Origin: Botrimarina mediterranea
GTDB taxonomy: Bacteria > Planctomycetota > Planctomycetia > Pirellulales > Lacipirellulaceae
NCBI RefSeq assembly: GCF_007753265.1
Contig: NZ_CP036349.1
Location: 1,335,363-1,399,362, forward strand
DNA: 64,000 nt
Direction of reading: 5' to 3'
The notes under the pieces were generated by a model, which had not been told where the DNA came from, did not search any database, and saw only the letters and a program-made list of their open reading frames with translations. How positions within the stretch are numbered: the first letter of the stretch is position 1; each line of letters opens with the position of its first letter. The translations under genes and the position numbers were made by a program. Shown in pieces: positions 1 to 64,000 of this stretch.

Positions 1-1
1 C

Positions 2-3000
2 ATCACCAACGGCGGCGAGGGCTACTTCAACACGCCCGACGCGTCTTCCCACGGAAGCACCGTTGCCTTTGGCTCGAGCAACACCTACACGGTGCAGATG
101 TTCTCTTCGGAGAACCGGAATTTCGGCGAGACCTCCAAGGTCACCAACGTCAACTTCCTGCTCGAGATCGACCCGGCATTGACCAACGTGCCTGTCTCGG
201 GAACGGTCTTCCGTGACCGCAATGGCGACGGCACGCAGCAGCCCGGCATCGACGAGTCCGCCGCCGGCGTCACGGTCTTCTACGACGCCAACGAGAACGG
301 GACCTTCGACCCCGAAGAGCTCTCCGCCGTCACCGACGCGACCGGCAATTATTCGTTCGTCATTTCGGGTCTGCTTTCGCCCGAATCGGTGTCGATAGGC
401 ATCGTCGACTCGACCATCCCCGCCGGCCTCGTGGCCCAGGATCCGGTCAGCGGGTTCCAGTCGCTTAACGTCGCGCCAGGGCAAGCGGTCGATGTCGACT
501 TTACGCTCCGCTTGGGAATCGGCGAGCCCGCCATCGCGGTCGGCTCGGTCTTCGAAGACGCCAACCAGAACGGCGTCCGCGACGCCGGCGAGGGCGCCTT
601 CACCGACTCAGTACAGGTCGATGGCCAAGACGTCTTCATCTCGGCCTACGTCGACCTGAACGGCAACGGCGCCTACGACCCGAGCGAGCCCTCCGCGACC
701 GTGCGTCCCGACGGCACGTTCCTAATCGAGACCAGCGCCACCGGCGACTACATGATTCGCCTCGCGCTGCCGTCGTCGCAGCTAATCCAGACGGCGCCGG
801 CAAGTGGCGCCGGCATCGCCGTCACGTTGGTCGCCGGTCAGCAATCGACCCTGTCGAGTCAGTTCGGCGTCTACGACGGCCGGATCTTTGACTTCGGCGA
901 CCTCTACGTTGACGGCAACAGTAACTACCCAACGCTGCTCTCCGACAACGGCGCCCGCCACGTCGTGATCCCGGGCGTCCGCCTCGGCATGGCCAACGAC
1001 GTCGATAGCGACGGCTTCCAGAGCGCGGTCCGCAACCCGGCCATCGACGGCCTGGGCGACGACTTCAACGGTGTCGATGATGAAGACGGCGTCCGGCTGG
1101 TCACCGCTACGGTCCTGCCGAACAGCACGATCCAGTTCGACATCATGGCGTTCGGCGCCGGCGGCGTCCTCAACGCATGGTTCGACTTCAACAACGACGG
1201 CGATTGGGACGACGCGGGCGAGAAGATCTTCAACAACGTTGAAGATATGCAGGTGCTCGACCCGCTGAACCCGCAGTTCCGCCGGTTCACGGTGCAAACG
1301 CCGGCGGACGTCGATACCTCGGCGACCTTCTATGCGGCTCGATTCCGCTGGGGTTCGGCCGGATTGGGTTACTCCGGCGTCGCCAACTCGGGCGAGGTTG
1401 AGGACTACCTGTTCGCAGCCACCGCCCCGATTGTGATCTCGGGCGCTGTCCGGAATGACCTCGACGGCGATGGCGTCTTCGAGTCGAGCGACGCGGCGGT
1501 TCCCGGCGTGCGGGTCTTCTTCGACCGTGACCTCGACGGCGTCCTCGACGCCGACGAGCCTCGGGCGATCACCAACGCCAGCGGCGGCTACCGGCTGGAG
1601 ATTAACAGCACCTCCTCGGTCAACGTCACGCTCCGTCTAGACACCTCGACCGTTCCGACCGGGCTTGGCCCGCTGGTGCCGATTGGAGGCATCTTCAACC
1701 AAACGATCGCACCGAGCACCCCGGTGACGTCGAACTTCCTCGTCGGCGCGCCGCAGGGCCTGTCGGGCATGGTCTTCGACGACCTCGACAACGATGGCGT
1801 CCGCGACGGCAACGAGGGCGGCTTGGCCAACGTCGTCGTGGAAGTGCTCCGCGACGCCGACAACAACGGCTCGTTCGAGACGATCGTCCAGACCACGACC
1901 ACCGACGCGCAGGGCGCCTACACGGTGCCGCTGACTTCCGTCGGGCAGTATCAGGTTCGTATCAACCTGGGCTCGCAACAGTTCGTTTCGCAGACTTCGC
2001 CGGCAGGCGGCGTCGGTCGGAACGTCACCGTGATTAGCGGCGAGTTCGCGACCGTCGGTAACTTCGGCGTGCACGACGCGGTTCCGACCTTTACGTTCGA
2101 TTACGGCGACCTGATCGTCGAGGGCGAACTGAACTACCCGACGCGACTCTCCGACAACGGCGCCCGTCACACGATCGTCGCTGGCTCTCGCCTCGGCGCG
2201 ATCGGTCCGGACGCTGACCCGGGCTCACTCGAGTCGTTCAACGCCCAGGCGGACGACACCCTCTTCTCGCCGGACGACGAAGACGGCGTGGTGATGGCGA
2301 GCGACATCGTCGCCGGCTCCGACGTGCTCATCGACGTCACCGCTACGGGCAGCGCCAACGACCGCCTGCACGCCTGGATCGACTTCAACAACGACGGCGA
2401 CTGGGACGACATCGGCGAGCGGATCACGCCCGTCCTGGGCCAGGCACTGACGTCGGGATCGACGACTCGCTTGGTGGTCTCCACCACCATGGTGGACGGC
2501 GTTCCCACCGAGATCGAGATCGACCCGACCGCGACCAGCTACGCGGCCCGCTTCCGCTGGGGCCAGGGAATCACCGGCTACACCGGCTTGGCGAGCACCG
2601 GTGAGGTGGAGGATTACCGCCTGTCGCGGGTCCTTGGTGATACCATCGGCTTCCAGGATGGCGACTACAACGGTGACGGGGTCGTGTCGCTCGCCGACCG
2701 GGACACATGGCGTTCGACCTACGGCTCGACGTCCAACCTCGGCGCCGACGGGAATGGCGACGGCGTCGTCAACGCGGCCGATTACTCAGTCTGGCGTGAC
2801 GCCTTCGATGGCGTGGGTCAGGCGTCGCCCGCCCTGATCGTGGCGCCCCCGGCCGATCCCGATGAGTACGTCTACCTCGGCAACTCCCAGAGCGGCGCGC
2901 CGGCCCTAGTGACGATGCCCATCGTCGAAGACGTCCTCGCGCCGGCAATGTTCGACGCCGACGCCTTCGCCCCGATGTTCCTCGCCAGCCCGCAGGTCAC

Positions 3001-3199
3001 GTCGATCCTCGACGAGTCTCTGGCGGTCGAGGAGGAGGCGGCCGATGATGGCGACGCCATCGACGCCGCCCTGCTGCAATGGGCACTCGGGTCGGCCGCC
3101 GACGACGAGGCGACTCCGACCGAGTACTCGTTCGAAGAGGCCGAGCAGGAAGAGGCCGAGGAGTTCGAGGAAGCTTTCGCCACGGCGTTCGCCTTCTGA
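2..3199 (+). CDS. Large secreted modular protein with SdrD-like, GEVEDY and dockerin-like domains (5' partial)
   Basis: The frame is open to the left edge, so the gene starts outside the window; the first internal ATG (92) is probably not the start. Visible modules in order are a carboxypeptidase-like/SdrD B-like repeat (D-NGDG and D-NQNG calcium-type loops), a module ending in GEVEDY near 1400, two more SdrD-like repeats, a second GEVEDY module ending near 2615, then two EF-hand-like loops (DYNGDG and DGNGDG with VNAADYSVW) typical of planctomycete dockerin-like domains. The protein ends in a Glu-rich tail of about 25 residues rather than a PEP-CTERM anchor. These modules are found in very large planctomycete surface or secreted proteins. 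The ligand is unknown. Confidence is high for the architecture and low for the role. Confidence 0.9.
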   Translation: MTNGGEGYFNTPDASSHGSTVAFGSSNTYTVQMFSSENRNFGETSKVTNVNFLLEIDPALTNVPVSGTVFRDRNGDGTQQPGIDESAAGVTVFYDANENGTFDPEELSAVTDATGNYSFVISGLLSPESVSIGIVDSTIPAGLVAQDPVSGFQSLNVAPGQAVDVDFTLRLGIGEPAIAVGSVFEDANQNGVRDAGEGAFTDSVQVDGQDVFISAYVDLNGNGAYDPSEPSATVRPDGTFLIETSATGDYMIRLALPSSQLIQTAPASGAGIAVTLVAGQQSTLSSQFGVYDGRIFDFGDLYVDGNSNYPTLLSDNGARHVVIPGVRLGMANDVDSDGFQSAVRNPAIDGLGDDFNGVDDEDGVRLVTATVLPNSTIQFDIMAFGAGGVLNAWFDFNNDGDWDDAGEKIFNNVEDMQVLDPLNPQFRRFTVQTPADVDTSATFYAARFRWGSAGLGYSGVANSGEVEDYLFAATAPIVISGAVRNDLDGDGVFESSDAAVPGVRVFFDRDLDGVLDADEPRAITNASGGYRLEINSTSSVNVTLRLDTSTVPTGLGPLVPIGGIFNQTIAPSTPVTSNFLVGAPQGLSGMVFDDLDNDGVRDGNEGGLANVVVEVLRDADNNGSFETIVQTTTTDAQGAYTVPLTSVGQYQVRINLGSQQFVSQTSPAGGVGRNVTVISGEFATVGNFGVHDAVPTFTFDYGDLIVEGELNYPTRLSDNGARHTIVAGSRLGAIGPDADPGSLESFNAQADDTLFSPDDEDGVVMASDIVAGSDVLIDVTATGSANDRLHAWIDFNNDGDWDDIGERITPVLGQALTSGSTTRLVVSTTMVDGVPTEIEIDPTATSYAARFRWGQGITGYTGLASTGEVEDYRLSRVLGDTIGFQDGDYNGDGVVSLADRDTWRSTYGSTSNLGADGNGDGVVNAADYSVWRDAFDGVGQASPALIVAPPADPDEYVYLGNSQSGAPALVTMPIVEDVLAPAMFDADAFAPMFLASPQVTSILDESLAVEEEAADDGDAIDAALLQWALGSAADDEATPTEYSFEEAEQEEAEEFEEAFATAFAF

Positions 3200-3233
3200 G
3201 CAACGTCTCGATCGTTAGAATTTGATAACGAAC

Positions 3234-3276
3234 CCGACGGCCCCTCCGCACCACGCGGCAGGGGCCGTCGGCTTTT
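3234..3276 (+). terminator. Rho-independent terminator after the large secreted protein
   Basis: Perfect 12-bp arms (CCGACGGCCCCT and AGGGGCCGTCGG) around a 14-nt loop, followed by CTTTTG. The hairpin lies 35 nt after the stop codon of the preceding gene. Confidence 0.8.
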
Positions 3277-3493
3277 GACGCAGGCCTGTTGCCTAGAGGC
3301 CGGCCGCAGGTGGGCCCGCCTGCCCCCGTCACAAACGGCGCCACCCACAAACCCAGCGTCTCCGGCAGAGTGCTGCGGACCGCGCCGCGCGATGGCCGAT
3401 CACCTGCTAGAGAGGCGGTGAAGTCGCCGCTGCCATTGGCCCGCCGAGAAGGCCGTACCCCGACTGAGGGTTGTCGCCGAAGGAACGCCCGCA

Positions 3494-3790
3494 ATGGAGC
3501 TCAACCGCAACCAGTTTTTCTTCATCGCCATCTTCCTCATGCTCTTGGGCATGCAGCTGAGGATGGTCAGCTCGTACGTCCTCAGCGGCGAGACCACCCG
3601 GTTCCTCGCGCAGCGGGCAATGGCCTCGGCCGACCCCGTCGGCGCCATGGCGGGCGAGACGCCCCAGCTGCCGGCGAACCTCCCCGCGAAGGTCCTGTCC
3701 CCACCGGACTGGCTCGGCTGGTGCCTGCTGTCGGTCGGCGCCGTGCTGTTCTTCCACAGCATGACGATGTCGAAGCCCGGGGGCGGGTGA
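3494..3790 (+). CDS. Small two-helix membrane protein, function unknown
   Basis: The 98-residue product has an N-terminal hydrophobic segment at about residues 8-22 and a second at about 74-89, with a Pro/Ala-rich loop between them. The predicted topology is a small inner-membrane protein with both ends on the same side. I recognise no family. It starts at an ATG about 220 nt after the terminator and is followed after 128 nt by the STAS gene on the same strand, so the two could share a transcript. The opposite-strand frames here are composition shadows. Confidence 0.7.
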   Translation: MELNRNQFFFIAIFLMLLGMQLRMVSSYVLSGETTRFLAQRAMASADPVGAMAGETPQLPANLPAKVLSPPDWLGWCLLSVGAVLFFHSMTMSKPGGG

Positions 3791-3918
3791 CGCCGCCCGG
3801 CGGCGTCGGCGCCCGGCGGAGGTTGACACTCGGCGGCCGGGCGGTAGCATCGGCCAGACGCCCAGCGTTCATAGCGACGATTCCCCCTGGCCCGCGGGCC
3901 GAACCGAGCACCCCCCGA

Positions 3919-4272
3919 ATGAGCACGCCCCAACGGATCGCCCTCGCCCAGTCCGGCGACGTCACCGTCGTGACCTTCAACGACTCGAAGATTATCGACG
4001 ACCTGTCGATCCAGGAACTTGGCCAAGAGCTGGCCAATCTGGTGGAGAAGGAAGACCGCCAGAAGATCGTCCTGAACTTCGGCGCCGTCGAGTTCCTCTC
4101 CAGCGCAGCCCTGGGCAAGCTGATCAGCTTCGAGAAGAAGGTGCGGGCCAAGAAGGTGAAGCTGATCCTCACCAACATCCGTCCGGAGATCTACGAGGTC
4201 TTCGCGATCACCAAGCTGACGAAGCTGTTCACGATCAAGGACGACGAGGCCGACGCCCTGGCGGTGCTCTGA
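3919..4272 (+). CDS. STAS-domain anti-sigma factor antagonist-like protein
   Basis: The 117-residue product is one STAS domain of the SpoIIAA/RsbV type. A Ser pair (S61/S62) in the FLSSAALGKL motif sits where the kinase-phosphorylated serine of anti-sigma antagonists lies. In the family, the unphosphorylated protein binds an RsbW/SpoIIAB-type ATPase and releases its target. The gene for such an ATPase follows 70 nt downstream. I chose the ATG at 3919 because the longer open frame begins in non-coding sequence and the STAS fold starts about ten residues after this ATG. A sigma-regulation role is plausible but no sigma factor adjoins the pair. Confidence 0.9.
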   Translation: MSTPQRIALAQSGDVTVVTFNDSKIIDDLSIQELGQELANLVEKEDRQKIVLNFGAVEFLSSAALGKLISFEKKVRAKKVKLILTNIRPEIYEVFAITKLTKLFTIKDDEADALAVL

Positions 4273-4342
4273 TCCCTACTCCAGAGGTCGCGGCGATCTC
4301 CGGAACGATCGCCGCCCTCCCACACCAGCGTGAGGCGGCTCT

Positions 4343-4783
4343 GTGACCGCACAGTGGGACTGGACCGGCGAGATGACGATCCCGAGCAAGCTCGGCGCGC
4401 ACCTGCCGTTTCTCGAAGAGGTGCTCGCCCAAGCCGAGGCCCTCGGGTGGACGGGCCGCGACTCGTTCGGCGTGCAGATGACGCTCGAAGAGACGCTCAC
4501 CAACGCCATCCGCCACGGCAACCACAACGACGAGTCGAAGCAGGTCCACGCCGCCTGCAAGCTTAGTGGCGACCGCTTCTGGCTCAGCGTCGAAGACGAG
4601 GGCGAGGGCTTCTGCCCCGACGACGTCGCCGATTGCACGGCCGACGAGAACCTCGAGTGCTTCGGCGGCCGCGGCATGGCGTTGATCGACGCCTACATGG
4701 AGAAGGTCGAGTTCAACGATCGCGGCAACCGTATCACCGTCGCCACCCGCCGCGGCTACCGCCCGCCGATCGACGACGAATGA
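4343..4783 (+). CDS. RsbW-like serine kinase / anti-sigma ATPase
   Basis: The 146-residue product is a single GHKL ATPase domain (HATPase_c_2, the RsbW/SpoIIAB group). The N box appears as EETLTNAIRHGN, the G1 box as VEDEGEGF and the G2 box as GGRGMALI. The start is GTG at 4343, which gives the usual length for the family. It lies directly behind the STAS gene, so the two form a likely partner-switching pair in which this protein phosphorylates the STAS serine. The target sigma factor or enzyme is not visible nearby. The TGA stop lies inside a dispersed palindromic repeat. Confidence 0.9.
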   Translation: MTAQWDWTGEMTIPSKLGAHLPFLEEVLAQAEALGWTGRDSFGVQMTLEETLTNAIRHGNHNDESKQVHAACKLSGDRFWLSVEDEGEGFCPDDVADCTADENLECFGGRGMALIDAYMEKVEFNDRGNRITVATRRGYRPPIDDE

Positions 4784-4810
4784 GCCGTCGGCGCTAGCCG
4801 CGGGTGACGC
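4781..4810 (+). repeat. Dispersed palindromic 3'-end repeat, copy 1
   Basis: This copy carries GAGCCGTCGGCGCTAGCC followed by GCGGGTGACGC. It is one of five copies in the window (4781, 7019, 10906, 17496, 29665), and this one includes the TGA stop of the RsbW-like gene. The following 145 bases to the rhodanese gene hold nothing I recognise. Confidence 0.75.
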
Positions 4811-4957
4811 TAAGGAAAACTCACCAACTTAGCGTTCGACCTCGCTATCCCATCGTGACAACCGCGACCGTCGCGTCCGTCATCGCATGGTTGTAGCGAG
4901 TTGTGCGTTGCATTGGTCACCGCCGCACACGCCGATCGGAGGCCGCAGGGCGTCGCA

Positions 4958-5287
4958 TCAGCGCTTGCTCATCGTTTGTAGCTCCTGCCACCCCTTAGCG
5001 CCGTCAGTAAAGTCAATGACTTGCGTGAAGCCGGCGTCTTCGAGCTTCTTGGCAGCCTTCTCCGAGGAGTCGCACGACGAGCTTGCGCAGTAGACAACGA
5101 CCTGCTGCGATTTGCCGCTGGCCTCCTCTTCGACACGTTGGGCGAAGTCACTCTGGTCCTGGGGGATGTTCACCGCCCCTTCGATCTTGGTCGAGTCGAA
5201 ATGCTTGCTGGGAAGTGTATTCACCAGCAAGAAGTCCTGGTTGGTCTGCTTCATTTCGGCGAGTTTCAGTGCTGAGATCGACTGCAT
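4958..5287 (-). CDS. Rhodanese-like domain protein
   Basis: The 109-residue product is a single rhodanese domain without signal peptide. The candidate active-site Cys is C67 in VVYCASSSCDSS, a six-residue loop with a second Cys (C72), and the upstream GAVNIP motif fits the family. Single-domain rhodaneses transfer sulfur from thiosulfate or polysulfide to acceptors such as cyanide or thioredoxin. The start ATG at 5287 is preceded by AGGAGAAG, a strong ribosome binding site. It is a single gene with no visible sulfur-metabolism neighbours, so the physiological partner is unknown. Confidence 0.9.
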   Translation of the reverse strand: MQSISALKLAEMKQTNQDFLLVNTLPSKHFDSTKIEGAVNIPQDQSDFAQRVEEEASGKSQQVVVYCASSSCDSSEKAAKKLEDAGFTQVIDFTDGAKGWQELQTMSKR

Positions 5288-5419
5288 CTTCTTCTCCTAC
5301 CGTTAGAGTCCGGTCTTAGTCCATTTGGTCAGCGAGGAACGCCAACGCGGATATCGCTAGCAATTGTGCAAACGACATTCCGTAGCCGTCGGCGGAACGA
5401 CGCAACGCCATCAAGAGAA

Positions 5420-5450
5420 GCGGCGCCGTCGGACAATCCGACGGCGCCGC
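5420..5450 (-). terminator. Terminator hairpin of the upstream minus-strand gene
   Basis: Perfect 14-bp arms (GCGGCGCCGTCGGA and TCCGACGGCGCCGC) enclose a 3-nt loop. On the minus strand TTCTCTT follows. It lies 27 nt after the stop of the exported protein gene at 5477. Confidence 0.75.
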
Positions 5451-5476
5451 ATGATTCGTCAAGGTAAGGTTCACCT

Positions 5477-6484
5477 TCAACGCTTCATATTCTTCTTGCA
5501 GTCCTTCAACGCCTCGGCGAAGCGATCGACATCGCCGTTCCAGCACGTCTTGACGGTCGCGTTGTCCTGTTCGATCTCCACGTTCTCAAGCATCTTGCTC
5601 ATCGGCTCGGAGTCGATGAACATCACTTTCATCGCGGCCGCGTAACCTTCGACGACCTTCTCCATTTTCTCGGCGACCTTCTCGTTGCGGGCGACGAGCT
5701 TCAATTCATCGAACAGCTCGCCATCCTTCTCGCCGAGGGCGTAGCAGGCCCGCTTGTGCTGCCGGAGCAGCGGGAACATGGCCCCTTCGTGCGAGATCGA
5801 ATCGAGTTCAACCGCTGCGGCGTACACGACAGCGTTGTCGGGGATGTCGGCGGTCAGTTCCGACTCTTTACCTTCGAGCGATTCGGCATGGCCTTCGAGC
5901 GTTTCGACGGCGTCTTTGAGGCTCCGCACCGATTTGGAATAGACGATCGTCTCATCGTCGACCAGCACCCAAGCGACACGGTCGGACTTATCCGCCCACT
6001 TGCTGTCGGATTTGTGATTGCTGGACGAAGCGTCCTTCTTCTCGTCGTTCGAATCCGCCTTATGGTGCTTCGACTTCATCTTGGACGCCTGACACGTGTA
6101 GATCTTGTGGCCGCGCCACTCGGTCGTTTTGACGTCTTCCTGGGATTCGATCCGCGAATGAACTTTGTCCTCGCTGTAGTTGGACTTCAGGACGACGACG
6201 CAGTCGTCTTTGCCGTAACTGCTGCCGTAGGCCGTGGCGCTCTCGAAGTCCTCCCGCGTATCAATGCCGTAGTTTTCCTGCATCCATTCGCGGGCCTTCT
6301 CGGTCTTCTTGGGCCAAATGTCGCGGACCTCGCGCACGGCCTTCGTGTCATTCAGGGCGGCGAAATCGACGTGAGCGACCCACTTCGCGTCGGCCGATAC
6401 GACTTTCGGATTAAGAGGGCCGGCCCCGACAGCGGCTGGCAGGATCAAACCGGCTGCCATAGTTAGTGCAATTCGTGTCAGCAT
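5477..6484 (-). CDS. Exported protein of unknown function
   Basis: The 335-residue product has a clear signal peptide (MLTRIALTMAAGLILPAAVGAG), then a mature part that includes a Lys/Asp/Ser-rich low-complexity stretch near residues 155-190. Alternating hydrophobic beta-rich segments such as VAWVLVDDETIVYSK and VVYAAAVELDS resemble planctomycete periplasmic proteins often annotated as hypothetical. I chose the ATG at 6484 because GGAG lies six bases upstream and the signal peptide begins there. The frame stays open upstream to 6730 with alternative ATGs at 6496 and 6652, but those would place the signal sequence internally. Function unknown. Confidence 0.75.
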   Translation of the reverse strand: MLTRIALTMAAGLILPAAVGAGPLNPKVVSADAKWVAHVDFAALNDTKAVREVRDIWPKKTEKAREWMQENYGIDTREDFESATAYGSSYGKDDCVVVLKSNYSEDKVHSRIESQEDVKTTEWRGHKIYTCQASKMKSKHHKADSNDEKKDASSSNHKSDSKWADKSDRVAWVLVDDETIVYSKSVRSLKDAVETLEGHAESLEGKESELTADIPDNAVVYAAAVELDSISHEGAMFPLLRQHKRACYALGEKDGELFDELKLVARNEKVAEKMEKVVEGYAAAMKVMFIDSEPMSKMLENVEIEQDNATVKTCWNGDVDRFAEALKDCKKNMKR

Positions 6485-7018
6485 TCTAAACTCCATTTCG
6501 GGGTTCGTTAACAATCGGCGAAGGACTCGCTCGATCAAGAGGGGGAGAGAACATCCGCCACGGCTTGTGCCGCTACTCTCCCGCAAGACGAGACTCGCCT
6601 CGTGCAAAGCCCGCGCCCGCGCAGGCGTTTCGTCAAGCAATTGGTTGTCCATCTTTGCCCCCTCGTGCGCGTTTCTTCCTGCACAAGTAGGGGATGCGCG
6701 ACCTTGTGAAAGTGAGATGAATAAATTCACGAGACAAGGTTGCGACGCGAGGTGGCGACACGTTGCCCAGCTGGGGCGCCAACCAACCAGAACGGCCGCC
6801 GAGTGCCCGCTGCCGATTCACTAGCACCAACTGGCGCTTTCGACTAACCCGAGAGAGGAGGGTTCGAGGCGCACGAAGAAGCACCCAGTCCCTTGCGTCT
6901 GAGCCGTGGATGATAGCCGTCGAAGTTGTCGCGGAGGGGATGTTGCTACGCTATTGGTCCTGCGGCTCCGAGGGCTACCGCCCGCGGCTCAGACGTTTGC
7001 TAGCGGGACGCTTTCCTT
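6485..7018. other. Gene-free stretch between the exported protein and the histidine kinase
   Basis: About 530 bases. The minus frame of the downstream gene remains open for 80 codons, and one ATG (6652) has a GAGGGGG ribosome-site-like sequence. I consider this a possible upstream extension rather than a separate gene because no stop separates the two. Otherwise I see only GC-rich sequence with fragments resembling the dispersed repeat (6966-6992). Confidence 0.4.
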
Positions 7019-7050
7019 TGACGCCACCCGCGGCTAGCGCCCACGGCTCA
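7019..7050 (-). repeat. Dispersed palindromic 3'-end repeat, copy 2
   Basis: Minus-strand copy: TGAGCCGTGGGCGCTAGCC followed by GCGGGTGGCGTCA. It directly abuts the stop codon of the hybrid histidine kinase gene at 7051. Confidence 0.75.
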
Positions 7051-9025
<1,975 letters not shown>

Positions 9026-9033
<8 letters not shown>

Positions 9034-10549
9034 TGCTGCCCCGAGTGGCGCTGCCTCGGTCGATGAGTTCGTTTATGTCTCCTTTGTACGTTGGCGTGCC
9101 GGCCAGAACGCCATGGAAGGCGCGGAGCGGTTCACCGACGCGTATCTTGCCATCCCCCATATGGAGTTCACGTATCGAACGCTCGTGCGTGCCGTCGCGC
9201 TTCTTGACGACCGAGATCGCTTGGCGGATTTCACCCGCCGCCTCGAAGTAGCGGAAGAGGATCACCGTGTCGGCGAGATAACTGGCGTCAACCGGCGTCT
9301 TCATCGAGGCGCCGAGCATGCCGTGTTGCGCGACAATGAGGAACGTCGAGATGCCGCAACTGCCCAAGTAGTGGAGCAACTCGTGCATCTGAATCTGCAA
9401 GAAGCGCTCCTCGGGCATCGCGCTGAGGTACCCGTTCAGGCTGTCGATGACGACCACCGACACCCGCGCGCCGTCTTCGCGGGGCTGGACGGCTTGGCGG
9501 ACCAGGTAGGCGAATCGACCGGGCGAGACGTCGCCGGGATTCACCGAGTGGATCTCGAGCAGCCCGGACTTCTCGAACTCTTCCAAGTCCATGCCGAGTC
9601 CCGCGGACCGCATCCGCAGCGTCTCCTTACTCTCGTCGAAGACGAAGATGACGGCCCGCTCGCCGCGCTTGCAAGCGGTAACGGCGAAGAGCGTCGAACA
9701 CGAGGATTTACCGACGCCTGCCGGGCCGAGCATCAGGGTGCTTGTCCCCGGCGCGACGCCCTCGCCCAGCAGGGCGTCGAGCGACTCGTTCCCACTGAGT
9801 ACGCGCGACTTCTTCGCCCACGAAAGCTCATGGTAAGCGGCCTCGATGCGCGGATAGATCTGGACGCCGCCCCGCTCGATGTCGAAGTCGTGCCAGCCGC
9901 TGACGAAATGCCTGCCGCGGAACTTGACGATCCGCAGCCGCCGCCGTTCGTCGCCGAACTCCGACGGGTTGCGGTCGAGGCTCACGACGCCGTGGGCGAG
10001 GCTTTGCAGCTGCAGGTCGTTGTCGCTCGAGGTCTTGTCGTCGAGGAAGATGGCCGTGCAGTCGCGGCCGACAAAGAACTGCTTCAGCGCCAGAATCTGT
10101 CGCCGGTAGCGCAACGGGTTTTGGGCCAGCAGCCGCAACTCGGAGAGGGAATCGATCACCACGCGCCGTGGGTTCTGCGCTTCGACACGCTCGAGCATGC
10201 GCCGCGTCGTCTCGCCGAGTTCCACTTCCGAGGGTTGGAAGATGGTGTACTGCGATTCCGCGTCGAGAGAGTTCGTGGTGTCGACCAGTTCGTAGATATC
10301 GATCTCGCTGAGGTCCCAGCCGTGCGACTCCGCGATGCCGTAGAGCTCGTCCTTCGTCTCGGAGAGCGAAACGTAGAGGCCTTTCTCCCCGAGCCGGACG
10401 CCCTCCAATAGAAACTGCAAGCCGAGGGTTGTCTTACCGGCGCCCGGGTGGCCATCGAGCAAGTAGATACGGTTGGCGGTGAGCCCCCCGCCGAGAATCG
10501 CGTCGAGCGTCTCGTTTCCAGAGCTGATGTCAACGGTGGGCTTTACCAT
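9026..10549 (-). CDS. Double-domain KaiC-like RecA-superfamily ATPase
   Basis: The 507-residue product is a tandem KaiC/RadA-type ATPase. Domain 1 has a Walker A at residues 33-41 (GHPGAGKTT) and domain 2 a second (GPAGVGKSS). Each contains a Walker B-like segment (RRVVIDSLSEL and VSVVVIDSLNGYL). The length is close to cyanobacterial KaiC (about 520). The C-terminal KaiC phosphorylation pair Ser-Thr is not evident, and no kaiA or kaiB is nearby. Such proteins outside cyanobacteria are often called ATPase domain-containing or circadian clock KaiC homologues. The 3' end overlaps the hybrid kinase start, so the two form an operon with this gene first. Confidence 0.92.
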
Positions 10550-10905
10550 CGCGCGGCGCCTTACATTGAAGGAAGCGGCAGATGCCGCCCTCGGGCCGAG
10601 GGTTGCTGATTCTACTCCTAGAATGCTTAGCTAGAGACGTGCCGAAGGCGTAATAAAGGACGACGGCAGAAGAAGTTGGTTCTTAAAAAACTCGCTTGGT
10701 CGTTGCGCAACCAGCCGGTGGCAGTGGCCGTGACAGCAGCCCGCCACGGCCCGACCGTCACGGGAGTGACGCGTTGGCGAGCCGACGACGCAAGTCGTCG
10801 GAGCGAAGCGGACGCACGCCAAGCGAGTGTGCACCTCCCGCACTCCGGGCGCTGACGCGTTCCCGCTCCCGGTCACTTGGAGTGGTGGGTCGTTCGAGGC
10901 GCTGG
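10550..10905. other. Gene-free stretch upstream of the KaiC-like operon
   Basis: About 355 bases lie between the KaiC-like start and the end of the propeller gene. The interval holds one arm-like copy of the GGCGAGCC family at 10776-10803 and part of the dispersed 3'-end repeat next to it. I could not identify a convincing promoter or small gene. Confidence 0.4.
10776..10803. repeat. Single copy of the GGCGAGCC-type palindromic repeat
   Basis: GGCGAGCCGACGACG followed by CAAGTCGTCGGAG. The inner part (CCGACGAC and GTCGTCGG) is palindromic. It resembles one arm of the long inverted repeats at 17551 and 33898. Confidence 0.55.
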
Positions 10906-10928
10906 CCGCGGCTAGCGCCGACGGCTCA
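10906..10928 (-). repeat. Dispersed palindromic 3'-end repeat, copy 3 (partial)
   Basis: Minus-strand TGAGCCGTCGGCGCTAGCC followed by GCGG, 11 nt after the stop of the propeller protein gene. Confidence 0.7.
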
Positions 10929-10938
10929 GGAGGGGGGC

Positions 10939-12042
10939 TCACTCGACGATATGCTCTAGCACCGCGAAGCACCCCGGGTTCCAGCCGTAGCAGAGGACGT
11001 AGAGCTTGCCGTCCACTACCACTCCAGCGGCGTTGTGGATGTGCTGGAACTCCTCGATGCCCAGATCTACCTTTGGCTTGAGCGTCGAGACCACCTTGCC
11101 GTCGCGGAGGATCGCGACGAATCCCGGCTCGGCGCCAGGCTGACTGGGGGCGCCGCTCTTGAGGCAGCCAGCGACCATCAGACGCTCGCCGTTCCAATCG
11201 ACGAAGTCGATGTCGCAGACGTCGCCGCCGGCCGTGTCGAAGCCCTCGACGAAATCGCCCGTGAGCGTCATCCGCTGAATCCACTGGCGTTCGCGGTCGG
11301 CGATCAGCAGCGTGGCGTCGTTGGGGTCGAACGTGACGCCGTGGTTCGTCGAGTACTTGCCCTCTTGTCGGCCATTGCCCTCGACGGGGCCGCCGTAGTA
11401 GCGGTCGAAGAACTTCTCTCCCTCGAGGTCCGCGGTGAGGACGTACTTGCCGGGCGAGTAGCCGTCGCAGATGTAGAGGACGTTATCGGTCGCCAGGTCG
11501 GCGTCGGTGGGACGGTAGGCGTTGTCGGCGTTCTTGTAGTAGTCGTTCACCGCGGGACGGCCGATGGTCGCGACCGTCTTGCCCTCAAGCGTCACGGCAT
11601 AGACGCGGCCGCGAGCCGGGTCGGGGAGGATCAGCAGGTCGCCGTCCTTCTTGACGTAGGTTGTGTTGTGAAGTGCGCCGCCCTTCATGTCGTCCGAGTC
11701 GGAGACGAGAGTCTTCGTCTTCAGGTCGGCTGAAAGGCGGACGAGGCCGGTCCCTTCGAGGCCGAAATAGATGTCCCCGTCAGGCGTCTTGGCGAAACCG
11801 CCGTGGGCTTTCTTGATCCCCTTGGCGATCTCCTCCGGGAGTTCGCTGAGGTCGGACCGGTAGCGGAACCGCAGATCGCCGGAGCCGGTGACGGCGTTCT
11901 CATCGGGCGTCTCGGAAGCCCCCTCCGTAGAGGGGTTTTTCTCGGCGGCGACCAAGTGATCGCGGTGGTCGTGGCCGGGGTGGGCGTAGAGGGCCATTGG
12001 GGCTGCTAGGAGGGCCGCTAGAGCGATGTTTGGGCGTGACAT
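10939..12042 (-). CDS. Secreted NHL/six-bladed beta-propeller-like protein
   Basis: The 367-residue product has a signal peptide ending in an alanine-rich segment, followed at once by a His-rich motif (AHPGHDHRDH) that could bind metal. The rest alternates blade-like strands such as GVTFDPNDATLLIADRERQW, VYAVTLEGK and VLYICDGYSPGKYVL, typical of NHL-repeat or 6-bladed propeller proteins. The N-terminal His-rich motif and propeller suggest a periplasmic or secreted binding protein or enzyme, but the substrate cannot be named. The gene is divergent from gap across a 300-base interval containing an inverted repeat. Confidence 0.8.
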   Translation of the reverse strand: MSRPNIALAALLAAPMALYAHPGHDHRDHLVAAEKNPSTEGASETPDENAVTGSGDLRFRYRSDLSELPEEIAKGIKKAHGGFAKTPDGDIYFGLEGTGLVRLSADLKTKTLVSDSDDMKGGALHNTTYVKKDGDLLILPDPARGRVYAVTLEGKTVATIGRPAVNDYYKNADNAYRPTDADLATDNVLYICDGYSPGKYVLTADLEGEKFFDRYYGGPVEGNGRQEGKYSTNHGVTFDPNDATLLIADRERQWIQRMTLTGDFVEGFDTAGGDVCDIDFVDWNGERLMVAGCLKSGAPSQPGAEPGFVAILRDGKVVSTLKPKVDLGIEEFQHIHNAAGVVVDGKLYVLCYGWNPGCFAVLEHIVE

Positions 12043-12167
12043 GAGTTTGGGTCGGACAAGGGAAGGACGCCGCCAGAGGGCCTCTGAGGGCCTCCTGCGG
12101 GGCCTCGAGGGCGGTGGTTGTGAGCCTTGCTCGGCAGCACTATAACTACCGGCTCAGCTTGTGGTTT

Positions 12168-13368
<1,201 letters not shown>

Positions 13369-13393
13369 GCGAACGCTCTTTAAGAATCTGACG

Positions 13394-13434
13394 CCGGGGC
13401 CGTGACGCAAACGCGTCGCGGCCCCGGTTTTTTT
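13394..13434 (+). terminator. Rho-independent terminator after gap
   Basis: A 15-bp stem (CCGGGGCCGTGACGC with GCGTCGCGGCCCCGG, one G-T pair) with a 4-nt loop, followed by seven T residues, 25 nt after the gap stop codon. Confidence 0.93.
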
Positions 13435-13552
13435 GCGACGGTCGTTCGTTTTCGTCTAACGCCGTGCGCGTTGCGAGATTACAACGGTAGAGAGCCACAC
13501 GGCTCAAACAGCGTCATTCGGGGCGCCCTCTTCTCTAACTTCGAGACCTGCG

Positions 13553-14119
13553 ATGCGTATGGCCGTCGGTGCGCTTTTAGGTTTGATCGCCGGAACAGCC
13601 GTCGTAGCGGCGATCGGGCTCGCCTTCAACAACTTCGCCTATCTTGGAGCCTTGGTAGCCGGCGTCTTGGCGGGCGTGCTGATGCGGGCCGTCACAGGGC
13701 AGGGCGGGCCCATCTACGCCAAGGGCGCGCTCGCCGCGATGGCGACCGCCGCCGCGGCGATCCTTGGGCCGTTCCTCCAGACCCAGTGGTTCCGGGCCCA
13801 AGTCGATGCGAAGGCGGCAATCCCGACTGCCGTTGCTAGCCGCGACGCCGACGCCGACGCCCCCGCGGGTGACCCGGCAGCCGAGGGGTCCGATGTCGCT
13901 ATCGACGACCGGTCCCGGATGTCGGACGGCATCGCGCTAGGCGCGCCGTTCCGTGCGACGGAACGCGAGCCCTACGTCCCCGCCGATGTGGCTTGTCTCG
14001 TGATCGGGTGCTTGGCGGCGTACCAGATCGGCAAAGGGGTCCAACCGGCGACCATCGAAGAAGAAGCCTCCGTCGAAGAGCCTCGCCAGGAGCCTTCACC
14101 GTTGCCCCCCGTCGATTGA
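13553..14119 (+). CDS. Hypothetical membrane protein
   Basis: The 188-residue product begins with two closely spaced hydrophobic helices (about residues 4-27 and 29-48) and has a third segment around 55-75. A hydrophilic middle rich in Asp and Ala follows, then a short hydrophobic stretch (VACLVIGCLAAYQIG) and a Glu/Pro-rich tail. I recognise no family. The layout suggests an inner-membrane protein with a cytoplasmic or periplasmic soluble loop. It stands alone between the gap terminator and the sigma factor gene. Confidence 0.7.
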   Translation: MRMAVGALLGLIAGTAVVAAIGLAFNNFAYLGALVAGVLAGVLMRAVTGQGGPIYAKGALAAMATAAAAILGPFLQTQWFRAQVDAKAAIPTAVASRDADADAPAGDPAAEGSDVAIDDRSRMSDGIALGAPFRATEREPYVPADVACLVIGCLAAYQIGKGVQPATIEEEASVEEPRQEPSPLPPVD

Positions 14120-14199
14120 CGCCTCGTGGGCCGTGCACGGCGCCGCGAATGCCGGGGTGTGTGTCGGCTAACGGTTTGTACGCACGTTCAAGATTAGCT

Positions 14200-14218
14200 T
14201 GAGGGATATCCTCCCTCA
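14200..14218. promoter_or_regulatory. Short palindrome upstream of the ECF sigma gene
   Basis: TGAGGGA-TATCC-TCCCTCA is a perfect 7-bp inverted repeat 18 nt before the sigma factor start codon. It could be an operator or a small attenuator-type hairpin. The position is suggestive; no family is recognised. Confidence 0.35.
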
Positions 14219-14236
14219 GGTCAGCCCGGTGCCGCT

Positions 14237-14827
14237 ATGCCTCCCGCCGAGCCTCTCTGCGACCGCGACAAACCACTGAAGGCGGACGAGTCGACTATTG
14301 TCGGCCAGCTGGGCGACCCCGAGACTTGGGTCGATCGTTATGGCGACATGCTTTTTCGCTTCGCGATGCTGCGTGTCGGCGACGCCGACGCGGCGGAGGA
14401 TCTCGTCCAAGAGACGCTCTTAGCCGCCTGGCAAAGTCGGGCCCGCTACTCCGGTGATTGCACGCCGCCGACCTGGCTGGTGGCGATTCTAAAGCGACGG
14501 ATCGCGGACTACTTCCGCAAACAGGGTCGCCGCTCGACGCTAAACCGAAGCGCCGCGGCGTCCGGCAAGACAGCCGTTCCTCCCCAGCCTGAGGTCGAAC
14601 AGGTGGAGTTCTGGAGTGTCGTTCACAGTTGCACCGGTGATCTCCCCGACCATCTTGCTAGGGCGTTCCGACTTCGTACCTTCGCGGATGAGAGCCCCGA
14701 AGACATCTGCGGCTCGGAGGGGATCAGCCGGAAGAACCTCTCAGTCCGCCTGCACCGCGCGAGGCAACTGCTGCGTCGTTGTCTTGAGATGCGCTGGTTT
14801 GGCGGCGACGAGGCGAAGAGACTCTGA
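14237..14827 (+). CDS. ECF-family RNA polymerase sigma factor
   Basis: The 196-residue product has sigma region 2 (about 33-100, with DAEDLVQET-like DADAAEDLVQETLLAAW and the following FRKQGR region) and region 4 (about 140-190, with RKNLSVRLHRAR, the DNA-recognition helix). There is no sigma region 3, as expected for the ECF group. Its stop overlaps the start of the next gene in TGATG, which encodes a probable anti-sigma factor, so translation is coupled. A PEP-CTERM protein gene lies 240 nt downstream and could be a target. Confidence 0.94.
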   Translation: MPPAEPLCDRDKPLKADESTIVGQLGDPETWVDRYGDMLFRFAMLRVGDADAAEDLVQETLLAAWQSRARYSGDCTPPTWLVAILKRRIADYFRKQGRRSTLNRSAAASGKTAVPPQPEVEQVEFWSVVHSCTGDLPDHLARAFRLRTFADESPEDICGSEGISRKNLSVRLHRARQLLRRCLEMRWFGGDEAKRL

Positions 14828-15141
14828 TGCGATCTCCGCTGCGGGGCTGGCGGCTGCTGCTCTTCGCGCGTTGTGACGACGCCTCGCAGACCGAGTCAGA
14901 CGAATGGGACGGCCCGGTAGGGCGCGACCGCTGGTGGGCAGCTCGCCTCCACAGGTTGTCGTGCGGTCCATGTCGGCGCGAGGCCAAACAGATGCGTTGG
15001 TTGCGGCGCCTGCTGACTTCAGCGCCCGACAAGGTCCGCGTAGCGGAAGTCAACGAGACCACCGCGCCACCACTCAGCCCCGAAGCCGCGGAACGCATCC
15101 GCCAATCGCTGGCCGCCGCTCGGGATTCGGAGCAGGCTTGA
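14827..15141 (+). CDS. Probable zinc-binding anti-sigma factor
   Basis: The 104-residue product overlaps the ECF sigma stop by one base (TGATG), the classical layout for a sigma/anti-sigma pair. It has a HRLSCGPCRRE motif (His-x3-Cys-x2-Cys), the signature of zinc-binding anti-sigma (ZAS) domains, around residues 41-51. It has no membrane segment, so it would be a soluble regulator. The assignment combines the motif with the gene order; direct inhibition of the sigma factor is inference. Confidence 0.75.
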   Translation: MRSPLRGWRLLLFARCDDASQTESDEWDGPVGRDRWWAARLHRLSCGPCRREAKQMRWLRRLLTSAPDKVRVAEVNETTAPPLSPEAAERIRQSLAAARDSEQA

Positions 15142-15380
15142 TCGCGGCCGGAGGCTGCGGGCTGCGGGCTTCGGAGATTCTTGGAGGAATCTTTGTAGCC
15201 GTCGCCGTCGCCAAGCGACCAACTTCCCAGCGCCGGCCTCTGACGCCGGCGACCGACGACCGCTACGACTCACGAATCAACCTCGATGCGCGCCGAGGGT
15301 GGGGAGGTCGCCGTAAGGGTTGCGTACCTGCAGGACGCCGCTCGATGTGTAACGAATCTCTACCGAACGAGAGTCCTACG

Positions 15381-16160
15381 ATGAATCGATACTCAACCTT
15401 TGCGATCCTTTCTCTCTTATCGCTTTCGACGCAAGCCATGGCCGTCGATGTCCGCGTAACGGTAACGAATCTGCTGGGTCCTACTAGCAGCGCGTTCTCA
15501 CCGATCATCACTTCGGCGCACAGCGGCGCCGTCGATCAGTTCAACAGCGGATCGGCGGCTAGCCCCGGCGTCGAGGATGTCGCGGAGCTCGGCGCTACCG
15601 GCGCGACGCTCATTACGGAGATACTCGCCCAGCAGCCCACGGCCATCGCTGCGCCGACGCAGAACGCCGGTGGCGGCTTCGGTCCGCTCTTGCCCGGCGC
15701 GAGCCAATCGGTGGTGCTCTCGGGGCTGGATCCCATGGCCAACCGCTACTTCAGTTATCTCTCGATGTTCGTTCCCAGCAACGACACATTCATCGGCAAT
15801 GACAGCCCGACCGCGATCCAACTCTTCGACGCGGGCGGCGCGTTCATCGCTGGAGGCTTTACGCTGACCGCCGACCGCCTCTGGGACGCCGGTAGCGAAG
15901 TGAACGGCCTATTTGGCTCGGCCTTCATTGCGGGTCAGTCCGCCGCCGACGGCGCCGATGAAGGCGGCGTCGTCACCGCCGCCGACTTCGCCAACGGCTT
16001 TGATTTCTATCAAGGCCAGACCACAGGACCTGGCTATGTCTACGCGTCATCATTCAACGCCGACACGCCGATTATCTCCTTCGCCTTCGAGGTGGTGCCA
16101 GAACCGTCGACCGCGGCCCTCGCGGCGCTTCTAGCGCTCACTGCGTGCCTGAGGCGGTAA
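15381..16160 (+). CDS. Spondin-like PEP-CTERM secreted protein
   Basis: The 259-residue product has a signal peptide (MNRYSTFAILSLLSLSTQAMA), a spondin_N-like domain (the VTVTNLLGPTSSAFSP, SAHSG and ASPGVEDVAELG pattern) and a C-terminal VPEPSTAALAALLALTACLRR tail, that is, the Pro-Glu-Pro motif, a hydrophobic helix and a basic end. PEP-CTERM tails are processed by exosortase and place proteins at the cell surface or in the extracellular matrix. I chose the ATG at 15381 because it begins the signal peptide; the longer open frame has no ribosome site. It lies downstream of the ECF sigma/anti-sigma pair. Confidence 0.88.
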   Translation: MNRYSTFAILSLLSLSTQAMAVDVRVTVTNLLGPTSSAFSPIITSAHSGAVDQFNSGSAASPGVEDVAELGATGATLITEILAQQPTAIAAPTQNAGGGFGPLLPGASQSVVLSGLDPMANRYFSYLSMFVPSNDTFIGNDSPTAIQLFDAGGAFIAGGFTLTADRLWDAGSEVNGLFGSAFIAGQSAADGADEGGVVTAADFANGFDFYQGQTTGPGYVYASSFNADTPIISFAFEVVPEPSTAALAALLALTACLRR

Positions 16161-16192
16161 CCGCCAGAAGAGTGATCGGGGAATCCTGAAAG

Positions 16193-16227
16193 AGGCCGTG
16201 GCGTGCATCGCGCCACGGCCTTCTTCG
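16193..16227. terminator. Bidirectional terminator between convergent genes
   Basis: An 11-bp stem (AGGCCGTGGCG and CGCCACGGCCT) with a 7-nt loop, followed by TCTTCGTTT. It lies between the spondin-like gene (+) and the lipoprotein gene (-), two nt before the stop of the latter. Confidence 0.75.
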
Positions 16228-16229
16228 TT

Positions 16230-17435
16230 TCACCAAGCCTCGTAAGAAGCGGGCGTCACGGCCGCATCCATGTGGCGTTCTGCGGCGTTGCGATCGGGCG
16301 TCCGCCAGCCGTTGTTCTCGGACCGGACTACCGCGTCACCCGACCGGCCGTCCTCGGTCGCTGGCAAGCGGTGCATCGAACCGGCGTCGGCGAGCGACTC
16401 ATTCTCGATCAACCGCAACGGCTCGGCGAGGAACCGCACGCTGGTGGCTTGTAGCTTGCGCTGGCCGCTGCGATCCACCATCCGCACCCACAGCCGTAGC
16501 GGCCGATCGGTCGGCGTCGCGGCGGGCAGGGCGATCGTGAGCCGCAGGTTGGACGTATCGCTTCCGATCGCTTCGCGGACCTCGGCCGGGGTGAAATCCC
16601 AACGCGCGACGCGTTTCGAAAGGCCGGCATCGGCCGGGTCGGTAAGCATCACCGACACGGCGCCATCGAAACGCCGCAACGCGTCGGCTTCTTGTGACTC
16701 GACAACCACCGAGATCGTTGGCGAGGCGTCGCCGGTCGCTTCGGCGGCGACTTGGATCGTCGGGTCGCCGACGACCTCGGGCTCGGGTTCGACCGCGGGC
16801 GCCTTTCTGGCGACGGCATTGGGGTAGGGGTTCGGAGGGACCTCGCTGTTGAGCCGCTTGGTCGGGAGCGTCGCCGAGATCGGTTGCAGCAGCGCGGGCT
16901 CGCGCGGCGTCTCGGCCACTTGCGAGACGCGGTCGCGGCTCCGACTGGCGCCCTCGAACGGCGGGGCCTCGTCGAGCGACTCGCCCGGCGGCGCCGCGTC
17001 GCTGGCGCCGCCCGGTTGAAACACCGGCGCCTCGTCGCCAGGTGGCAGAGGCTCCGCATCCGGCGAGTCAAAGTCGGTTGGCTCGGGCGTCGTCAGCAGC
17101 GATGTTTCGTCGTCTTCTCGGGGCGAGAGCTGAACGCTGTCCGAGCGAGTCGTCGTTGAGCTGGTCGCACGCTTCGAAGGGGCGGCGGCCAGCTCGCGCT
17201 TCAGGTCGTCGATCTCACAACGGTAGCCGGCGATGATCCCCTGGTACTCCTCGATGTAGTCCTCGAGGCGGTAGATCTCGTCCTCTTGCAGCCGCAGCTC
17301 GCGCTGGTACAGGTCGGCCTGCATGCGGCGGCCATTCTGGCAACCGGAAAGGAGCAGGCAGCAGGCAGCGGGCAGCAGGCAGACGATAAGCCTGCTAGCA
17401 GCGGTCCGCGCAGAGATTGCCCGCAGGGTTTCCAT
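16230..17435 (-). CDS. Coiled-coil lipoprotein of unknown function
   Basis: The 401-residue product has a signal sequence ending in the lipobox LLSGC, so it should be a lipid-anchored envelope protein. Residues about 35-80 (RMQADLYQRELRLQEDEIY and the following YIEEYQGIIAGYR) form a coiled coil. A long Pro/Glu/Thr-rich disordered part follows, and a beta-rich C-terminal part with VSVMLTDPADAG and LRLWVRMVDRSG patterns. The combination is known from planctomycete envelope proteins but I assign no function. Confidence 0.78.
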   Translation of the reverse strand: METLRAISARTAASRLIVCLLPAACCLLLSGCQNGRRMQADLYQRELRLQEDEIYRLEDYIEEYQGIIAGYRCEIDDLKRELAAAPSKRATSSTTTRSDSVQLSPREDDETSLLTTPEPTDFDSPDAEPLPPGDEAPVFQPGGASDAAPPGESLDEAPPFEGASRSRDRVSQVAETPREPALLQPISATLPTKRLNSEVPPNPYPNAVARKAPAVEPEPEVVGDPTIQVAAEATGDASPTISVVVESQEADALRRFDGAVSVMLTDPADAGLSKRVARWDFTPAEVREAIGSDTSNLRLTIALPAATPTDRPLRLWVRMVDRSGQRKLQATSVRFLAEPLRLIENESLADAGSMHRLPATEDGRSGDAVVRSENNGWRTPDRNAAERHMDAAVTPASYEAW

Positions 17436-17495
17436 GCGGGCGGTAATTAGAAGACGCGACGATCTACGTCAACGCCGGCGGGCGCCCGCGCCCCG

Positions 17496-17526
17496 TGAGC
17501 CGTCGGCGCTAGCCGCGGGTGACGCC
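17496..17526 (+). repeat. Dispersed palindromic 3'-end repeat, copy 4
   Basis: TGAGCCGTCGGCGCTAGCC followed by GCGGGTGACGCC, 60 nt upstream of the lipoprotein start and 25 nt before the long inverted repeat at 17551. Confidence 0.75.
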
Positions 17527-17550
17527 ACGAAGAACGCACCACCAAAAAGC

Positions 17551-17626
17551 GGCGAGCCGGCGACGTTAGTCGTCGGTGGGAAGTTGGTACTTGCTTCCCA
17601 CCGACGACTAACGTCGCCGGCTCGCC
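17551..17626. repeat. Long inverted repeat with 33-bp perfect arms
   Basis: The arms (17551-17583 and 17594-17626) begin with GGCGAGCCGGCGACGTTAG and match perfectly over 33 bp with a 10-nt loop (TTGGTACTTG). It lies downstream of clpP and upstream of the lipoprotein gene, on the minus strand after the clpP stop. It could form a strong terminator, but has no T run. Arms of the same type occur at 10776 and 33898. Confidence 0.9.
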
Positions 17627-17660
17627 ATTGATCGCTTTGCGATCGCCCTCACGCACGCCC

Positions 17661-18248
17661 TTACGCGTGCATGCTCTCGATCATCTTATCGACCAGGTGA
17701 TACTCCAGCGCCTCGCTGGCGGACATGAAGTTGTCTCGGTCGGTGTCTTTCTGGAGCTGCTCGAGCGTCTGGCCGGTGTGCTTGGCGAGGATCGCGTTGA
17801 GCTTGTCCTTGGTCTTCTTGTACTCGGTTGCGTGGATGAGGATGTCCTCGGCGGTGCCTTCCATGCCGGCGAGCGGCTGGTGGATCATCACGCGGCTATT
17901 GGGCAGGGCGTGCCGCTTGCCAGCGGCGCCAGCGGCCAATAGCACGGCGCCCATGCTGGCGCACTGACCGAGGCAGTAGGTCGCCACGTCGCAGGTGACG
18001 AACTGCATTGTGTCGTAGATCGCCATGCCGGCCGTGACGCTGCCGCCGGGCGAGTTGATGTAGAGGTGGATGTCGCTCTTGGGGTCGTCCGACTGCAAGA
18101 ACAACATCTGGGCGACGACGTTGTTCGCCACCTCGTCGTTGATGCCCGAGCCGAGGATGATGATCCGGTCGACCAGCAGCCGACTGTAGATATCCATCGC
18201 CCGCTCTTCGCGGCCGCTCTTCTCGATGACGTAAGGAATGAGGGGCAT
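17661..18248 (-). CDS. clpP: ATP-dependent Clp protease proteolytic subunit (second clpP)
   Basis: The 195-residue product is a full-length ClpP peptidase with the Ser-His-Asp triad at S98 (GQCASMG), H123 (SRVMIHQP) and D172 (DRDNF). ClpP forms a barrel of two heptamers and degrades unfolded proteins delivered by ClpX or ClpA. A second clpP lies directly upstream; two-paralogue systems such as ClpP1P2 may form mixed barrels. It is the last gene of the tig-clpP-clpP set on the minus strand. Confidence 0.97.
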
Positions 18249-18307
18249 GGGGGAATCCGTTCGAGCGGGGTGAGTCTTATTACTAACGACGCTATTGACC
18301 GCGTCTT

Positions 18308-18382
18308 AATGACGAATGTCGAAGCACGAATGACGAAGAGAACGGGCTATCGTTCGTCATTCGTCATTCGGATTTCGTCATT
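18308..18382. repeat. AATGACGAA-type direct and inverted repeats between clpP genes
   Basis: AATGACGAA (18308) and CGAATGACGAA (18327) face TTCGTCATTCG (18353-18363) and TTTCGTCATT (18373-18382), so the 135-base spacer folds into a hairpin. It follows the stop of the upstream clpP and could stabilise or terminate the transcript between the two genes. Confidence 0.6.
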
Positions 18383-18383
18383 C

Positions 18384-19052
18384 TCACTCGTTGTCGTCGT
18401 CTTCGCTGCCGGGCGGCTTCGTAAGGATGTCGTCGACCAAGCCGAAGGTCTTAGCTTCTTCGGCGGTCAAGTAGTGGTCGCGGTCGCACGCCTTGAGGAT
18501 CTCGTCGGTCGTCTTGCCGGTGTGGCTGGCGAGGATCTCGTTGAGCGTGTGGCGGGTCTTGATGATCTCGTTGGCCTGGATCTCGATGTCCGAGACTTGG
18601 CCGCCAACGCCGCCGTGCGGCTGGTGGATCATGACCTTGGAGTGCTTGAGGGCGTAGCGCTTGCCCTTCTCACCGCCGGCGAGCAGCACGCTGCCGCCCG
18701 ACGCGGCGAGGCCCACGCAGTAGGTGGCCACCGGGCAGGTGATCATCTGCATGGTGTCATAGATGGCGAGCGTCGAGGTGACGCTGCCGCCCGGTGAGTT
18801 GATGTAGAAGTGGATGTCCTTGCGGCGGTTCTCGCTCTGCAAGTACAGCAGCTTCATCACCAACTCGTTGGCGTTGCCGTCGTAGATCGCCCCCTGGAGG
18901 AAGATCACACGGTTCTCGAGCAGCAAGTCGCCGAGCGTCATCTGACGCTGACGCTGGTAGTCACGCGCGGCCCGCGGATCGACCGGACTTGAATCAAAGG
19001 GACGGGCAGCCGCCGCGAACGGCCCATCCATGTAAGAGCGGTGATCGCTCAT
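18384..19052 (-). CDS. clpP: ATP-dependent Clp protease proteolytic subunit (first clpP)
   Basis: The 222-residue product has the ClpP fold with S118 (GLAASGG), H143 (SKVMIHQP) and D192 (DRDHY) as triad. Its N-terminal extension of about 20 residues and the acidic C-terminal tail (GSEDDDNE) distinguish it from the second copy. AGGAG lies seven bases before the ATG at 19052. Together with the second clpP and the trigger factor gene upstream, this matches the common tig-clpP arrangement; clpX is not in the window. Confidence 0.97.
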   Translation of the reverse strand: MSDHRSYMDGPFAAAARPFDSSPVDPRAARDYQRQRQMTLGDLLLENRVIFLQGAIYDGNANELVMKLLYLQSENRRKDIHFYINSPGGSVTSTLAIYDTMQMITCPVATYCVGLAASGGSVLLAGGEKGKRYALKHSKVMIHQPHGGVGGQVSDIEIQANEIIKTRHTLNEILASHTGKTTDEILKACDRDHYLTAEEAKTFGLVDDILTKPPGSEDDDNE

Positions 19053-19064
19053 GAGTAACTCCTT

Positions 19065-19481
19065 TTATTCGGATGAGGTGTTGGTTAGCTCGACTGCAAC
19101 TAACCAATCCTCATTGCTCGTAGGTCGGATACGCCGACGCAGTATGGGACGCGGGGTCTTGCCTGGAGGTCGCGAGTCGCCGTATCGCACAACGACTCGG
19201 TCAGCTTGGTCTTGATTCGATCGAGTGTAGTAAAACTCTAGTTCTACCGGAGCCAGTTCGCTGGGGCAGTAGGCTGCGGCTTCTATTCGGAAGGAACCAT
19301 CGGAGATGCTTTCCACAGACAGATCGCAGACGCCGTCGCACCAGATGTTTCGCGAATGCGTGTAACCGACCTTCCGAAGCACCCCGCAGAGATAAAACTC
19401 AATGATCCCGGCGAGTTTGCCTTGATCGCGAGTAATCTGCTGTCGCTCACTATCAGACCCTGAAGCCCAGCTCCAAAGCAA
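19065..19481 (-). pseudogene. Open frame between tig and clpP without a good start, possibly degenerate
   Basis: The frame runs 138 codons from a TTG at 19481 and stays open a further 27 codons upstream to an in-frame TGA, but has no ATG or GTG. Its product has plausible folded-protein composition (AGIIEFYLCGVLRK, RIEAAAYCPSELAPVELEFY), is less GC-rich and uses rarer codons than its neighbours, and ends 12 nt before the clpP start. The candidates are a gene that lost its 5' end, a real gene with a rare start, or a transferred fragment. No family is recognised. Confidence 0.45.
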
Positions 19482-19560
19482 TTCCGATATGCGAACTTCA
19501 AGGGGATCAGACGAATCGTCGAAAGCTATTTCTCCCGTGTAACGCCATTCTCAAACCCCC

Positions 19561-19592
19561 ATTGGTCATTGGGGCTTGGTCATTGGTCATTC
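19561..19592. repeat. ATTGGTCATT tandem repeats
   Basis: ATTGGTCATT followed by GGGGCTTGGTCATTGGTCATT gives three copies of TTGGTCATT in 31 bases. It lies between the degenerate frame and the tig stop. Confidence 0.65.
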
Positions 19593-19600
19593 GCTAAATA

Positions 19601-21088
19601 TCAGCCCTCTGAATCGTCTTCCTCGTCCTCAACCACTGCGGGGATGTCGCCATCCGACCCGCCGACAGCGAACGAGACGCCCTCGACCGTCGGCTTGGAG
19701 GGCGTGAACTCTTGGTCCTCGAACTTGGCCTCGGACTTCACGAGCTCCATCACCTTCCGCTCGATAATCTGGTTGCGGAGCACGTCCATCAACCCCCGCT
19801 TCTCGAGCTGCGCCCGGACGCGGCGGGGCGACTCGCCCGACTGCATCGAGATCAGGAAGATCTCGCGGTCGAAGTCGCCTTGATCGACGTCAAGGTTCTC
19901 CTCTTCGGCGATCCGCTCGAGGATGAAGTGCTCCTTGAGGGCCGCGGCGGTGCCGGCGGTGCTGTTCTGACGCAGCTCGTTCTCACGGGCGCGGATCTCG
20001 CCTTCGCTGAAGCCGCTGCGACGCAGCTCCATGACGGCACGCTCCAACTCGCGGACGCTCTGACGCTTGAGCAGGCCCGGCGGGAGGTCCCAGTCGGCCG
20101 ACTCGGTCAGCATTTCGCTGATCTGGGCGCGGGCGGCCTTCTGTTGCTCGTACTCGAGCTGACGCTCGAGGTCCTTCTGGACCGCGTCGCGGAAGTCGCC
20201 CTCGGTCTTGAAGCCGCCGATTTCGGCGAGGAAATCCTCGTCGAGTTCCGGGAGGCGGAGCTGCTTGACTTCGAGCACCTCGATCTCGAGCGTGACCGGC
20301 TTGCCGCGCAGCTCTTCGTTGGGGGCGCTGCCGGAGAGCTTCACCTCGGCGGTGAGCTTGTCGCCTTCCTTCGCCCCCTTGGCCAGGGCGAGGAAGTCTT
20401 CGACGCGGCCATCGACGAAGCTGAGCGTCTTGCGGAGACGGACGACGCGTTCTTCGTCCTTGGAGATTTCCTTGCCGTCAGCGAGGCCACGGAGCGTGAT
20501 CACCAGATAGTCGCCTTCCTCGGCGGCGCCGTCCTTGGGGACGAGCTGTCCGTACTTGGCGAGCATCTGCTCGATCTGGCTATCGATGTCCTCGGGGCCG
20601 AACTTGTGGACGGGCTGCTTGAGCTTGAGACCCTTCCACTTGGGGAGGTCGAACTCGGGGCGGACCTCGATGCTGAACTCGAACGTCAGCGGGCCTTCGT
20701 CGGGGATCTCGACGGCTTCGAGGTCGAGGTCCGGCTCGCTGATCGCGGCGAACTTCTCGTCCTCGGCGACCTGACCGAGGCTGTCCATCAGGAGCGAGCC
20801 CTTCACCTGGTCGGCGATCTGGTCCTTGAACTTCTGGACCACGATCTTCCGCGGCGCGCGGCCGACCCGGAAGCCCGGCACGCTGGCGCTGGGCATCAGT
20901 TCGCTGAAGGCATTGTCCATGTAGCGGTCAATGTCTTCGCGCGAAACCGTGACGGTGATCCGCCGCTCGCAAGCGCTGGGCTTGGCGATGTTGACGTCGA
21001 GCGACAGCTTCTGGGGCTCTTCACCCTCGGCGCCCTCACCCTCAACAACGGCTGTCGTGTTGTCGTCTTCCAGTTCTTCTGCCGCCAT
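19601..21088 (-). CDS. tig: Trigger factor, ribosome-associated chaperone and PPIase
   Basis: The 495-residue product is longer than typical trigger factor (about 430) because of an acidic N-terminal extension (about 25 residues of Glu and Asp) and an acidic C-terminal tail. The ribosome-binding motif GFRVGRAPRKIV (GFR-x-G-x-x-P) is present near residue 75, followed by the PPIase domain and the C-terminal helical arms. Trigger factor binds nascent chains at the ribosome exit tunnel. It is the first gene of the set that also contains two clpP genes, the usual pairing of folding and degradation functions. Confidence 0.95.
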   Translation of the reverse strand: MAAEELEDDNTTAVVEGEGAEGEEPQKLSLDVNIAKPSACERRITVTVSREDIDRYMDNAFSELMPSASVPGFRVGRAPRKIVVQKFKDQIADQVKGSLLMDSLGQVAEDEKFAAISEPDLDLEAVEIPDEGPLTFEFSIEVRPEFDLPKWKGLKLKQPVHKFGPEDIDSQIEQMLAKYGQLVPKDGAAEEGDYLVITLRGLADGKEISKDEERVVRLRKTLSFVDGRVEDFLALAKGAKEGDKLTAEVKLSGSAPNEELRGKPVTLEIEVLEVKQLRLPELDEDFLAEIGGFKTEGDFRDAVQKDLERQLEYEQQKAARAQISEMLTESADWDLPPGLLKRQSVRELERAVMELRRSGFSEGEIRARENELRQNSTAGTAAALKEHFILERIAEEENLDVDQGDFDREIFLISMQSGESPRRVRAQLEKRGLMDVLRNQIIERKVMELVKSEAKFEDQEFTPSKPTVEGVSFAVGGSDGDIPAVVEDEEDDSEG

Positions 21089-21412
21089 GGCTCTCGCGTC
21101 GGGTCGTTGAGTTGCAGGGGGGACTCGCGGCTGCCGCCAACGAGGGTCCCAGTGGATCGTTCAGCCACGCTAGCCGTGACCGAAGCCCGGTAAGATACCG
21201 CGGAGGGCCGAGGTTAGAGAAGGGGCGTCTCCAAGGCGAGCCGTCAGCGACAGCGCCCGGGGGTGGGGCAGGGGCGGTTGTTGGGGTTGGGAGAGGCTAC
21301 GGCGATGGTGGGCGGGCGTTGGTTACCGGGCGCCAGGGGCACTCCGGTCGCAGACGCTACCGGCTCACCTACGTCACAAATCAGAAAGCCAACTAAGCAG
21401 GACAGAGGGCCT

Positions 21413-21447
21413 GCGTGGCGAGGTCTTGGCGATAGCAAGCCAAGACC
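21413..21447. repeat. Hairpin downstream of tRNA-Gly
   Basis: GGTCTTGGC-GATAGCAA-GCCAAGACC is a perfect 9-bp stem (21422-21447) preceded by GCGTGGCGA. The tandem motif near tRNA-Ser (33541) shares the GCGTGGCG...GTCT...GGCG pattern. Confidence 0.55.
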
Positions 21448-21508
21448 GGAAAGACTTACAGGGCAGTGATGTCCTGGCGGAGCCAAGCTAAACAACCCTG
21501 AAACGCAG

Positions 21509-21581
21509 AGCGGCTGATCGGACTCGAACCGACGACAATCACGTTGGCAACGTGATGCTCTACCAACTGAGCTACAGCCGC
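21509..21581 (-). tRNA. tRNA-Gly (GCC)
   Basis: A 73-nt cloverleaf: acceptor GCGGCTG pairing with CAGCCGC, D arm GCTCAGTTGGTAGAGC, anticodon stem TCACG/CGTGA with loop TTGCCAA (anticodon GCC), T arm with GGTTCGAGTCC and discriminator T. No CCA is encoded. Confidence 0.96.
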
Positions 21582-21771
21582 ATAGCGAAGGCCCTCGGGC
21601 CGTCACTGAATCACGAAGTATAGCGTCAGACCGAAACCGATCAAGCGGGGTTCGCGGCGAGGCCCAAACCGAGGGAAATGCCCGTATAACCGCCCTAATC
21701 TGACCCGAGTTGAGGAGCTATCGGGGCGGCTCGTTCCGCTCGCCAAGTCCGCCACGGTTTAGGATAGAGGC

Positions 21772-22857
21772 GTGACGCCTGTCGCCCTCCCACCGTCGCC
21801 GCGGCCGCTCGAGCGGGTGCTTGTCACCGGCGGGGCGGGGTTCATCGGCAGCGCCGTCCTACGGCGGTTGCTGACGCGGCCCGTGACACGGGTCCTGAAC
21901 TACGACGCCCTCACCTACGCGGGGCTCCGCGAATCGGTCGCCGAATTGGAGGCGAACCCGCGCTACGGGTTCGTCCACGGCGACGTGCTCGACACGGCAC
22001 GGCTCAGCGACGCGATCCGCCGTTTCCGGCCCGACGTGCTGGTGCACCTCGCGGCGGAGTCGCACGTCGATCGGTCGATCGCCGAACCGGCGACGTTCGT
22101 GCGGACCAACGTCGAAGGGACCGCCTCGGTGCTGCGGGCGTGGCTCGACTACCGCGACGAGCAAACACGGATCGACGCTTCTGCCGCCGAGCGTCTGCTG
22201 TTGGTTCACACCTCGACGGATGAGGTCTACGGCCCGATCAACGCGGGCGATTTCGCTGGCGCCAGTACGCCCTACAACCCGAGTTCGCCCTATTCCGCCA
22301 GCAAAGCGGCGGCGGACCATCTGGTGCGGTCGTTCGGCCGGACGTACGGCTTGGCGTCGGTCATCGCCTGCCCCACGAACAACTACGGCCCGCGGCAGTT
22401 CCCGGAGAAGCTGATCCCGCTGGCGACGCTGCGGGCGCTGCGCGGCGAGCCGATCCCGCTCTACGGCGACGGCTTGCAAGTGCGTGACTGGTTGCACGTC
22501 GAGGACTGCGCCGCGGGCTTCGAGGCGATCGCCGAGCGTGGCGAAGTTGGCGAGACGTACCACCTCAGCGCAGCGGCGAGTCCGAGTGATACCGACGAGT
22601 GGCCCAACCGGCGGATCGTCGAGGCGATCGCCGATGCGGTGGGTGAGCTCCAGAGCGATGGCGCCGAGCGTCGCCAATTGATCACGAACGTCAGCGACCG
22701 ACCGGGGCATGACCGACGGTATGCGCTCGATTCGTCGCGGGCGCGGGAGGAGCTTGGTTGGGGGCCGACTATCGAACTGACTGACGGTATTCGTCAGACC
22801 GTGCGGTGGTACGCGGAGAATTCCGCATGGGTGGCAGTGGCGGAAGGGGGCCGCTAA
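21772..22857 (+). CDS. rfbB: dTDP-glucose 4,6-dehydratase
   Basis: The 361-residue product is an extended short-chain dehydrogenase with the NAD-binding motif VTGGAGFIG (18-26), the dehydratase triplet T149-D150-E151 in HTSTDEVYG and the catalytic Tyr174-x3-Lys178 in SPYSASKAA. This set of residues identifies the dehydratase rather than an epimerase. The enzyme converts dTDP-glucose into the 4-keto-6-deoxy sugar used for rhamnose and other surface sugars. The start is GTG at 21772. The neighbouring rfbA, rfbC and rfbD genes are not in this window. Confidence 0.93.
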   Translation: MTPVALPPSPRPLERVLVTGGAGFIGSAVLRRLLTRPVTRVLNYDALTYAGLRESVAELEANPRYGFVHGDVLDTARLSDAIRRFRPDVLVHLAAESHVDRSIAEPATFVRTNVEGTASVLRAWLDYRDEQTRIDASAAERLLLVHTSTDEVYGPINAGDFAGASTPYNPSSPYSASKAAADHLVRSFGRTYGLASVIACPTNNYGPRQFPEKLIPLATLRALRGEPIPLYGDGLQVRDWLHVEDCAAGFEAIAERGEVGETYHLSAAASPSDTDEWPNRRIVEAIADAVGELQSDGAERRQLITNVSDRPGHDRRYALDSSRAREELGWGPTIELTDGIRQTVRWYAENSAWVAVAEGGR

Positions 22858-22904
22858 GCCGTAAGCGGCGTTCGTTGGGGACCAGCCGCTTGCGGCTTAG
22901 CGGC
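22850..22904. repeat. Inverted repeat containing the rfbB stop codon
   Basis: Arms GCCGCTAAGCCGTAAGCGGC (22850-22869) and GCCGCTTGCGGCTTAGCGGC (22885-22904) match with one G-T pair. The TAA stop of rfbB lies within the left arm and the stop of the convergent rnd gene lies two bases after the right arm, so it may be a shared terminator. Confidence 0.75.
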
Positions 22905-22905
22905 G

Positions 22906-24111
22906 TTAACTCGCAGGTTCGATCGCGTCGAACTCTAGCGGCTGTTCGCTACGCGGGTCGCCGATGCGGATCGACTTCTTGCCCGACAGCAAATCGTCAA
23001 TCAGGTTGCCGATCAGCTCGGCACGCCAGCCTTCGGCGAGCGCCGGCGGCTCATCGTCTTCGGTGCCGAAGCCGAGGCGGAAGCTGATCAGCTCGCGGAT
23101 GTCGGTCGCCGTGCAGGCCAGGGCCGTCGCGATCTCCGACCGGTTGCAGAGGCTGTTGATCGCCGGTGCGAGGAACTGCCCCAGCAGGTTGAGCTGCGGC
23201 GGTGGCGGCTTGCGGCGTGAACCCAGGAGGCCGTCGGTCGGGGCCTCGAGGCCGCGGTGGATGGCGGCGGCGATGTCGGGGATCGCCCGCTTGAGTTGCC
23301 CGTGGAGCATGCCGCGGACGGCGCGGATCTTGTCTTCGCGGTCGGTCTTCTTCTTCGCCAGCTCGACGATCAGGTCATCGCGGAGGATGCGCTTGGGCGG
23401 CAGGTCGCGGCGTTCGGCCTCGGCCTGACGCCAGAGCCACAACTCGCGGACGATCGCCAAGCAGCGGACCGGCAGGCCGCCCGAGCCCGACACCTTGCGC
23501 CATCGCTGGCGGTTGCGGGCGTCCATGACTTCGGTGACGAAGCCCTCCGTCTCGGCGTCGAGCCAAGAACGGCGGCCGAGCTTGTCGATCTTGCCGAGGA
23601 TCTTGTCGTGCAAGGCGAACAGGTACCGCACGTCCTCCAGGGCGTAATCGATTTGGGCGTCGGTCAGCGGCCGGCGGCGCCAGTCGGTGCGTTGCTCGCC
23701 CTTGTTGGGACGCTTGTTGAGGATTCGCTGAACAACCGAGCTGTAAGCGGCCGGGTACTCGGGGCTGCAGAACGCGGCGGCGAGCTGCGTGTCGAACAGG
23801 TTAGCCGGCGGACGGTCGATCGCGTGAACGCAGAAGTTGATTTCTTCGCGCGCCGCATGGGCGATCGTGACGTGCGGGCCGTCCGCCAAGAGCTTCCAGA
23901 ACTCCGTCAGGTCGCCGATCGGCTGGGGGTCAATGACCGCCAATATCGGGCCCGCGGGGCCGCCTTCGGCCACCACTTGCACGAGGCACAATTCGGGTCG
24001 GAAGGTGTCTTCTGAAACAAACTCGGTGTCAAAACCGATCCGTGTCGAGCCCCTGAGCCGGTCGCAGAGGTCCGCGAGGGCGGCGGCGGAAAGGATTGTC
24101 TCGTGGGACAC
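22906..24111 (-). CDS. rnd: Ribonuclease D-like 3'-5' exoribonuclease
   Basis: The 401-residue product has the DEDD exonuclease domain at the N terminus: motif I with Asp28 and Glu30 (IGFDTEF), motif II as HAAREEINF, and motif III with Tyr and Asp in YALEDVRYL. An HRDC-type domain lies in the middle and C-terminal part. RNase D trims the 3' end of tRNA precursors in bacteria. In motif II a Glu stands where many members have Asp; this may be a lineage variant and does not by itself suggest inactivity. The gene converges with rfbB. Confidence 0.9.
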   Translation of the reverse strand: MSHETILSAAALADLCDRLRGSTRIGFDTEFVSEDTFRPELCLVQVVAEGGPAGPILAVIDPQPIGDLTEFWKLLADGPHVTIAHAAREEINFCVHAIDRPPANLFDTQLAAAFCSPEYPAAYSSVVQRILNKRPNKGEQRTDWRRRPLTDAQIDYALEDVRYLFALHDKILGKIDKLGRRSWLDAETEGFVTEVMDARNRQRWRKVSGSGGLPVRCLAIVRELWLWRQAEAERRDLPPKRILRDDLIVELAKKKTDREDKIRAVRGMLHGQLKRAIPDIAAAIHRGLEAPTDGLLGSRRKPPPPQLNLLGQFLAPAINSLCNRSEIATALACTATDIRELISFRLGFGTEDDEPPALAEGWRAELIGNLIDDLLSGKKSIRIGDPRSEQPLEFDAIEPAS

Positions 24112-24211
24112 AGCGGTCGCGGTTCGTTCGTCGGAAGTCGTAGAAGCTAGCTAAGCGACAAAGCCTACACCGCCCCGCAGCGGCGCGACAGGTCGCTTTC
24201 TGAAACGGCGT

Positions 24212-24240
24212 CGGCCGGCGGGGTCGAACCCCGCCGGCCG
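24212..24240 (-). terminator. Strong hairpin after the antiporter gene
   Basis: Perfect 13-bp arms (CGGCCGGCGGGGT and ACCCCGCCGGCCG) with a 3-nt loop, 36 nt after the minus-strand antiporter stop at 24276. No real T run follows on the minus strand. Confidence 0.65.
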
Positions 24241-24275
24241 GCGTTGGAATCGTTATAAGCGGACCTAGCGGACGC

Positions 24276-25961
24276 CTAGAAGGTGCACCAAGCGGTGAAC
24301 GCCAGGATCGGCAGCAGCAGGGTGCAGCTGTAGAGCATGTAGCCGAAGAAGCTCGGCATCCGCACTCCGGCGGACTCGGCGATCGCCCGGACCATGAAGT
24401 TCGGGCCGTTGCCGATGTAAGTCAACGCTCCCATGAACACAGCGCCGAGGCTGATCGCCACCAGCCGCGGCTCGGCGATGCCGGCGATGACGTTCGCGCC
24501 GTCGGCGGGGAGCGTCTTGGCCGTCTCGAAGAACACGACATAGGTCGGCGCGTTGTCCAGCACGCTCGAGAGGCCGCCAGTGACCCAGAAGAACGCCATC
24601 GGTGACGTGATGCCGAGCGACGGTCCTTGTTCGCTGAGGATCTGCAGGGCCGGTTGCATGCAGAGGAAGATGCCCGAGAAAAGCGCCGCTACTTCGAGGA
24701 TGGCGTGATAGTTGAACCGATTCTTCTCACGGACGGTCGCGCTCCCGAGCGCGACCGAAAGTCCAACCAGCCCAAGCAGGATGACCTCTCGTAGGTAGAT
24801 CCACGGGTGCCAGTCAGTGCCGGGAATGGTCTTGGTGGGGTCGAGGAGCGCGACCGCGGCCACAACGCCCAGCAGCAGCGGGCCGTTCAGCGAGACCCCC
24901 TGGAAACGCAGCGAGCGGATGTTCCGCAGGTCGCGGCTGATGTCCGCCTCGGTCTCACGGGGGTAGAAGTAGAACTCATCGAGCAACAGGTAGGCGAGTA
25001 TCAAGAGGAAGTTCGTCAGCACCCATGGCTGCCAGAGATTCAGCGTCCAGAAGAAATCAACGCCGCGCAGGTAGCCCAAGAACAGCGGAGGGTCGCCGAT
25101 CGGCAACAGACAGCCGCCGCAGTTGCAGACGATGAAGATGAAGAAGACGACCGTATGGACGACATTCTTGCGTTCTTGGTTGGTCTCTAGCAGCGGTCGG
25201 ATTAACACCATCGCGGCGCCGGTGGTGCCGATGAAGCTCGCCATCAAGCCGCCAACTAACATGAAGCCGCCGTTGGTGAGCGGGTTGGCTTGCAAGTCAC
25301 CGGTGATGCGGATGCCGCCGCTGATCGTGTAGAGGCTGAATAACAGGATGATGAAGGGGACGAACTCGCCGAGGATCGCATTCTGCATGACGGTGCGGAC
25401 GAACCCTGCGTCGAACCCACTTTCCGATGGCATGACGACGCTGTGCGCTGGCCAGTGGCTCTCAAGCGGCGCGTTGTGCAGTAGGCCGTAGTACAGCAGC
25501 GTCAGCAGCCCGAGGCCGGCGGCGACTTGGAAACGGCTCAAGTTCGATTCCCACCAATGCGCCGTCGCCGGGATGAGTGGGAAGACCGCGATCCCTAGTA
25601 GCAGCAGCACGAAGGGCGTCACCGTCCAGACCGGAGGCGTGGTCGGCGTGGTGACTAATGGCGTGGCGGGAGGGGCGTCACCGGCATGGCCCGCGTCGTG
25701 CCCAGCTCCGTGGCTGTCGGCGTGGCCATCGGCGTGGTGGGCGGCAAGCGAGGCCGTCACCAGCTCGGTGCCACGCTGGGGCAGTCCCAGCACCAGCGCG
25801 CCGGCGTAGGCCAACGCGATTGCGAGGATGGCGCCGATCACGGGGCGCGAACTCGGCGGAGCGTGCGAATGCGAGCTCATGGCGCCTTTCTCCGGACGGT
25901 CGGCTAACATGGCCCCGATCAACGGTCTTGGGCTGGGCGAGGCGGGCGAGTGGGAACTCAT
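24276..25961 (-). CDS. Putative NhaD/CitMHS-like sodium:proton antiporter or anion transporter
   Basis: The 561-residue product has ten or more hydrophobic segments. Motifs such as [37 protein letters not shown] and [14 protein letters not shown] match the ion transporter superfamily members annotated as NhaD-like antiporters or CitMHS_2 family. The N-terminal 50 residues are a duplication (residues 1-20 and 28-47) and a His-rich region ([18 protein letters not shown]) follows, possibly a metal-binding cytoplasmic or periplasmic loop. The start could be either ATG, at 25961 or 25880. Substrate is not determinable from the sequence. Confidence 0.85.
25821..25961 (-). repeat. Tandem duplication within the antiporter N terminus
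   Basis: Residues 1-20 ([20 protein letters not shown]) and 28-47 ([20 protein letters not shown]) are near copies, both beginning with an ATG. The DNA copies lie at 25902-25961 and 25821-25880. Confidence 0.8.
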
Positions 25962-26041
25962 TTGGTGGGAGTCCGGATTCTTGACGCAAAGCGCCGGCGA
26001 GTGAATAGCTGTTGTCGTTCCACGACAGAGAAACCTAGAAC

Positions 26042-26848
26042 GTGCCCCTCAGCCTGCGTGACGCCGCTGCGGCCATCGGCAAACTCGTGAATCGACCAAT
26101 GAATGCAACCGGCGCCATCCGCAGGATCGACCCAACCGAACGCCTTGGCGGCGCCGGGCCAGGATTGCTGGTGAGCGTTCGCGACGCCGAGGAAGCGGAG
26201 GCCGCCCTAACCGGGGGCGCAAACGTGATCGACGTCAAAGAGCCGACTGCGGGGCCGCTCGGCAGCGCCTCAATCGAATCGATTGCGGCGGTAGTCCGGG
26301 CCGTTGGGGACGCCGCCTTGGTGACGGCGGCGATGGGCGATATCTCCGATCGGTTTCCCGTCGAGCAACTCCCCAGCGGAATTGCAATCGGCAAACTCGG
26401 CATGGCCGGCGGCGCGAAGGGGCCATGGCGAGAACCTTCGGAACGGTGGGCGTCGCGTCTGCCCAAGTTCACGGCGGGCGCTCTGGTGGCGTACGCCGAT
26501 TGGCGATCCGCCGGTGCGCCGACTCCCGAGGAAGTCCTCACGCAAGCCGAGAAAATTGGTTGCCGCGGGTTTGTGGTGGACACTTGGTCTAAGGGGGGCG
26601 TCTGCGCGCTCGACCTGCTCGAATCAGACCGGTTGAGATCGCTCGTTGCCGAGGCGGTTTCGCAGGGGCTGTTCGTCGTCCTGGCAGGGTCCCTCACCAT
26701 CGACCGGATCGAGGAGGCCGCGTCCTATGACCCGACGCTCGTCGGCGTACGCGGCGCCGCGTGTCTAGGCGGCAGGTCGGGCGCCATCGATACGGGCCGT
26801 GTGCGGGCGCTGGCGAAGCGTCTTAGCGCTTGCCGTCGCGGCGGTTGA
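26042..26848 (+). CDS. mfnB: (5-formylfuran-3-yl)methyl phosphate synthase-like (MfnB family)
   Basis: The product belongs to the DUF556/MfnB family. Signature segments are [26 protein letters not shown] (the Lys that forms the Schiff base), and the [12 protein letters not shown] part with a second conserved Lys. In methanogens and in some methylotrophs and planctomycetes this enzyme makes the methanofuran precursor from two glyceraldehyde 3-phosphate molecules, part of the tetrahydromethanopterin-type C1 pathway. The start is uncertain: GTG at 26042, ATG at 26099 or TTG at 26165; the family core begins near the last one. No other methanofuran or C1 genes are adjacent. Confidence 0.85.
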
Positions 26849-26900
26849 CGGCGAACATTCGCTGTCGGTTCTACCTGTCCTCAAGCCACGCGGGATTCTG

Positions 26901-27203
26901 ATGCCGAAGTTCAATGTCTCTGTGCCCAACCCCCTCGGCCGAGAAGCGGCGATAGAGAAGCTGCAGTTCTTCTCCGCCAAGGTGCAGGAGCAGAACGCCG
27001 ACAAGATCAAGGATGTCGAGCAGCGTTGGGAAGAGAACCAGATGCACTTTGGGTTCAAGACACTCGGGCTCAAAATCACCGGCACGATGACGGTCGAGGA
27101 CTCGGCTGTGCGGGTTGACGGGGACGTGCCGTTTGCAGCGGCGATGTTCAAAGGACAGATCGCCTCAGCGATCGAAGGTCAGCTTCAACGGTTGTTGCGG
27201 TAA
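26901..27203 (+). CDS. Polyhydroxyalkanoic acid system family protein
   Basis: The 100-residue product matches the pattern of the PHA_gran_rgn family: a conserved N-terminal hydrophobic segment, HFGFKTLGLKITGTMTV and a C-terminal VDGDVPFAAAMFKGQIASAI region. Family members are annotated by their link to PHA granule genes, but no phaC or phaP is in this window, so the role is uncertain. It lies between mfnB and a CheY-like gene. Confidence 0.75.
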   Translation: MPKFNVSVPNPLGREAAIEKLQFFSAKVQEQNADKIKDVEQRWEENQMHFGFKTLGLKITGTMTVEDSAVRVDGDVPFAAAMFKGQIASAIEGQLQRLLR

Positions 27204-27361
27204 GCCGCTGCGCATTCGGAACTTTTAGTCACAGGCAGCTTTGACGCCTCATCGGGGCGACCTAGGTTTCTGCGTGCCGTCGGGGTGGAATCAGCCCTCG
27301 ACGAGCCACGTTCGTTGCGGCCGGACGCGCCGCGATGATGATTCCCGAGGAGCCAACTACG

Positions 27362-27724
27362 ATGAGCGCCCGTGTTCTAGTCGCCGACGATTCAAGCACG
27401 ATGCGGAAGATCATCCTCCGCTCGCTCAGTGCCGTTGGCATCCCTTCCGCGATCGAGGCCTCGGACGGTGAAGAGGCGATCAACCTCTTCCAGCCGGGTC
27501 AGTTCGACCTCGTCCTCACCGACTGGAACATGCCGCGTAAGAACGGCCTAGAAGTGATCCAGGAGATCCGCAAGCAAGACACCGACGTCACCATCATTAT
27601 GGTGACGACCGAGGCCGAGAAGTCGCGCGTGCTGGAAGCGATCCAAGCGGGTGTCTCGGACTACTTGGTCAAGCCGTTCACGGCCGACACGCTCCGTGAG
27701 AAGCTCGAGAAGCACGGCTGCTGA
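27362..27724 (+). CDS. Stand-alone CheY-like response regulator
   Basis: The 120-residue product is one receiver domain with acidic pocket D9/D10 (VLVADDSS), phospho-acceptor D54 (LVLTDWNMP), the conserved Thr in MVTTEAE and Lys in LVKPF. No output domain is present, as in CheY of chemotaxis or phosphorelays. The ATG at 27362 has GAGGAG eight bases upstream, which makes it better than the earlier ATG at 27335. No histidine kinase is next to it, so the partner is unknown. A terminator follows. Confidence 0.93.
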   Translation: MSARVLVADDSSTMRKIILRSLSAVGIPSAIEASDGEEAINLFQPGQFDLVLTDWNMPRKNGLEVIQEIRKQDTDVTIIMVTTEAEKSRVLEAIQAGVSDYLVKPFTADTLREKLEKHGC

Positions 27725-27752
27725 GCCGCCTCGCGAACACCACATTTTCATC

Positions 27753-27793
27753 ACGGGCCGTCACCGCGATCGCGGGGGCGGCCCGTTTCTTTT
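27753..27793 (+). terminator. Terminator after the CheY-like gene
   Basis: The stem ACGGGCCG and CGGCCCGT encloses an 18-nt GC-rich loop, followed by TTCTTTT. It also lies next to the end of the convergent minus-strand gene. Confidence 0.75.
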
Positions 27794-27795
27794 CA

Positions 27796-28749
27796 TCATG
27801 GCAGCGGGCGGACAACAATGGCCGAACTGGTCACGCTGACATCGAGCTTGGCGGCTTTACCCGCCGCTTCGAACAACTCTTCGAGCGTTGCCTTCTGGAC
27901 CACGAAGCTAACGCGCTGATCGAGGGTGCTGATCTCAACTGGCGCATCTAATTCACGACCGATTTGCTTAGCCAACTGCTGCAGGACGAGGCCGATTGGT
28001 TGCTCAACGATTCGGAGGGTGTATCGCTTTTCACCTAGAGGCGCCGGCGTTGAGCCGATAAGCGCGCTGAGTGTCACGGATTCTCCCGTCGGCAAATTGG
28101 CGATCGATTCAAATCGAATCGTCTTCTTCGCCTTGTCGGCGACGGTCCACTTCAAATCGAAACCCAGGCACAGCAGCGTCAACTGATCGCCGACTGCTAG
28201 TGGCGGCGTTTCGCCCGCGGGCCAGAGGTCGTGCGGGATCGCAGCGGGGTTCTCGATGCGATAGCCGGTTGACGAGGCGATTGCTTCGGCGAGCTTACGC
28301 GGCTCGCTTAGCCGGGGCCATCTGAGCGGCGCTCGTTTCCGCAACGCCGACGACGCGCCACGACGCCACTGTGCCGCCAGTGTCGGTAACGCCGCTGCGG
28401 CGTCTTTGGGACCTACGTAGACAACCTCACCGATCGCCGCGGCGCCCAAGTCGAGTGATGAGGCTGCGTAGTCGATCAAGGCCGCCATCGTTGTGCTTGA
28501 CGCGTCGAGTGTGAGTTCTTTGCGAACGTCAACACGACGGTCGATCCAGATCGCTACTTCGGTTTCGGCGGCGAGCCGCTCAAGGGCTTGCCGACCCGGT
28601 GCGTTGCGCCATTGCGCTGAAATAGGCGCCGCCAAATCGAGGAGCAGTTTTTCCGACGCGTCTTGTCCGCAAGCAATGCCCGCCACCGCCGCGCAGAAAA
28701 AGGCGGCGGCGTAGCGTCTCGCTCGGGACGTTGTCAAGCAAAATCTCAT
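27796..28749 (-). CDS. Secreted STN/secretin-like domain protein
   Basis: The 317-residue product has a signal peptide (MRFCLTTSRARRYAAAFFCA and following AAVAGIACG), then beta-alpha patterns seen in secretin and TonB short N-terminal (STN) domains: for example LALEDL-like segments RQALERLAAETEVAIWIDRRVD and a C-terminal QPIGLVLQQLAKQIG with SFVVQKATLEELF. It has no secretin pore region. I chose the ATG at 28749, which begins the signal peptide. The function is unknown; a role in a secretion or iron-uptake partner complex is possible. Confidence 0.68.
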   Translation of the reverse strand: MRFCLTTSRARRYAAAFFCAAVAGIACGQDASEKLLLDLAAPISAQWRNAPGRQALERLAAETEVAIWIDRRVDVRKELTLDASSTTMAALIDYAASSLDLGAAAIGEVVYVGPKDAAAALPTLAAQWRRGASSALRKRAPLRWPRLSEPRKLAEAIASSTGYRIENPAAIPHDLWPAGETPPLAVGDQLTLLCLGFDLKWTVADKAKKTIRFESIANLPTGESVTLSALIGSTPAPLGEKRYTLRIVEQPIGLVLQQLAKQIGRELDAPVEISTLDQRVSFVVQKATLEELFEAAGKAAKLDVSVTSSAIVVRPLP

Positions 28750-28889
28750 CGAGTCGGGCGCCTTTATCGCCGCGTCGGCTTTTTGATTGAGCCGTTCGCC
28801 GTCCTGATTAAACTCGGGACAACGGGCCACGTCACGCCACCGGGCGTAACGCGGCGCGATTCGGCTTGCCGCTGCGGCTCTTTGCTGTG

Positions 28890-29651
28890 ATGCAGTGGCA
28901 CGGAACGTGGCCGGAACAACCTAACAACGGCTTTCGAGCACTGGAACGCTCGGGGGCGTTTTGGAAGACCCCGACCGTGGAAGATCGATCACTTCAACCG
29001 CCGCTGATCGTCGCCGCTTACGCGCGGTACCTGAGCGATCAAGACTCGGCGACCTTTATCCGCGACGTCGCGAGGCACTACACGTGCCCGACGCTCGAGC
29101 GTCTCGCCCAGATGTCCGACCGCTCGGGGCGCCGCGCGGCGGTGCTCGCGCTGGGCTTCATGGGCGACTACAACTCGAACGCCGTTGTCGGCCGGGCGCT
29201 GACCGACCGTGACCGCGGCGTCCGCACGATCGCCGAGAACGCGATCCAGGACCTCTGGGTCCGCGTCGGGAGTCGCGAGCAGCGGCTCACGCTGCGTTGT
29301 GTGATCCGGCTCAATCAGACCAAGCGTTACGACGACGCCATCCAGATGGCGACCGAGTTGATCCACGAGTCGCCGTGGATCGCCGAGGCGTGGCGCCAAC
29401 GCGGCGCTGCGCATTACAATCTCGCCCAGTACGAGGCCGCGATCCGCAACTGCCATCAGGCGTTGGAGATCAATCCGTACCACTTTGCCGCGGCGACGGG
29501 CATCGGGCAGTCGTACTTGTTCCAGGACAACCCCGTGGCGGCGCTCGACTCGTTCCGCCGAGCGCTCCGTCTCAACCCGGGCTTGGAAGACGTCCGCGCC
29601 CAGGTGATCAAGCTCCAGCGATCGATACGCGACGAGAGCGATGCGGAGTAG
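28890..29651 (+). CDS. HEAT-repeat and TPR protein
   Basis: The 253-residue product has an N-terminal part with HEAT-like repeats (RLAQMSDRSGRRAAVLAL, RALTDRDRGVRTIAENAI) and a C-terminal half with two to three TPR motifs (AWRQRGAAHYNLAQYEAA, AATGIGQSYLFQDNPVAAL). These are protein-protein interaction scaffolds. The start is ATG at 28890, though an upstream TTG at 28866 also keeps the frame. No signal peptide is seen, so it is probably cytoplasmic. Its partner is unknown. Confidence 0.75.
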   Translation: MQWHGTWPEQPNNGFRALERSGAFWKTPTVEDRSLQPPLIVAAYARYLSDQDSATFIRDVARHYTCPTLERLAQMSDRSGRRAAVLALGFMGDYNSNAVVGRALTDRDRGVRTIAENAIQDLWVRVGSREQRLTLRCVIRLNQTKRYDDAIQMATELIHESPWIAEAWRQRGAAHYNLAQYEAAIRNCHQALEINPYHFAAATGIGQSYLFQDNPVAALDSFRRALRLNPGLEDVRAQVIKLQRSIRDESDAE

Positions 29652-29664
29652 CGATGTCGTCCGT

Positions 29665-29692
29665 GGCGCTACCCGCGGCTAGCGCCGACGGC
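29665..29692 (-). repeat. Dispersed palindromic 3'-end repeat, copy 5 (partial)
   Basis: Minus-strand GCCGTCGGCGCTAGCC followed by GCGGGTAGCGCC, 15 nt after the stop of the HEAT/TPR gene and 35 nt before the end of the convergent thioredoxin gene. Confidence 0.65.
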
Positions 29693-29726
29693 GCCCGTCG
29701 ATAATTCGTCGGGTGGTTCATCGAGC

Positions 29727-30875
29727 TCAGCGGATGAACGAGCTGCTGGCGGGCATCGCGGCGACGCGCTGGGCGCCCTGGGCGTAAGCCGTCGGATTGC
29801 TCCAGAACTTCTCGAGCGATTGCTCATTCGCGAAGAGGTAGAAGCGGCCCTCGTATTCGACGGCGAACTCACGCACGCCGGGGACGCTCTGTTGCTTGTC
29901 CACAGCCGCGACGGGGTCGCTGCCCGAGAGGACCGGGCTGAACGCGTCGGGGTTGGCAAGGAACGCCTTCTGCGCCTCTTGGCTGGCGAACAAGTAGGTA
30001 CGGCCGTGGTGGATAGCGCCCCAGCGGATGTCGCCCTTCGCCCAACGCCACTCGTTCTTCATCGTCACAGGGCAGAAACCCTCGAAGCCCAACGCGGGGC
30101 TCCCCGGCGGCAACTGCGGCGTCGCGCTGGCGACTACCGGCTGCTGTTGCGATTGCGGCGATTGGGTCGGCGTCTGCGGCTGAATCGGCGGTTGCGGCGG
30201 CGCCTGAGCCGCCATCGCCGCGGGGTTCAACTGCTGCTGCGGAGCGGCCTGTTGCTGAGCGGTCGCTTCGGCAGGCGCCATCGCTTGCGGCTGGGCGGCG
30301 TAAGGGTTGCTCGCTGCGTACAGGTTGTCCGCCGACGGAGCGCCTTGCGGCTGCGCCGGCGCCGTTGGCGTCGACGCGTTGTTACTAGCGTACGTCGAAC
30401 CAGGGGCTGGAGCCGCGGCGGCCGCTGCTGCGTACGCGCTGCCGGCTTGGGTGCGGTAGGCGCGGGCCACTTGCGACGTCACGCCGACATACTCCATCGG
30501 AGTCGAGGGGCTGACGAAGGAGTGGACGAGCTGGCCTTGGGCGGTGACGACCACGTCCGTGGGGACTCGCGTCACGCCATAGGCCTGAGCAATCTCGGGC
30601 GACTCGTTCGCGTTCACCTTGACGGGGACGTACTCATTCGCAACCGCTATGGCGACTTGCGGCTGCGCGAAGACCCGCGTTTCGAGCAGCTTGCAAGGTC
30701 CGCAACTCTCGGTCCAGAAGTGAACGAGCAATAGCTTGCCCGTCTTTTGCGCTTCGGCGCGGGCGGCTTGGAAGTCGGTGCGCCAAGCCATCCCCTCCGA
30801 TTGCGCCAGGACCGGCGACACGCAGACGGCGAGCAGCCACAGGACGAGCGATGAACGAGTTCCCCTAGCACGCAT
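29727..30875 (-). CDS. Periplasmic thioredoxin-like protein with two C-terminal YHS-like repeats
   Basis: The 382-residue product has a signal peptide, a thioredoxin fold with the CGPC active site (C58, C61), then a 120-residue Ala/Gln/Pro-rich linker. The last 125 residues hold two similar modules that start with GFEGFCPVTMKNEWRWAKG and FAVEYEGRFYLFANEQSL and resemble YHS domains (metal-binding, often with Cu or Hg). I chose the ATG at 30875; an earlier in-frame ATG at 30899 exists. The fusion suggests an envelope redox protein that handles a metal or disulfide; this is inference. Confidence 0.8.
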   Translation of the reverse strand: MRARGTRSSLVLWLLAVCVSPVLAQSEGMAWRTDFQAARAEAQKTGKLLLVHFWTESCGPCKLLETRVFAQPQVAIAVANEYVPVKVNANESPEIAQAYGVTRVPTDVVVTAQGQLVHSFVSPSTPMEYVGVTSQVARAYRTQAGSAYAAAAAAAPAPGSTYASNNASTPTAPAQPQGAPSADNLYAASNPYAAQPQAMAPAEATAQQQAAPQQQLNPAAMAAQAPPQPPIQPQTPTQSPQSQQQPVVASATPQLPPGSPALGFEGFCPVTMKNEWRWAKGDIRWGAIHHGRTYLFASQEAQKAFLANPDAFSPVLSGSDPVAAVDKQQSVPGVREFAVEYEGRFYLFANEQSLEKFWSNPTAYAQGAQRVAAMPASSSFIR

Positions 30876-30899
30876 GGCGTATAACCCTTCGTCGGGCAA

Positions 30900-32157
30900 G
30901 CTTGATTGAGGTTGGGCGCTTGGCGGCGGACGCCAAATTGGCCGGCCTGAGCCGATCCGCGCCTGGTCTGTTCATCGGCCCAAGAGGCGACGCCATCTGT
31001 GCGTTTCCTAAGGGATTTTCCGGATTTTCCGAATGATCCAGCTATCACGACGGGGCAGCGGTTTAGGGGGGCTTCTGGAAAAACCGGTGGTGAGTGCGCT
31101 TGACACGCCCGAAATCGCGGGGAATACTCCCGCTAGTAGCACGTCCCGAGTGCTTCCGCTCCGCCATCGTATTCGGCTGCCGGAAGCTAGCGTTCCTGAG
31201 CCCGTTTGCTTAGAAGGTTCGCTAGGACGAAGCCCCCGTTGTGACAGGTCCACGGCAGTTTGGCAGTGCCGCTGGCGAGTCGCTCCGCTCCACGCTTTCG
31301 TGCGTCTTTGCTCTGCCCGCTAGGGGCCCACCGTGGGCCTTTTGTGAGTTCAAAGCGTCGAAAACTGGATTTGTGGGCCTAGCCGACTCGTGCGTTGCTG
31401 CCCGTCGAGGGCCTTTCGCCCCGGCTGCGAGGCGTAGGCTTCGCTCCAACGCCGGTGGGTGTCGTGCTTTGCCCTGCTGTTGGATTCCTTCGACGGATCG
31501 GCCTGGACTCCAGGCCCTTTAGGTGGCGACATTTGGCTGGCGACTGGTAGCTGACGATTGGCAGACGCTTGTCGCAACCGAGGCATTCGGCTAACAAAGC
31601 AGCATCGCAATGGTTGCCGCCAATAAGGCGGCCGTCACGGCGTGGCAGACGTTGGCCAAGCGTAGGTCGGCTCGACGGGTCCGGTTGGTTTTCTTCGATG
31701 TCTTGTTCGGCGTGGTTCCTCGGGACGCGGCGGGCAATAACTTGCGGAGAGCCGATCCCTCAGGCCATCCGTTGCGTAGCAGGAGCGGGCATGATGCTCA
31801 CTCCTATTTGGTTGGACTATTCCTCCACCCCCTGAAGCATCGCGGGAACGCCTCTTTCGGAGCCGCCCACGATCGCCAGCACAGGAAGCCGCTGGGACGA
31901 CGCTGATCACAAGACACTCGGCGGCGCTAGTAGAGCGCGGTTGAGATGCCTCCTGTCGGCGAAAAAAGAATTCGTCCCTCAGTCTTTAACAAGAAACCTC
32001 TTTCTGACACGCGGGCCGCGTTCGGCCGCGATCTCCCCCACACTGCACAGCATTTAGTAAGTAGTTACGTCGAATTCACCGACGCCCTGTCCGACGACGG
32101 AGGCCCCTGGGGGGCCGGATCGCGCGACGGGCGCACTTCACGAAGCGTTTTCCCCCT
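30900..32157. other. 1.26-kb gene-free region upstream of rho
   Basis: No frame in this interval shows believable protein composition. It contains a good promoter at 31100-31128 on the plus strand. The part 31226-31600 has mixed GC and short hairpins, for example around AGGGGCCCACCGTGGGCC (31320-31337). It may be a long rho leader, a non-coding RNA, or a decayed dispersed repeat. I could not match it to tmRNA, RNase P RNA or SRP RNA by their conserved motifs. Confidence 0.45.
31100..31128 (+). promoter_or_regulatory. Predicted sigma70-type promoter upstream of rho
   Basis: TTGACA (31100-31105), a 17-bp spacer and AATACT (31123-31128). A start near 31135 would give a leader of about 1.02 kb before rho, or transcribe a separate RNA. 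Confidence 0.55.
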
Positions 32158-33468
32158 ATGGCGATGGCCGGTAAGAAGCAGCAGCGTTCTGGCGGAAGGT
32201 TCCGCGGACGCAATAACCAAAACAACAATCAAGGCGGCGGCCAGGGCGGTCGCGGCAACTTCCGCAACCGCAACAACCAGCGGCGTCGCGGGCCTGGCGG
32301 TTACGATCAGCAGGGCGACAAGGAAGGCGACTTCGACGTCTCCGCCGACCTGGTTCCCGCGTCGGGCGTCCTCGAGATGCATCCCAACGGGTACGGTTTC
32401 CTCCGCGACCCCTCGACGAACTTCGTCCGCGAGCGGACGGACCCCTTCGTTCCCGGGACGATTATCGAGAAGTACGGCCTCCGCGAAGGCATCATGCTTA
32501 GCGGCATGGTGCAGCAGCAGAGGCGCGACCAGGGCCCGCGGATGCGCGAGCTGCTCGATGTCGAAGGCCTCGAGCCCGACAAGTACCTAGCGATCAAGCC
32601 GTTCGACAGCCTCACCGCGATCACTCCGCAAGAGTGGTACCGTCTCGAGACGGGCCCCGAGCCGCTGACGACGCGGGTGATGGACCTCCTCTGCCCGCTC
32701 GGAAAGGGCCAGCGTGCGCTGTTGGTCGCACCGCCGCGGACGGGCAAGACGGTGCTCACGCAGCACATCTCCAACGCGATCGCCGAGAACTACCCGTACG
32801 TGAATCTCATCGTGTTGCTCATCGACGAGCGGCCCGAAGAAGTCACCGACATGCGGCGTAGCGTGAATGGCGAGGTGCTCGCGAGCAGCCTCGACTGCGA
32901 CGTCGAATCGCACGTCCGCCTCGCTCAGCTCACCATCGAGCGCTGCAAGCGCCTCACCGAGATGGGCAAGGACGTGTTCCTGCTCATGGACTCGATCACG
33001 CGCCTAGCGCGGGCGTTCAATAAGTGGGTCGGCAACACGGGCCGCACGATGTCGGGCGGCGTCGACATCAAGGCGATGGACATCCCCAAGAAGCTCTTCG
33101 CAACCGCCCGCGCGTTCGAAGAGGGGGGCTCGCTCACCGTTGTCGGCACCGCACTGATCGACACCGGCAGCCGGATGGACGACCTGATCTTCCAGGAGTT
33201 CAAGGGCACCGGCAACATGGAGGTGGTGCTCGACCGCCGCTTGTCCGACCGCCGCATCTGGCCGGCGATCGACCTGGAGCAATCCGGCACGCGTCGCGAA
33301 GAGAAGCTGCTCACGCCCGAGATGCTGCACGCCGCGACGATGCTCCGCCGCACGCTAAGCAGCATGCACCCGATCGACGCGATGGAACAATTGACGACGA
33401 AACTGGCAAAGCTCAAGAGCAACGCCGAGTTCATCGATATGATCCAAGCGGCGCGAGCGATGGACTAA
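32158..33468 (+). CDS. rho: Transcription termination factor Rho
   Basis: The 436-residue product is Rho with the RNA-binding cold-shock-like domain (LEMHPNGYGFLR), Walker A at 190-198 (APPRTGKTV), the Walker B region LLIDERPEEV and the R-loop/Q-loop segments up to the C terminus. The first 60 residues form an Asn/Arg/Gly/Gln-rich disordered segment before the RNA-binding domain, where many Rho proteins carry insertions that may phase-separate or bind RNA. It has no neighbour with which it forms an operon; a 1-kb interval and a promoter lie upstream. Confidence 0.96.
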   Translation: MAMAGKKQQRSGGRFRGRNNQNNNQGGGQGGRGNFRNRNNQRRRGPGGYDQQGDKEGDFDVSADLVPASGVLEMHPNGYGFLRDPSTNFVRERTDPFVPGTIIEKYGLREGIMLSGMVQQQRRDQGPRMRELLDVEGLEPDKYLAIKPFDSLTAITPQEWYRLETGPEPLTTRVMDLLCPLGKGQRALLVAPPRTGKTVLTQHISNAIAENYPYVNLIVLLIDERPEEVTDMRRSVNGEVLASSLDCDVESHVRLAQLTIERCKRLTEMGKDVFLLMDSITRLARAFNKWVGNTGRTMSGGVDIKAMDIPKKLFATARAFEEGGSLTVVGTALIDTGSRMDDLIFQEFKGTGNMEVVLDRRLSDRRIWPAIDLEQSGTRREEKLLTPEMLHAATMLRRTLSSMHPIDAMEQLTTKLAKLKSNAEFIDMIQAARAMD

Positions 33469-33540
33469 CTTTTTGGCGGTCTCCACTCGGCTGACGCCGA
33501 GATGTCGCCACGCTTATGATGGGTATGCGAGCGTGAACTC

Positions 33541-33622
33541 GCACAAGGCGTGGCGGGGTCTAGGCGGAGACCGCAAGCGGCAGCTTGCACAAGGCGTGGC
33601 GAAGTTCTGGCGTAGCCAGACT
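33541..33622. repeat. Tandem GCACAAGGCGTGGCG repeats upstream of tRNA-Ser
   Basis: Two copies of GCACAAGGCGTGGCG (33541 and 33587) are each followed by a GTC/TTC-GGCG-AG pattern with self-complementary ends. A similar motif lies beside tRNA-Gly at 21413. Confidence 0.6.
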
Positions 33623-33639
33623 GAGACCGTTCAGAAACC

Positions 33640-33722
33640 GGAGGGTAGGCGAATTGGCTAGCGGCCTGATTGGAATTCAGGTGCCGGGCAACCGGTTGCG
33701 GGTTCGAGTCCCGTGCCCTCCG
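33640..33722 (+). tRNA. tRNA-Ser (GGA)
   Basis: An 83-nt class II tRNA: acceptor GGAGGGT/GCCCTCC, D arm around TTGGCTAG, anticodon stem CCTGA/TCAGG with loop TTGGAAT (anticodon GGA), a long variable arm and T arm GGGTTCGAGTCCC; discriminator G. No CCA encoded. Confidence 0.95.
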
Positions 33723-33738
33723 CTGAATTGAAACGACG

Positions 33739-33768
33739 CAAGGGCGGTCCCGAGAGGGGCCGCCCTTG
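33739..33768 (+). terminator. Terminator after tRNA-Ser
   Basis: CAAGGGCGGTCCC and GGGGCCGCCCTTG pair around a short loop, then GTTCGTTCT follows. It lies 17 nt after the tRNA. Confidence 0.7.
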
Positions 33769-33897
33769 GTTCGTTCTGGGGGGTCGTTTGGGGCGTGATT
33801 TTACGTGGCGTTTTGTATTCGGAAATGGCCGCGCGATCCTTTAAAATACACGCTCACGAGTTGGGGATTGAGCGAGCGCCTGCACCCTCGGCCGCTG

Positions 33898-33971
33898 TGA
33901 GCCTACGACGCGAGTCGTGGGAGGGAGTCTGGTGCCCGCTTCCCTCCCACGACTCGCGCCGTGGGCTCGCC
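33898..33971. repeat. Imperfect inverted repeat of the GGCGAGCC family
   Basis: Left arm GAGCCTACGACGCGAGTCG onward to GTGGGAGGGA, right arm TCCCTCCCACGACTCGCGC onward to CGTGGGCTCGCC; two mismatches. The rest of the 410-base interval before the next gene (33723-34135) holds no gene I can support. Confidence 0.75.
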
Positions 33972-34135
33972 AGAGAACGTGCTGGATGGGGGCGAAACCT
34001 CTACGCTTCGGCGTTCAGCGCTGAGATTTTGGGACAGAGAACAGAATCGATTTGCCGCCGCTGACGAAATCGCGGGTACGATGGCGGCGATCGAATTGAG
34101 GCGGTTGGAAACTACTTTTCGGCGGGCGTAACGAC

Positions 34136-37100
34136 GTGATGAGACGACGAAACCTGTTCCTAGCGGTCTGCTTTGCCCTGGCCAGCGCGTGGCTTGCGGG
34201 GAGCGTCTCGTTGGCGGCGGTGACGACGACGGGGCAGGTTGATCCGTCGGACCCGGCGACTTGGACTTCGTCGACGAATGTCTATATCGGCCGAACCGAA
34301 GACGGTGGTGTCGTCTTCGATTCAGGAGCCAGTGTTAGCTCGCAATGGTCCTACATTGGAGGAGTCGGCTCATCGGAAGTTGTCGGATCAGCGACCGTCG
34401 ATGGCGCCGGCTCAATCTGGAACACTGGACCGCTGTACATAGGCTTTCACGGCAATGGAGCACTGAGCATTCAGAATGGCGGCAGGGTCGAATCGGGCCA
34501 GATCTCGATTGCCGCTCGTGAGGGAAGTAGTGGAGCAGTAGTTGTTTCCGGTACAGATTCGAGGCTTCTAGGGTATAGCTTGGTCGTGGGAGACTCGGCG
34601 CACGGGATGCTTACGATTGAAGATGGCGGTATTGTCGAAATCACCGGTGGAACCTTTGCAGCTCTCGGAACTATTGTCTTTAATAATGGTGTCCTTCGGA
34701 CGACTAGCTTCAGTGGAGGAAGTGAGCAGCTTGAAGGGATTGGTGAGATTTACACCAGAGGGCTTGTCCCGGACTTCGACCTTATCTTTGATGCACAATT
34801 AGGCCTTCAACAGCAGTATCTCTTCGATAGCCGTGCCGGTCAGCACGTCACGCTCCATCTGGATATGACCGACGAAGACTATGGGGCGCTCGGCGCCGGG
34901 TACAATGGCATAGGAAGCTTAACCATCGCTGACGGTAGGTCTGTTCAGTCGTATTCTGGCACCCTCGGGTCACGCTTTGGATCGAATGGGACTGCCACCG
35001 TCTCAGGTCCGAGCACTACATGGCGCTCTGGGTTCTTACAAGTCGGGCTCGAAGGCGTTGGGATACTCGACATCAGTGACGGTGGATTGGTGCAGAGCGA
35101 TGAGACTGTTTATTTAGGAAGGTACTTGGGATCGACAGGAACTTTGACGGTGTCAGGAGCCGGTTCACGCTGGGAAGGCGGTCCATCCTATATCGGTTAT
35201 GGTGGTGAGGGCTCCTTGTCGATCGAGAATGGGGCCTCGGCGATGAGCCGTGATGTCTCTTTGGGGCATTTGGCGGATGCAAACGGCGTCGCCACGCTGA
35301 GCGGCGCTGGGACCACCTGGGATATCCAGATGGGCATTACTGTTGGGAGTGCAGGCCAGGGTGCGCTGAATGTCCTTGACGGCGCCACCCTGCGTAGTCG
35401 CACGACGGACATCGGACGTAGCAGCGGATCAAGCGGGATCGTGACCGTTGCCGGCAGCGGCTCCAATTGGCAGATGACCAACAGCATTTACATTGGACGT
35501 GGTGGAACTGGCACACTTAACATTCAGGACGGCGGCGTGGTCATCAATGAACGTGGTTGCGTCGCGAACGACTATTACTCCAAGGGGACCGTTAGCGTTA
35601 GTGGAGCGAACTCGAGATGGAACATTACCGAGGGCGTTCTAATCGTCGGATATCGGGGTGAAGGTATACTCAATATTTCAGATGGCGCTACGGTGAGCGA
35701 TGCGTATAGCGAGCTGTATGTTGGATACGACTTTTCCAGTGGGACGGTGAATGTAAGCGGTCCGACCACTGTATGGAGCAATTCTGCGACGCTCTATTTA
35801 GGGAACAATGGTGCCGGCTACCTCAGCATTACGGAGGGTGCTACGGCAAGCAACGCTTCGGCCCGTGTTAGAGGTTCAGTGTCGGTTGCGGGGGCAGGAT
35901 CGTCTTGGACATGCAACGGCTCACTCAATGGTTTCGCTGGCTGGCTGACGATCGAAGACGGGGCGGCGGTGACCACCGGTGCAGCTAATATAGCTACTTG
36001 GCAGGACGGTTCGTTTTCTGTAACGGTCGCAGACGCGGGCTCCGTCTGGAACAGCGATGGCTTTCTCAAGATAGGCGAAAGAGGCAAAGGCACTCTGAAC
36101 GTCCTAAGAGGCGCCGTCGTGAATAGTGCAGGAGGCACAATTGCGAGCAGTAGTGGCTCCGTTAGCAGCGTCCTCATTTCAGGGTCGGGGTCGGCGTGGA
36201 ATGCGCCAGGCAATCTGTACGTCGGGGCTATCGGTAAGGCGACGCTCACCATTGAAGCAGGCGCTTCACTGACAACCACGACAGCGTTCATCGCGAACCA
36301 CAGCCTTGCTGTAAGCGAAGCTACGGTAACTGGCGTCGGGTCAATCTGGCGCAATATTGATGGCTTGACTGTGGGAGTCGGTGGGGCTGGGACGCTCCGA
36401 ATCGCCGATCACGGCACGTTAGAGGTAGGAAAAGATACTGTCGTGGGATCGGAGACGAGCGCAGTTGGTCGTATCCTCTTCGACAATGGTGTGCTCTCAA
36501 CCACGGGTCTCGTCGCAGGTAGTGATCAACTCGACGGTGTTGGAACGATCTACACGCAGAAGATCCTTTCTGACGTTGCCCTCACATTTGACTCGCCGTC
36601 ATCGCTGCAACAGCAGATCCATCTCAGCAATCGGCCGGGGCAAGACATTACGATTCACCTCGACATGACCGAGCAATCCAACGCCGTTCTCGGCGCCGGT
36701 TACCGGGGCGTCGGGTCCTTTGCCATCGCCAACGGGGTTGTGATGTCTTCTACGGAAGGAATTTTGGGTTATCACACTGATTCGCAAGGAACGGCTACAG
36801 TTAGCGATGTCGGTTCCGCATGGGGAGTCGAAGGCAATCTTCGGGTCGGGCGATACGGGAGTGGGTCGCTCAGCATCGAGAACGGGGCTCGCGTCAGTAG
36901 TTCAGCGGGACTACTTGGGGATGAAAAGGGCTCACAGGGCGAAGCGACTGTGGCAGGCCAAGGCTCGTCGTGGATTAATAGCGCCGATCTGAGCGTGGGT
37001 CGGTACGGAAGCGGAGCACTTACGATTCAAGATGGGGGAGTCGTCGCAAGCTCGGTCGCTATCATTGGCCAATGGACTGGATCGAACGGCGCTGTCGTCG

Positions 37101-38056
37101 TCACAGGTGCCGGCTCGCAACTGAGAGTTGCGAACGAAATCCATGTCGGACGTTTTGGAGCTGGATCGATGTTAATTTCCAGCGGAGGCGAAGTTGTCGT
37201 TGGGGCGCCCGCCATAGCTCGCGACCTCACGATTGCCCAATCAGGTGGACCGGCTACGGTTACTCTCGATAAAGGTGGCGCGCTTCGGTTGCATAGGGGG
37301 AGGATTCGATCAGGCTCTGTCGCCGCCGCTGCCTTCAACTTCAACGGCGGCCGACTCGAAGGCGTCGGAACTTACCAAGTTGGCGCCGGGCTCACGCAGA
37401 ACGGCGGCGTTCTTGCGCCAGGCAACTCGGCCGGTGTCACAACTATCAACGGCTTCTACGACCTGGCGGACGGCGCCCTAGAGATCGAGCTGCTCGGCGG
37501 CAGCGGCGCCGCGGGCGTGGGCTTTGACCAACTCGTCGTCAACAACGGCGTGACGCTTGGCGCCGAGTCACAACTGAATCTCGTGCTCGGCTACGCCGCG
37601 ACGGTTGGCGACTCGTTCTTGATTGTTGACAGTAGGAACTCCAACGCGATTAGCGGCACATTCGCCAACGATGACGCCTTGGTGGCGGATTACGAATCGC
37701 TGCGTTACTCGTTCGCGCTCGACTACGCCGCCGGGACGGGGAACGACATCGCCCTTACCGTCGCGTCGGTCGCGCTCATCGGCGACTACAACGGCGACGG
37801 GCTCGTCGATGCGGCGGACTACACCGTTTGGCGGGACGCCGTTGGGTCGAACGTGGCGGCTTACGCCGGGGCGGATGGGAATGGGGACGGGGTCGTCGAT
37901 GACGAAGACCATGCCGTGTGGATGGCCCACTACGGGGCTTCGATCGAAGCGGCGCTGGCGCAGGCCGTGCCGGAGCCGGGAGGCGTTGGGTTGGCGGTCT
38001 TGGCGGCGATCATTGGTGGATGCCGTCAAAAAGGGTTTAGCCGATCCGCTTCCTGA
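34136..38056 (+). CDS. Autotransporter-like repeat protein with dockerin-like and PEP-CTERM C terminus
   Basis: The 1,306-residue product has a signal peptide, then about 20 degenerate units of 45-50 residues built on the pattern GSxW, xLYIG, GxGxLxIxxGG, V typical of passenger beta-helices of autotransporters (PATR-like). A larger duplicated block (RAGQHVTLHLDMTDED and RPGQDITIHLDMTEQS) occurs twice. Near the C terminus lie two EF-hand-like loops (DYNGDGLVDAADYTVW and DGNGDGVVDDEDHAVW) and a PEP-CTERM tail (VPEPGGVGLAVLAAIIGG) with a basic end. No beta-barrel is present, so it cannot use the autotransporter route. The DNA has lower GC and a wider codon use than neighbours, which suggests acquired DNA. 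Confidence 0.88.
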   Translation: MMRRRNLFLAVCFALASAWLAGSVSLAAVTTTGQVDPSDPATWTSSTNVYIGRTEDGGVVFDSGASVSSQWSYIGGVGSSEVVGSATVDGAGSIWNTGPLYIGFHGNGALSIQNGGRVESGQISIAAREGSSGAVVVSGTDSRLLGYSLVVGDSAHGMLTIEDGGIVEITGGTFAALGTIVFNNGVLRTTSFSGGSEQLEGIGEIYTRGLVPDFDLIFDAQLGLQQQYLFDSRAGQHVTLHLDMTDEDYGALGAGYNGIGSLTIADGRSVQSYSGTLGSRFGSNGTATVSGPSTTWRSGFLQVGLEGVGILDISDGGLVQSDETVYLGRYLGSTGTLTVSGAGSRWEGGPSYIGYGGEGSLSIENGASAMSRDVSLGHLADANGVATLSGAGTTWDIQMGITVGSAGQGALNVLDGATLRSRTTDIGRSSGSSGIVTVAGSGSNWQMTNSIYIGRGGTGTLNIQDGGVVINERGCVANDYYSKGTVSVSGANSRWNITEGVLIVGYRGEGILNISDGATVSDAYSELYVGYDFSSGTVNVSGPTTVWSNSATLYLGNNGAGYLSITEGATASNASARVRGSVSVAGAGSSWTCNGSLNGFAGWLTIEDGAAVTTGAANIATWQDGSFSVTVADAGSVWNSDGFLKIGERGKGTLNVLRGAVVNSAGGTIASSSGSVSSVLISGSGSAWNAPGNLYVGAIGKATLTIEAGASLTTTTAFIANHSLAVSEATVTGVGSIWRNIDGLTVGVGGAGTLRIADHGTLEVGKDTVVGSETSAVGRILFDNGVLSTTGLVAGSDQLDGVGTIYTQKILSDVALTFDSPSSLQQQIHLSNRPGQDITIHLDMTEQSNAVLGAGYRGVGSFAIANGVVMSSTEGILGYHTDSQGTATVSDVGSAWGVEGNLRVGRYGSGSLSIENGARVSSSAGLLGDEKGSQGEATVAGQGSSWINSADLSVGRYGSGALTIQDGGVVASSVAIIGQWTGSNGAVVVTGAGSQLRVANEIHVGRFGAGSMLISSGGEVVVGAPAIARDLTIAQSGGPATVTLDKGGALRLHRGRIRSGSVAAAAFNFNGGRLEGVGTYQVGAGLTQNGGVLAPGNSAGVTTINGFYDLADGALEIELLGGSGAAGVGFDQLVVNNGVTLGAESQLNLVLGYAATVGDSFLIVDSRNSNAISGTFANDDALVADYESLRYSFALDYAAGTGNDIALTVASVALIGDYNGDGLVDAADYTVWRDAVGSNVAAYAGADGNGDGVVDDEDHAVWMAHYGASIEAALAQAVPEPGGVGLAVLAAIIGGCRQKGFSRSAS

Positions 38057-38143
38057 CGGGCGCGGCTAAAAAGCGGGCGCGGCGAGATAGGGTGTCTTCG
38101 CCCGCCGAAAACGCCATAAATCTATTGCTGGCAAGCGTTTAGT

Positions 38144-38172
38144 TTGACAGGTCGGGCGGTCGTGACTATCAC
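38144..38172 (+). promoter_or_regulatory. Predicted promoter of the giant repeat protein
   Basis: TTGACA (38144-38149), a 17-bp spacer and TATCAC (38167-38172) lie 130 bases before the ATG at 38303. The -10 matches only four of six positions. Confidence 0.5.
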
Positions 38173-38302
38173 GACGGTATCCGCAAACTCCGCGCGGCGG
38201 CCGCTAGCGGTCTGCACCGGCGGCTCCTCCGCCTTGATCGGGAGGGCGCCGGTGTCGTCAGGGGCGGCGCCGTCGAGTTAGGCCCAGCACTTAGGCGCCC
38301 CT

Positions 38303-41300
38303 ATGCATCCATTTCGAGTCGTCCGGCGGCTGCTCTCGCGCGCCCACGAGGATTGGCAAGACGCCGTTGAGGGGTTGTTCGCCGCACCGCCCCGTCGGCC
38401 AATGGGCCCGCGGCCATTACGGGTGATGCGGTTGGAGCGGCGGCGGGTGCTCAGCGCCGACTTCTCGCTGACCGCGACGGGGTTGGTGCTCAGCGGGTTC
38501 GACGACGCCGGGGGCGACACCCTGGCGGTCCAGCAGGACGGGGACGACTACCTGTTCACTAGCGGCAATGGTTGGGAGCAGCACGAGCCCAACCAGCTCC
38601 CCGAGGGAGTGACGATCGATGGCGACACGCTATCGATCGATCGTGCGTTGCTCGAAGGACTCGAGGACGGCCTGACGATCGAGGGTAGCCTCGGCCATCA
38701 GTTGGACGTGCGGCTGGGCGACGCAGACTTCTCCGGCCTGTCGGGGCCGGTGACGCTCGACGGCGTGACCTCGGTCGGTCAAGAGCAGCCCTTCGCGCTG
38801 GTGACGGCGCCGACGGACGGGTTCCAACTGATCGTCGCGCCGAGCGGCACGGTGCTGTCGAGCCTCAACGTGTCGGGCGACCTGAACATCGTCTCGATCG
38901 GCGGCTCGATCACCGACGTGTCCGGCAGCGAGATCCTCATCAGCGGCAACGCGACCTTCACCTCGCGCGCCGCGAGCCCCGCTGGCGACTTCAACGGCGA
39001 CGGCATTGTTGATGACGTGGACCGCACCGAGCACTGGGCGAAGAACTATGGCATGACGAGCGGCGCCACGAAGTACCACGGCGACGCCAACGGCGATGGG
39101 CGCGTGGACGCGGCCGACTACACGGCGTGGCGCGACACGCTCGGCCAGACGGGGCAGGGGGGGATCGAGCTGGCGAACGAGACGGGCGACCGGCTGGTGA
39201 TTGGCGGCGTGGCGACGTTCGACGCGGCGGAGCCCGAGGGGACGCACGACATCTACGTCGGCGTCGGGGGCGTGGCGGAGTTCGGCTCGGTCAACGCGTA
39301 CGGCGCGAACGTGATCATCCACGAGGACGCGACCGCGGGCGACAGTGGGCCGACGACGGTGCTGGGCAGTATCGAGGCGTATACGCTGCAGATCGAATCG
39401 GGTGGGCAGATCACTACCGCTGTCTTCGAGCCGATAACAGTGCAGGGTGACGCGTCGTTCGTCGTCACCGAGACGGCGATGATCGCCGATGGTCCGCTCG
39501 TGCAGGCGATCATTCTTAGCAGTCCATCGGCAGGCGGCATCACCCGCCGAACGATCGGCGGCGTCGCCACATTCATCGTTGAACAGCCGACGACGCCGGT
39601 TGAAGGATTTCGTGGTCCGAAGGGAATCGATGTCGGTGTTGGTTCGAACGGCCGATTCGCGGGAGGCTTCAACGCCGGGTCGCTGCGTTTCTACGCGCCC
39701 GATGCGACCGTGCGCATCGCCGAGGACAGCGACGCGGTGCTCGCAGGGTGGGGAGCGGGTGATTGGGTTGACGCCAGTGTCGCTCACACGCTCGAGCTGC
39801 AATCAAGGCTGGGGATGATCAGCGACGATGCGGACGCGGTGGTGCGGATCAGCGGCGACGCGGCGTTCTACTCTGACACGACGATGGTGCTGGCCGATGG
39901 CGGCGCGGCGAATACCTTGTCGGTCGATGGCCTCGCGACTTTCGTTCAGAATCCCGATGCGGCGGGCATCGACGTCGGCGTGACTTCGGCGGGCGCCGCG
40001 GCGGCGGCGACGTTCAATGCGGGCACGCTGCGATTTAGCTCGGAACGCGGGGCCGTCCGTATCGCCGAGGACAGCAGCACGGTGTTGGTGGGCTGGTCGA
40101 CGACGCCGGGGCCGACGGGTTTCCCCTACCTATTCTACCCGATCCCTAGCGCTCCCAGCGCCCTTGCGCTCGAGCTCACCTCGGCGGGTTCGATTACGGA
40201 TGAGGCAGACTCCTCTATCAATGTCGGCAGCGCGACCTTTGTCGCCAAGGATGAGATTGTTCTTGCCGACAGCGATCTTTTTGATCCGTTTGACACGTTT
40301 TACAATCGACTGAGGGTCTCAGGCGTCGCCACTTTCATTTCGACCGATGGCGACGACATCTCGGTCGGGGTAGGCGCGGCTGGTTCGGCGGCCGTTGCCT
40401 GGTTCGAAGCCGGGTCGATCCGCTTCGTGTCGGTGGGCGGTGATGTGCGGATCGCGGAGGACAGCAGCACGGTTCTCGCTGGCTGGGCGTCAGACACGAT
40501 CGCTCCGTCGATCCCTCTGCCAACGCCGACGATCAGCGTCGCGGGAAACCTTGAACTGTTCTCTTTTGGAACGATCGTCGACGAGCCCAATGCCGCGGTG
40601 CGCGTGGCGGGCGATGCGACTTTTGTTGCAAAGGACCAGATCGTTCTGGCGGATAGCGACACGTTTGAGAATCGAATAACTGTCTCAGGCGTCGCGACTT
40701 TCATCTCTACCGATGGTGACGGCATCTCGGTCGGGGTTGGCGGCACAGGTGCGCCCGCCGCGGCGTTCTTCCATGCGGGGTCGATTCGCTTCGTGTCGGT
40801 CGGTGGGGACGTTCGGATCGCCCAGGCCGGTAGCATCAACGCTCTGCACGGCAACATGCTGCTCGCCGATTGGGCGGCGGATTCGATTGCGCCGTCGATC
40901 CCAATTCCGACGCCGACAGCGAGCGTCGCTGAGAACCTTGAGCTCTCTGCCGTCGTCATAGCGGACGAAGCCAACGCCGTGGTCAATGTGACAGGTGATG
41001 CGACCTTTGTCGCTAGCCAGAGCATCGTGTTGGCCGATGCCGACAACCCAGGCGGCTCCAATTCTCTGACGGTCGGCGGCGTGGCGACGTTTGTCACCGG
41101 CAACTATTTTGGCGCTCTGCGAGTTGGTGCGACGGAGGATGGCGCCCCCTCTGCCGCCGTCTTCCAAGCCGGCGGCCTCCGTTTCTCCGCGCCGAACGGC
41201 GTCGTCCAGATCGCCGAGGACGACGGCACGCACTTGGTAGATTGGAGGACGACTCCGGTGTCGCCGCTCATCGTCAGGCCGCGGACGGTGACCGAGGCGC

Positions 41301-44300
41301 GGGTTATCGAACTATCAAGCGCCGGCGGCATCACCGACGCCGACGGCGCCGTCGTCTTCGCTACGGGATGGAACGGTTCGGAACGCGTTTACGGCTATAG
41401 TGGTGCAACGGCCACGTTCGTCGCCGCCGAGTCGATCACGCTCGCCGATGGCGGGGCCGACAACAAGCTGATGGTCGATGGCCTGTTGACGCTGGTTTCG
41501 ACGGCGGCTTCGGGGCAACGGATCGATGTCGGCGTCACGCCTACCGGCGGTATGGCGAATGCAGAGTTCATCGCGGGGAGCGTCCGCTTCTGGGCGCCCG
41601 AAGGCGCGGTGCGGCTTGTGGAAGACACGGCTATCAATCTTGGTGGGGCGACCTACTCCGAAAACTACGGCACGATGATCGGTAGTTGGGCGACCGGCGC
41701 CGAATCACCGCTTTTCCCGAGCTCTGTGGTCTCGAATCGGGCCGGCACACTTGACCTCGTCTCGTACTGGATTGCCGACGAGTCTAACGCGGTCGTCGAA
41801 GTCTCGGGCGACGCCGGTTTCCGAGCGATAGGTCCCTCGATTGGAAGCCCATTGATCCAACTCGCCGACGGAGGCGTCAGCAACGCGCTCCGCGTCGGCG
41901 GGGTCGCGACCTTCGTGGTCGATGCTGCGTTTGGCGTTGATGTCGGGGGGGGCATCGGATTGGCGGAGTTCGTCGCCGGTTCGTTGCGTTTCAATGCGGG
42001 GGGCGCCGTTCGCATCGCCGAGGACAGCGCGACGCACCTCGCCGACTGGGGCGGTTTGGCGGTCGGCCTGATCCGTCCCGACGCATCGATGAACCGCAGT
42101 GTGGCGGCCTCACTCGACCTTAACTCCGCCGGCGCGATCACCGACGCGGCGGACGCCAAAGTCCTGATTGCTGGCGACGCGAAGTTCACCGTCAGCACGA
42201 TCGCCAGCGTTGCGGGCCCGGCGGCGATTGTGCTTGCCGACGGCGATGCCGCGAACGAGTTGGTGGTCGGTGGGCACGCCAACTTTATCGTGAACCAAGT
42301 CCCCGCAGGAAGCCCGAAGGGGATCGACGTTGGCGTCGTCCCCGCGACCGGCGCCCCGGCGGCCGCGTTGTTTACGGCCGGCACGCTCGGCTTTAGCGCG
42401 CAGGGGGGCATGGTCCGATTGGCGGAAGACAACGACACCGTGCTCGGCGGCTTGAGCACGGCGCAGGACCTCGAGCTGTTGTCGGCGGGCTTCATCACGG
42501 ATACGGACAGCGTCACGACGGGCGAAATCGTCGCGGCGACCTCGGTCGAGGTGACGCAGACCGCCAAGCTGAAGGCCGGCCTCAACGGCGAGAACGACGT
42601 GACGCTCGGCGCGGGCGCGGCGGCGTTCAGCATGGCCGATGGCGATGGGAACAACCCCCAGCTGTTCAGCGACGCGCAGTACCTGGCGGTGCAGGCGGAG
42701 AACGTCTCGATCCACGCCGACTCGGGCGTCAACGTCCGCACGGGCGACGCGCCGCTGTCGAACCTCGACAACTACTCGCAGTTCGCCGGCACGTTCTACC
42801 TCGCCGCGACGGGGCACGTTACACAGGTGACGACCGCGGCGCCGAAGGCGCTCGCGGCGGACAAGATCTCGGTCGCGTCGGACAACGGCGCGGTGCTGCT
42901 GCGCTTGGTCGAGCTGACCAGCACGGGCACGGACCCGAACTTGCAGATCAAGTCGGGCGGCTCAGTGGCGTTGAGCCAGCCGCTGGTGGGCGGCGGCACA
43001 GTGGGCGGTAAGTTCGCCGGCTCTGATATCCCGTCGCCAACGAGCCCGGCCTTCGCGCCGGTGATCGTCGAGGCGGACGACCCGCTGACGGGCGTGCGGC
43101 CTGATATGCCCGCGCGCTCTGGCGACGAGGGCTTTGAGGACGTGCTGCTGACGGGCGGTGAGAACGCGCGGCTCTCCGAAGCGGTCCGCCTGCCGAATGG
43201 TGATTACGTCGTCGATCACTTGCTCGAGGACGGCGGGCAGACCCGCACGATCGATGACCTCTACACGATGATCGTCGTCGTCAGCGGTGACGCCAACGTC
43301 GGCGACGTTCACGATCCGAACACCGACGCGCGGCGCGACGTTGATGCGGCCGAGGCCCGCGGCGTGGCGGTCGAGGACGGCGGCAATGCGTTCCTCGCAA
43401 CGACGGCTGGCGGCGATCTGTTCTTCACCAACCGCAACCGCGAAGGGGGCGACGAACTCGACGGCATCGCGGTGCAGATGGCGGGCGGCGTCTTCACGGC
43501 GATCGCGGCCGGCACGCTGCGGATCGACACCGAGGACCCCGACAACCTCGCCACGGGCCTGCGGACAACGCGGCTCGTGAGCCGGACGGGGACCGTCACG
43601 AACGTCAACTCCGATGACCCGAATGGCTTCGGGCCGCGGGCGATCCTCGACCCTTCGACCGAAGAAGGAAACGCCGCGACGAGTGGCCTGGTGCGCGCGG
43701 ACCAGAACTTCGAGCAACGGATCACGATGGCCCTGGGGTCGCGCGGCGAGGACAACCTGCTCGTGGAAGTCGAGTGGGCCGACACGGCCGACATCCGCCA
43801 GTACAGCAACGCCAACGTCCGTCTCGCGCCCGGCCCGAACCTGCCGACCAACACGGTGGGCTCGACGGACGTGCCTGGATCGCGGCCCTATGCGGATGTC
43901 GTGCAGACGCCCGTCGAGACGATCGAGGCGAACGTCGCCGACCCCTCCGTCACGGGCTACCAGTACCAGACGCTCGCTGGCGCCAGCCGCGTGGCGACGA
44001 TCACACAGAACTACGACGAGGCGTTCGTCCCGAACAACCCGGCGCAGAACCGACTGCCGACGACGGTGCGGGTGTTCAACGACGCGGCGATCAACCTCTT
44101 CGACCAAGGGGGCGCGCGGAACCTCAACAGCGTGAGCTTCTCGATCGCGCCGCGGATCATCACGCTGCCGCCGCCGGGTTACTTCATCATCTCCGAGCCC
44201 GACCTGCCGCAGCAATACGAGCCGGTGAGCGTGACGTTGCCGCGTTCCGAGCCGACGCAAGTGACGCAGCAGACGACGCTCGACGAGGGCCGCGCCGTTT

Positions 44301-44890
44301 CGGTTTCAACCACCGAGGAAGTGTGGTACGGCCGTGTCGATGAACAGGGGGAGTGGGTCGTCGATATCCCCGGCGAGAAATGGCCGCGGATTCACGAGGA
44401 CGCCGAGGGCGACTTCCTGCGCGAGATCCGCGACAAGATCGACGAGGGCCCGTACTCGGAGGGCCGGTACGTCATCAAGGTGGTGACGCTACGCAGCGAG
44501 CAGCTGTTGGAGGAATGGGTAAAGGGGGACGATGCGGAAGCCGACGACGGAATGGCGACGAAGCCCTCCGCTGTTCCTACAACTGACGGACCTGCTGCCG
44601 AAGGGCCTGCCGAGGAAGCCGACTTACCCGCCGAAGAAGCTCGTCCTGCGACGCCCGCGGTGAACGGGCCGGTTGAGACGCCGGCTGTGGTCGCTCCGCA
44701 GGGGGCGCCGCTGGGGCTCTTGGAGCTGGAGTCGGCCCCGGTGGACGCACGCCACACGGCGCTGGCGGCGATGGCGGCGGTCGGCGTCTGGCGGCGTCGC
44801 CTTAATGACGCTGGACCGTTTACACTAGACGCTGACGGTGTGGCGTTCACCCGTGTGAAGCGGCAACGGCGCCGCCGGGGCGGTGAGTAG
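38303..44890 (+). CDS. Giant LEPR-XLL-like repeat protein
   Basis: The 2,195-residue product begins with a basic region and the motif MRLERRRVLSADFSL (about residues 42-56), which matches the LEPR-XLL signature of giant planctomycete proteins; no classical signal peptide is visible. Two EF-hand-like loops (DFNGDGIVDD and DANGDGRVDAADYTAW) lie near residues 230-275. Eight to nine repeats of about 130-150 residues follow, each with a GVATF, a DVGVG, a VRIAEDS and a GW or DW signature. The C-terminal 600 residues are different and Gly-poor, ending in an Ala/Glu/Pro-rich linker, a short hydrophobic stretch and a basic tail (RVKRQRRRRGGE). It is predicted to be exported; the route is discussed under findings. 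Confidence 0.88.
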   Translation: MHPFRVVRRLLSRAHEDWQDAVEGLFAAPPRRPMGPRPLRVMRLERRRVLSADFSLTATGLVLSGFDDAGGDTLAVQQDGDDYLFTSGNGWEQHEPNQLPEGVTIDGDTLSIDRALLEGLEDGLTIEGSLGHQLDVRLGDADFSGLSGPVTLDGVTSVGQEQPFALVTAPTDGFQLIVAPSGTVLSSLNVSGDLNIVSIGGSITDVSGSEILISGNATFTSRAASPAGDFNGDGIVDDVDRTEHWAKNYGMTSGATKYHGDANGDGRVDAADYTAWRDTLGQTGQGGIELANETGDRLVIGGVATFDAAEPEGTHDIYVGVGGVAEFGSVNAYGANVIIHEDATAGDSGPTTVLGSIEAYTLQIESGGQITTAVFEPITVQGDASFVVTETAMIADGPLVQAIILSSPSAGGITRRTIGGVATFIVEQPTTPVEGFRGPKGIDVGVGSNGRFAGGFNAGSLRFYAPDATVRIAEDSDAVLAGWGAGDWVDASVAHTLELQSRLGMISDDADAVVRISGDAAFYSDTTMVLADGGAANTLSVDGLATFVQNPDAAGIDVGVTSAGAAAAATFNAGTLRFSSERGAVRIAEDSSTVLVGWSTTPGPTGFPYLFYPIPSAPSALALELTSAGSITDEADSSINVGSATFVAKDEIVLADSDLFDPFDTFYNRLRVSGVATFISTDGDDISVGVGAAGSAAVAWFEAGSIRFVSVGGDVRIAEDSSTVLAGWASDTIAPSIPLPTPTISVAGNLELFSFGTIVDEPNAAVRVAGDATFVAKDQIVLADSDTFENRITVSGVATFISTDGDGISVGVGGTGAPAAAFFHAGSIRFVSVGGDVRIAQAGSINALHGNMLLADWAADSIAPSIPIPTPTASVAENLELSAVVIADEANAVVNVTGDATFVASQSIVLADADNPGGSNSLTVGGVATFVTGNYFGALRVGATEDGAPSAAVFQAGGLRFSAPNGVVQIAEDDGTHLVDWRTTPVSPLIVRPRTVTEARVIELSSAGGITDADGAVVFATGWNGSERVYGYSGATATFVAAESITLADGGADNKLMVDGLLTLVSTAASGQRIDVGVTPTGGMANAEFIAGSVRFWAPEGAVRLVEDTAINLGGATYSENYGTMIGSWATGAESPLFPSSVVSNRAGTLDLVSYWIADESNAVVEVSGDAGFRAIGPSIGSPLIQLADGGVSNALRVGGVATFVVDAAFGVDVGGGIGLAEFVAGSLRFNAGGAVRIAEDSATHLADWGGLAVGLIRPDASMNRSVAASLDLNSAGAITDAADAKVLIAGDAKFTVSTIASVAGPAAIVLADGDAANELVVGGHANFIVNQVPAGSPKGIDVGVVPATGAPAAALFTAGTLGFSAQGGMVRLAEDNDTVLGGLSTAQDLELLSAGFITDTDSVTTGEIVAATSVEVTQTAKLKAGLNGENDVTLGAGAAAFSMADGDGNNPQLFSDAQYLAVQAENVSIHADSGVNVRTGDAPLSNLDNYSQFAGTFYLAATGHVTQVTTAAPKALAADKISVASDNGAVLLRLVELTSTGTDPNLQIKSGGSVALSQPLVGGGTVGGKFAGSDIPSPTSPAFAPVIVEADDPLTGVRPDMPARSGDEGFEDVLLTGGENARLSEAVRLPNGDYVVDHLLEDGGQTRTIDDLYTMIVVVSGDANVGDVHDPNTDARRDVDAAEARGVAVEDGGNAFLATTAGGDLFFTNRNREGGDELDGIAVQMAGGVFTAIAAGTLRIDTEDPDNLATGLRTTRLVSRTGTVTNVNSDDPNGFGPRAILDPSTEEGNAATSGLVRADQNFEQRITMALGSRGEDNLLVEVEWADTADIRQYSNANVRLAPGPNLPTNTVGSTDVPGSRPYADVVQTPVETIEANVADPSVTGYQYQTLAGASRVATITQNYDEAFVPNNPAQNRLPTTVRVFNDAAINLFDQGGARNLNSVSFSIAPRIITLPPPGYFIISEPDLPQQYEPVSVTLPRSEPTQVTQQTTLDEGRAVSVSTTEEVWYGRVDEQGEWVVDIPGEKWPRIHEDAEGDFLREIRDKIDEGPYSEGRYVIKVVTLRSEQLLEEWVKGDDAEADDGMATKPSAVPTTDGPAAEGPAEEADLPAEEARPATPAVNGPVETPAVVAPQGAPLGLLELESAPVDARHTALAAMAAVGVWRRRLNDAGPFTLDADGVAFTRVKRQRRRRGGE

Positions 44891-44908
44891 GGCCGGGGTC
44901 AAACTGTA

Positions 44909-44987
44909 GGAGGGGTCTCCAGACCCCGATTGCGGTCTCCATTCCGAAACGGCATGGTGCGCGTCATCGGGGTCTGGAGACCCCTCC
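44909..44987. repeat. Inverted repeat with 22-bp perfect arms after the giant gene
   Basis: GGAGGGGTCTCCAGACCCCGAT (22 bp; 44909-44930) and its complement at 44966-44987. Each arm holds an inner palindrome GGGGTCTCCAGACCCC. It separates the giant gene from the adaptor operon and could attenuate read-through. Confidence 0.85.
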
Positions 44988-45032
44988 CACAATTGACTGC
45001 CCCTCAGGGCACGCATTGAAGGCAAACAGTCG

Positions 45033-46886
45033 ATGACGGATGTCGACGCATTCTTGGACGACCTCGACCGCCTCGCCACGACGGCGGCGACTGACGATGC
45101 TGCGGCGTTCTACCGCCAGTTACTGCCCGCTGCGTCGATGGCGATTGGCGCCGACGCGGCCGAGTATGTCGCGTCCGCGGGCGCCGTGGATCATCGGCCG
45201 CAGCGTTGGAACCTGACGGGCCCGCTGGTCGAAGCCGACAGGGTTCAGCGGGTCCGCCTCGACGGCATGCCGCGCGTCGTGCCGGGGCTCGACGGCGAGC
45301 CGGTGGTCGCTGTGCCTGTCGAATCGGCGAGCGGCCCGGTGGGCGTGATCGCCTTCCGGCTGGGCGACAGCGCGGCGACGCCCGAGCGCAGCATCGAGCT
45401 GGCCGCCGCGGTCGCGGAGATCGCGGGACGTTACGAGTTGCGTTGCGAGTCGGGCCGTGTGCAGAGAGCCCAGACGCGGTTGGCGCGGATCGAGAAGCTG
45501 CTGGTGCGGCTCCACTCGAAGCGGGGCCTCCGGCCGATCGCGCACGAGGCGGCGGAGCAGGGGCGTTTGGCGGCCGGATGCGACCGGTTGTCGGTGCTGA
45601 CGCCGACCGCGGGCGGGTGGCGGATCGTCACGGTGAGCGGCGTCGCACAGGTGAGTCGACGCAGCGACGCGGCCCGCGCGATCGAGCGGATCGCCAACGC
45701 GGCGCTGCGTGGCGGCGAGCCGCTTCGCTACCCCAGCGAGGACGGCCGACCGTTGTCGCCTCCGATCGCCGACGAAGTCGATCGCTACTGCGAGGCCTCG
45801 GGCGTCCGCGCGTTGCGGGTGCTGCCGTGCGTCGCCCCCGCCGACGGGGATTCACAGGACGACGCGCCGCGGCTGGCGATGCTCGCCGAATGGTTCGACG
45901 GGGCGGTCGATAATGAAGGCGACGCGATGCTGGCGGCGCTCGCACGGCACATGGGCGTCGCGGCGATGCGAGACCGCTCGGGTGGTTGGGGCTGGGCGCC
46001 GCTGAGCCGCACAGCGACAGCGCTGGCGGTTGTCGGGCTGTTGTTGGCGGCGGTTGTGTTCGCGCTAGTGACGCCGGCGACGTTGTGGCTGCAAGTGGAT
46101 GGGCGCTTCGAGCCGGTGGACCAGGCGCGTGTCTTCGCGCCGCTCGATGGCGTCGTTCGTGAGGTACTCGTCAAGCAAGCCGACCAAGTGAGCCGGGGGC
46201 AGCCGCTGGTGCGGCTCGAATCGCCCGACCTGCAACTGAAGCAGGAAGAGGTCGCCGAGGCGATCGCGGCGACGCAATCGGAGATCGCTTCCCTGGAGAC
46301 CGAGAAGCTCCGCGCGTCACTCCCCGGCCGCGGCGAGGACCGGGAGGACGCGACGACGATCGCCAGCCGCGCGGCGGCGTTGCGCGAGCGGCTCAGCCAT
46401 CAGCAGAAGCAGCGGGAGCTGCTCGAGGCGGAGGCGGCGAAGCTCCTCGTCACCAGCCCGATCAAAGGTGATGTCGTCAGCTGGCGACCGGAGGATTACC
46501 TCGCCGACCGGCCGGTGCGGCGGGGGCAGCGGCTGCTGGAGGTGGCGGCGGACGGCCACTGGCGGCTAGAGCTAGAGGCGCCCGACCACCGCGTCGGGCC
46601 ACTGCTGCGGGCCCAAGCGACGGGCGAGCCGCTGCGGGTCGAGTACGTGGTCCGTTCGGACCCCGCCCAGACGCACACGGCCGTGGTGACGGCGATTGCC
46701 GACGCCACCCAGACCGACGAGGAGGGGAGTCCGGTTGTGCGGGTCGTAGCGGACCCCGCCGACGCAGCCGTGGCGAATCCTCGCAGTGGGCTGGGGGTCT
46801 CGGCTAAGATCGATTGCGGCACCCACTCCCTCGCCTATGTCTGGCTGCATGAAGCGATCGACGCGATCCGCCGCCGCTGGTTCTGA
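45033..46886 (+). CDS. GAF-like/HlyD-type membrane fusion protein
   Basis: The 617-residue product has an unusual N-terminal half of about 320 residues that is soluble and holds a GAF-like region (about 150-315). A membrane segment lies at 327-349. The C-terminal 270 residues are a HlyD-type adaptor: a biotinyl-lipoyl-like domain (VFAPLDGVVREVLVKQADQV, GQPLVRLE), a coiled coil (about 395-465, SEIASLETEKL, LSHQQKQRELLEAE), and a second half-motif (LLVTSPIKGDVVSW). The orientation puts the GAF part in the cytoplasm. It overlaps the following HlyD gene by 38 nt. No transporter gene is adjacent. Confidence 0.85.
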   Translation: MTDVDAFLDDLDRLATTAATDDAAAFYRQLLPAASMAIGADAAEYVASAGAVDHRPQRWNLTGPLVEADRVQRVRLDGMPRVVPGLDGEPVVAVPVESASGPVGVIAFRLGDSAATPERSIELAAAVAEIAGRYELRCESGRVQRAQTRLARIEKLLVRLHSKRGLRPIAHEAAEQGRLAAGCDRLSVLTPTAGGWRIVTVSGVAQVSRRSDAARAIERIANAALRGGEPLRYPSEDGRPLSPPIADEVDRYCEASGVRALRVLPCVAPADGDSQDDAPRLAMLAEWFDGAVDNEGDAMLAALARHMGVAAMRDRSGGWGWAPLSRTATALAVVGLLLAAVVFALVTPATLWLQVDGRFEPVDQARVFAPLDGVVREVLVKQADQVSRGQPLVRLESPDLQLKQEEVAEAIAATQSEIASLETEKLRASLPGRGEDREDATTIASRAAALRERLSHQQKQRELLEAEAAKLLVTSPIKGDVVSWRPEDYLADRPVRRGQRLLEVAADGHWRLELEAPDHRVGPLLRAQATGEPLRVEYVVRSDPAQTHTAVVTAIADATQTDEEGSPVVRVVADPADAAVANPRSGLGVSAKIDCGTHSLAYVWLHEAIDAIRRRWF

Positions 46887-47790
46887 GTTGCTCCTGCTCG
46901 GGGCGATGCTGCTGGCGTGGTGTCCCGCGGTAACGCTCGCCGAGACGATCGAGGTCGCGTCGTCGATCCTGACGGTGAGCGAGACAGTCAAAGTTCCAGC
47001 GCCCGAGGCCGGCGTGCTGCGCGAGCTCGTCGTGCATGAGGGGATGCGGCTCGAACAAGGCGCGACGATCGGCGAGGTCGACGCGCGCGAGCAGCAGCTG
47101 TCGGCCGAAGTGATCGAGCAAGACCTGGCGATCGCGCGGAGCGAGTCGGAGAGCGACGTCCGCGTCCGCCTCGCCGCGAAAGAGAACAAAGTCGCCGAGG
47201 CCGAGCTGAAGCGGGCCACGTCGATCAACGCCGAGCTGCCCAACACGGTCTCGACCAAAGAGGTCGAGCGGTTGCGGTTGACGATGGAGAAGTCGGAGCT
47301 CGAGATCGAGTTCGCTAATTTCGAACGCGATCTGCTGGCCGCGAAGCTGGGCCGTATCGAGGCCGACCTGCGGCTTGCGCAGCACCAGGTCGAGAAAATG
47401 CGGGTCACCTCGCCGATCGGCGGCGTTGTCGCCGAGCTGTTCTGCGAGGCGGGTGAGTGGGTCGATGCGGGCGAGCCGATCGCGCGGCTGGTGCGGGTGG
47501 ATCAGTTGCGCGTCGAGGGCTTTGTGGGCATCGACGACGCGCTCGCCGGGTTGGTGAACCGTCCCGTCGTTGTCGAGGCCCTGCTGCCCAGCGGCGAGAC
47601 GATCAAAGCCGAAGGCCGCGTCGTGTTCGTGAGCCCCGAGGCTGAGCCCGTGGACGCCAAGGTGCGGTTCTGGGCCGAAGTCGATAACAGCGCGATGCGG
47701 CTGCGGCCGGGCCTGACGGCGCGGGTGATGATCCTCGACGCCGCCGCGGGCGACGCGCCCGTGCAGCCGGCGGCTTACTTCGCGAACTGA
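46849..47790 (+). CDS. Periplasmic adaptor (HlyD/RND-type membrane fusion protein)
   Basis: The 313-residue product has an N-terminal hydrophobic signal or anchor (LLLLGAMLLAWCPAVTLA), then lipoyl half-motifs (VPAPEAGVLRELVVHEGMRLEQG and MRVTSPIGGVVAELFCEAGEW), a long coiled coil (about 75-160) and beta-barrel region up to the C terminus. This is the layout of HlyD or RND adaptors. ATG at 46849 lies inside the end of the preceding GAF/HlyD gene, so the two are translationally coupled; the longer frame from 46786 is not needed. It is followed after 12 nt by the M50 peptidase gene. Confidence 0.88.
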   Translation: MKRSTRSAAAGSELLLLGAMLLAWCPAVTLAETIEVASSILTVSETVKVPAPEAGVLRELVVHEGMRLEQGATIGEVDAREQQLSAEVIEQDLAIARSESESDVRVRLAAKENKVAEAELKRATSINAELPNTVSTKEVERLRLTMEKSELEIEFANFERDLLAAKLGRIEADLRLAQHQVEKMRVTSPIGGVVAELFCEAGEWVDAGEPIARLVRVDQLRVEGFVGIDDALAGLVNRPVVVEALLPSGETIKAEGRVVFVSPEAEPVDAKVRFWAEVDNSAMRLRPGLTARVMILDAAAGDAPVQPAAYFAN

Positions 47791-47802
47791 AGTGAGCGTG
47801 CC

Positions 47803-49968
47803 GTGAGCCAAGCCAGTTGGTTGACGCGAGGCCGTCTGCGAGCCCGGCGCGATTTGATGCTCAGCGCCAGCGGCGACGCGACGGTGGTCAAAGACCCCTT
47901 GTCGCTGGAGTACTTCCGGCTCGGCGACCGTGAAGGCTTCTTGCTCCGCACGCTGCGCGACCCGATGACGGTGGCCGAGCTGACGCGGCGGTTCCAGCGG
48001 CAGTTCCCCAACGAGCGCGCGACGGGCGAGCAGGTGCTCGGCTTCTGCGCGTCGCTCTACGACTGCTCGCTGTTGTTGTCGGACGCCGCGACCGAGCCGC
48101 GCAAGCCATCGGGCAAAGCGCCTTGGTACGCGACGCTGATGAGCCCGCTGGCGATCCGCTTGCCGGGTGTTGATCCGACGCCGCTGCTCGGCGTGCTGCG
48201 GCCGCTTGGGTCGCTGCTGTTCGGCAGGGCGTTCGCCGTGACGCTGCTGGTGGCGACGCTGGTCGTCGGTATGGGGTTGCTTGGCAGGGCCGAGGAACTG
48301 ACGATTGAACTGCGGCGGATGCTCGATCTGTTCAGCCCGATGCACGCCCTGATGGCGGTGCTGGCCGTGGTTGTGGTGAAGGCGTGGCACGAACTGGGGC
48401 ACGCGATTGCTTGCCGGCGGATGGGCGCCGAGTGCCACGAAGTGGGCGTGCTGCTGCTGGCGTTCTTGCCGTGCCTGTATTGCGACGTGTCCGACGCCTG
48501 GTCGCTGAGTAGCCGCTGGCGACGCGCGACCGTCGCGCTCGGCGGCGTGTACTTCGAGTTGATGCTCGCCGTCGCGGCCGGCGCCGCGTGGCTAGTGCTC
48601 GCGCCGGGGCCGCTGCGGGCGCTGAGCCTGTACGTGGTGGTGGTCGCGTCGGTCTCGACGCTGCTCGTGAACCTCAACCCGCTGATGCGTTATGACGGCT
48701 ACTACCTGCTCGCCGACGCCTGGGGCGTCGCCAACCTGCACGCCCAGAGCCGTGAGGCGTTGTGGGGTCCGCTGCGGCGCTGGGTGCGCGGCGATCGTAG
48801 CGAGCCCGAACCGCTCGACGCTTCGCCCGGAGCGTTGGCGGCATATGGGATGGCGTCGATCGTTTACGGCTGGTTCATCTTGGCGTTGATCCTGTGGGGG
48901 CTGCACCACGCCCTCTCGGCGGCGGGCTTTCGCGCCGTGGGGGACTTGCTCGTGGCGTTGTCGATGGGTGGTTTGGCGTTGGTTGGCGTGCGCTGGTTTG
49001 GCGGACTCGTGCCGCGGACGGCTGGCGGGCGCTCGCCGGGCGGCTTCGTGCGCTTTGGCGTTGTTGCCGCGCTGACGGCGCTGGTGTTCTACGGCGTTGC
49101 GTCGTGGCCGATCGATCAGACGCTCTACAGCACGTGCCGTGTTGAGAACGCCGTGTTCGCGGATGTCGTCGCGCGGAGCCCTGGGGTGTTGCGGCCGCAG
49201 GTGCGTTACGGCGAAGTGGTCGAGGCGGGCCAACTGATTGCCGAGATCGAAGACACCAGCGCCGACCTCCGGCGACTCGAACTGCTGCAGCGCGAAGCGG
49301 AGACCGCTGTCGAGATCGCTGGCCTGCAGACACGTTCGCAACGCGACGCCAAGCTGCTGGCGGAGATCGCTCGGCTGGAGCCGACGCTCGCCGAGGTCCG
49401 CCGACAGCTGCGTTCGCACGACGAGCTGACCGAACGCCGCCGCCTGCGGGCGCCGATCGCCGGCCGTGTTGATCCACCGGTCAAGCTCGCCGCCGACAAC
49501 GCCAGCGAAACCAAGACGGGCGACCTGCCGACTTGGAGCGGCGCGCCGCTTGATCCGCCGAACGGCGGGTGCTGGCTCGACTCGGGCGAAACGGTCTGTC
49601 GCGTCGCGGGGGACGGCTTGCGTGTTGTGCTGCTCCTAAGCGAGGACGATAGCGGCCTCGTGCGGGTGGGGGACCCGGTACGAATCGCCCTCGACCGGGC
49701 GCCGGCGGCGGTGCTGGCGGGCCGAGTCGAAGGGGTCGCGCTCGCCGCGGCCGACGAGGCGATCGGAGACCAGGAGCGGCTGCTGGAGAAATCGCTGCGG
49801 TCGCCGCTGCAGAAGGGCGCCGTGTATCGGGTCAGCGTCGGGCTGCTGGACGCCTCGCCGCCGGAGCTCCAAGCCGGGGCGATCGGCCAGGCGCGGGTGG
49901 TGACCGGTCGGGAGACGCTCGGTGGGTGGGCGTACCGCTGGCTCCGCCGGCTGGTGCGGTTCGGTTAG
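47803..49968 (+). CDS. PqqD-like/M50 site-2-type peptidase/HlyD fusion
   Basis: The 721-residue product combines three parts. The first 95 residues resemble a PqqD-like winged-helix (LEYFRLGDREGFLLRTLRD and following VAELTRRFQ). A multi-pass membrane metalloprotease follows, with zinc motif HELGH at 196-200 and the second motif NPLMRYDG at 292-299. The C-terminal part (about 450-720) is HlyD-like, with lipoyl half-motifs and a coiled coil (LRRLELLQREAETAVEI). Such M50 fusions occur in peptide and bacteriocin export systems of the YydH type. GTG at 47803 is the start. It is the third gene of a close operon, and no ABC or RND pump is present. Confidence 0.9.
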   Translation: MSQASWLTRGRLRARRDLMLSASGDATVVKDPLSLEYFRLGDREGFLLRTLRDPMTVAELTRRFQRQFPNERATGEQVLGFCASLYDCSLLLSDAATEPRKPSGKAPWYATLMSPLAIRLPGVDPTPLLGVLRPLGSLLFGRAFAVTLLVATLVVGMGLLGRAEELTIELRRMLDLFSPMHALMAVLAVVVVKAWHELGHAIACRRMGAECHEVGVLLLAFLPCLYCDVSDAWSLSSRWRRATVALGGVYFELMLAVAAGAAWLVLAPGPLRALSLYVVVVASVSTLLVNLNPLMRYDGYYLLADAWGVANLHAQSREALWGPLRRWVRGDRSEPEPLDASPGALAAYGMASIVYGWFILALILWGLHHALSAAGFRAVGDLLVALSMGGLALVGVRWFGGLVPRTAGGRSPGGFVRFGVVAALTALVFYGVASWPIDQTLYSTCRVENAVFADVVARSPGVLRPQVRYGEVVEAGQLIAEIEDTSADLRRLELLQREAETAVEIAGLQTRSQRDAKLLAEIARLEPTLAEVRRQLRSHDELTERRRLRAPIAGRVDPPVKLAADNASETKTGDLPTWSGAPLDPPNGGCWLDSGETVCRVAGDGLRVVLLLSEDDSGLVRVGDPVRIALDRAPAAVLAGRVEGVALAAADEAIGDQERLLEKSLRSPLQKGAVYRVSVGLLDASPPELQAGAIGQARVVTGRETLGGWAYRWLRRLVRFG

Positions 49969-50192
49969 CCCCGCAGCTCGCTAAATGGGCTGGAATAGTG
50001 GCTATTCCCGTGAGGGGTTTGCCGCGGATTCGATTAAAATGAGGGGCCTGGATGACGCTGCGCTGGTGTCAAGCCGAGCGAAGCAAGACGCTTCGCCCCC
50101 CTCCCGAAGTGGGAGGGGAACGACACGGCTTCCGCACCCAAGAGTTCCGATCCGTTTCCACTCGGCAGACCTCGCCCGAGGACTCCACGATC

Positions 50193-53100
50193 ATGAAGTG
50201 TCCGCACTGTAGCGCCGAGATCACGTCGGAGACGCTCAAGGGGACCGGCGACTTGTTCTGCCCTGCGTGTGGCGGGCCGCTCGCCGACTCGCTGGAGTTG
50301 GGGGGGCTGTCGAGCTTGGGCGGCGCGCCGGCGGATTCGACAATGCGGCCCGACTCGGGAGAGGGCTCGGGGGTTGGCTCGGGCGCGGGCGGTTCAAGCT
50401 TTGCCGCTTCGGGTTTCGCGGACAGCGAGTCGATATCGATCGAGCCGCCGTCGTCGCGGGACGATACGGACGCGACGATGCAGGCGGCGGACGGCGAGCC
50501 CTCGCACGACGAGTTCGACAGCCTCGATGAGGACAATGCCGACAACGACAACGACGTGACGATGGCCTTCGGGGAGCGTCAACGCAACGAGGAGGACTCC
50601 GAGGACCTGATCCTGCTCGGTGGTGACGACGACGAGAGCGACGCTTTCGATATGGACGGCCGCAGCCCGGGCGAGAGCCTCGACGCGACAGTCGACTTCG
50701 GGCGCTTCGCACGCATCGAGTCGGAAGAGTCCGATGTCGATGGCGGCCTGGCGGGCGCCGACATGACGATGGCGTTCGACGGCAAGCCGAACTTGGCGCC
50801 ACGGCAGATCGTTCCGCCGAGTGACTCGGATAGCGAACCAGAGCCGACGCAGATCCTTGGCGTTCCGCCGATGATCGGGGGCAAGCCCCAGCAGCGTCAG
50901 CAACCTAACGACGCCACGATTGCCGCCGACAGTGATAAGGGCGTTTCGGACTCGAGCCTCGGCAAGTCGAGCGATGCGGGCTCTGATGAGGGTTCAGGGC
51001 GTGAGGGGGCGGCGCGGGATTCGGCTCAGGGCGACCGCACCGAGTCGCCCAGCACGCACGCCGAGGGTTCGCAGTCGGACCGCGACTCCGCGACGCTGGC
51101 GTTCGACTCCGAGCGTCGCAGCGACCGCGTTCCGACGCCCGAGCCGCTCGACATCACCGGGCTGTCGAGCGGCGGCACGATCCCGCGCGGCCCGCTAGAG
51201 CGTGGCCAGGGCACGCGGATGCTCAAACCGGGCGAGTCGCAGATCGTTGGCGACGAGTCGGTGCGGCTGCGGGCGTTCGAGCTCGCCGACACCAGCGCGA
51301 CAGACCCGCTGGTGATCGACTACGCCATCGAGGGCGAGGCGGGCAAGGGCGGCATGGGCGTCGTCTACAAGGCGCGGCAGCAGTCGCTGAACCGGCTCGT
51401 CGCGATCAAGCAGATCAAGTCGGAGCTCGGCGCCAGCGTCTCGGACTGCAACAAGTTCATCAGCGAAGCGGTGATCACCGGCCAGCTCGAGCACCCGAAC
51501 ATCGCGCCGGTTCACGACCTGGGCCTGGCGTCGGACGGCCTGCCGTTCTACGCGATGAAGTTCGTCGAGGGGCAGGACTGGGAGGACTCGGTCAAGTCGC
51601 TCAGCGAAGAAGAGAACCTGTCGATCCTGATCCAGGTCGCGCAGGCGATCGCGTTCGCGCACTCCAAGAACGTGATCCACCGCGACCTCAAGCCGGGCAA
51701 CGTGCGCCTCGGGGCGTTCGGCGAGGTGCTGGTGATGGACTGGGGGCTGGCGGCGCGGCTCGAAGAGGGCGCCGAGATCCAGCCCGCGGGCACGCCGATC
51801 TACATGCCTCCCGAGACGGCGCTGGAGTACCTCGATTACGCCAAGGGCCGCGTCGTCGGCAAGCGGGTGGAGTCGTCGCGGCGCCGGATCCCCGCCGGCA
51901 AGTACTGCGACGTTTACCTGCTGGGCGCGCTGCTCTTCAAGATCGTGACGGGTCGGGCGCCGCACCGCGGCAAGACGACGTTCGAGTGCCTCCGCGCGGC
52001 GGCGAAGAACGAGATCGTCAAGGTGAAGCGTTCGAGCGAGCTGCTCGATATCGCGTACAAGGCGATGGCGACCGACCCCGAGAACCGGCATGCGTCGGCG
52101 CTCGAGTTCATCGACGCGATCAAGTCCTATCAGGCGCACGCGCAGAGCATCAAGATCGCGAAGCGGGCGTCGCAAGAGCTGCGCGCGGCGGAGACGCTGC
52201 TCGAGTCCCCCGGCGCGAGTGCGACCGAGGTCTACGCTTGCTACTCGCGCGCCCAGCACGGTTACCAGAACGCGCTGGAGCTATGGAATGAGAACAACAA
52301 GGCCCGCCGGCGGCTGAAGCGGACGCTGCGGAACTTCGCCGAGGCGGCGTACCAGAACGGCGACTACGACCTGGCGCTGTCGCACCTGGACGAGGAGAAC
52401 GAAGCGGACGCCGAGCTCCGTGGGCAAGTTCTCAAGGACCAGGAATCTCGGCGGTCGCGGCTCGCTTGGTTCAAGACATTGCAGTACGCGACGGCGGCGT
52501 CGCTGATGGTGGCGTTGGGGTTTATCGGCTACAGCATCGTCTTGAAGCAGGACGCGATTAGCCTCGCCAACCAGCTGACGACGCAGACCGACCTGCTGGC
52601 GAAAACAGTCGAAGAGGCTAAGGCGGCGGAGCTCGTCGCCAGTACGGCAAAGCGAGAGGCCGAGACCGCGAAGAGCGAGGCGATCATCGCGAAAGGGGAA
52701 GCGGCAACGGCGATTGACGAAGCCGAGGCGGCGAAAGGGGAGGCGTTGATCGCTAAGCAAGACGCCCAGGCGGCTTTGGAAGAGGCGGCGGTCGCCAAGG
52801 ACGACGCCAAGCTTGCGAAGGACGAGGCGGTTGTCGCCCAGCGGGAGGCCGCCGAGCAGAGCTACTACGCCGCCCTCGGCAAAATTCGCGCGACGCTCGC
52901 CGACGACGGCGCCTACGCCGCGTGGCTGGAGATGCAGAAGGCCGAGGACGCGATCCCGCCCGAGCGGACGCAGGACGTCGAGTGGGTCTCGTTGAAGCGG
53001 ACCGTTGATTGGCGATCGGAAGCCGAGGAGCTGGTCGCGGCCGGCGCCGAAAAGAAGGAGACGTTCGCGGCGGCTTCGGCCGACGGCGCCGTGTTCGTCA

Positions 53101-55934
53101 CGGCGGCTAACCGCCCGCAAGGCGGCGTCGAACTCGCGGTCTATCGCGACGGCGCGAAAGAGCCCGCGGACCGTTTCGCCGTTCCCGGCGCTGCGGCTGC
53201 CGTTGTGGTCGATCCACAAGGGCGGTACGTGGCGCTCGTTGGCGAAGGGCTGCGTCTGGTCGACCTCACCGCGAAGCAGGTGATAGAGGCTGCGGACATC
53301 GGCCAAGCGACGAGCGTGGCGTTCCACCCGACCAAGGCGGAGTTGCTCGTCGGCGATAGGGATTCAGTGGTAAGCCGCTGGTCGTTCGTCGATGGCGAAT
53401 TGACGCGCGTCGTTGAAGACCCGGTCTTCAACGACGGCGCGATCACGGCGGTCGGCTTTTCGCCGGATGGCACGCAGCGGTTTGCCGCTGATGAGAAGGG
53501 CCGCGTCGTGTTGTACCGTTCGCGCGACGGCCAGACGCTCGACGAGCGCGAGACGTACTCGCACGAGGCGTCCGAGTCGAGCAACGCCTATGTCACCGCG
53601 GCGGCGATGGCCGACGACGCCGACGGCCGGCTGGTCTTTGGTTGCTCGGACGGCACGGTCTACGAGATCGCCGGTTGGTGGCCGCCACAAGAGGCCGGCG
53701 TCATCGACGCAATGACCGCACTGCGACGGCCCGACCCAGCGCCACGCATCGACGGCTCGGACTATCTCGACGCCCGGCCGACGCGGCTCCGTGCGCTGCA
53801 CACGTCGGCAGTGAGCCAGGTCACGTACGCGGACGGGGGCAAGTTGGTGCTCTCCGCGGGCGGCGACACGCTGCTGGTGCAAGGGTCACCGAGCGCGTCG
53901 CGGGAAACGGGGTTCAAAGTCGAGCGGCGGTACCACAACGCGCCGATCACGTCGCTTGCCGTTGGGCCCGAGGGCTTCGCCTATAGCGCCGACGAGAAGG
54001 GCCGCGTCTTGCGTTGGGAGATCGCGGCGCCGCTCGAGCAGTTGGCCCTCGAGGCGCCCGACAACGCGGCGGTGGCGGCCGTGTCGTTCGACGCCGACGC
54101 CGAGCGGCTCGCCGTCGCCGACGCCGCGGGGTTCGTCCACCAGTGGGCCGACGTCACCAAGCCCGATGAACGGACGACGCTGTTCGCGGGGCACGCCGAC
54201 AATCGTGGCATGCAGGCGTGGCGGTTGGGTGGGGACGACCCGGTCATCCTCACCGTCGCGTCGGAAGAACGCCTCGCCATCGACGCGGAAGGCAACCCAC
54301 GACGGGTCACCGCCAACCGAGCTTGTGTTTGGGGCGGGGAAGACGGCTTGCTCCGCCGCTCAATCGACCTCGGCGAGCGCCTCGTTGTGGCGTGCGACAC
54401 GGAACGGCGTGTGCTTTTGGCGGCCTGCTCGGGCCGTCTGCTCGACGCCAGCGACAAGCAGGCGGTGGCGTTGGCCTACGATCTCGACACGCCCGACGTG
54501 ACGCCGTTGTGGACGGAGCGGGCGCGGGTGTCAGCGATTGAACCGTTGCCACTGGGCGCTCCGCACGACGCGACGGTCGCCGTCGGTTTGCGTGATGGGC
54601 AGGTATTCTTGTGGAGCGAGTCGGCGGGCCGTGTCGAGCTGGTCCGCTCCTCGCTGCGGCCGCACTGGCGCCCGATCCGCTCGCTGGCGTATGACGTCGC
54701 GTCGCAACGGCTGTACTCGGGCGACAACAACGGCATGATCGCGGCATGGCCCGTCGCGGGCGGCGACGCGGTGACGACGCGTCTGCGCGACGAGACGAAG
54801 TCCAACGTCGCCCCGGTCGTGAGGCTGTCTACCGCTCCGAGGGGGCGGTTGCTCGCGCTGCAGCGGCACGCCAACGGCCTGGTGACGCCGTTTTTGCTGG
54901 GTGACGACCTGCACGTGATCGGCGAGCTGCCCGACGCGCTCGACGCCTCGATCGATCATGCCACGGGCGACGTTGTCGTCGCTAAGCGCGACGGCGCCGA
55001 GGTGGTCCTTGAATCTCAGCGACGCGATGAGGCGGGCGGCTGGACGCCAACAGCGAGAGCCGAGTCGTCGCAACGGTTGTCGAGAGTCGCTGTGAAAGAC
55101 GATGGCTGGCTAGCATGGGGCGGGGGCGTCGTCGAGTGGCGGCCGATCACGGGCGGGCGTCACGACGTGGCGACGCGCGTTGAATCCCGGTCGGCGCCGG
55201 TGGCGATCGTTGCCGACTCGGCCGACAGTTCGCTTGCCGCGATGACGGCGGGCGGTCTGCTCGACACCTGGAACGCCAGCGGTGAGCTGAGCGACCAACG
55301 CGCGATGGGGTTGCCGGGCCGGCTCGCCGCGGCGTGCCAGATTGGCGACGGGGGTGACTGGCTGGTGGCGACGCAACAGGCGAACGGCCTGACGAGGGTC
55401 GATCGCTGGGAGGCGGACGCCCAACGCATCGTCGCCGAAGTCGCTAGCGGCCTGCGGGGCGAGTGCCGCGCCCTCGCCACGGCGGCGGGCGTGGCGATGA
55501 TCGGGCTGCCCGACCGGGTCGTCGTGGCGTCTGTCGATGGGGATTCAGCGCAGGACCTCGGCTTGCCCGCCGCTCCGGCAGCGATCGCCGCTCGACCGGA
55601 CGGCGCCGCCTTTGTCGTCGTGACGGCGACGGGCGACGCTTGGGTCGCGACCGAACGCGATGGCGGCTGGCGGCTAGCGTCTCTCGACGTGACCGACGTC
55701 ACCTCGGCCGCGTACACGCCCGACGGCGACCGACTATTGGTAGGCGTCCAGAGCGGCCGCGTCGTGCTGCTGGAACTCGACGACAAGGGCGGACCCGTGG
55801 TGTCGTCGCGCACGCTGCTGACGTTCGTCGGCCACAACGACCGCGTCGTGCGGATCGACGCGCAGCCTACGCCCGAGGGCGTGTCGGTGGTGAGCGGCGA
55901 CGCGTCGGGCCGGGTGATCGTGCGGCGGATCTAG
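50193..55934 (+). CDS. Giant Ser/Thr protein kinase with zinc ribbon and beta-propeller
   Basis: The 1,913-residue product begins with a zinc ribbon (C3, C6, C23, C26), a Glu/Asp/Ser-rich disordered stretch, then a Hanks-type kinase (about 375-670): Gly loop GKGGMGVVY near 380-388, AIKQIK with the Lys, HRDLKPGN near 496-503 and DWG in place of DFG. A membrane helix lies near 765-787. After it comes an Ala/Lys/Glu heptad-like tract (about 806-890) and a long beta-propeller region with WD40-like repeats to the C terminus. The DWG variant is common in planctomycete kinases and the catalytic Asp of HRD is kept. ATG at 50193 begins the zinc ribbon. It lies 225 nt after the M50 gene. Confidence 0.93.
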   Translation: MKCPHCSAEITSETLKGTGDLFCPACGGPLADSLELGGLSSLGGAPADSTMRPDSGEGSGVGSGAGGSSFAASGFADSESISIEPPSSRDDTDATMQAADGEPSHDEFDSLDEDNADNDNDVTMAFGERQRNEEDSEDLILLGGDDDESDAFDMDGRSPGESLDATVDFGRFARIESEESDVDGGLAGADMTMAFDGKPNLAPRQIVPPSDSDSEPEPTQILGVPPMIGGKPQQRQQPNDATIAADSDKGVSDSSLGKSSDAGSDEGSGREGAARDSAQGDRTESPSTHAEGSQSDRDSATLAFDSERRSDRVPTPEPLDITGLSSGGTIPRGPLERGQGTRMLKPGESQIVGDESVRLRAFELADTSATDPLVIDYAIEGEAGKGGMGVVYKARQQSLNRLVAIKQIKSELGASVSDCNKFISEAVITGQLEHPNIAPVHDLGLASDGLPFYAMKFVEGQDWEDSVKSLSEEENLSILIQVAQAIAFAHSKNVIHRDLKPGNVRLGAFGEVLVMDWGLAARLEEGAEIQPAGTPIYMPPETALEYLDYAKGRVVGKRVESSRRRIPAGKYCDVYLLGALLFKIVTGRAPHRGKTTFECLRAAAKNEIVKVKRSSELLDIAYKAMATDPENRHASALEFIDAIKSYQAHAQSIKIAKRASQELRAAETLLESPGASATEVYACYSRAQHGYQNALELWNENNKARRRLKRTLRNFAEAAYQNGDYDLALSHLDEENEADAELRGQVLKDQESRRSRLAWFKTLQYATAASLMVALGFIGYSIVLKQDAISLANQLTTQTDLLAKTVEEAKAAELVASTAKREAETAKSEAIIAKGEAATAIDEAEAAKGEALIAKQDAQAALEEAAVAKDDAKLAKDEAVVAQREAAEQSYYAALGKIRATLADDGAYAAWLEMQKAEDAIPPERTQDVEWVSLKRTVDWRSEAEELVAAGAEKKETFAAASADGAVFVTAANRPQGGVELAVYRDGAKEPADRFAVPGAAAAVVVDPQGRYVALVGEGLRLVDLTAKQVIEAADIGQATSVAFHPTKAELLVGDRDSVVSRWSFVDGELTRVVEDPVFNDGAITAVGFSPDGTQRFAADEKGRVVLYRSRDGQTLDERETYSHEASESSNAYVTAAAMADDADGRLVFGCSDGTVYEIAGWWPPQEAGVIDAMTALRRPDPAPRIDGSDYLDARPTRLRALHTSAVSQVTYADGGKLVLSAGGDTLLVQGSPSASRETGFKVERRYHNAPITSLAVGPEGFAYSADEKGRVLRWEIAAPLEQLALEAPDNAAVAAVSFDADAERLAVADAAGFVHQWADVTKPDERTTLFAGHADNRGMQAWRLGGDDPVILTVASEERLAIDAEGNPRRVTANRACVWGGEDGLLRRSIDLGERLVVACDTERRVLLAACSGRLLDASDKQAVALAYDLDTPDVTPLWTERARVSAIEPLPLGAPHDATVAVGLRDGQVFLWSESAGRVELVRSSLRPHWRPIRSLAYDVASQRLYSGDNNGMIAAWPVAGGDAVTTRLRDETKSNVAPVVRLSTAPRGRLLALQRHANGLVTPFLLGDDLHVIGELPDALDASIDHATGDVVVAKRDGAEVVLESQRRDEAGGWTPTARAESSQRLSRVAVKDDGWLAWGGGVVEWRPITGGRHDVATRVESRSAPVAIVADSADSSLAAMTAGGLLDTWNASGELSDQRAMGLPGRLAAACQIGDGGDWLVATQQANGLTRVDRWEADAQRIVAEVASGLRGECRALATAAGVAMIGLPDRVVVASVDGDSAQDLGLPAAPAAIAARPDGAAFVVVTATGDAWVATERDGGWRLASLDVTDVTSAAYTPDGDRLLVGVQSGRVVLLELDDKGGPVVSSRTLLTFVGHNDRVVRIDAQPTPEGVSVVSGDASGRVIVRRI

Positions 55935-56016
55935 TCGGTCCGGCCGCACACTTTCCGCCCGCCCCCGGGTGACGGCGGCGAACCCTTCGCCTAAACTGCT
56001 GTCCTTCGATCGGTTG

Positions 56017-56089
<73 letters not shown>

Positions 56090-56252
56090 CTTGCCTCTTG
56101 TTGCTGGACCCCGCGTGCCGGCGCCAATTTGGTGGTTGGTGAGTCAGCACGCTGTTCTGAGGGCCCGCCGGGGGATTGGCGGGGCTGACGCTGGCCGGGA
56201 ATGGCTTGGCGGCGTACAACGCTCCTGCGGATTTCCACCCCCCGGAGCGACG

Positions 56253-57503
56253 ATGATGCGGTACTTTTTGGCGCCGATGGTCCTTCTCGCGGCGGCTTCG
56301 GCCGCTCAGGCTCAGGACTGGTTGCAATGGCGCGGGCCGACGGGTGACAACCATGCCGCCGAGGGCGCGACGGCGCCGACCGAGTGGTCGGAGGAAGCCG
56401 GCTTGGCGTGGAAGACGCCGGTCCCCGGGCACGGGCACTCGTCGCCGACGATCGTGGGCGATCGGATTTATCTGATCACGGCCGACGCCGACGCGCAGAC
56501 GCAGAGCCTGCTTATCTACGGCAAAGAATCGGGCGAACTGCTGCGCGAGGTCCTCACGCACGAGGGGGGACTCCCCGCACAGATTCACCCTAGCAATTCG
56601 CACGCTACCTCGACGGTGGCGTCGGATGGCGAGCGCGTCTTCGCCTTGTTCTACAATGATGACGCGGCGGTCGTCACGGCCTACGACCTCCAAGGCGAGA
56701 GGTTGTGGCAAGAACGCGTCGGCGGATTCGATCCAAAAGCGTATCAGTTCGGCTTTGGGTCCTCGCCAAGACTAGTGGACGGAACGCTGGTCGTGGCGTC
56801 GGAGTACGACGGCCCGGATAGTGGCATCTACGGTCTGGACCCGAAGACCGGCAAGCGGTTCTGGACGGCGCCTCGATCGGAAAACCTGTCGTGGTCGTCG
56901 CCATCGGTCACGCCCGTTGGTGGGAAGTCGCAACTGCTGATGAGCGGCGCCAAAAGACTCGTCTCATACGAGCCGGTGAGCGGCAAGGTGCTGTGGTCGC
57001 TCGAAGACGAGTCCACCGAGGCGACGTGCGGCACGATGGTTTGGGACGAGAAGCTAGGCCTCGCGTTCGCCAGCGGCGGCTTTCCCGATGCGTTCACGCT
57101 GGCGGTGAAGCTCGACGGCGACCATGAGGTCGTGTGGCGGAACAAAATCCGCAACTACGAGCAATCGCTGCTGGTGGTGGACGGCTACGTCTACGCGACC
57201 GCGGACCGCGGTATCGCCTTCTGCTGGCGCGGCAGCGATGGCAAGGAGATGTGGCGCGAGCGGTTGGGCGGCAAGTTCAGCGCGTCGCCGCTGCTGGTCG
57301 GCAAGACGATCTACGCCACGAACGAATCGGGAACGACGCACGTCTACGAGGCGAACCCCGAGCGATTCGTCCGCGTCGCGCAGAACCAACTCGGCGATTC
57401 GGCGTTTGCGACAACGACGCCGTCGGCGGGGCGTCTCTATCACCGCTACGCGAAGACGGAGGGCGGCAAGCGGCAGGAGTATCTGGCGGCGATCGGGGAT
57501 TGA
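56253..57503 (+). CDS. Secreted PQQ-like beta-propeller protein
   Basis: The 416-residue product has a signal peptide (ending in SAAQAQ), the sequence DWLQWRGPTGDNHAAEG at the start of the mature protein, and blade motifs such as LLIYGKESGELL, GIYGLDPKTGKRFW and VSYEPVSGKVLW. This matches the PQQ-binding-like (outer membrane assembly BamB-like) propeller family, which is abundant in planctomycetes. I chose the ATG at 56253, which begins the signal sequence. It has no visible co-transcribed partner; the substrate or ligand is unknown. Confidence 0.9.
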   Translation: MMRYFLAPMVLLAAASAAQAQDWLQWRGPTGDNHAAEGATAPTEWSEEAGLAWKTPVPGHGHSSPTIVGDRIYLITADADAQTQSLLIYGKESGELLREVLTHEGGLPAQIHPSNSHATSTVASDGERVFALFYNDDAAVVTAYDLQGERLWQERVGGFDPKAYQFGFGSSPRLVDGTLVVASEYDGPDSGIYGLDPKTGKRFWTAPRSENLSWSSPSVTPVGGKSQLLMSGAKRLVSYEPVSGKVLWSLEDESTEATCGTMVWDEKLGLAFASGGFPDAFTLAVKLDGDHEVVWRNKIRNYEQSLLVVDGYVYATADRGIAFCWRGSDGKEMWRERLGGKFSASPLLVGKTIYATNESGTTHVYEANPERFVRVAQNQLGDSAFATTTPSAGRLYHRYAKTEGGKRQEYLAAIGD

Positions 57504-57516
57504 GCCGCCGCGGTTG

Positions 57517-57864
57517 TCACCGATCGGCTTTGGTAACGTTAACTTGAAATTGCATTCCCAACGCGGACGCGTAACGGAGGAGCGTCAAGAGGGTCGGGTT
57601 CTTAACGTGGTGATTCTCTAACTTGCTGATTGCCGAACGCGTCATGCCCGTGCGCGACTCAACCTCGGCAAGGCTTAGTCCTTGTCGCTCACGCTCAGCT
57701 CGCAGCGTGTCTACGGTTGAACGCATCGCACGCAACTCTGCTAGAACCTCACGGCATTGCGCTTTGGTTTCCTCAGCAAACAGCTTCTCTTCTGCAATCG
57801 CTGCGGCGATATGAGCCTCCTGCTCGGGCGTCGGAGTTTTTCGAATGGCTACGCGCTTAGTCAT
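57517..57864 (-). CDS. XRE-family helix-turn-helix protein, probable antitoxin
   Basis: The 115-residue product has a helical N-terminal half and a C-terminal XRE-type HTH (ERQGLSLAEVESRTGMTRS, AISKLENHHVKNPTLLTL). It is encoded 18 nt downstream of a small toxin-like gene on the same strand. The order toxin then HTH antitoxin is common in HigBA-like and BrnTA-like pairs. It would bind its own promoter and neutralise the toxin; this is inference from layout. Confidence 0.85.
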   Translation of the reverse strand: MTKRVAIRKTPTPEQEAHIAAAIAEEKLFAEETKAQCREVLAELRAMRSTVDTLRAERERQGLSLAEVESRTGMTRSAISKLENHHVKNPTLLTLLRYASALGMQFQVNVTKADR

Positions 57865-57882
57865 TGGAATGCCCGATGATGG

Positions 57883-58119
57883 TTACTCTTGAACATCATA
57901 CGCAGTGATGGGAAAGACATCCTCTTTGTCTTGTTCGAACACACAGGCAAGGAACCTACCTTCAGGCGTGTATCCAAACGCAATATGTCTCCCGGTCGAT
58001 CGGCTAACGCCACGACTCTCGGGTTGCATGACGATTGCCTCAAACTCTGCTGGGCTAACGTCGTGCTCGCCAACATGCTCTATGGCTTCTGAGGTCCAGT
58101 GGAAGAAGTAATACGGCAT
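57883..58119 (-). CDS. Small toxin-like protein (BrnT-like fold, tentative)
   Basis: The 78-residue product has the pattern EFEAIVMQPES, GRHIAFGYTPEGRFLACVFE, DVFPITAYDV, which resembles BrnT/RelE-superfamily toxins (beta-rich core, a gene-end VYPVTA-like strand). BrnT normally carries conserved Lys, Glu and Arg residues; I cannot confirm an active site here. It precedes the HTH gene by 18 nt on the same strand. If it is a toxin it would be a ribonuclease; the call is tentative. Confidence 0.6.
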   Translation of the reverse strand: MPYYFFHWTSEAIEHVGEHDVSPAEFEAIVMQPESRGVSRSTGRHIAFGYTPEGRFLACVFEQDKEDVFPITAYDVQE

Positions 58120-58288
58120 GCATTGCTCTGTGCATGATCTCTTGGATTGAGTGTAGCATTATATCACAACACCGCCTTGGTAAGCTGCGCAAACCCTGCC
58201 GATTTTGCCGAAGGTGACGGCCGATCTGGTCGATACCACCTGGGAGCCGTCGGAGCGTCCGGCGGCGTCTTGTCCTGGCGTGGCGTCC

Positions 58289-58684
58289 ATGATGCGGCGA
58301 AGCGGCACAATGACCGTGGCGGCGGCGGCCCTGCTTGCGAGCGGGTGCGTGGCCCCTCCGTGCCAGCACGCTGAGCCGTCGGTGACGCGGGACGTGGTGG
58401 ACTACCTCCACCGGGAATGGCCTCTAGCAGGCCCTCCTGTGGTCCCTGCGGACGCCCAGCGTGGAGGCTGCACTTGTTGTGGCGGAGGCTCAGGCGGGGC
58501 TCCTACGGCCTGCCAGACGGGTCCTGAGTGCTGGGACGACGATTGGAACCAAGCGGGCTACCAGCCGCACGCCAGGGCGCCCCACGGCGACCTGCCGCCG
58601 GCGGTGCCGCTCGACGCGCCGCCGCCCGGTCGGTTCTTCCCGGCCCCGGTGCGGCCGGTCTTCGCCCCGCAGGGCGGCCCGTAG
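58289..58684 (+). CDS. Small lipoprotein, function unknown
   Basis: The 131-residue product has a signal sequence with lipobox (LLASGC) at residues 13-18, a Cys-rich segment (GGCTCCGGGSGG) and a Pro/Ala-rich disordered C terminus (PPPGRFFPAPVRP). I chose the ATG at 58289 because the lipobox lies at the right distance from it; the open frame extends upstream to 58205 without support. The family is not recognised. Confidence 0.65.
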   Translation: MMRRSGTMTVAAAALLASGCVAPPCQHAEPSVTRDVVDYLHREWPLAGPPVVPADAQRGGCTCCGGGSGGAPTACQTGPECWDDDWNQAGYQPHARAPHGDLPPAVPLDAPPPGRFFPAPVRPVFAPQGGP

Positions 58685-58911
58685 CTGGGGCGGCACTTAA
58701 GGGCGATTTGGGCCGAACGCAAAAGCCGCTGTCGGATGCGTGTCAATCTAGGGTGTTTGTGAGGGGGGCCGAATCTGCGGCTGGAGACGGATGTGCGGAG
58801 GGCCGATCGACGATCGTGCCGACCGTATGGATCGGCCGGTTGTAGGGGGCGCCGCGCGGCATGCGGCAGCGTACCCGGCCGCCCGCTCAGCTCCCGCCCG
58901 CCCTGCACCTT

Positions 58912-60297
58912 ATGCCCATCGTCGAGCACTTCCGTCGCCGTTTGCTGTGTAGGGCTGTCCCCCTGGCCGTCGCGACACTGCTGGCAGTTGCCCCTGCCGG
59001 CGCCGAGATTTCGCCGCTGCGGATGACGCCAATCGTCCGCGCCGTGCAAGCGGTGCGGCCGGCGGTCGTCAACATCCAGGGCCAGAAAACGGTCCCCGAC
59101 GAGAAGGGACCTGCCGGCGCGACGCGCCAGGTCAACGGCATGGGCACGGGCGTCGTCGTTGACGAGCGAGGTTACATCCTCACGAATTTCCACGTTGTGG
59201 ACGGCGTCCGCCAGATCCGCGTCACGCTCGACGACGGCACGGCCGACGTCGCCCGCGTCATCGCCCACGACAAGCGCACGGACCTGGCGGTGATCAAGGT
59301 CAACGTCGGGCGTTCACTGCCAACGATCGTCGTCGGCACGTCGATGGACCTGATGACCGGCGAGCCCGTCATCGCCGTCGGCAACGCCTATGGCTACGAG
59401 CACACGGTGACGCGGGGGATCATCTCCGCCCTGGGCCGCGACGTGCAGGTCAGCGACACGCAGGCCTACGACGATCTGATCCAGACCGACGCGAGCATCA
59501 ACCCGGGCAACTCGGGCGGCCCGCTGCTGTCGATCGAAGGCAAGATGATCGGCCTCAACGTGGCCGTCCGCGCCGGCGCCCAGGGGATCGGCTTCGCGAT
59601 CCCGGTCGATCAGGCGCTGCAAGTCGCGGCGGACTTGATGAGCGTCGAGAAGCTTGAGAATAAGTGGCACGGCATCGAGGTCGGCACGACCCGTGATGGC
59701 GCGAGCACCATCGTGCGGCGTGTTGTTCCCGGCAGCCCCGCCGCGCAGGTCGGCCTGCGTCCCGGCGACGTGATCACACGCCTCGGCGATGTTAACGTGG
59801 CTCGCGCGCTCGACGTCGAACGCGCCGTGCTCGGGCGCGGAGTGGGAGAGCGGGTGGCGATGGAAGTGCGTCGGGGCGGCCAGCCGATGAACGTGCAGCT
59901 CACCGTTGCTCGCCGCGGTTCTTCGCCGGCCCGTGACGTGGCGGCCAGCCTCGCCTCGACCACGGCGCCGGCTGCGGCGACTGCCGACCCGGCGTGGCAG
60001 GTCCTGGGCATGAAGCTCGACGTGGAACCGAAGGCGACCTTCGAGTCCCGCGGCAGTCGCTACCGCGGCGGCATGCGGGTGGTCGATGTCCGCGGTGACG
60101 GTCCCGCCGCCGCCAAGGGGATCCGTGCGGGCGACATCCTCGTCGGGATGCACAAGTGGGAGACCGCTTCGGACGAAGACATCCGCTACATCGTCAGCAA
60201 CGAAGCGCTGCCGACGCTCGGCGAGGTGAAGTTCTACATCCTCCGCGGCGAGGAGACGCTGTACGGAGCGATGAAGGTCGATGCGACGCGCCGGTAG
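58912..60297 (+). CDS. HtrA-like serine protease with PDZ domains
   Basis: The 461-residue product has a signal peptide (ending about residue 31), a trypsin-like domain with the triad H94 (TNFHVV), D124 (RTDLAVI) and S201 (GNSGGPLL), then two PDZ-like regions (VGLRPGDVITRLGD and AAKGIRAGDILVGM). This is the DegP/HtrA layout for envelope protein quality control. The start at 58912 is an ATG, with an upstream open frame that I do not need. Its stop TAG lies inside the left arm of the inverted repeat at 60294. Confidence 0.94.
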   Translation: MPIVEHFRRRLLCRAVPLAVATLLAVAPAGAEISPLRMTPIVRAVQAVRPAVVNIQGQKTVPDEKGPAGATRQVNGMGTGVVVDERGYILTNFHVVDGVRQIRVTLDDGTADVARVIAHDKRTDLAVIKVNVGRSLPTIVVGTSMDLMTGEPVIAVGNAYGYEHTVTRGIISALGRDVQVSDTQAYDDLIQTDASINPGNSGGPLLSIEGKMIGLNVAVRAGAQGIGFAIPVDQALQVAADLMSVEKLENKWHGIEVGTTRDGASTIVRRVVPGSPAAQVGLRPGDVITRLGDVNVARALDVERAVLGRGVGERVAMEVRRGGQPMNVQLTVARRGSSPARDVAASLASTTAPAAATADPAWQVLGMKLDVEPKATFESRGSRYRGGMRVVDVRGDGPAAAKGIRAGDILVGMHKWETASDEDIRYIVSNEALPTLGEVKFYILRGEETLYGAMKVDATRR

Positions 60298-60440
60298 GGT
60301 CCGCTGTGGACCGTACGTTTGATTCGGCGGCACGAACGATTTTTCGCCAAGGCGAATCGTGGTCGCGATGAGTGAACCTGGTACCGATCCCGAGATCGTG
60401 GGCTTTGTCCCCCCTCTGCGGTCCGCACAGCGGACCCTAC
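60294..60440. repeat. Inverted repeat spanning the htrA-thiL interval
   Basis: Arms GTAGGGTCCGCTGTGGACCG (60294-60313) and the near-complement CGGTCCGCACAGCGGACCC with TAC (60419-60440) flank about 105 bases. The right arm ends nine bases before the thiL start, so it could affect thiL translation or transcription. Confidence 0.75.
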
Positions 60441-60449
60441 GATTGGGGC

Positions 60450-61364
60450 ATGGAACTTGAATTCGTCCGCTGGTTGCACGAACGACTGCCCGCCCTTAGC
60501 GAGGGGCAGATCGGCGTCGGTGACGACGCGGCGGTTGTCGCTCTCGGCGGGTCGCAACTCGTGGCGACCGCCGACCTATTGATCGACGGCGTCCACTTCG
60601 ACACCTCGCAGCACGCCATCGAGCGTATCGGCCGCAAGTCGCTCGGCGTGAATCTCAGCGACTTGGCGGCGATGGCGGCGCGGCCCGTGGGTTGCCTTGT
60701 GAGTCTCGCGCTACCGCGCGGCGGGGTCGGGGGAGTAACGACGCAGCAGCTCGCCATGCGGCTCGTCGAAGGGATGGCGCCGCTCGCCAAAGAGTTCGGA
60801 TGCCCCATCATCGGCGGCGACACGAACGTGCATAGCGGCCCGCTTGTCATCAACGTGACGGCATTCGGTGAGCCAACCGAGCGCGGGGTGGTTCGGCGCG
60901 ACGGCGCGCGACCGGGCGACGTGCTGCTCGTGACCGGCGACTTGGGCGGCAGCCTGTCAGCGAAGCAGTTCGACTTCACACCCCGTGTGCACGAGGCGCT
61001 GACACTGCACGCTGCGGCGCCACTTCGCGCGCTGATGGACCTTAGCGACGGATTGTCGCTCGACCTCACAAGGCTGTGCGAGGCAAGCGGCGTGGCTGCC
61101 CTCGTCGATGCCGATGCCATTCCGATCTCGAATGCGGCGAAGATGACGGGCGAGGCGGCGCTCGATCATGCGTTGTCCGACGGTGAGGATTTTGAACTCC
61201 TTATCGCCGCCGCACCGGACGACGCCAAGCGGCTGCTCGCTGAGATGCCGGTCGCTTGCGGGCTGACCCGCATCGGTGAGACTATGGCCGGTTCCGGCGT
61301 CTCGCTTCGTTACGCCGACGGAACAGCGACGCCACTCGATGCGAAGGGCTATCAGCACCAATGA
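60450..61364 (+). CDS. thiL: Thiamine-monophosphate kinase
   Basis: The 304-residue product matches ThiL: the Asp-rich motif GVGDDAAVV near the N terminus, TADLLIDGVHFD and LGVNLSDLAAMAARP, then the conserved IIGGDTNVHSG and the MDLSDGLSLDL segment. ThiL phosphorylates thiamine monophosphate to thiamine diphosphate. I chose the ATG at 60450 because the family core begins there. It overlaps tsaE by four bases (ATGA), so the two form an operon. Confidence 0.95.
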   Translation: MELEFVRWLHERLPALSEGQIGVGDDAAVVALGGSQLVATADLLIDGVHFDTSQHAIERIGRKSLGVNLSDLAAMAARPVGCLVSLALPRGGVGGVTTQQLAMRLVEGMAPLAKEFGCPIIGGDTNVHSGPLVINVTAFGEPTERGVVRRDGARPGDVLLVTGDLGGSLSAKQFDFTPRVHEALTLHAAAPLRALMDLSDGLSLDLTRLCEASGVAALVDADAIPISNAAKMTGEAALDHALSDGEDFELLIAAAPDDAKRLLAEMPVACGLTRIGETMAGSGVSLRYADGTATPLDAKGYQHQ

Positions 61365-61804
61365 CGCAGATCATTGAAATTGCCGACGAAACCGAGATGG
61401 CGGCCCTCGGCGCCAAGCTCGCCAACACCTTGCAGCCGCCGGCGGTGATCGCCTTGATTGGGCAGCTCGGCGCCGGGAAGACGCGGCTGGTGCAGGCCGT
61501 CGCGGCGGAACTGGGCGTGCGTGAAGACGTCACGAGCCCGACGTTCGTGCTGGTCAACGAGTACCGCACGGGCCGGACGCCGATCTATCACTTCGACGCC
61601 TACCGCCTCAAAGACGAGGACGAGTTCATCGAGTTGGGCGTCGAGGAGTACTTCGCCGGACTTGGCGCCGCGGGCGCGGGACTGACGTTCGTCGAATGGG
61701 GCGACCGCTTCGCCGACTGCCTACCGCCGGGGACGGTGACGGTGCAGATCGAAGTGCTGGAGGGGACCGGGCGGCGCGTCACGATCGACGGCCTCACGAT
61801 TTAA
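61361..61804 (+). CDS. tsaE: tRNA threonylcarbamoyladenosine biosynthesis ATPase TsaE
   Basis: The 147-residue product has a Walker A (GQLGAGKT) near residues 34-41, the TSPTF motif and YHFDAYRL, FVEWGDRF that identify the TsaE/YjeE family. It supports the TsaB-TsaD complex that makes t6A at position 37 of ANN-decoding tRNAs. The start ATG overlaps the thiL stop in ATGA. A hairpin follows the stop by 15 nt. Confidence 0.95.
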   Translation: MTQIIEIADETEMAALGAKLANTLQPPAVIALIGQLGAGKTRLVQAVAAELGVREDVTSPTFVLVNEYRTGRTPIYHFDAYRLKDEDEFIELGVEEYFAGLGAAGAGLTFVEWGDRFADCLPPGTVTVQIEVLEGTGRRVTIDGLTI

Positions 61805-61819
61805 TCTACCGCGAGTCTT

Positions 61820-61846
61820 ATCCCCCTCCCTGAAAGGGAGGGGGAT
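61820..61846. terminator. Terminator-like hairpin between convergent genes
   Basis: ATCCCCCTCCCT and AGGGAGGGGGAT with a 3-nt loop, perfect 12-bp stem, between tsaE (+) and the convergent minus-strand gene. Confidence 0.65.
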
Positions 61847-61851
61847 CAGTT

Positions 61852-62577
61852 TCAGGCGTCGGCTACCGGCTCCTCCGTCGTCGCGTTCAACTCCGGCTCG
61901 GGCTTGCCGTTGACGATCTTGTCGTGGCCGGCGCCGAGTTCGATCTGACGCATGATCGCGTCGGTCGTCTTCTTGTGGTACTTGTAGTTGTCTACGACGA
62001 AGGTCTTTTGCCGGCCGCTGGGCGTCTGGTAGCGGACGCGGGCGATGCCCTTGTCACGCCACTGTTTCTTGTCGATCGCCGTCACTTGGTCGAGCGAGAA
62101 GGACTCACCCCAGCGTGTGGTGATGCCGTTCTCGTTGAGCTCGAACCAGCGGCCGGTGGTGCGGAGCACCGTTGTGAGGAACCAGACGCCGCCGGCTAAG
62201 GCGATGACCGCCATCACATACTGGCCGAGGATGTCGCCCTCGGTGCGGAGCTTCTTCGGCGGGATCTTTGGCCAACCTTCGGCGGCCACCTTCGATTCCC
62301 AAGCCTCTTTCAGCTCGGGATAGTCGGGCATCTGCTTCTTGATGAGCAGATAGGCGTCGTGCGGCCCATGCCCGGCTTGATTAATCTCTTGAATTTTTTC
62401 GCCCGGAAGCACGTCCTCGGCAATCGCCATCAAAGCGTGGCCACGCTCCATCTGCGCCGGGTAATTGATGTACCCGTCGTAAAGGCAGTAGAGCATGAAG
62501 GCGATCGCGCCGAGCCCCAGCCACTTGAAGCGGCTGTAGAACTTCGGGTTATTCTCGGCTCGGAGGGGCAGGCTCAC
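61852..62577 (-). CDS. Membrane protein of unknown function
   Basis: The 241-residue product has two membrane segments (about residues 18-36, WLGLGAIAFMLYCLYDGYI, and about 122-140, VMAVIALAGGVWFLTTVL) and a conserved-looking cytoplasmic C terminus with GITTRWGESFSLDQVTAID and VDNYKYHKKT. This suggests a PH-like or bPH domain after the second helix. Two GTG codons (62577 and 62586) are the likely starts; I used 62577. The N-terminal extension of the longer open frame is not supported. Function unknown. Confidence 0.65.
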   Translation of the reverse strand: MSLPLRAENNPKFYSRFKWLGLGAIAFMLYCLYDGYINYPAQMERGHALMAIAEDVLPGEKIQEINQAGHGPHDAYLLIKKQMPDYPELKEAWESKVAAEGWPKIPPKKLRTEGDILGQYVMAVIALAGGVWFLTTVLRTTGRWFELNENGITTRWGESFSLDQVTAIDKKQWRDKGIARVRYQTPSGRQKTFVVDNYKYHKKTTDAIMRQIELGAGHDKIVNGKPEPELNATTEEPVADA

Positions 62578-62782
62578 GGCATGCACTCGTGGGTCGCGTC
62601 GGTATTCGGATGAGTATTTTGCTCTGCGGTCCGCCCGACTCTTGTGACGGGCCGCCCGGCTATTGTGACCAAGCGAGCCGGGTTTGCTCAACGAAGTCTC
62701 GCGATTCGCCCCCTCTGGCGGTAGGCCCCGCGTCGCCAAGTCGGCGCCACCCTCATAATCAGAACTTGCAAGGAGGCTACGA

Positions 62783-64000
<1,218 letters not shown>

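Follow-up and report, generated by a model that had tools for sequence, protein, structure and literature searches.

Comparison of sequences indicates that a single-copy giant protein of Botrimarina mediterranea and its relatives, whose ends are conserved and whose repeats are exchangeable, is associated with one subtype of M50 fusion protein, two HlyD adaptors and a kinase-WD40 protein. In many relatives, a TolC protein and a small protein predicted to be secreted are added to this set. We consider it quite probable that this cluster represents a copy of a SecA/M50/HlyD/TolC export module that is dedicated to one cargo. The giant protein is likely the cargo of this known machine, an assignment that appears to be new, judging from the open-access literature.

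The gene cluster

The window, i.e. the whole stretch of 64,000 nucleotides that was analysed, corresponds to G000:C1:1335363-1399362, where G000 is the window genome. The cluster occupies positions 38303-55934, with all genes on the forward (+) strand. Its first ORF encodes the giant repeat protein of 2195 residues (38303..44890), the proposed cargo, for which a homologous C-terminal family exists in relatives. It is followed by a GAF-HlyD protein of 617 residues (45033..46886), in which an N-terminal GAF-type part precedes a periplasmic adaptor part, by an HlyD-type periplasmic adaptor (46786..47790; start uncertain within 46786-46888) with a signal-peptide-like N-terminus as judged by eye, and by an RRE-M50-HlyD fusion of 721 residues (47803..49968). 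The last member, recognized from the neighbourhoods in relatives, is a Ser/Thr kinase-WD40 protein of 1960 residues (50052..55934). The ORF of the HlyD-type adaptor overlaps the 3' end of the GAF-HlyD ORF, and a 12-nt gap separates it from the M50 fusion. These ORF coordinates, the overlap and the spacing are as given in the preliminary description, which had correctly recognized four genes but had missed the kinase-WD40 gene.

Searches with Pfam and NCBIfam models identified HlyD domains in each of the three small genes, and a Peptidase_M50 domain in 47803-49968. The earlier label "GAF-like" is supported by relatives, as Pfam GAF matches 11 of 28 members of the GAF-HlyD family (best E 1.2e-11), but the match in the window copy is weak (GAF_3, E 0.026). 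A promoter scan of the window returned 0 promoters, and 8 terminator-like sites were found against 9.7 expected by chance, none of them within 44890-45033 or 49968-50052. The T5SS/PEP-CTERM repeat gene at 34136-38056 was rejected as a member of the set, since no relative of it lies directly upstream of the giant gene in genomes G001, G003 and G013.

The giant protein

The giant had been described as a repeat protein without a standard signal peptide. Eight internal repeats (39668..42394, +) were indeed found with one search pattern, F-x-A-G-x-[LIV]-[RG]-F, and no strongly hydrophobic segment is apparent near the N-terminus, the highest 19-residue hydrophobicity mean within the first 150 residues being 1.12. 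Residues 44-52, located after a basic stretch, form the LEPR-type motif LERRRVLSA (38432..38458, +), which we propose to be a recognition signal; a comparable motif is present near the N-termini of relatives and of proteobacterial giants. The LEPR-XLL model NF012209 (17 bits required) finds nothing in the first 150 residues even when E-values up to 10 are allowed, and therefore the term "LEPR-XLL-like" used previously is appropriate, while "LEPR-XLL" would be wrong. The giant locus is also absent among the 20 places found up to E 10 with PF07595 (Planc_extracel). Proteins of these two families are mostly large and, like the giant, carry a motif of the LExRxLL type close to the N-terminus, preceded by basic residues, whereas the giant itself stays below NF012209 and is unlisted by PF07595. 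Motifs of R. baltica were reportedly the subject of a paper from 2004.

The conserved C-terminal unit (43988..44887, +), identified by profile comparison and alignment, consists of a domain, a low-complexity linker, a short weakly hydrophobic segment and a basic tail. The profile comparison gave a probability score of 94 and an E-value of 9e-8 over 274 columns with 12% identity; the predicted structure of the C-terminus (pLDDT 59) is too weak for naming a fold.

LEPR-motif proteins occur several per genome, many of them not near the module in the window genome, and the use of any such protein as a marker of the module was rejected because most do not adjoin it. Genome G024 (86% complete) has 7 weak LEPR matches, while M50, secondary SecA and giant were all not found there. 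Taken together with the many LEPR proteins that are not near the module, this implies that the motif alone does not demand the machine. The strict motif is present in 24 of 29 planctomycete giants (two with an apparently miscalled start) versus 6 of 1129 other genes, a partly circular count since these giants were initially picked for their position next to the module, and most of them through a loose search for the motif, and the strict motif was defined after the plasmid N-termini had been seen.

Domains of the M50 fusion

The predicted model of the M50 fusion contains RRE, site-2-protease and MacA folds in one protein. Residues 10-96 (47830..48090, +) adopt a predicted RRE/PqqD-like leader-peptide-binding fold, with best similarity to TbiB1 with its leader peptide (5v1v; Z 11.3, 87 of 88 residues aligned, 2.6 A) and further to 6jx3 (Z 10.0). 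The site-2-protease core at residues 175-310 (48325..48732, +) resembles the RseP orthologue 7w6y (Z 10.7, 131 aligned, 3.2 A), and the MacA-like periplasmic adaptor part at residues 415-711 (49045..49935, +) resembles 9qgy_G (Z 16.1, 243 aligned, 5.8 A). Thus, the label "PqqD-like" holds for the predicted fold but not by the Pfam PqqD model, which matches 0 of 32 M50 fusion members at E 0.01. The HExxH motif at 196-200 (H196, E197, H200) and D298 are invariant in all 32 members, suggesting an active M50 peptidase. The core also resembles peptidases of RiPP maturation (NF041824, E 1.3e-47, under its curated cut-off).

Pairing in related genomes

The C-terminal family of the giant was found in 38 of 59 related genomes, with one copy in each; five window-group sequences were used to build the model, and these five are recovered by construction. 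M50 proteins were divided by a tree of 94 sequences into 36 of subtype B, 42 of A, 4 of C and 4 of D, with 8 unassigned and in neither the B nor the A count. The tree loci are part of the M50 places found (80 first, some others added later). Subtype B is present in 35 of the 38 giant-bearing genomes; in G048, G050 and G054 the M50s are unassigned or placed outside B. Both partners are present in 35 genomes, M50-B only in 2 (both at contig ends), the giant only in 3 and neither in 19, i.e. they are jointly present or jointly absent in 54 of 59. Fisher's test, which ignores kinship, gives p 2e-10, or 3e-10 without G027, whose broken M50 was assigned to B by position and not by tree. The distance is at most 14 kb in 28 of the 38 genomes, always on the same strand (28/28); two remaining same-contig pairs lie 36 and 132 kb apart, and five pairs are on separate contigs. 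Hence the link of the giant to the adaptor genes, previously drawn from adjacency alone, extends beyond this locus. The set is kept together in two distinct gene orders. A subtype-A copy of the three small genes is common as well, and no giant of this C-terminal family was found beside the A copies.

Neighbours within 12.5 kb also differ between the subtypes, although A neighbours are under-sampled, as 41 of 42 A loci versus 11 of 36 B loci have a flank below 3.2 kb on one side. With this reservation, a LEPR-type or giant gene of at least 500 residues is found at 26/36 B and 3/42 A loci (the gene of G025, a B locus, being no giant), TolC at 23/36 and 0/42, and a kinase-WD40 relative at 26/36 and 0/42. 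A LEPR-type gene is found beside three of the four subtype-C loci. A fairer control, partly overlapping the 59 genomes, is provided by named genomes, in which flanks of 10 kb were taken unless the contig ended earlier. Here, of 22 B-like and 58 A-like loci, 6 and 3, respectively, have a LEPR-type gene as a neighbour, 10 and 0 have TolC, and 6 and 0 have a PLYFEE protein; no LEPR-type gene is present at 9 of the 15 named B-like loci with at least 3 kb on both sides.

Further genomes and proteobacterial plasmids

In 63 further genomes chosen by the C-terminal model alone, at least 18 of 67 giant matches have an M50 at a distance of 35 kb or less, a limit set before the distances were seen, where about 1.6 are expected assuming a 7.2 Mb genome. 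Judged by the M50 matches listed, 37 giants of this set have an M50 on their contig, at a distance of over 35 kb in 19 cases, and in genus g74 none of 13 giants is near an M50 (9 share a contig, the nearest at 380 kb). The link is weaker here than in the 59 related genomes.

As the window M50 gives mostly partial matches to plasmids, subtype-C matches were used for proteobacteria. An adjoining protein of more than 2,000 residues was found at 19 of the 21 plasmid M50 loci examined (from 30 listed of 80 matching records), the others being R. johnstonii (match at record start, which precludes a judgement) and Phyllobacterium (a neighbour of 1,417 residues). Two of these giants are named LEPR-XLL by NCBI. 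The LEPR-type motif occurs in 10 of 12 readable N-termini versus 1 of 297 other genes; Alisedimentitalea and Phyllobacterium lack it, and two of the ten are near-identical Azospirillum proteins. This count omits R. johnstonii, five giants with an incomplete 5' end (Rhodobacteraceae M382, Pseudohalocynthiibacter, Rhizobium WSM1274, Ensifer, Azospirillum ramasamyi) and three whose gene start is doubtful (Indioceanicola, Caballeronia, R. beringeri). The C-terminal family of the window giant was not found in the plasmid giants. The genomic-context search set beforehand thus yielded a statistical link in relatives, further genomes and proteobacterial plasmids, and at the level of gene neighbourhoods the link between giant and machine is real.

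A candidate pump and known systems

The preliminary description stated that no pump is present. This is correct for the cluster, where no ABC transporter was found among the genes with Pfam/NCBIfam, but a candidate elsewhere in the genome had been overlooked: a secondary SecA at 3.56 Mb (G000:C1:3562242-3563447), outside the neighbourhood of the cluster and unlinked to it. The missing pump is probably this secondary SecA. Judged by ORF length and score, 56 of 59 genomes have one (G021 has fragments only), and it lies near an M50 in G043, G045, G046, G049 and G056; in G044, M50-A is present and a second SecA was not found. SecA_DEAD was detected in all five tested genes adjoining plasmid M50s. 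The best TolC-family protein of the window genome (G000:C1:1457246-1459174, 833 bits) is likewise encoded outside the cluster.

A module of secondary SecA_DEAD, M50, HlyD and GAF-HlyD was described by Kamneva, Poudel and Ward in 2015 (PMC4452313), with an OEP sometimes nearby and no ABC transporter; M50 was proposed as the pore and SecA as the ATPase. The module is given no role there, and the terms giant, LEPR and PqqD are absent from the main text. The window locus shares with it the M50-HlyD, HlyD and GAF-HlyD genes (GAF as recognized by relatives), and differs by lacking SecA and by having the giant, the kinase-WD40 gene and the RRE fold on M50. Since the paper states that some secondary SecA genes are not co-encoded with the module, we regard the window locus as a variant of it.

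Possible function

A role of the module in trimming or releasing the giant at the membrane, after crossing by another route, would fit the intact site-2-protease residues and the weakly hydrophobic segment and basic tail at the end of the giant. We consider this rather unlikely, as trimming by itself would require neither the three HlyD-type parts nor a linked TolC, the M50 of several relatives has a linked secondary SecA, and the tail is weakly hydrophobic only. The M50/HlyD genes could instead export or mature something else, such as a small peptide or an envelope factor, the giant being a fellow surface gene in a conserved neighbourhood. The common A copies without a giant of this family agree with this, as does the similarity to RiPP maturation (daptide NF041824, YydH/LiaK NF058609), which shares the RRE fold and M50 core; in the window, however, M50 is below the curated cut-offs and fused to an adaptor, and the proposed cargo is a giant instead of a small peptide. 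The joint presence or absence of M50-B and giant, the preservation of the set in two gene orders and the giants adjoining related M50s in proteobacteria make this explanation improbable. Finally, HlyD adaptors and TolC (the latter outside the cluster) are also parts of type I secretion (HlyB-HlyD-TolC), for which this locus could supply adaptors to an ABC transporter encoded elsewhere. We regard this as very improbable, given the absence of an ABC transporter from the cluster, the RRE-M50-HlyD fusion in the inner-membrane place and the SecA-like ATPases adjoining the plasmid M50s in the five cases tested.

If the giant is exported by the SecA/M50/HlyD/TolC module, its N-terminal LEPR-type segment might be bound in the cytosol by the RRE fold of the fusion protein, and the secondary SecA would drive the polypeptide either through the membrane domain of M50 or alongside it. 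Transport across the periplasm would then fall to the adaptors and TolC, the M50 site might cleave a leader or a membrane-held end, and the last part of the polypeptide may be delayed or anchored by its basic C-terminal tail. Regulation of export is probably the task of the GAF part and the kinase. More generally, and tentatively, the N-terminal LEPR-type segment could be a leader that is read by the RRE of M50-HlyD and cut by its site-2 protease, within a distinct system which secretes giant proteins, is powered by SecA and depends on TolC, is shared by Planctomycetota and Pseudomonadota, and is partly split into cargo-dedicated copies; we put this at slightly below an even chance.

The recurring pair joins two problems, i.e. 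the export of proteins that span 2,000 to 16,000 residues and lack a standard signal peptide, and the cargo of the module described in 2015, and it points experiments to specific genes, a motif and a peptide. If true, the principle of leader binding by RRE domains would be extended from small peptides to giant proteins.

Gene content of the cluster

The cluster consists of five consecutive genes on the + strand, within the 1.335–1.399 Mb region of a single contig of 5.87 Mb. These encode the giant (38303–44890), a GAF-HlyD protein (45033–46886), an HlyD protein (ending at 47790), the RRE-M50-HlyD protein, here called the M50 fusion (47803–49968), and a kinase-WD40 protein (50052–55934). A terminator scan reported no terminator-like sites in the gaps upstream of the GAF-HlyD and kinase-WD40 genes. 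The gene coordinates of the preliminary description were correct; the end of its cluster of 38303–49968 should be moved to 55934, since the kinase-WD40 gene belongs to it. Just upstream (34136–38056) a T5SS/PEP-CTERM repeat protein of 1,306 residues is encoded; it contains 15 stretches of repeats and matches a dockerin-like domain weakly.

The M50 fusion combines three known folds in one chain, as judged by fold comparison of its predicted structure (built on 32 sequences, mean pLDDT 83). In this model, residues 10–96 match leader-peptide-binding RRE domains (TbiB1, Z 11.3, 87 aligned, 2.6 Å), residues 175–308 match site-2 proteases (Z 10.7 to an RseP orthologue, 131 aligned, 3.2 Å), and residues 415–711 match the adaptor MacA (Z 16.1, 243 aligned, 5.8 Å). 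The Pfam PqqD model found the first domain in none of the 32 sequences. The HExxH motif and a later Asp are unchanged in all 32.

Subtypes of the M50 fusion

M50 fusions were matched in 58 of the 59 genomes compared, and a tree of 94 sequences contains subtype A (n=42), subtype B (n=36, including the window copy) and smaller groups. The window genome has a second set of the three adaptor/M50 genes at 4.88 Mb (G000:C1:4883271-4888883, equal to L001:9269-14884), with neither a giant nor TolC beside it, and this paralogue serves as a control for the cluster. A divergent gene of 583 residues without a Pfam match adjoins this copy, and has relatives at 28/42 subtype-A loci.

Within 12.5 kb of the M50 gene, TolC was found at 23/36 B and 0/42 A loci, kinase-WD40 at 26/36 and 0/42, and a LEPR-type or giant gene of at least 500 residues at 26/36 (one of which, in G025, is no giant) and 3/42, with the reservation that A loci have shorter flanks (below 3.2 kb on one side in 41/42 A versus 11/36 B loci). 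Of 80 named-genome loci, taken with flanks of at most 10 kb, 22 were B-like and 58 A-like by score. Here, TolC was present at 10/22 B-like versus 0/58 A-like loci, the small PLYFEE protein at 6/22 versus 0/58, and a LEPR-type gene of at least 400 residues at 6/22 (including Rhodopirellula baltica, L209, and an uncultured Schlesneria, L178) versus 3/58. Such a gene was absent from 9 of the 15 named B-like loci with at least 3 kb on both sides. Two loci (L110, L111) have a longer M50 fusion (about 830 residues) adjoining TolC, representing a further subtype; no giant was seen at either.

Linkage of giants with subtype B

The giant and M50-B co-occur and are linked. The giant C-terminal model, whose members include five window-group sequences, identified one giant gene per genome in 38/59 genomes, 35 of which also have M50-B. 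In 28 of the 38 the two genes lie within 14 kb, always co-directional; two further pairs share a contig at distances of 36 and 132 kb, and in five genomes they are on separate contigs. In three giant-bearing genomes none of the M50s was placed in B, M50-B occurs without a giant in two genomes, both times at a contig end, and 19 have neither. Both genes are missing from three genomes in the same family as the window. This co-occurrence gives a Fisher p of 2e-10, uncorrected for relatedness, or 3e-10 without G027, a genome assigned to B by position.

A frequent B order is TolC (divergent), GAF-HlyD, HlyD, M50, often the PLYFEE protein, and then the giant and kinase-WD40, unlike the window group, in which the giant is the first gene; the set has thus been kept together despite reordering. 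The middle parts of the giants vary (PKD repeats in the one scanned, a different repeat in the window giant), and their C-terminal 300 residues are related in profile comparison (E 9e-8, 12% identity). The small secreted PLYFEExNxERYGY...CVYTLGHYRPG family occurs in 57/59 genomes, mostly with two matches per genome; the one member tested had no Pfam match.

Searching 297 genomes of the class with the C-terminal model revealed giants in 80, of which 63, all with M50, had not been used before. Among the M50s listed for these, of any subtype, at least 37/67 giant matches share a contig with one, and at least 18/67 are within 35 kb, versus about 1.6 expected; 14 of these 18 pairs are co-directional. 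In genus g74, 0/13 giants are near a listed M50, though nine are on a shared contig. The giant–M50 link is therefore strong, yet not universal, and with this proviso the linkage in other genomes expected from the preliminary description was borne out.

Proteobacterial plasmids

A search with a subtype-C M50 matched 80 plasmid records, 25 of them with at least 80% coverage; the matching records include 18 from Escherichia and 8 from Citrobacter. A protein of more than 2,000 residues adjoins the module at 19 of the 21 fetched loci, the longest being annotated with 16.2 thousand residues, and two of these giants carry the NCBI name LEPR-XLL. One recurring order is giant, DUF3467, HlyD, PqqD/M50, SecA-like, HlyD, TolC. 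M50 neighbours annotated as translocase, helicase, prepilin peptidase, SecA or hypothetical proved to be SecA_DEAD proteins (5/5 tested). The motif [LFIM]ExRx[LMIV][LFM][SDNA][AG] is found near the N-terminus of 10/12 plasmid giants with a readable start, and in 1/297 non-giant genes of the same stretches, the loci being selected independently of the motif and its exact pattern composed after viewing them. The single exception, in the Caballeronia locus, may itself be a piece of the giant there. The planctomycete C-terminal family was not found in the plasmid giants.

A second proteobacterial form (L254, L263, L267, L268, L269) has the order giant, TolC, HlyD, HlyD, M50, with giants annotated as DUF4347, Ig-like or tandem-95, a motif of the type LEPRxMFDAA, and no SecA annotation within these stretches.

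Secondary SecA and a proposed function

Kamneva et al. (2015, PMC4452313) described a secondary SecA with M50, HlyD and GAF-HlyD proteins in Planctomycetes, Verrucomicrobia, Proteobacteria and a few other groups, proposing M50 as the pore and SecA as the ATPase, and termed the biological role of this module completely unknown; the terms LEPR, giant and PqqD are absent from the main text of that paper. In the open-access literature searched, LEPR-XLL occurs in two papers, a single time in each, in one of them as a passing mention, and no paper was found linking LEPR-XLL giants with the module.

Based on ORF size and score, 56/59 genomes have a short second SecA (one as fragments alone), mostly with open frames of 640–760 residues. 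In the window genome it is located at 3.56 Mb; in G043, G045, G046, G049 and G056 it is near M50 fusions, with LEPR-type giants at these loci in G043 (2,204 residues) and G046 (4,491 residues). The best TolC of the window genome neighbours a PLYFEE-type protein at 1.455–1.459 Mb, about 65 kb beyond the cluster; a response-regulator-like gene and a gene resembling a sensor kinase lie beside this pair (L232, G000:C1:1455066-1462998). At several B loci TolC is followed by genes with, by eye, histidine-kinase-like ends.

A general rule connecting the LEPR motif with the module is disfavoured, since most LEPR-motif proteins seen in the window genome are distant from it, and since in G024 (86% complete) seven weak LEPR matches are kept, while M50, the second SecA and a giant were not seen. 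The reading that best accounts for the window cluster is a cargo-dedicated copy of the SecA/M50/HlyD module. Beyond the linkage, co-occurrence and domain composition documented here, we propose that the module would export the giant, with the predicted RRE fold of the M50 fusion recognising the LEPR-type motif, and that a cleavage step may be involved.
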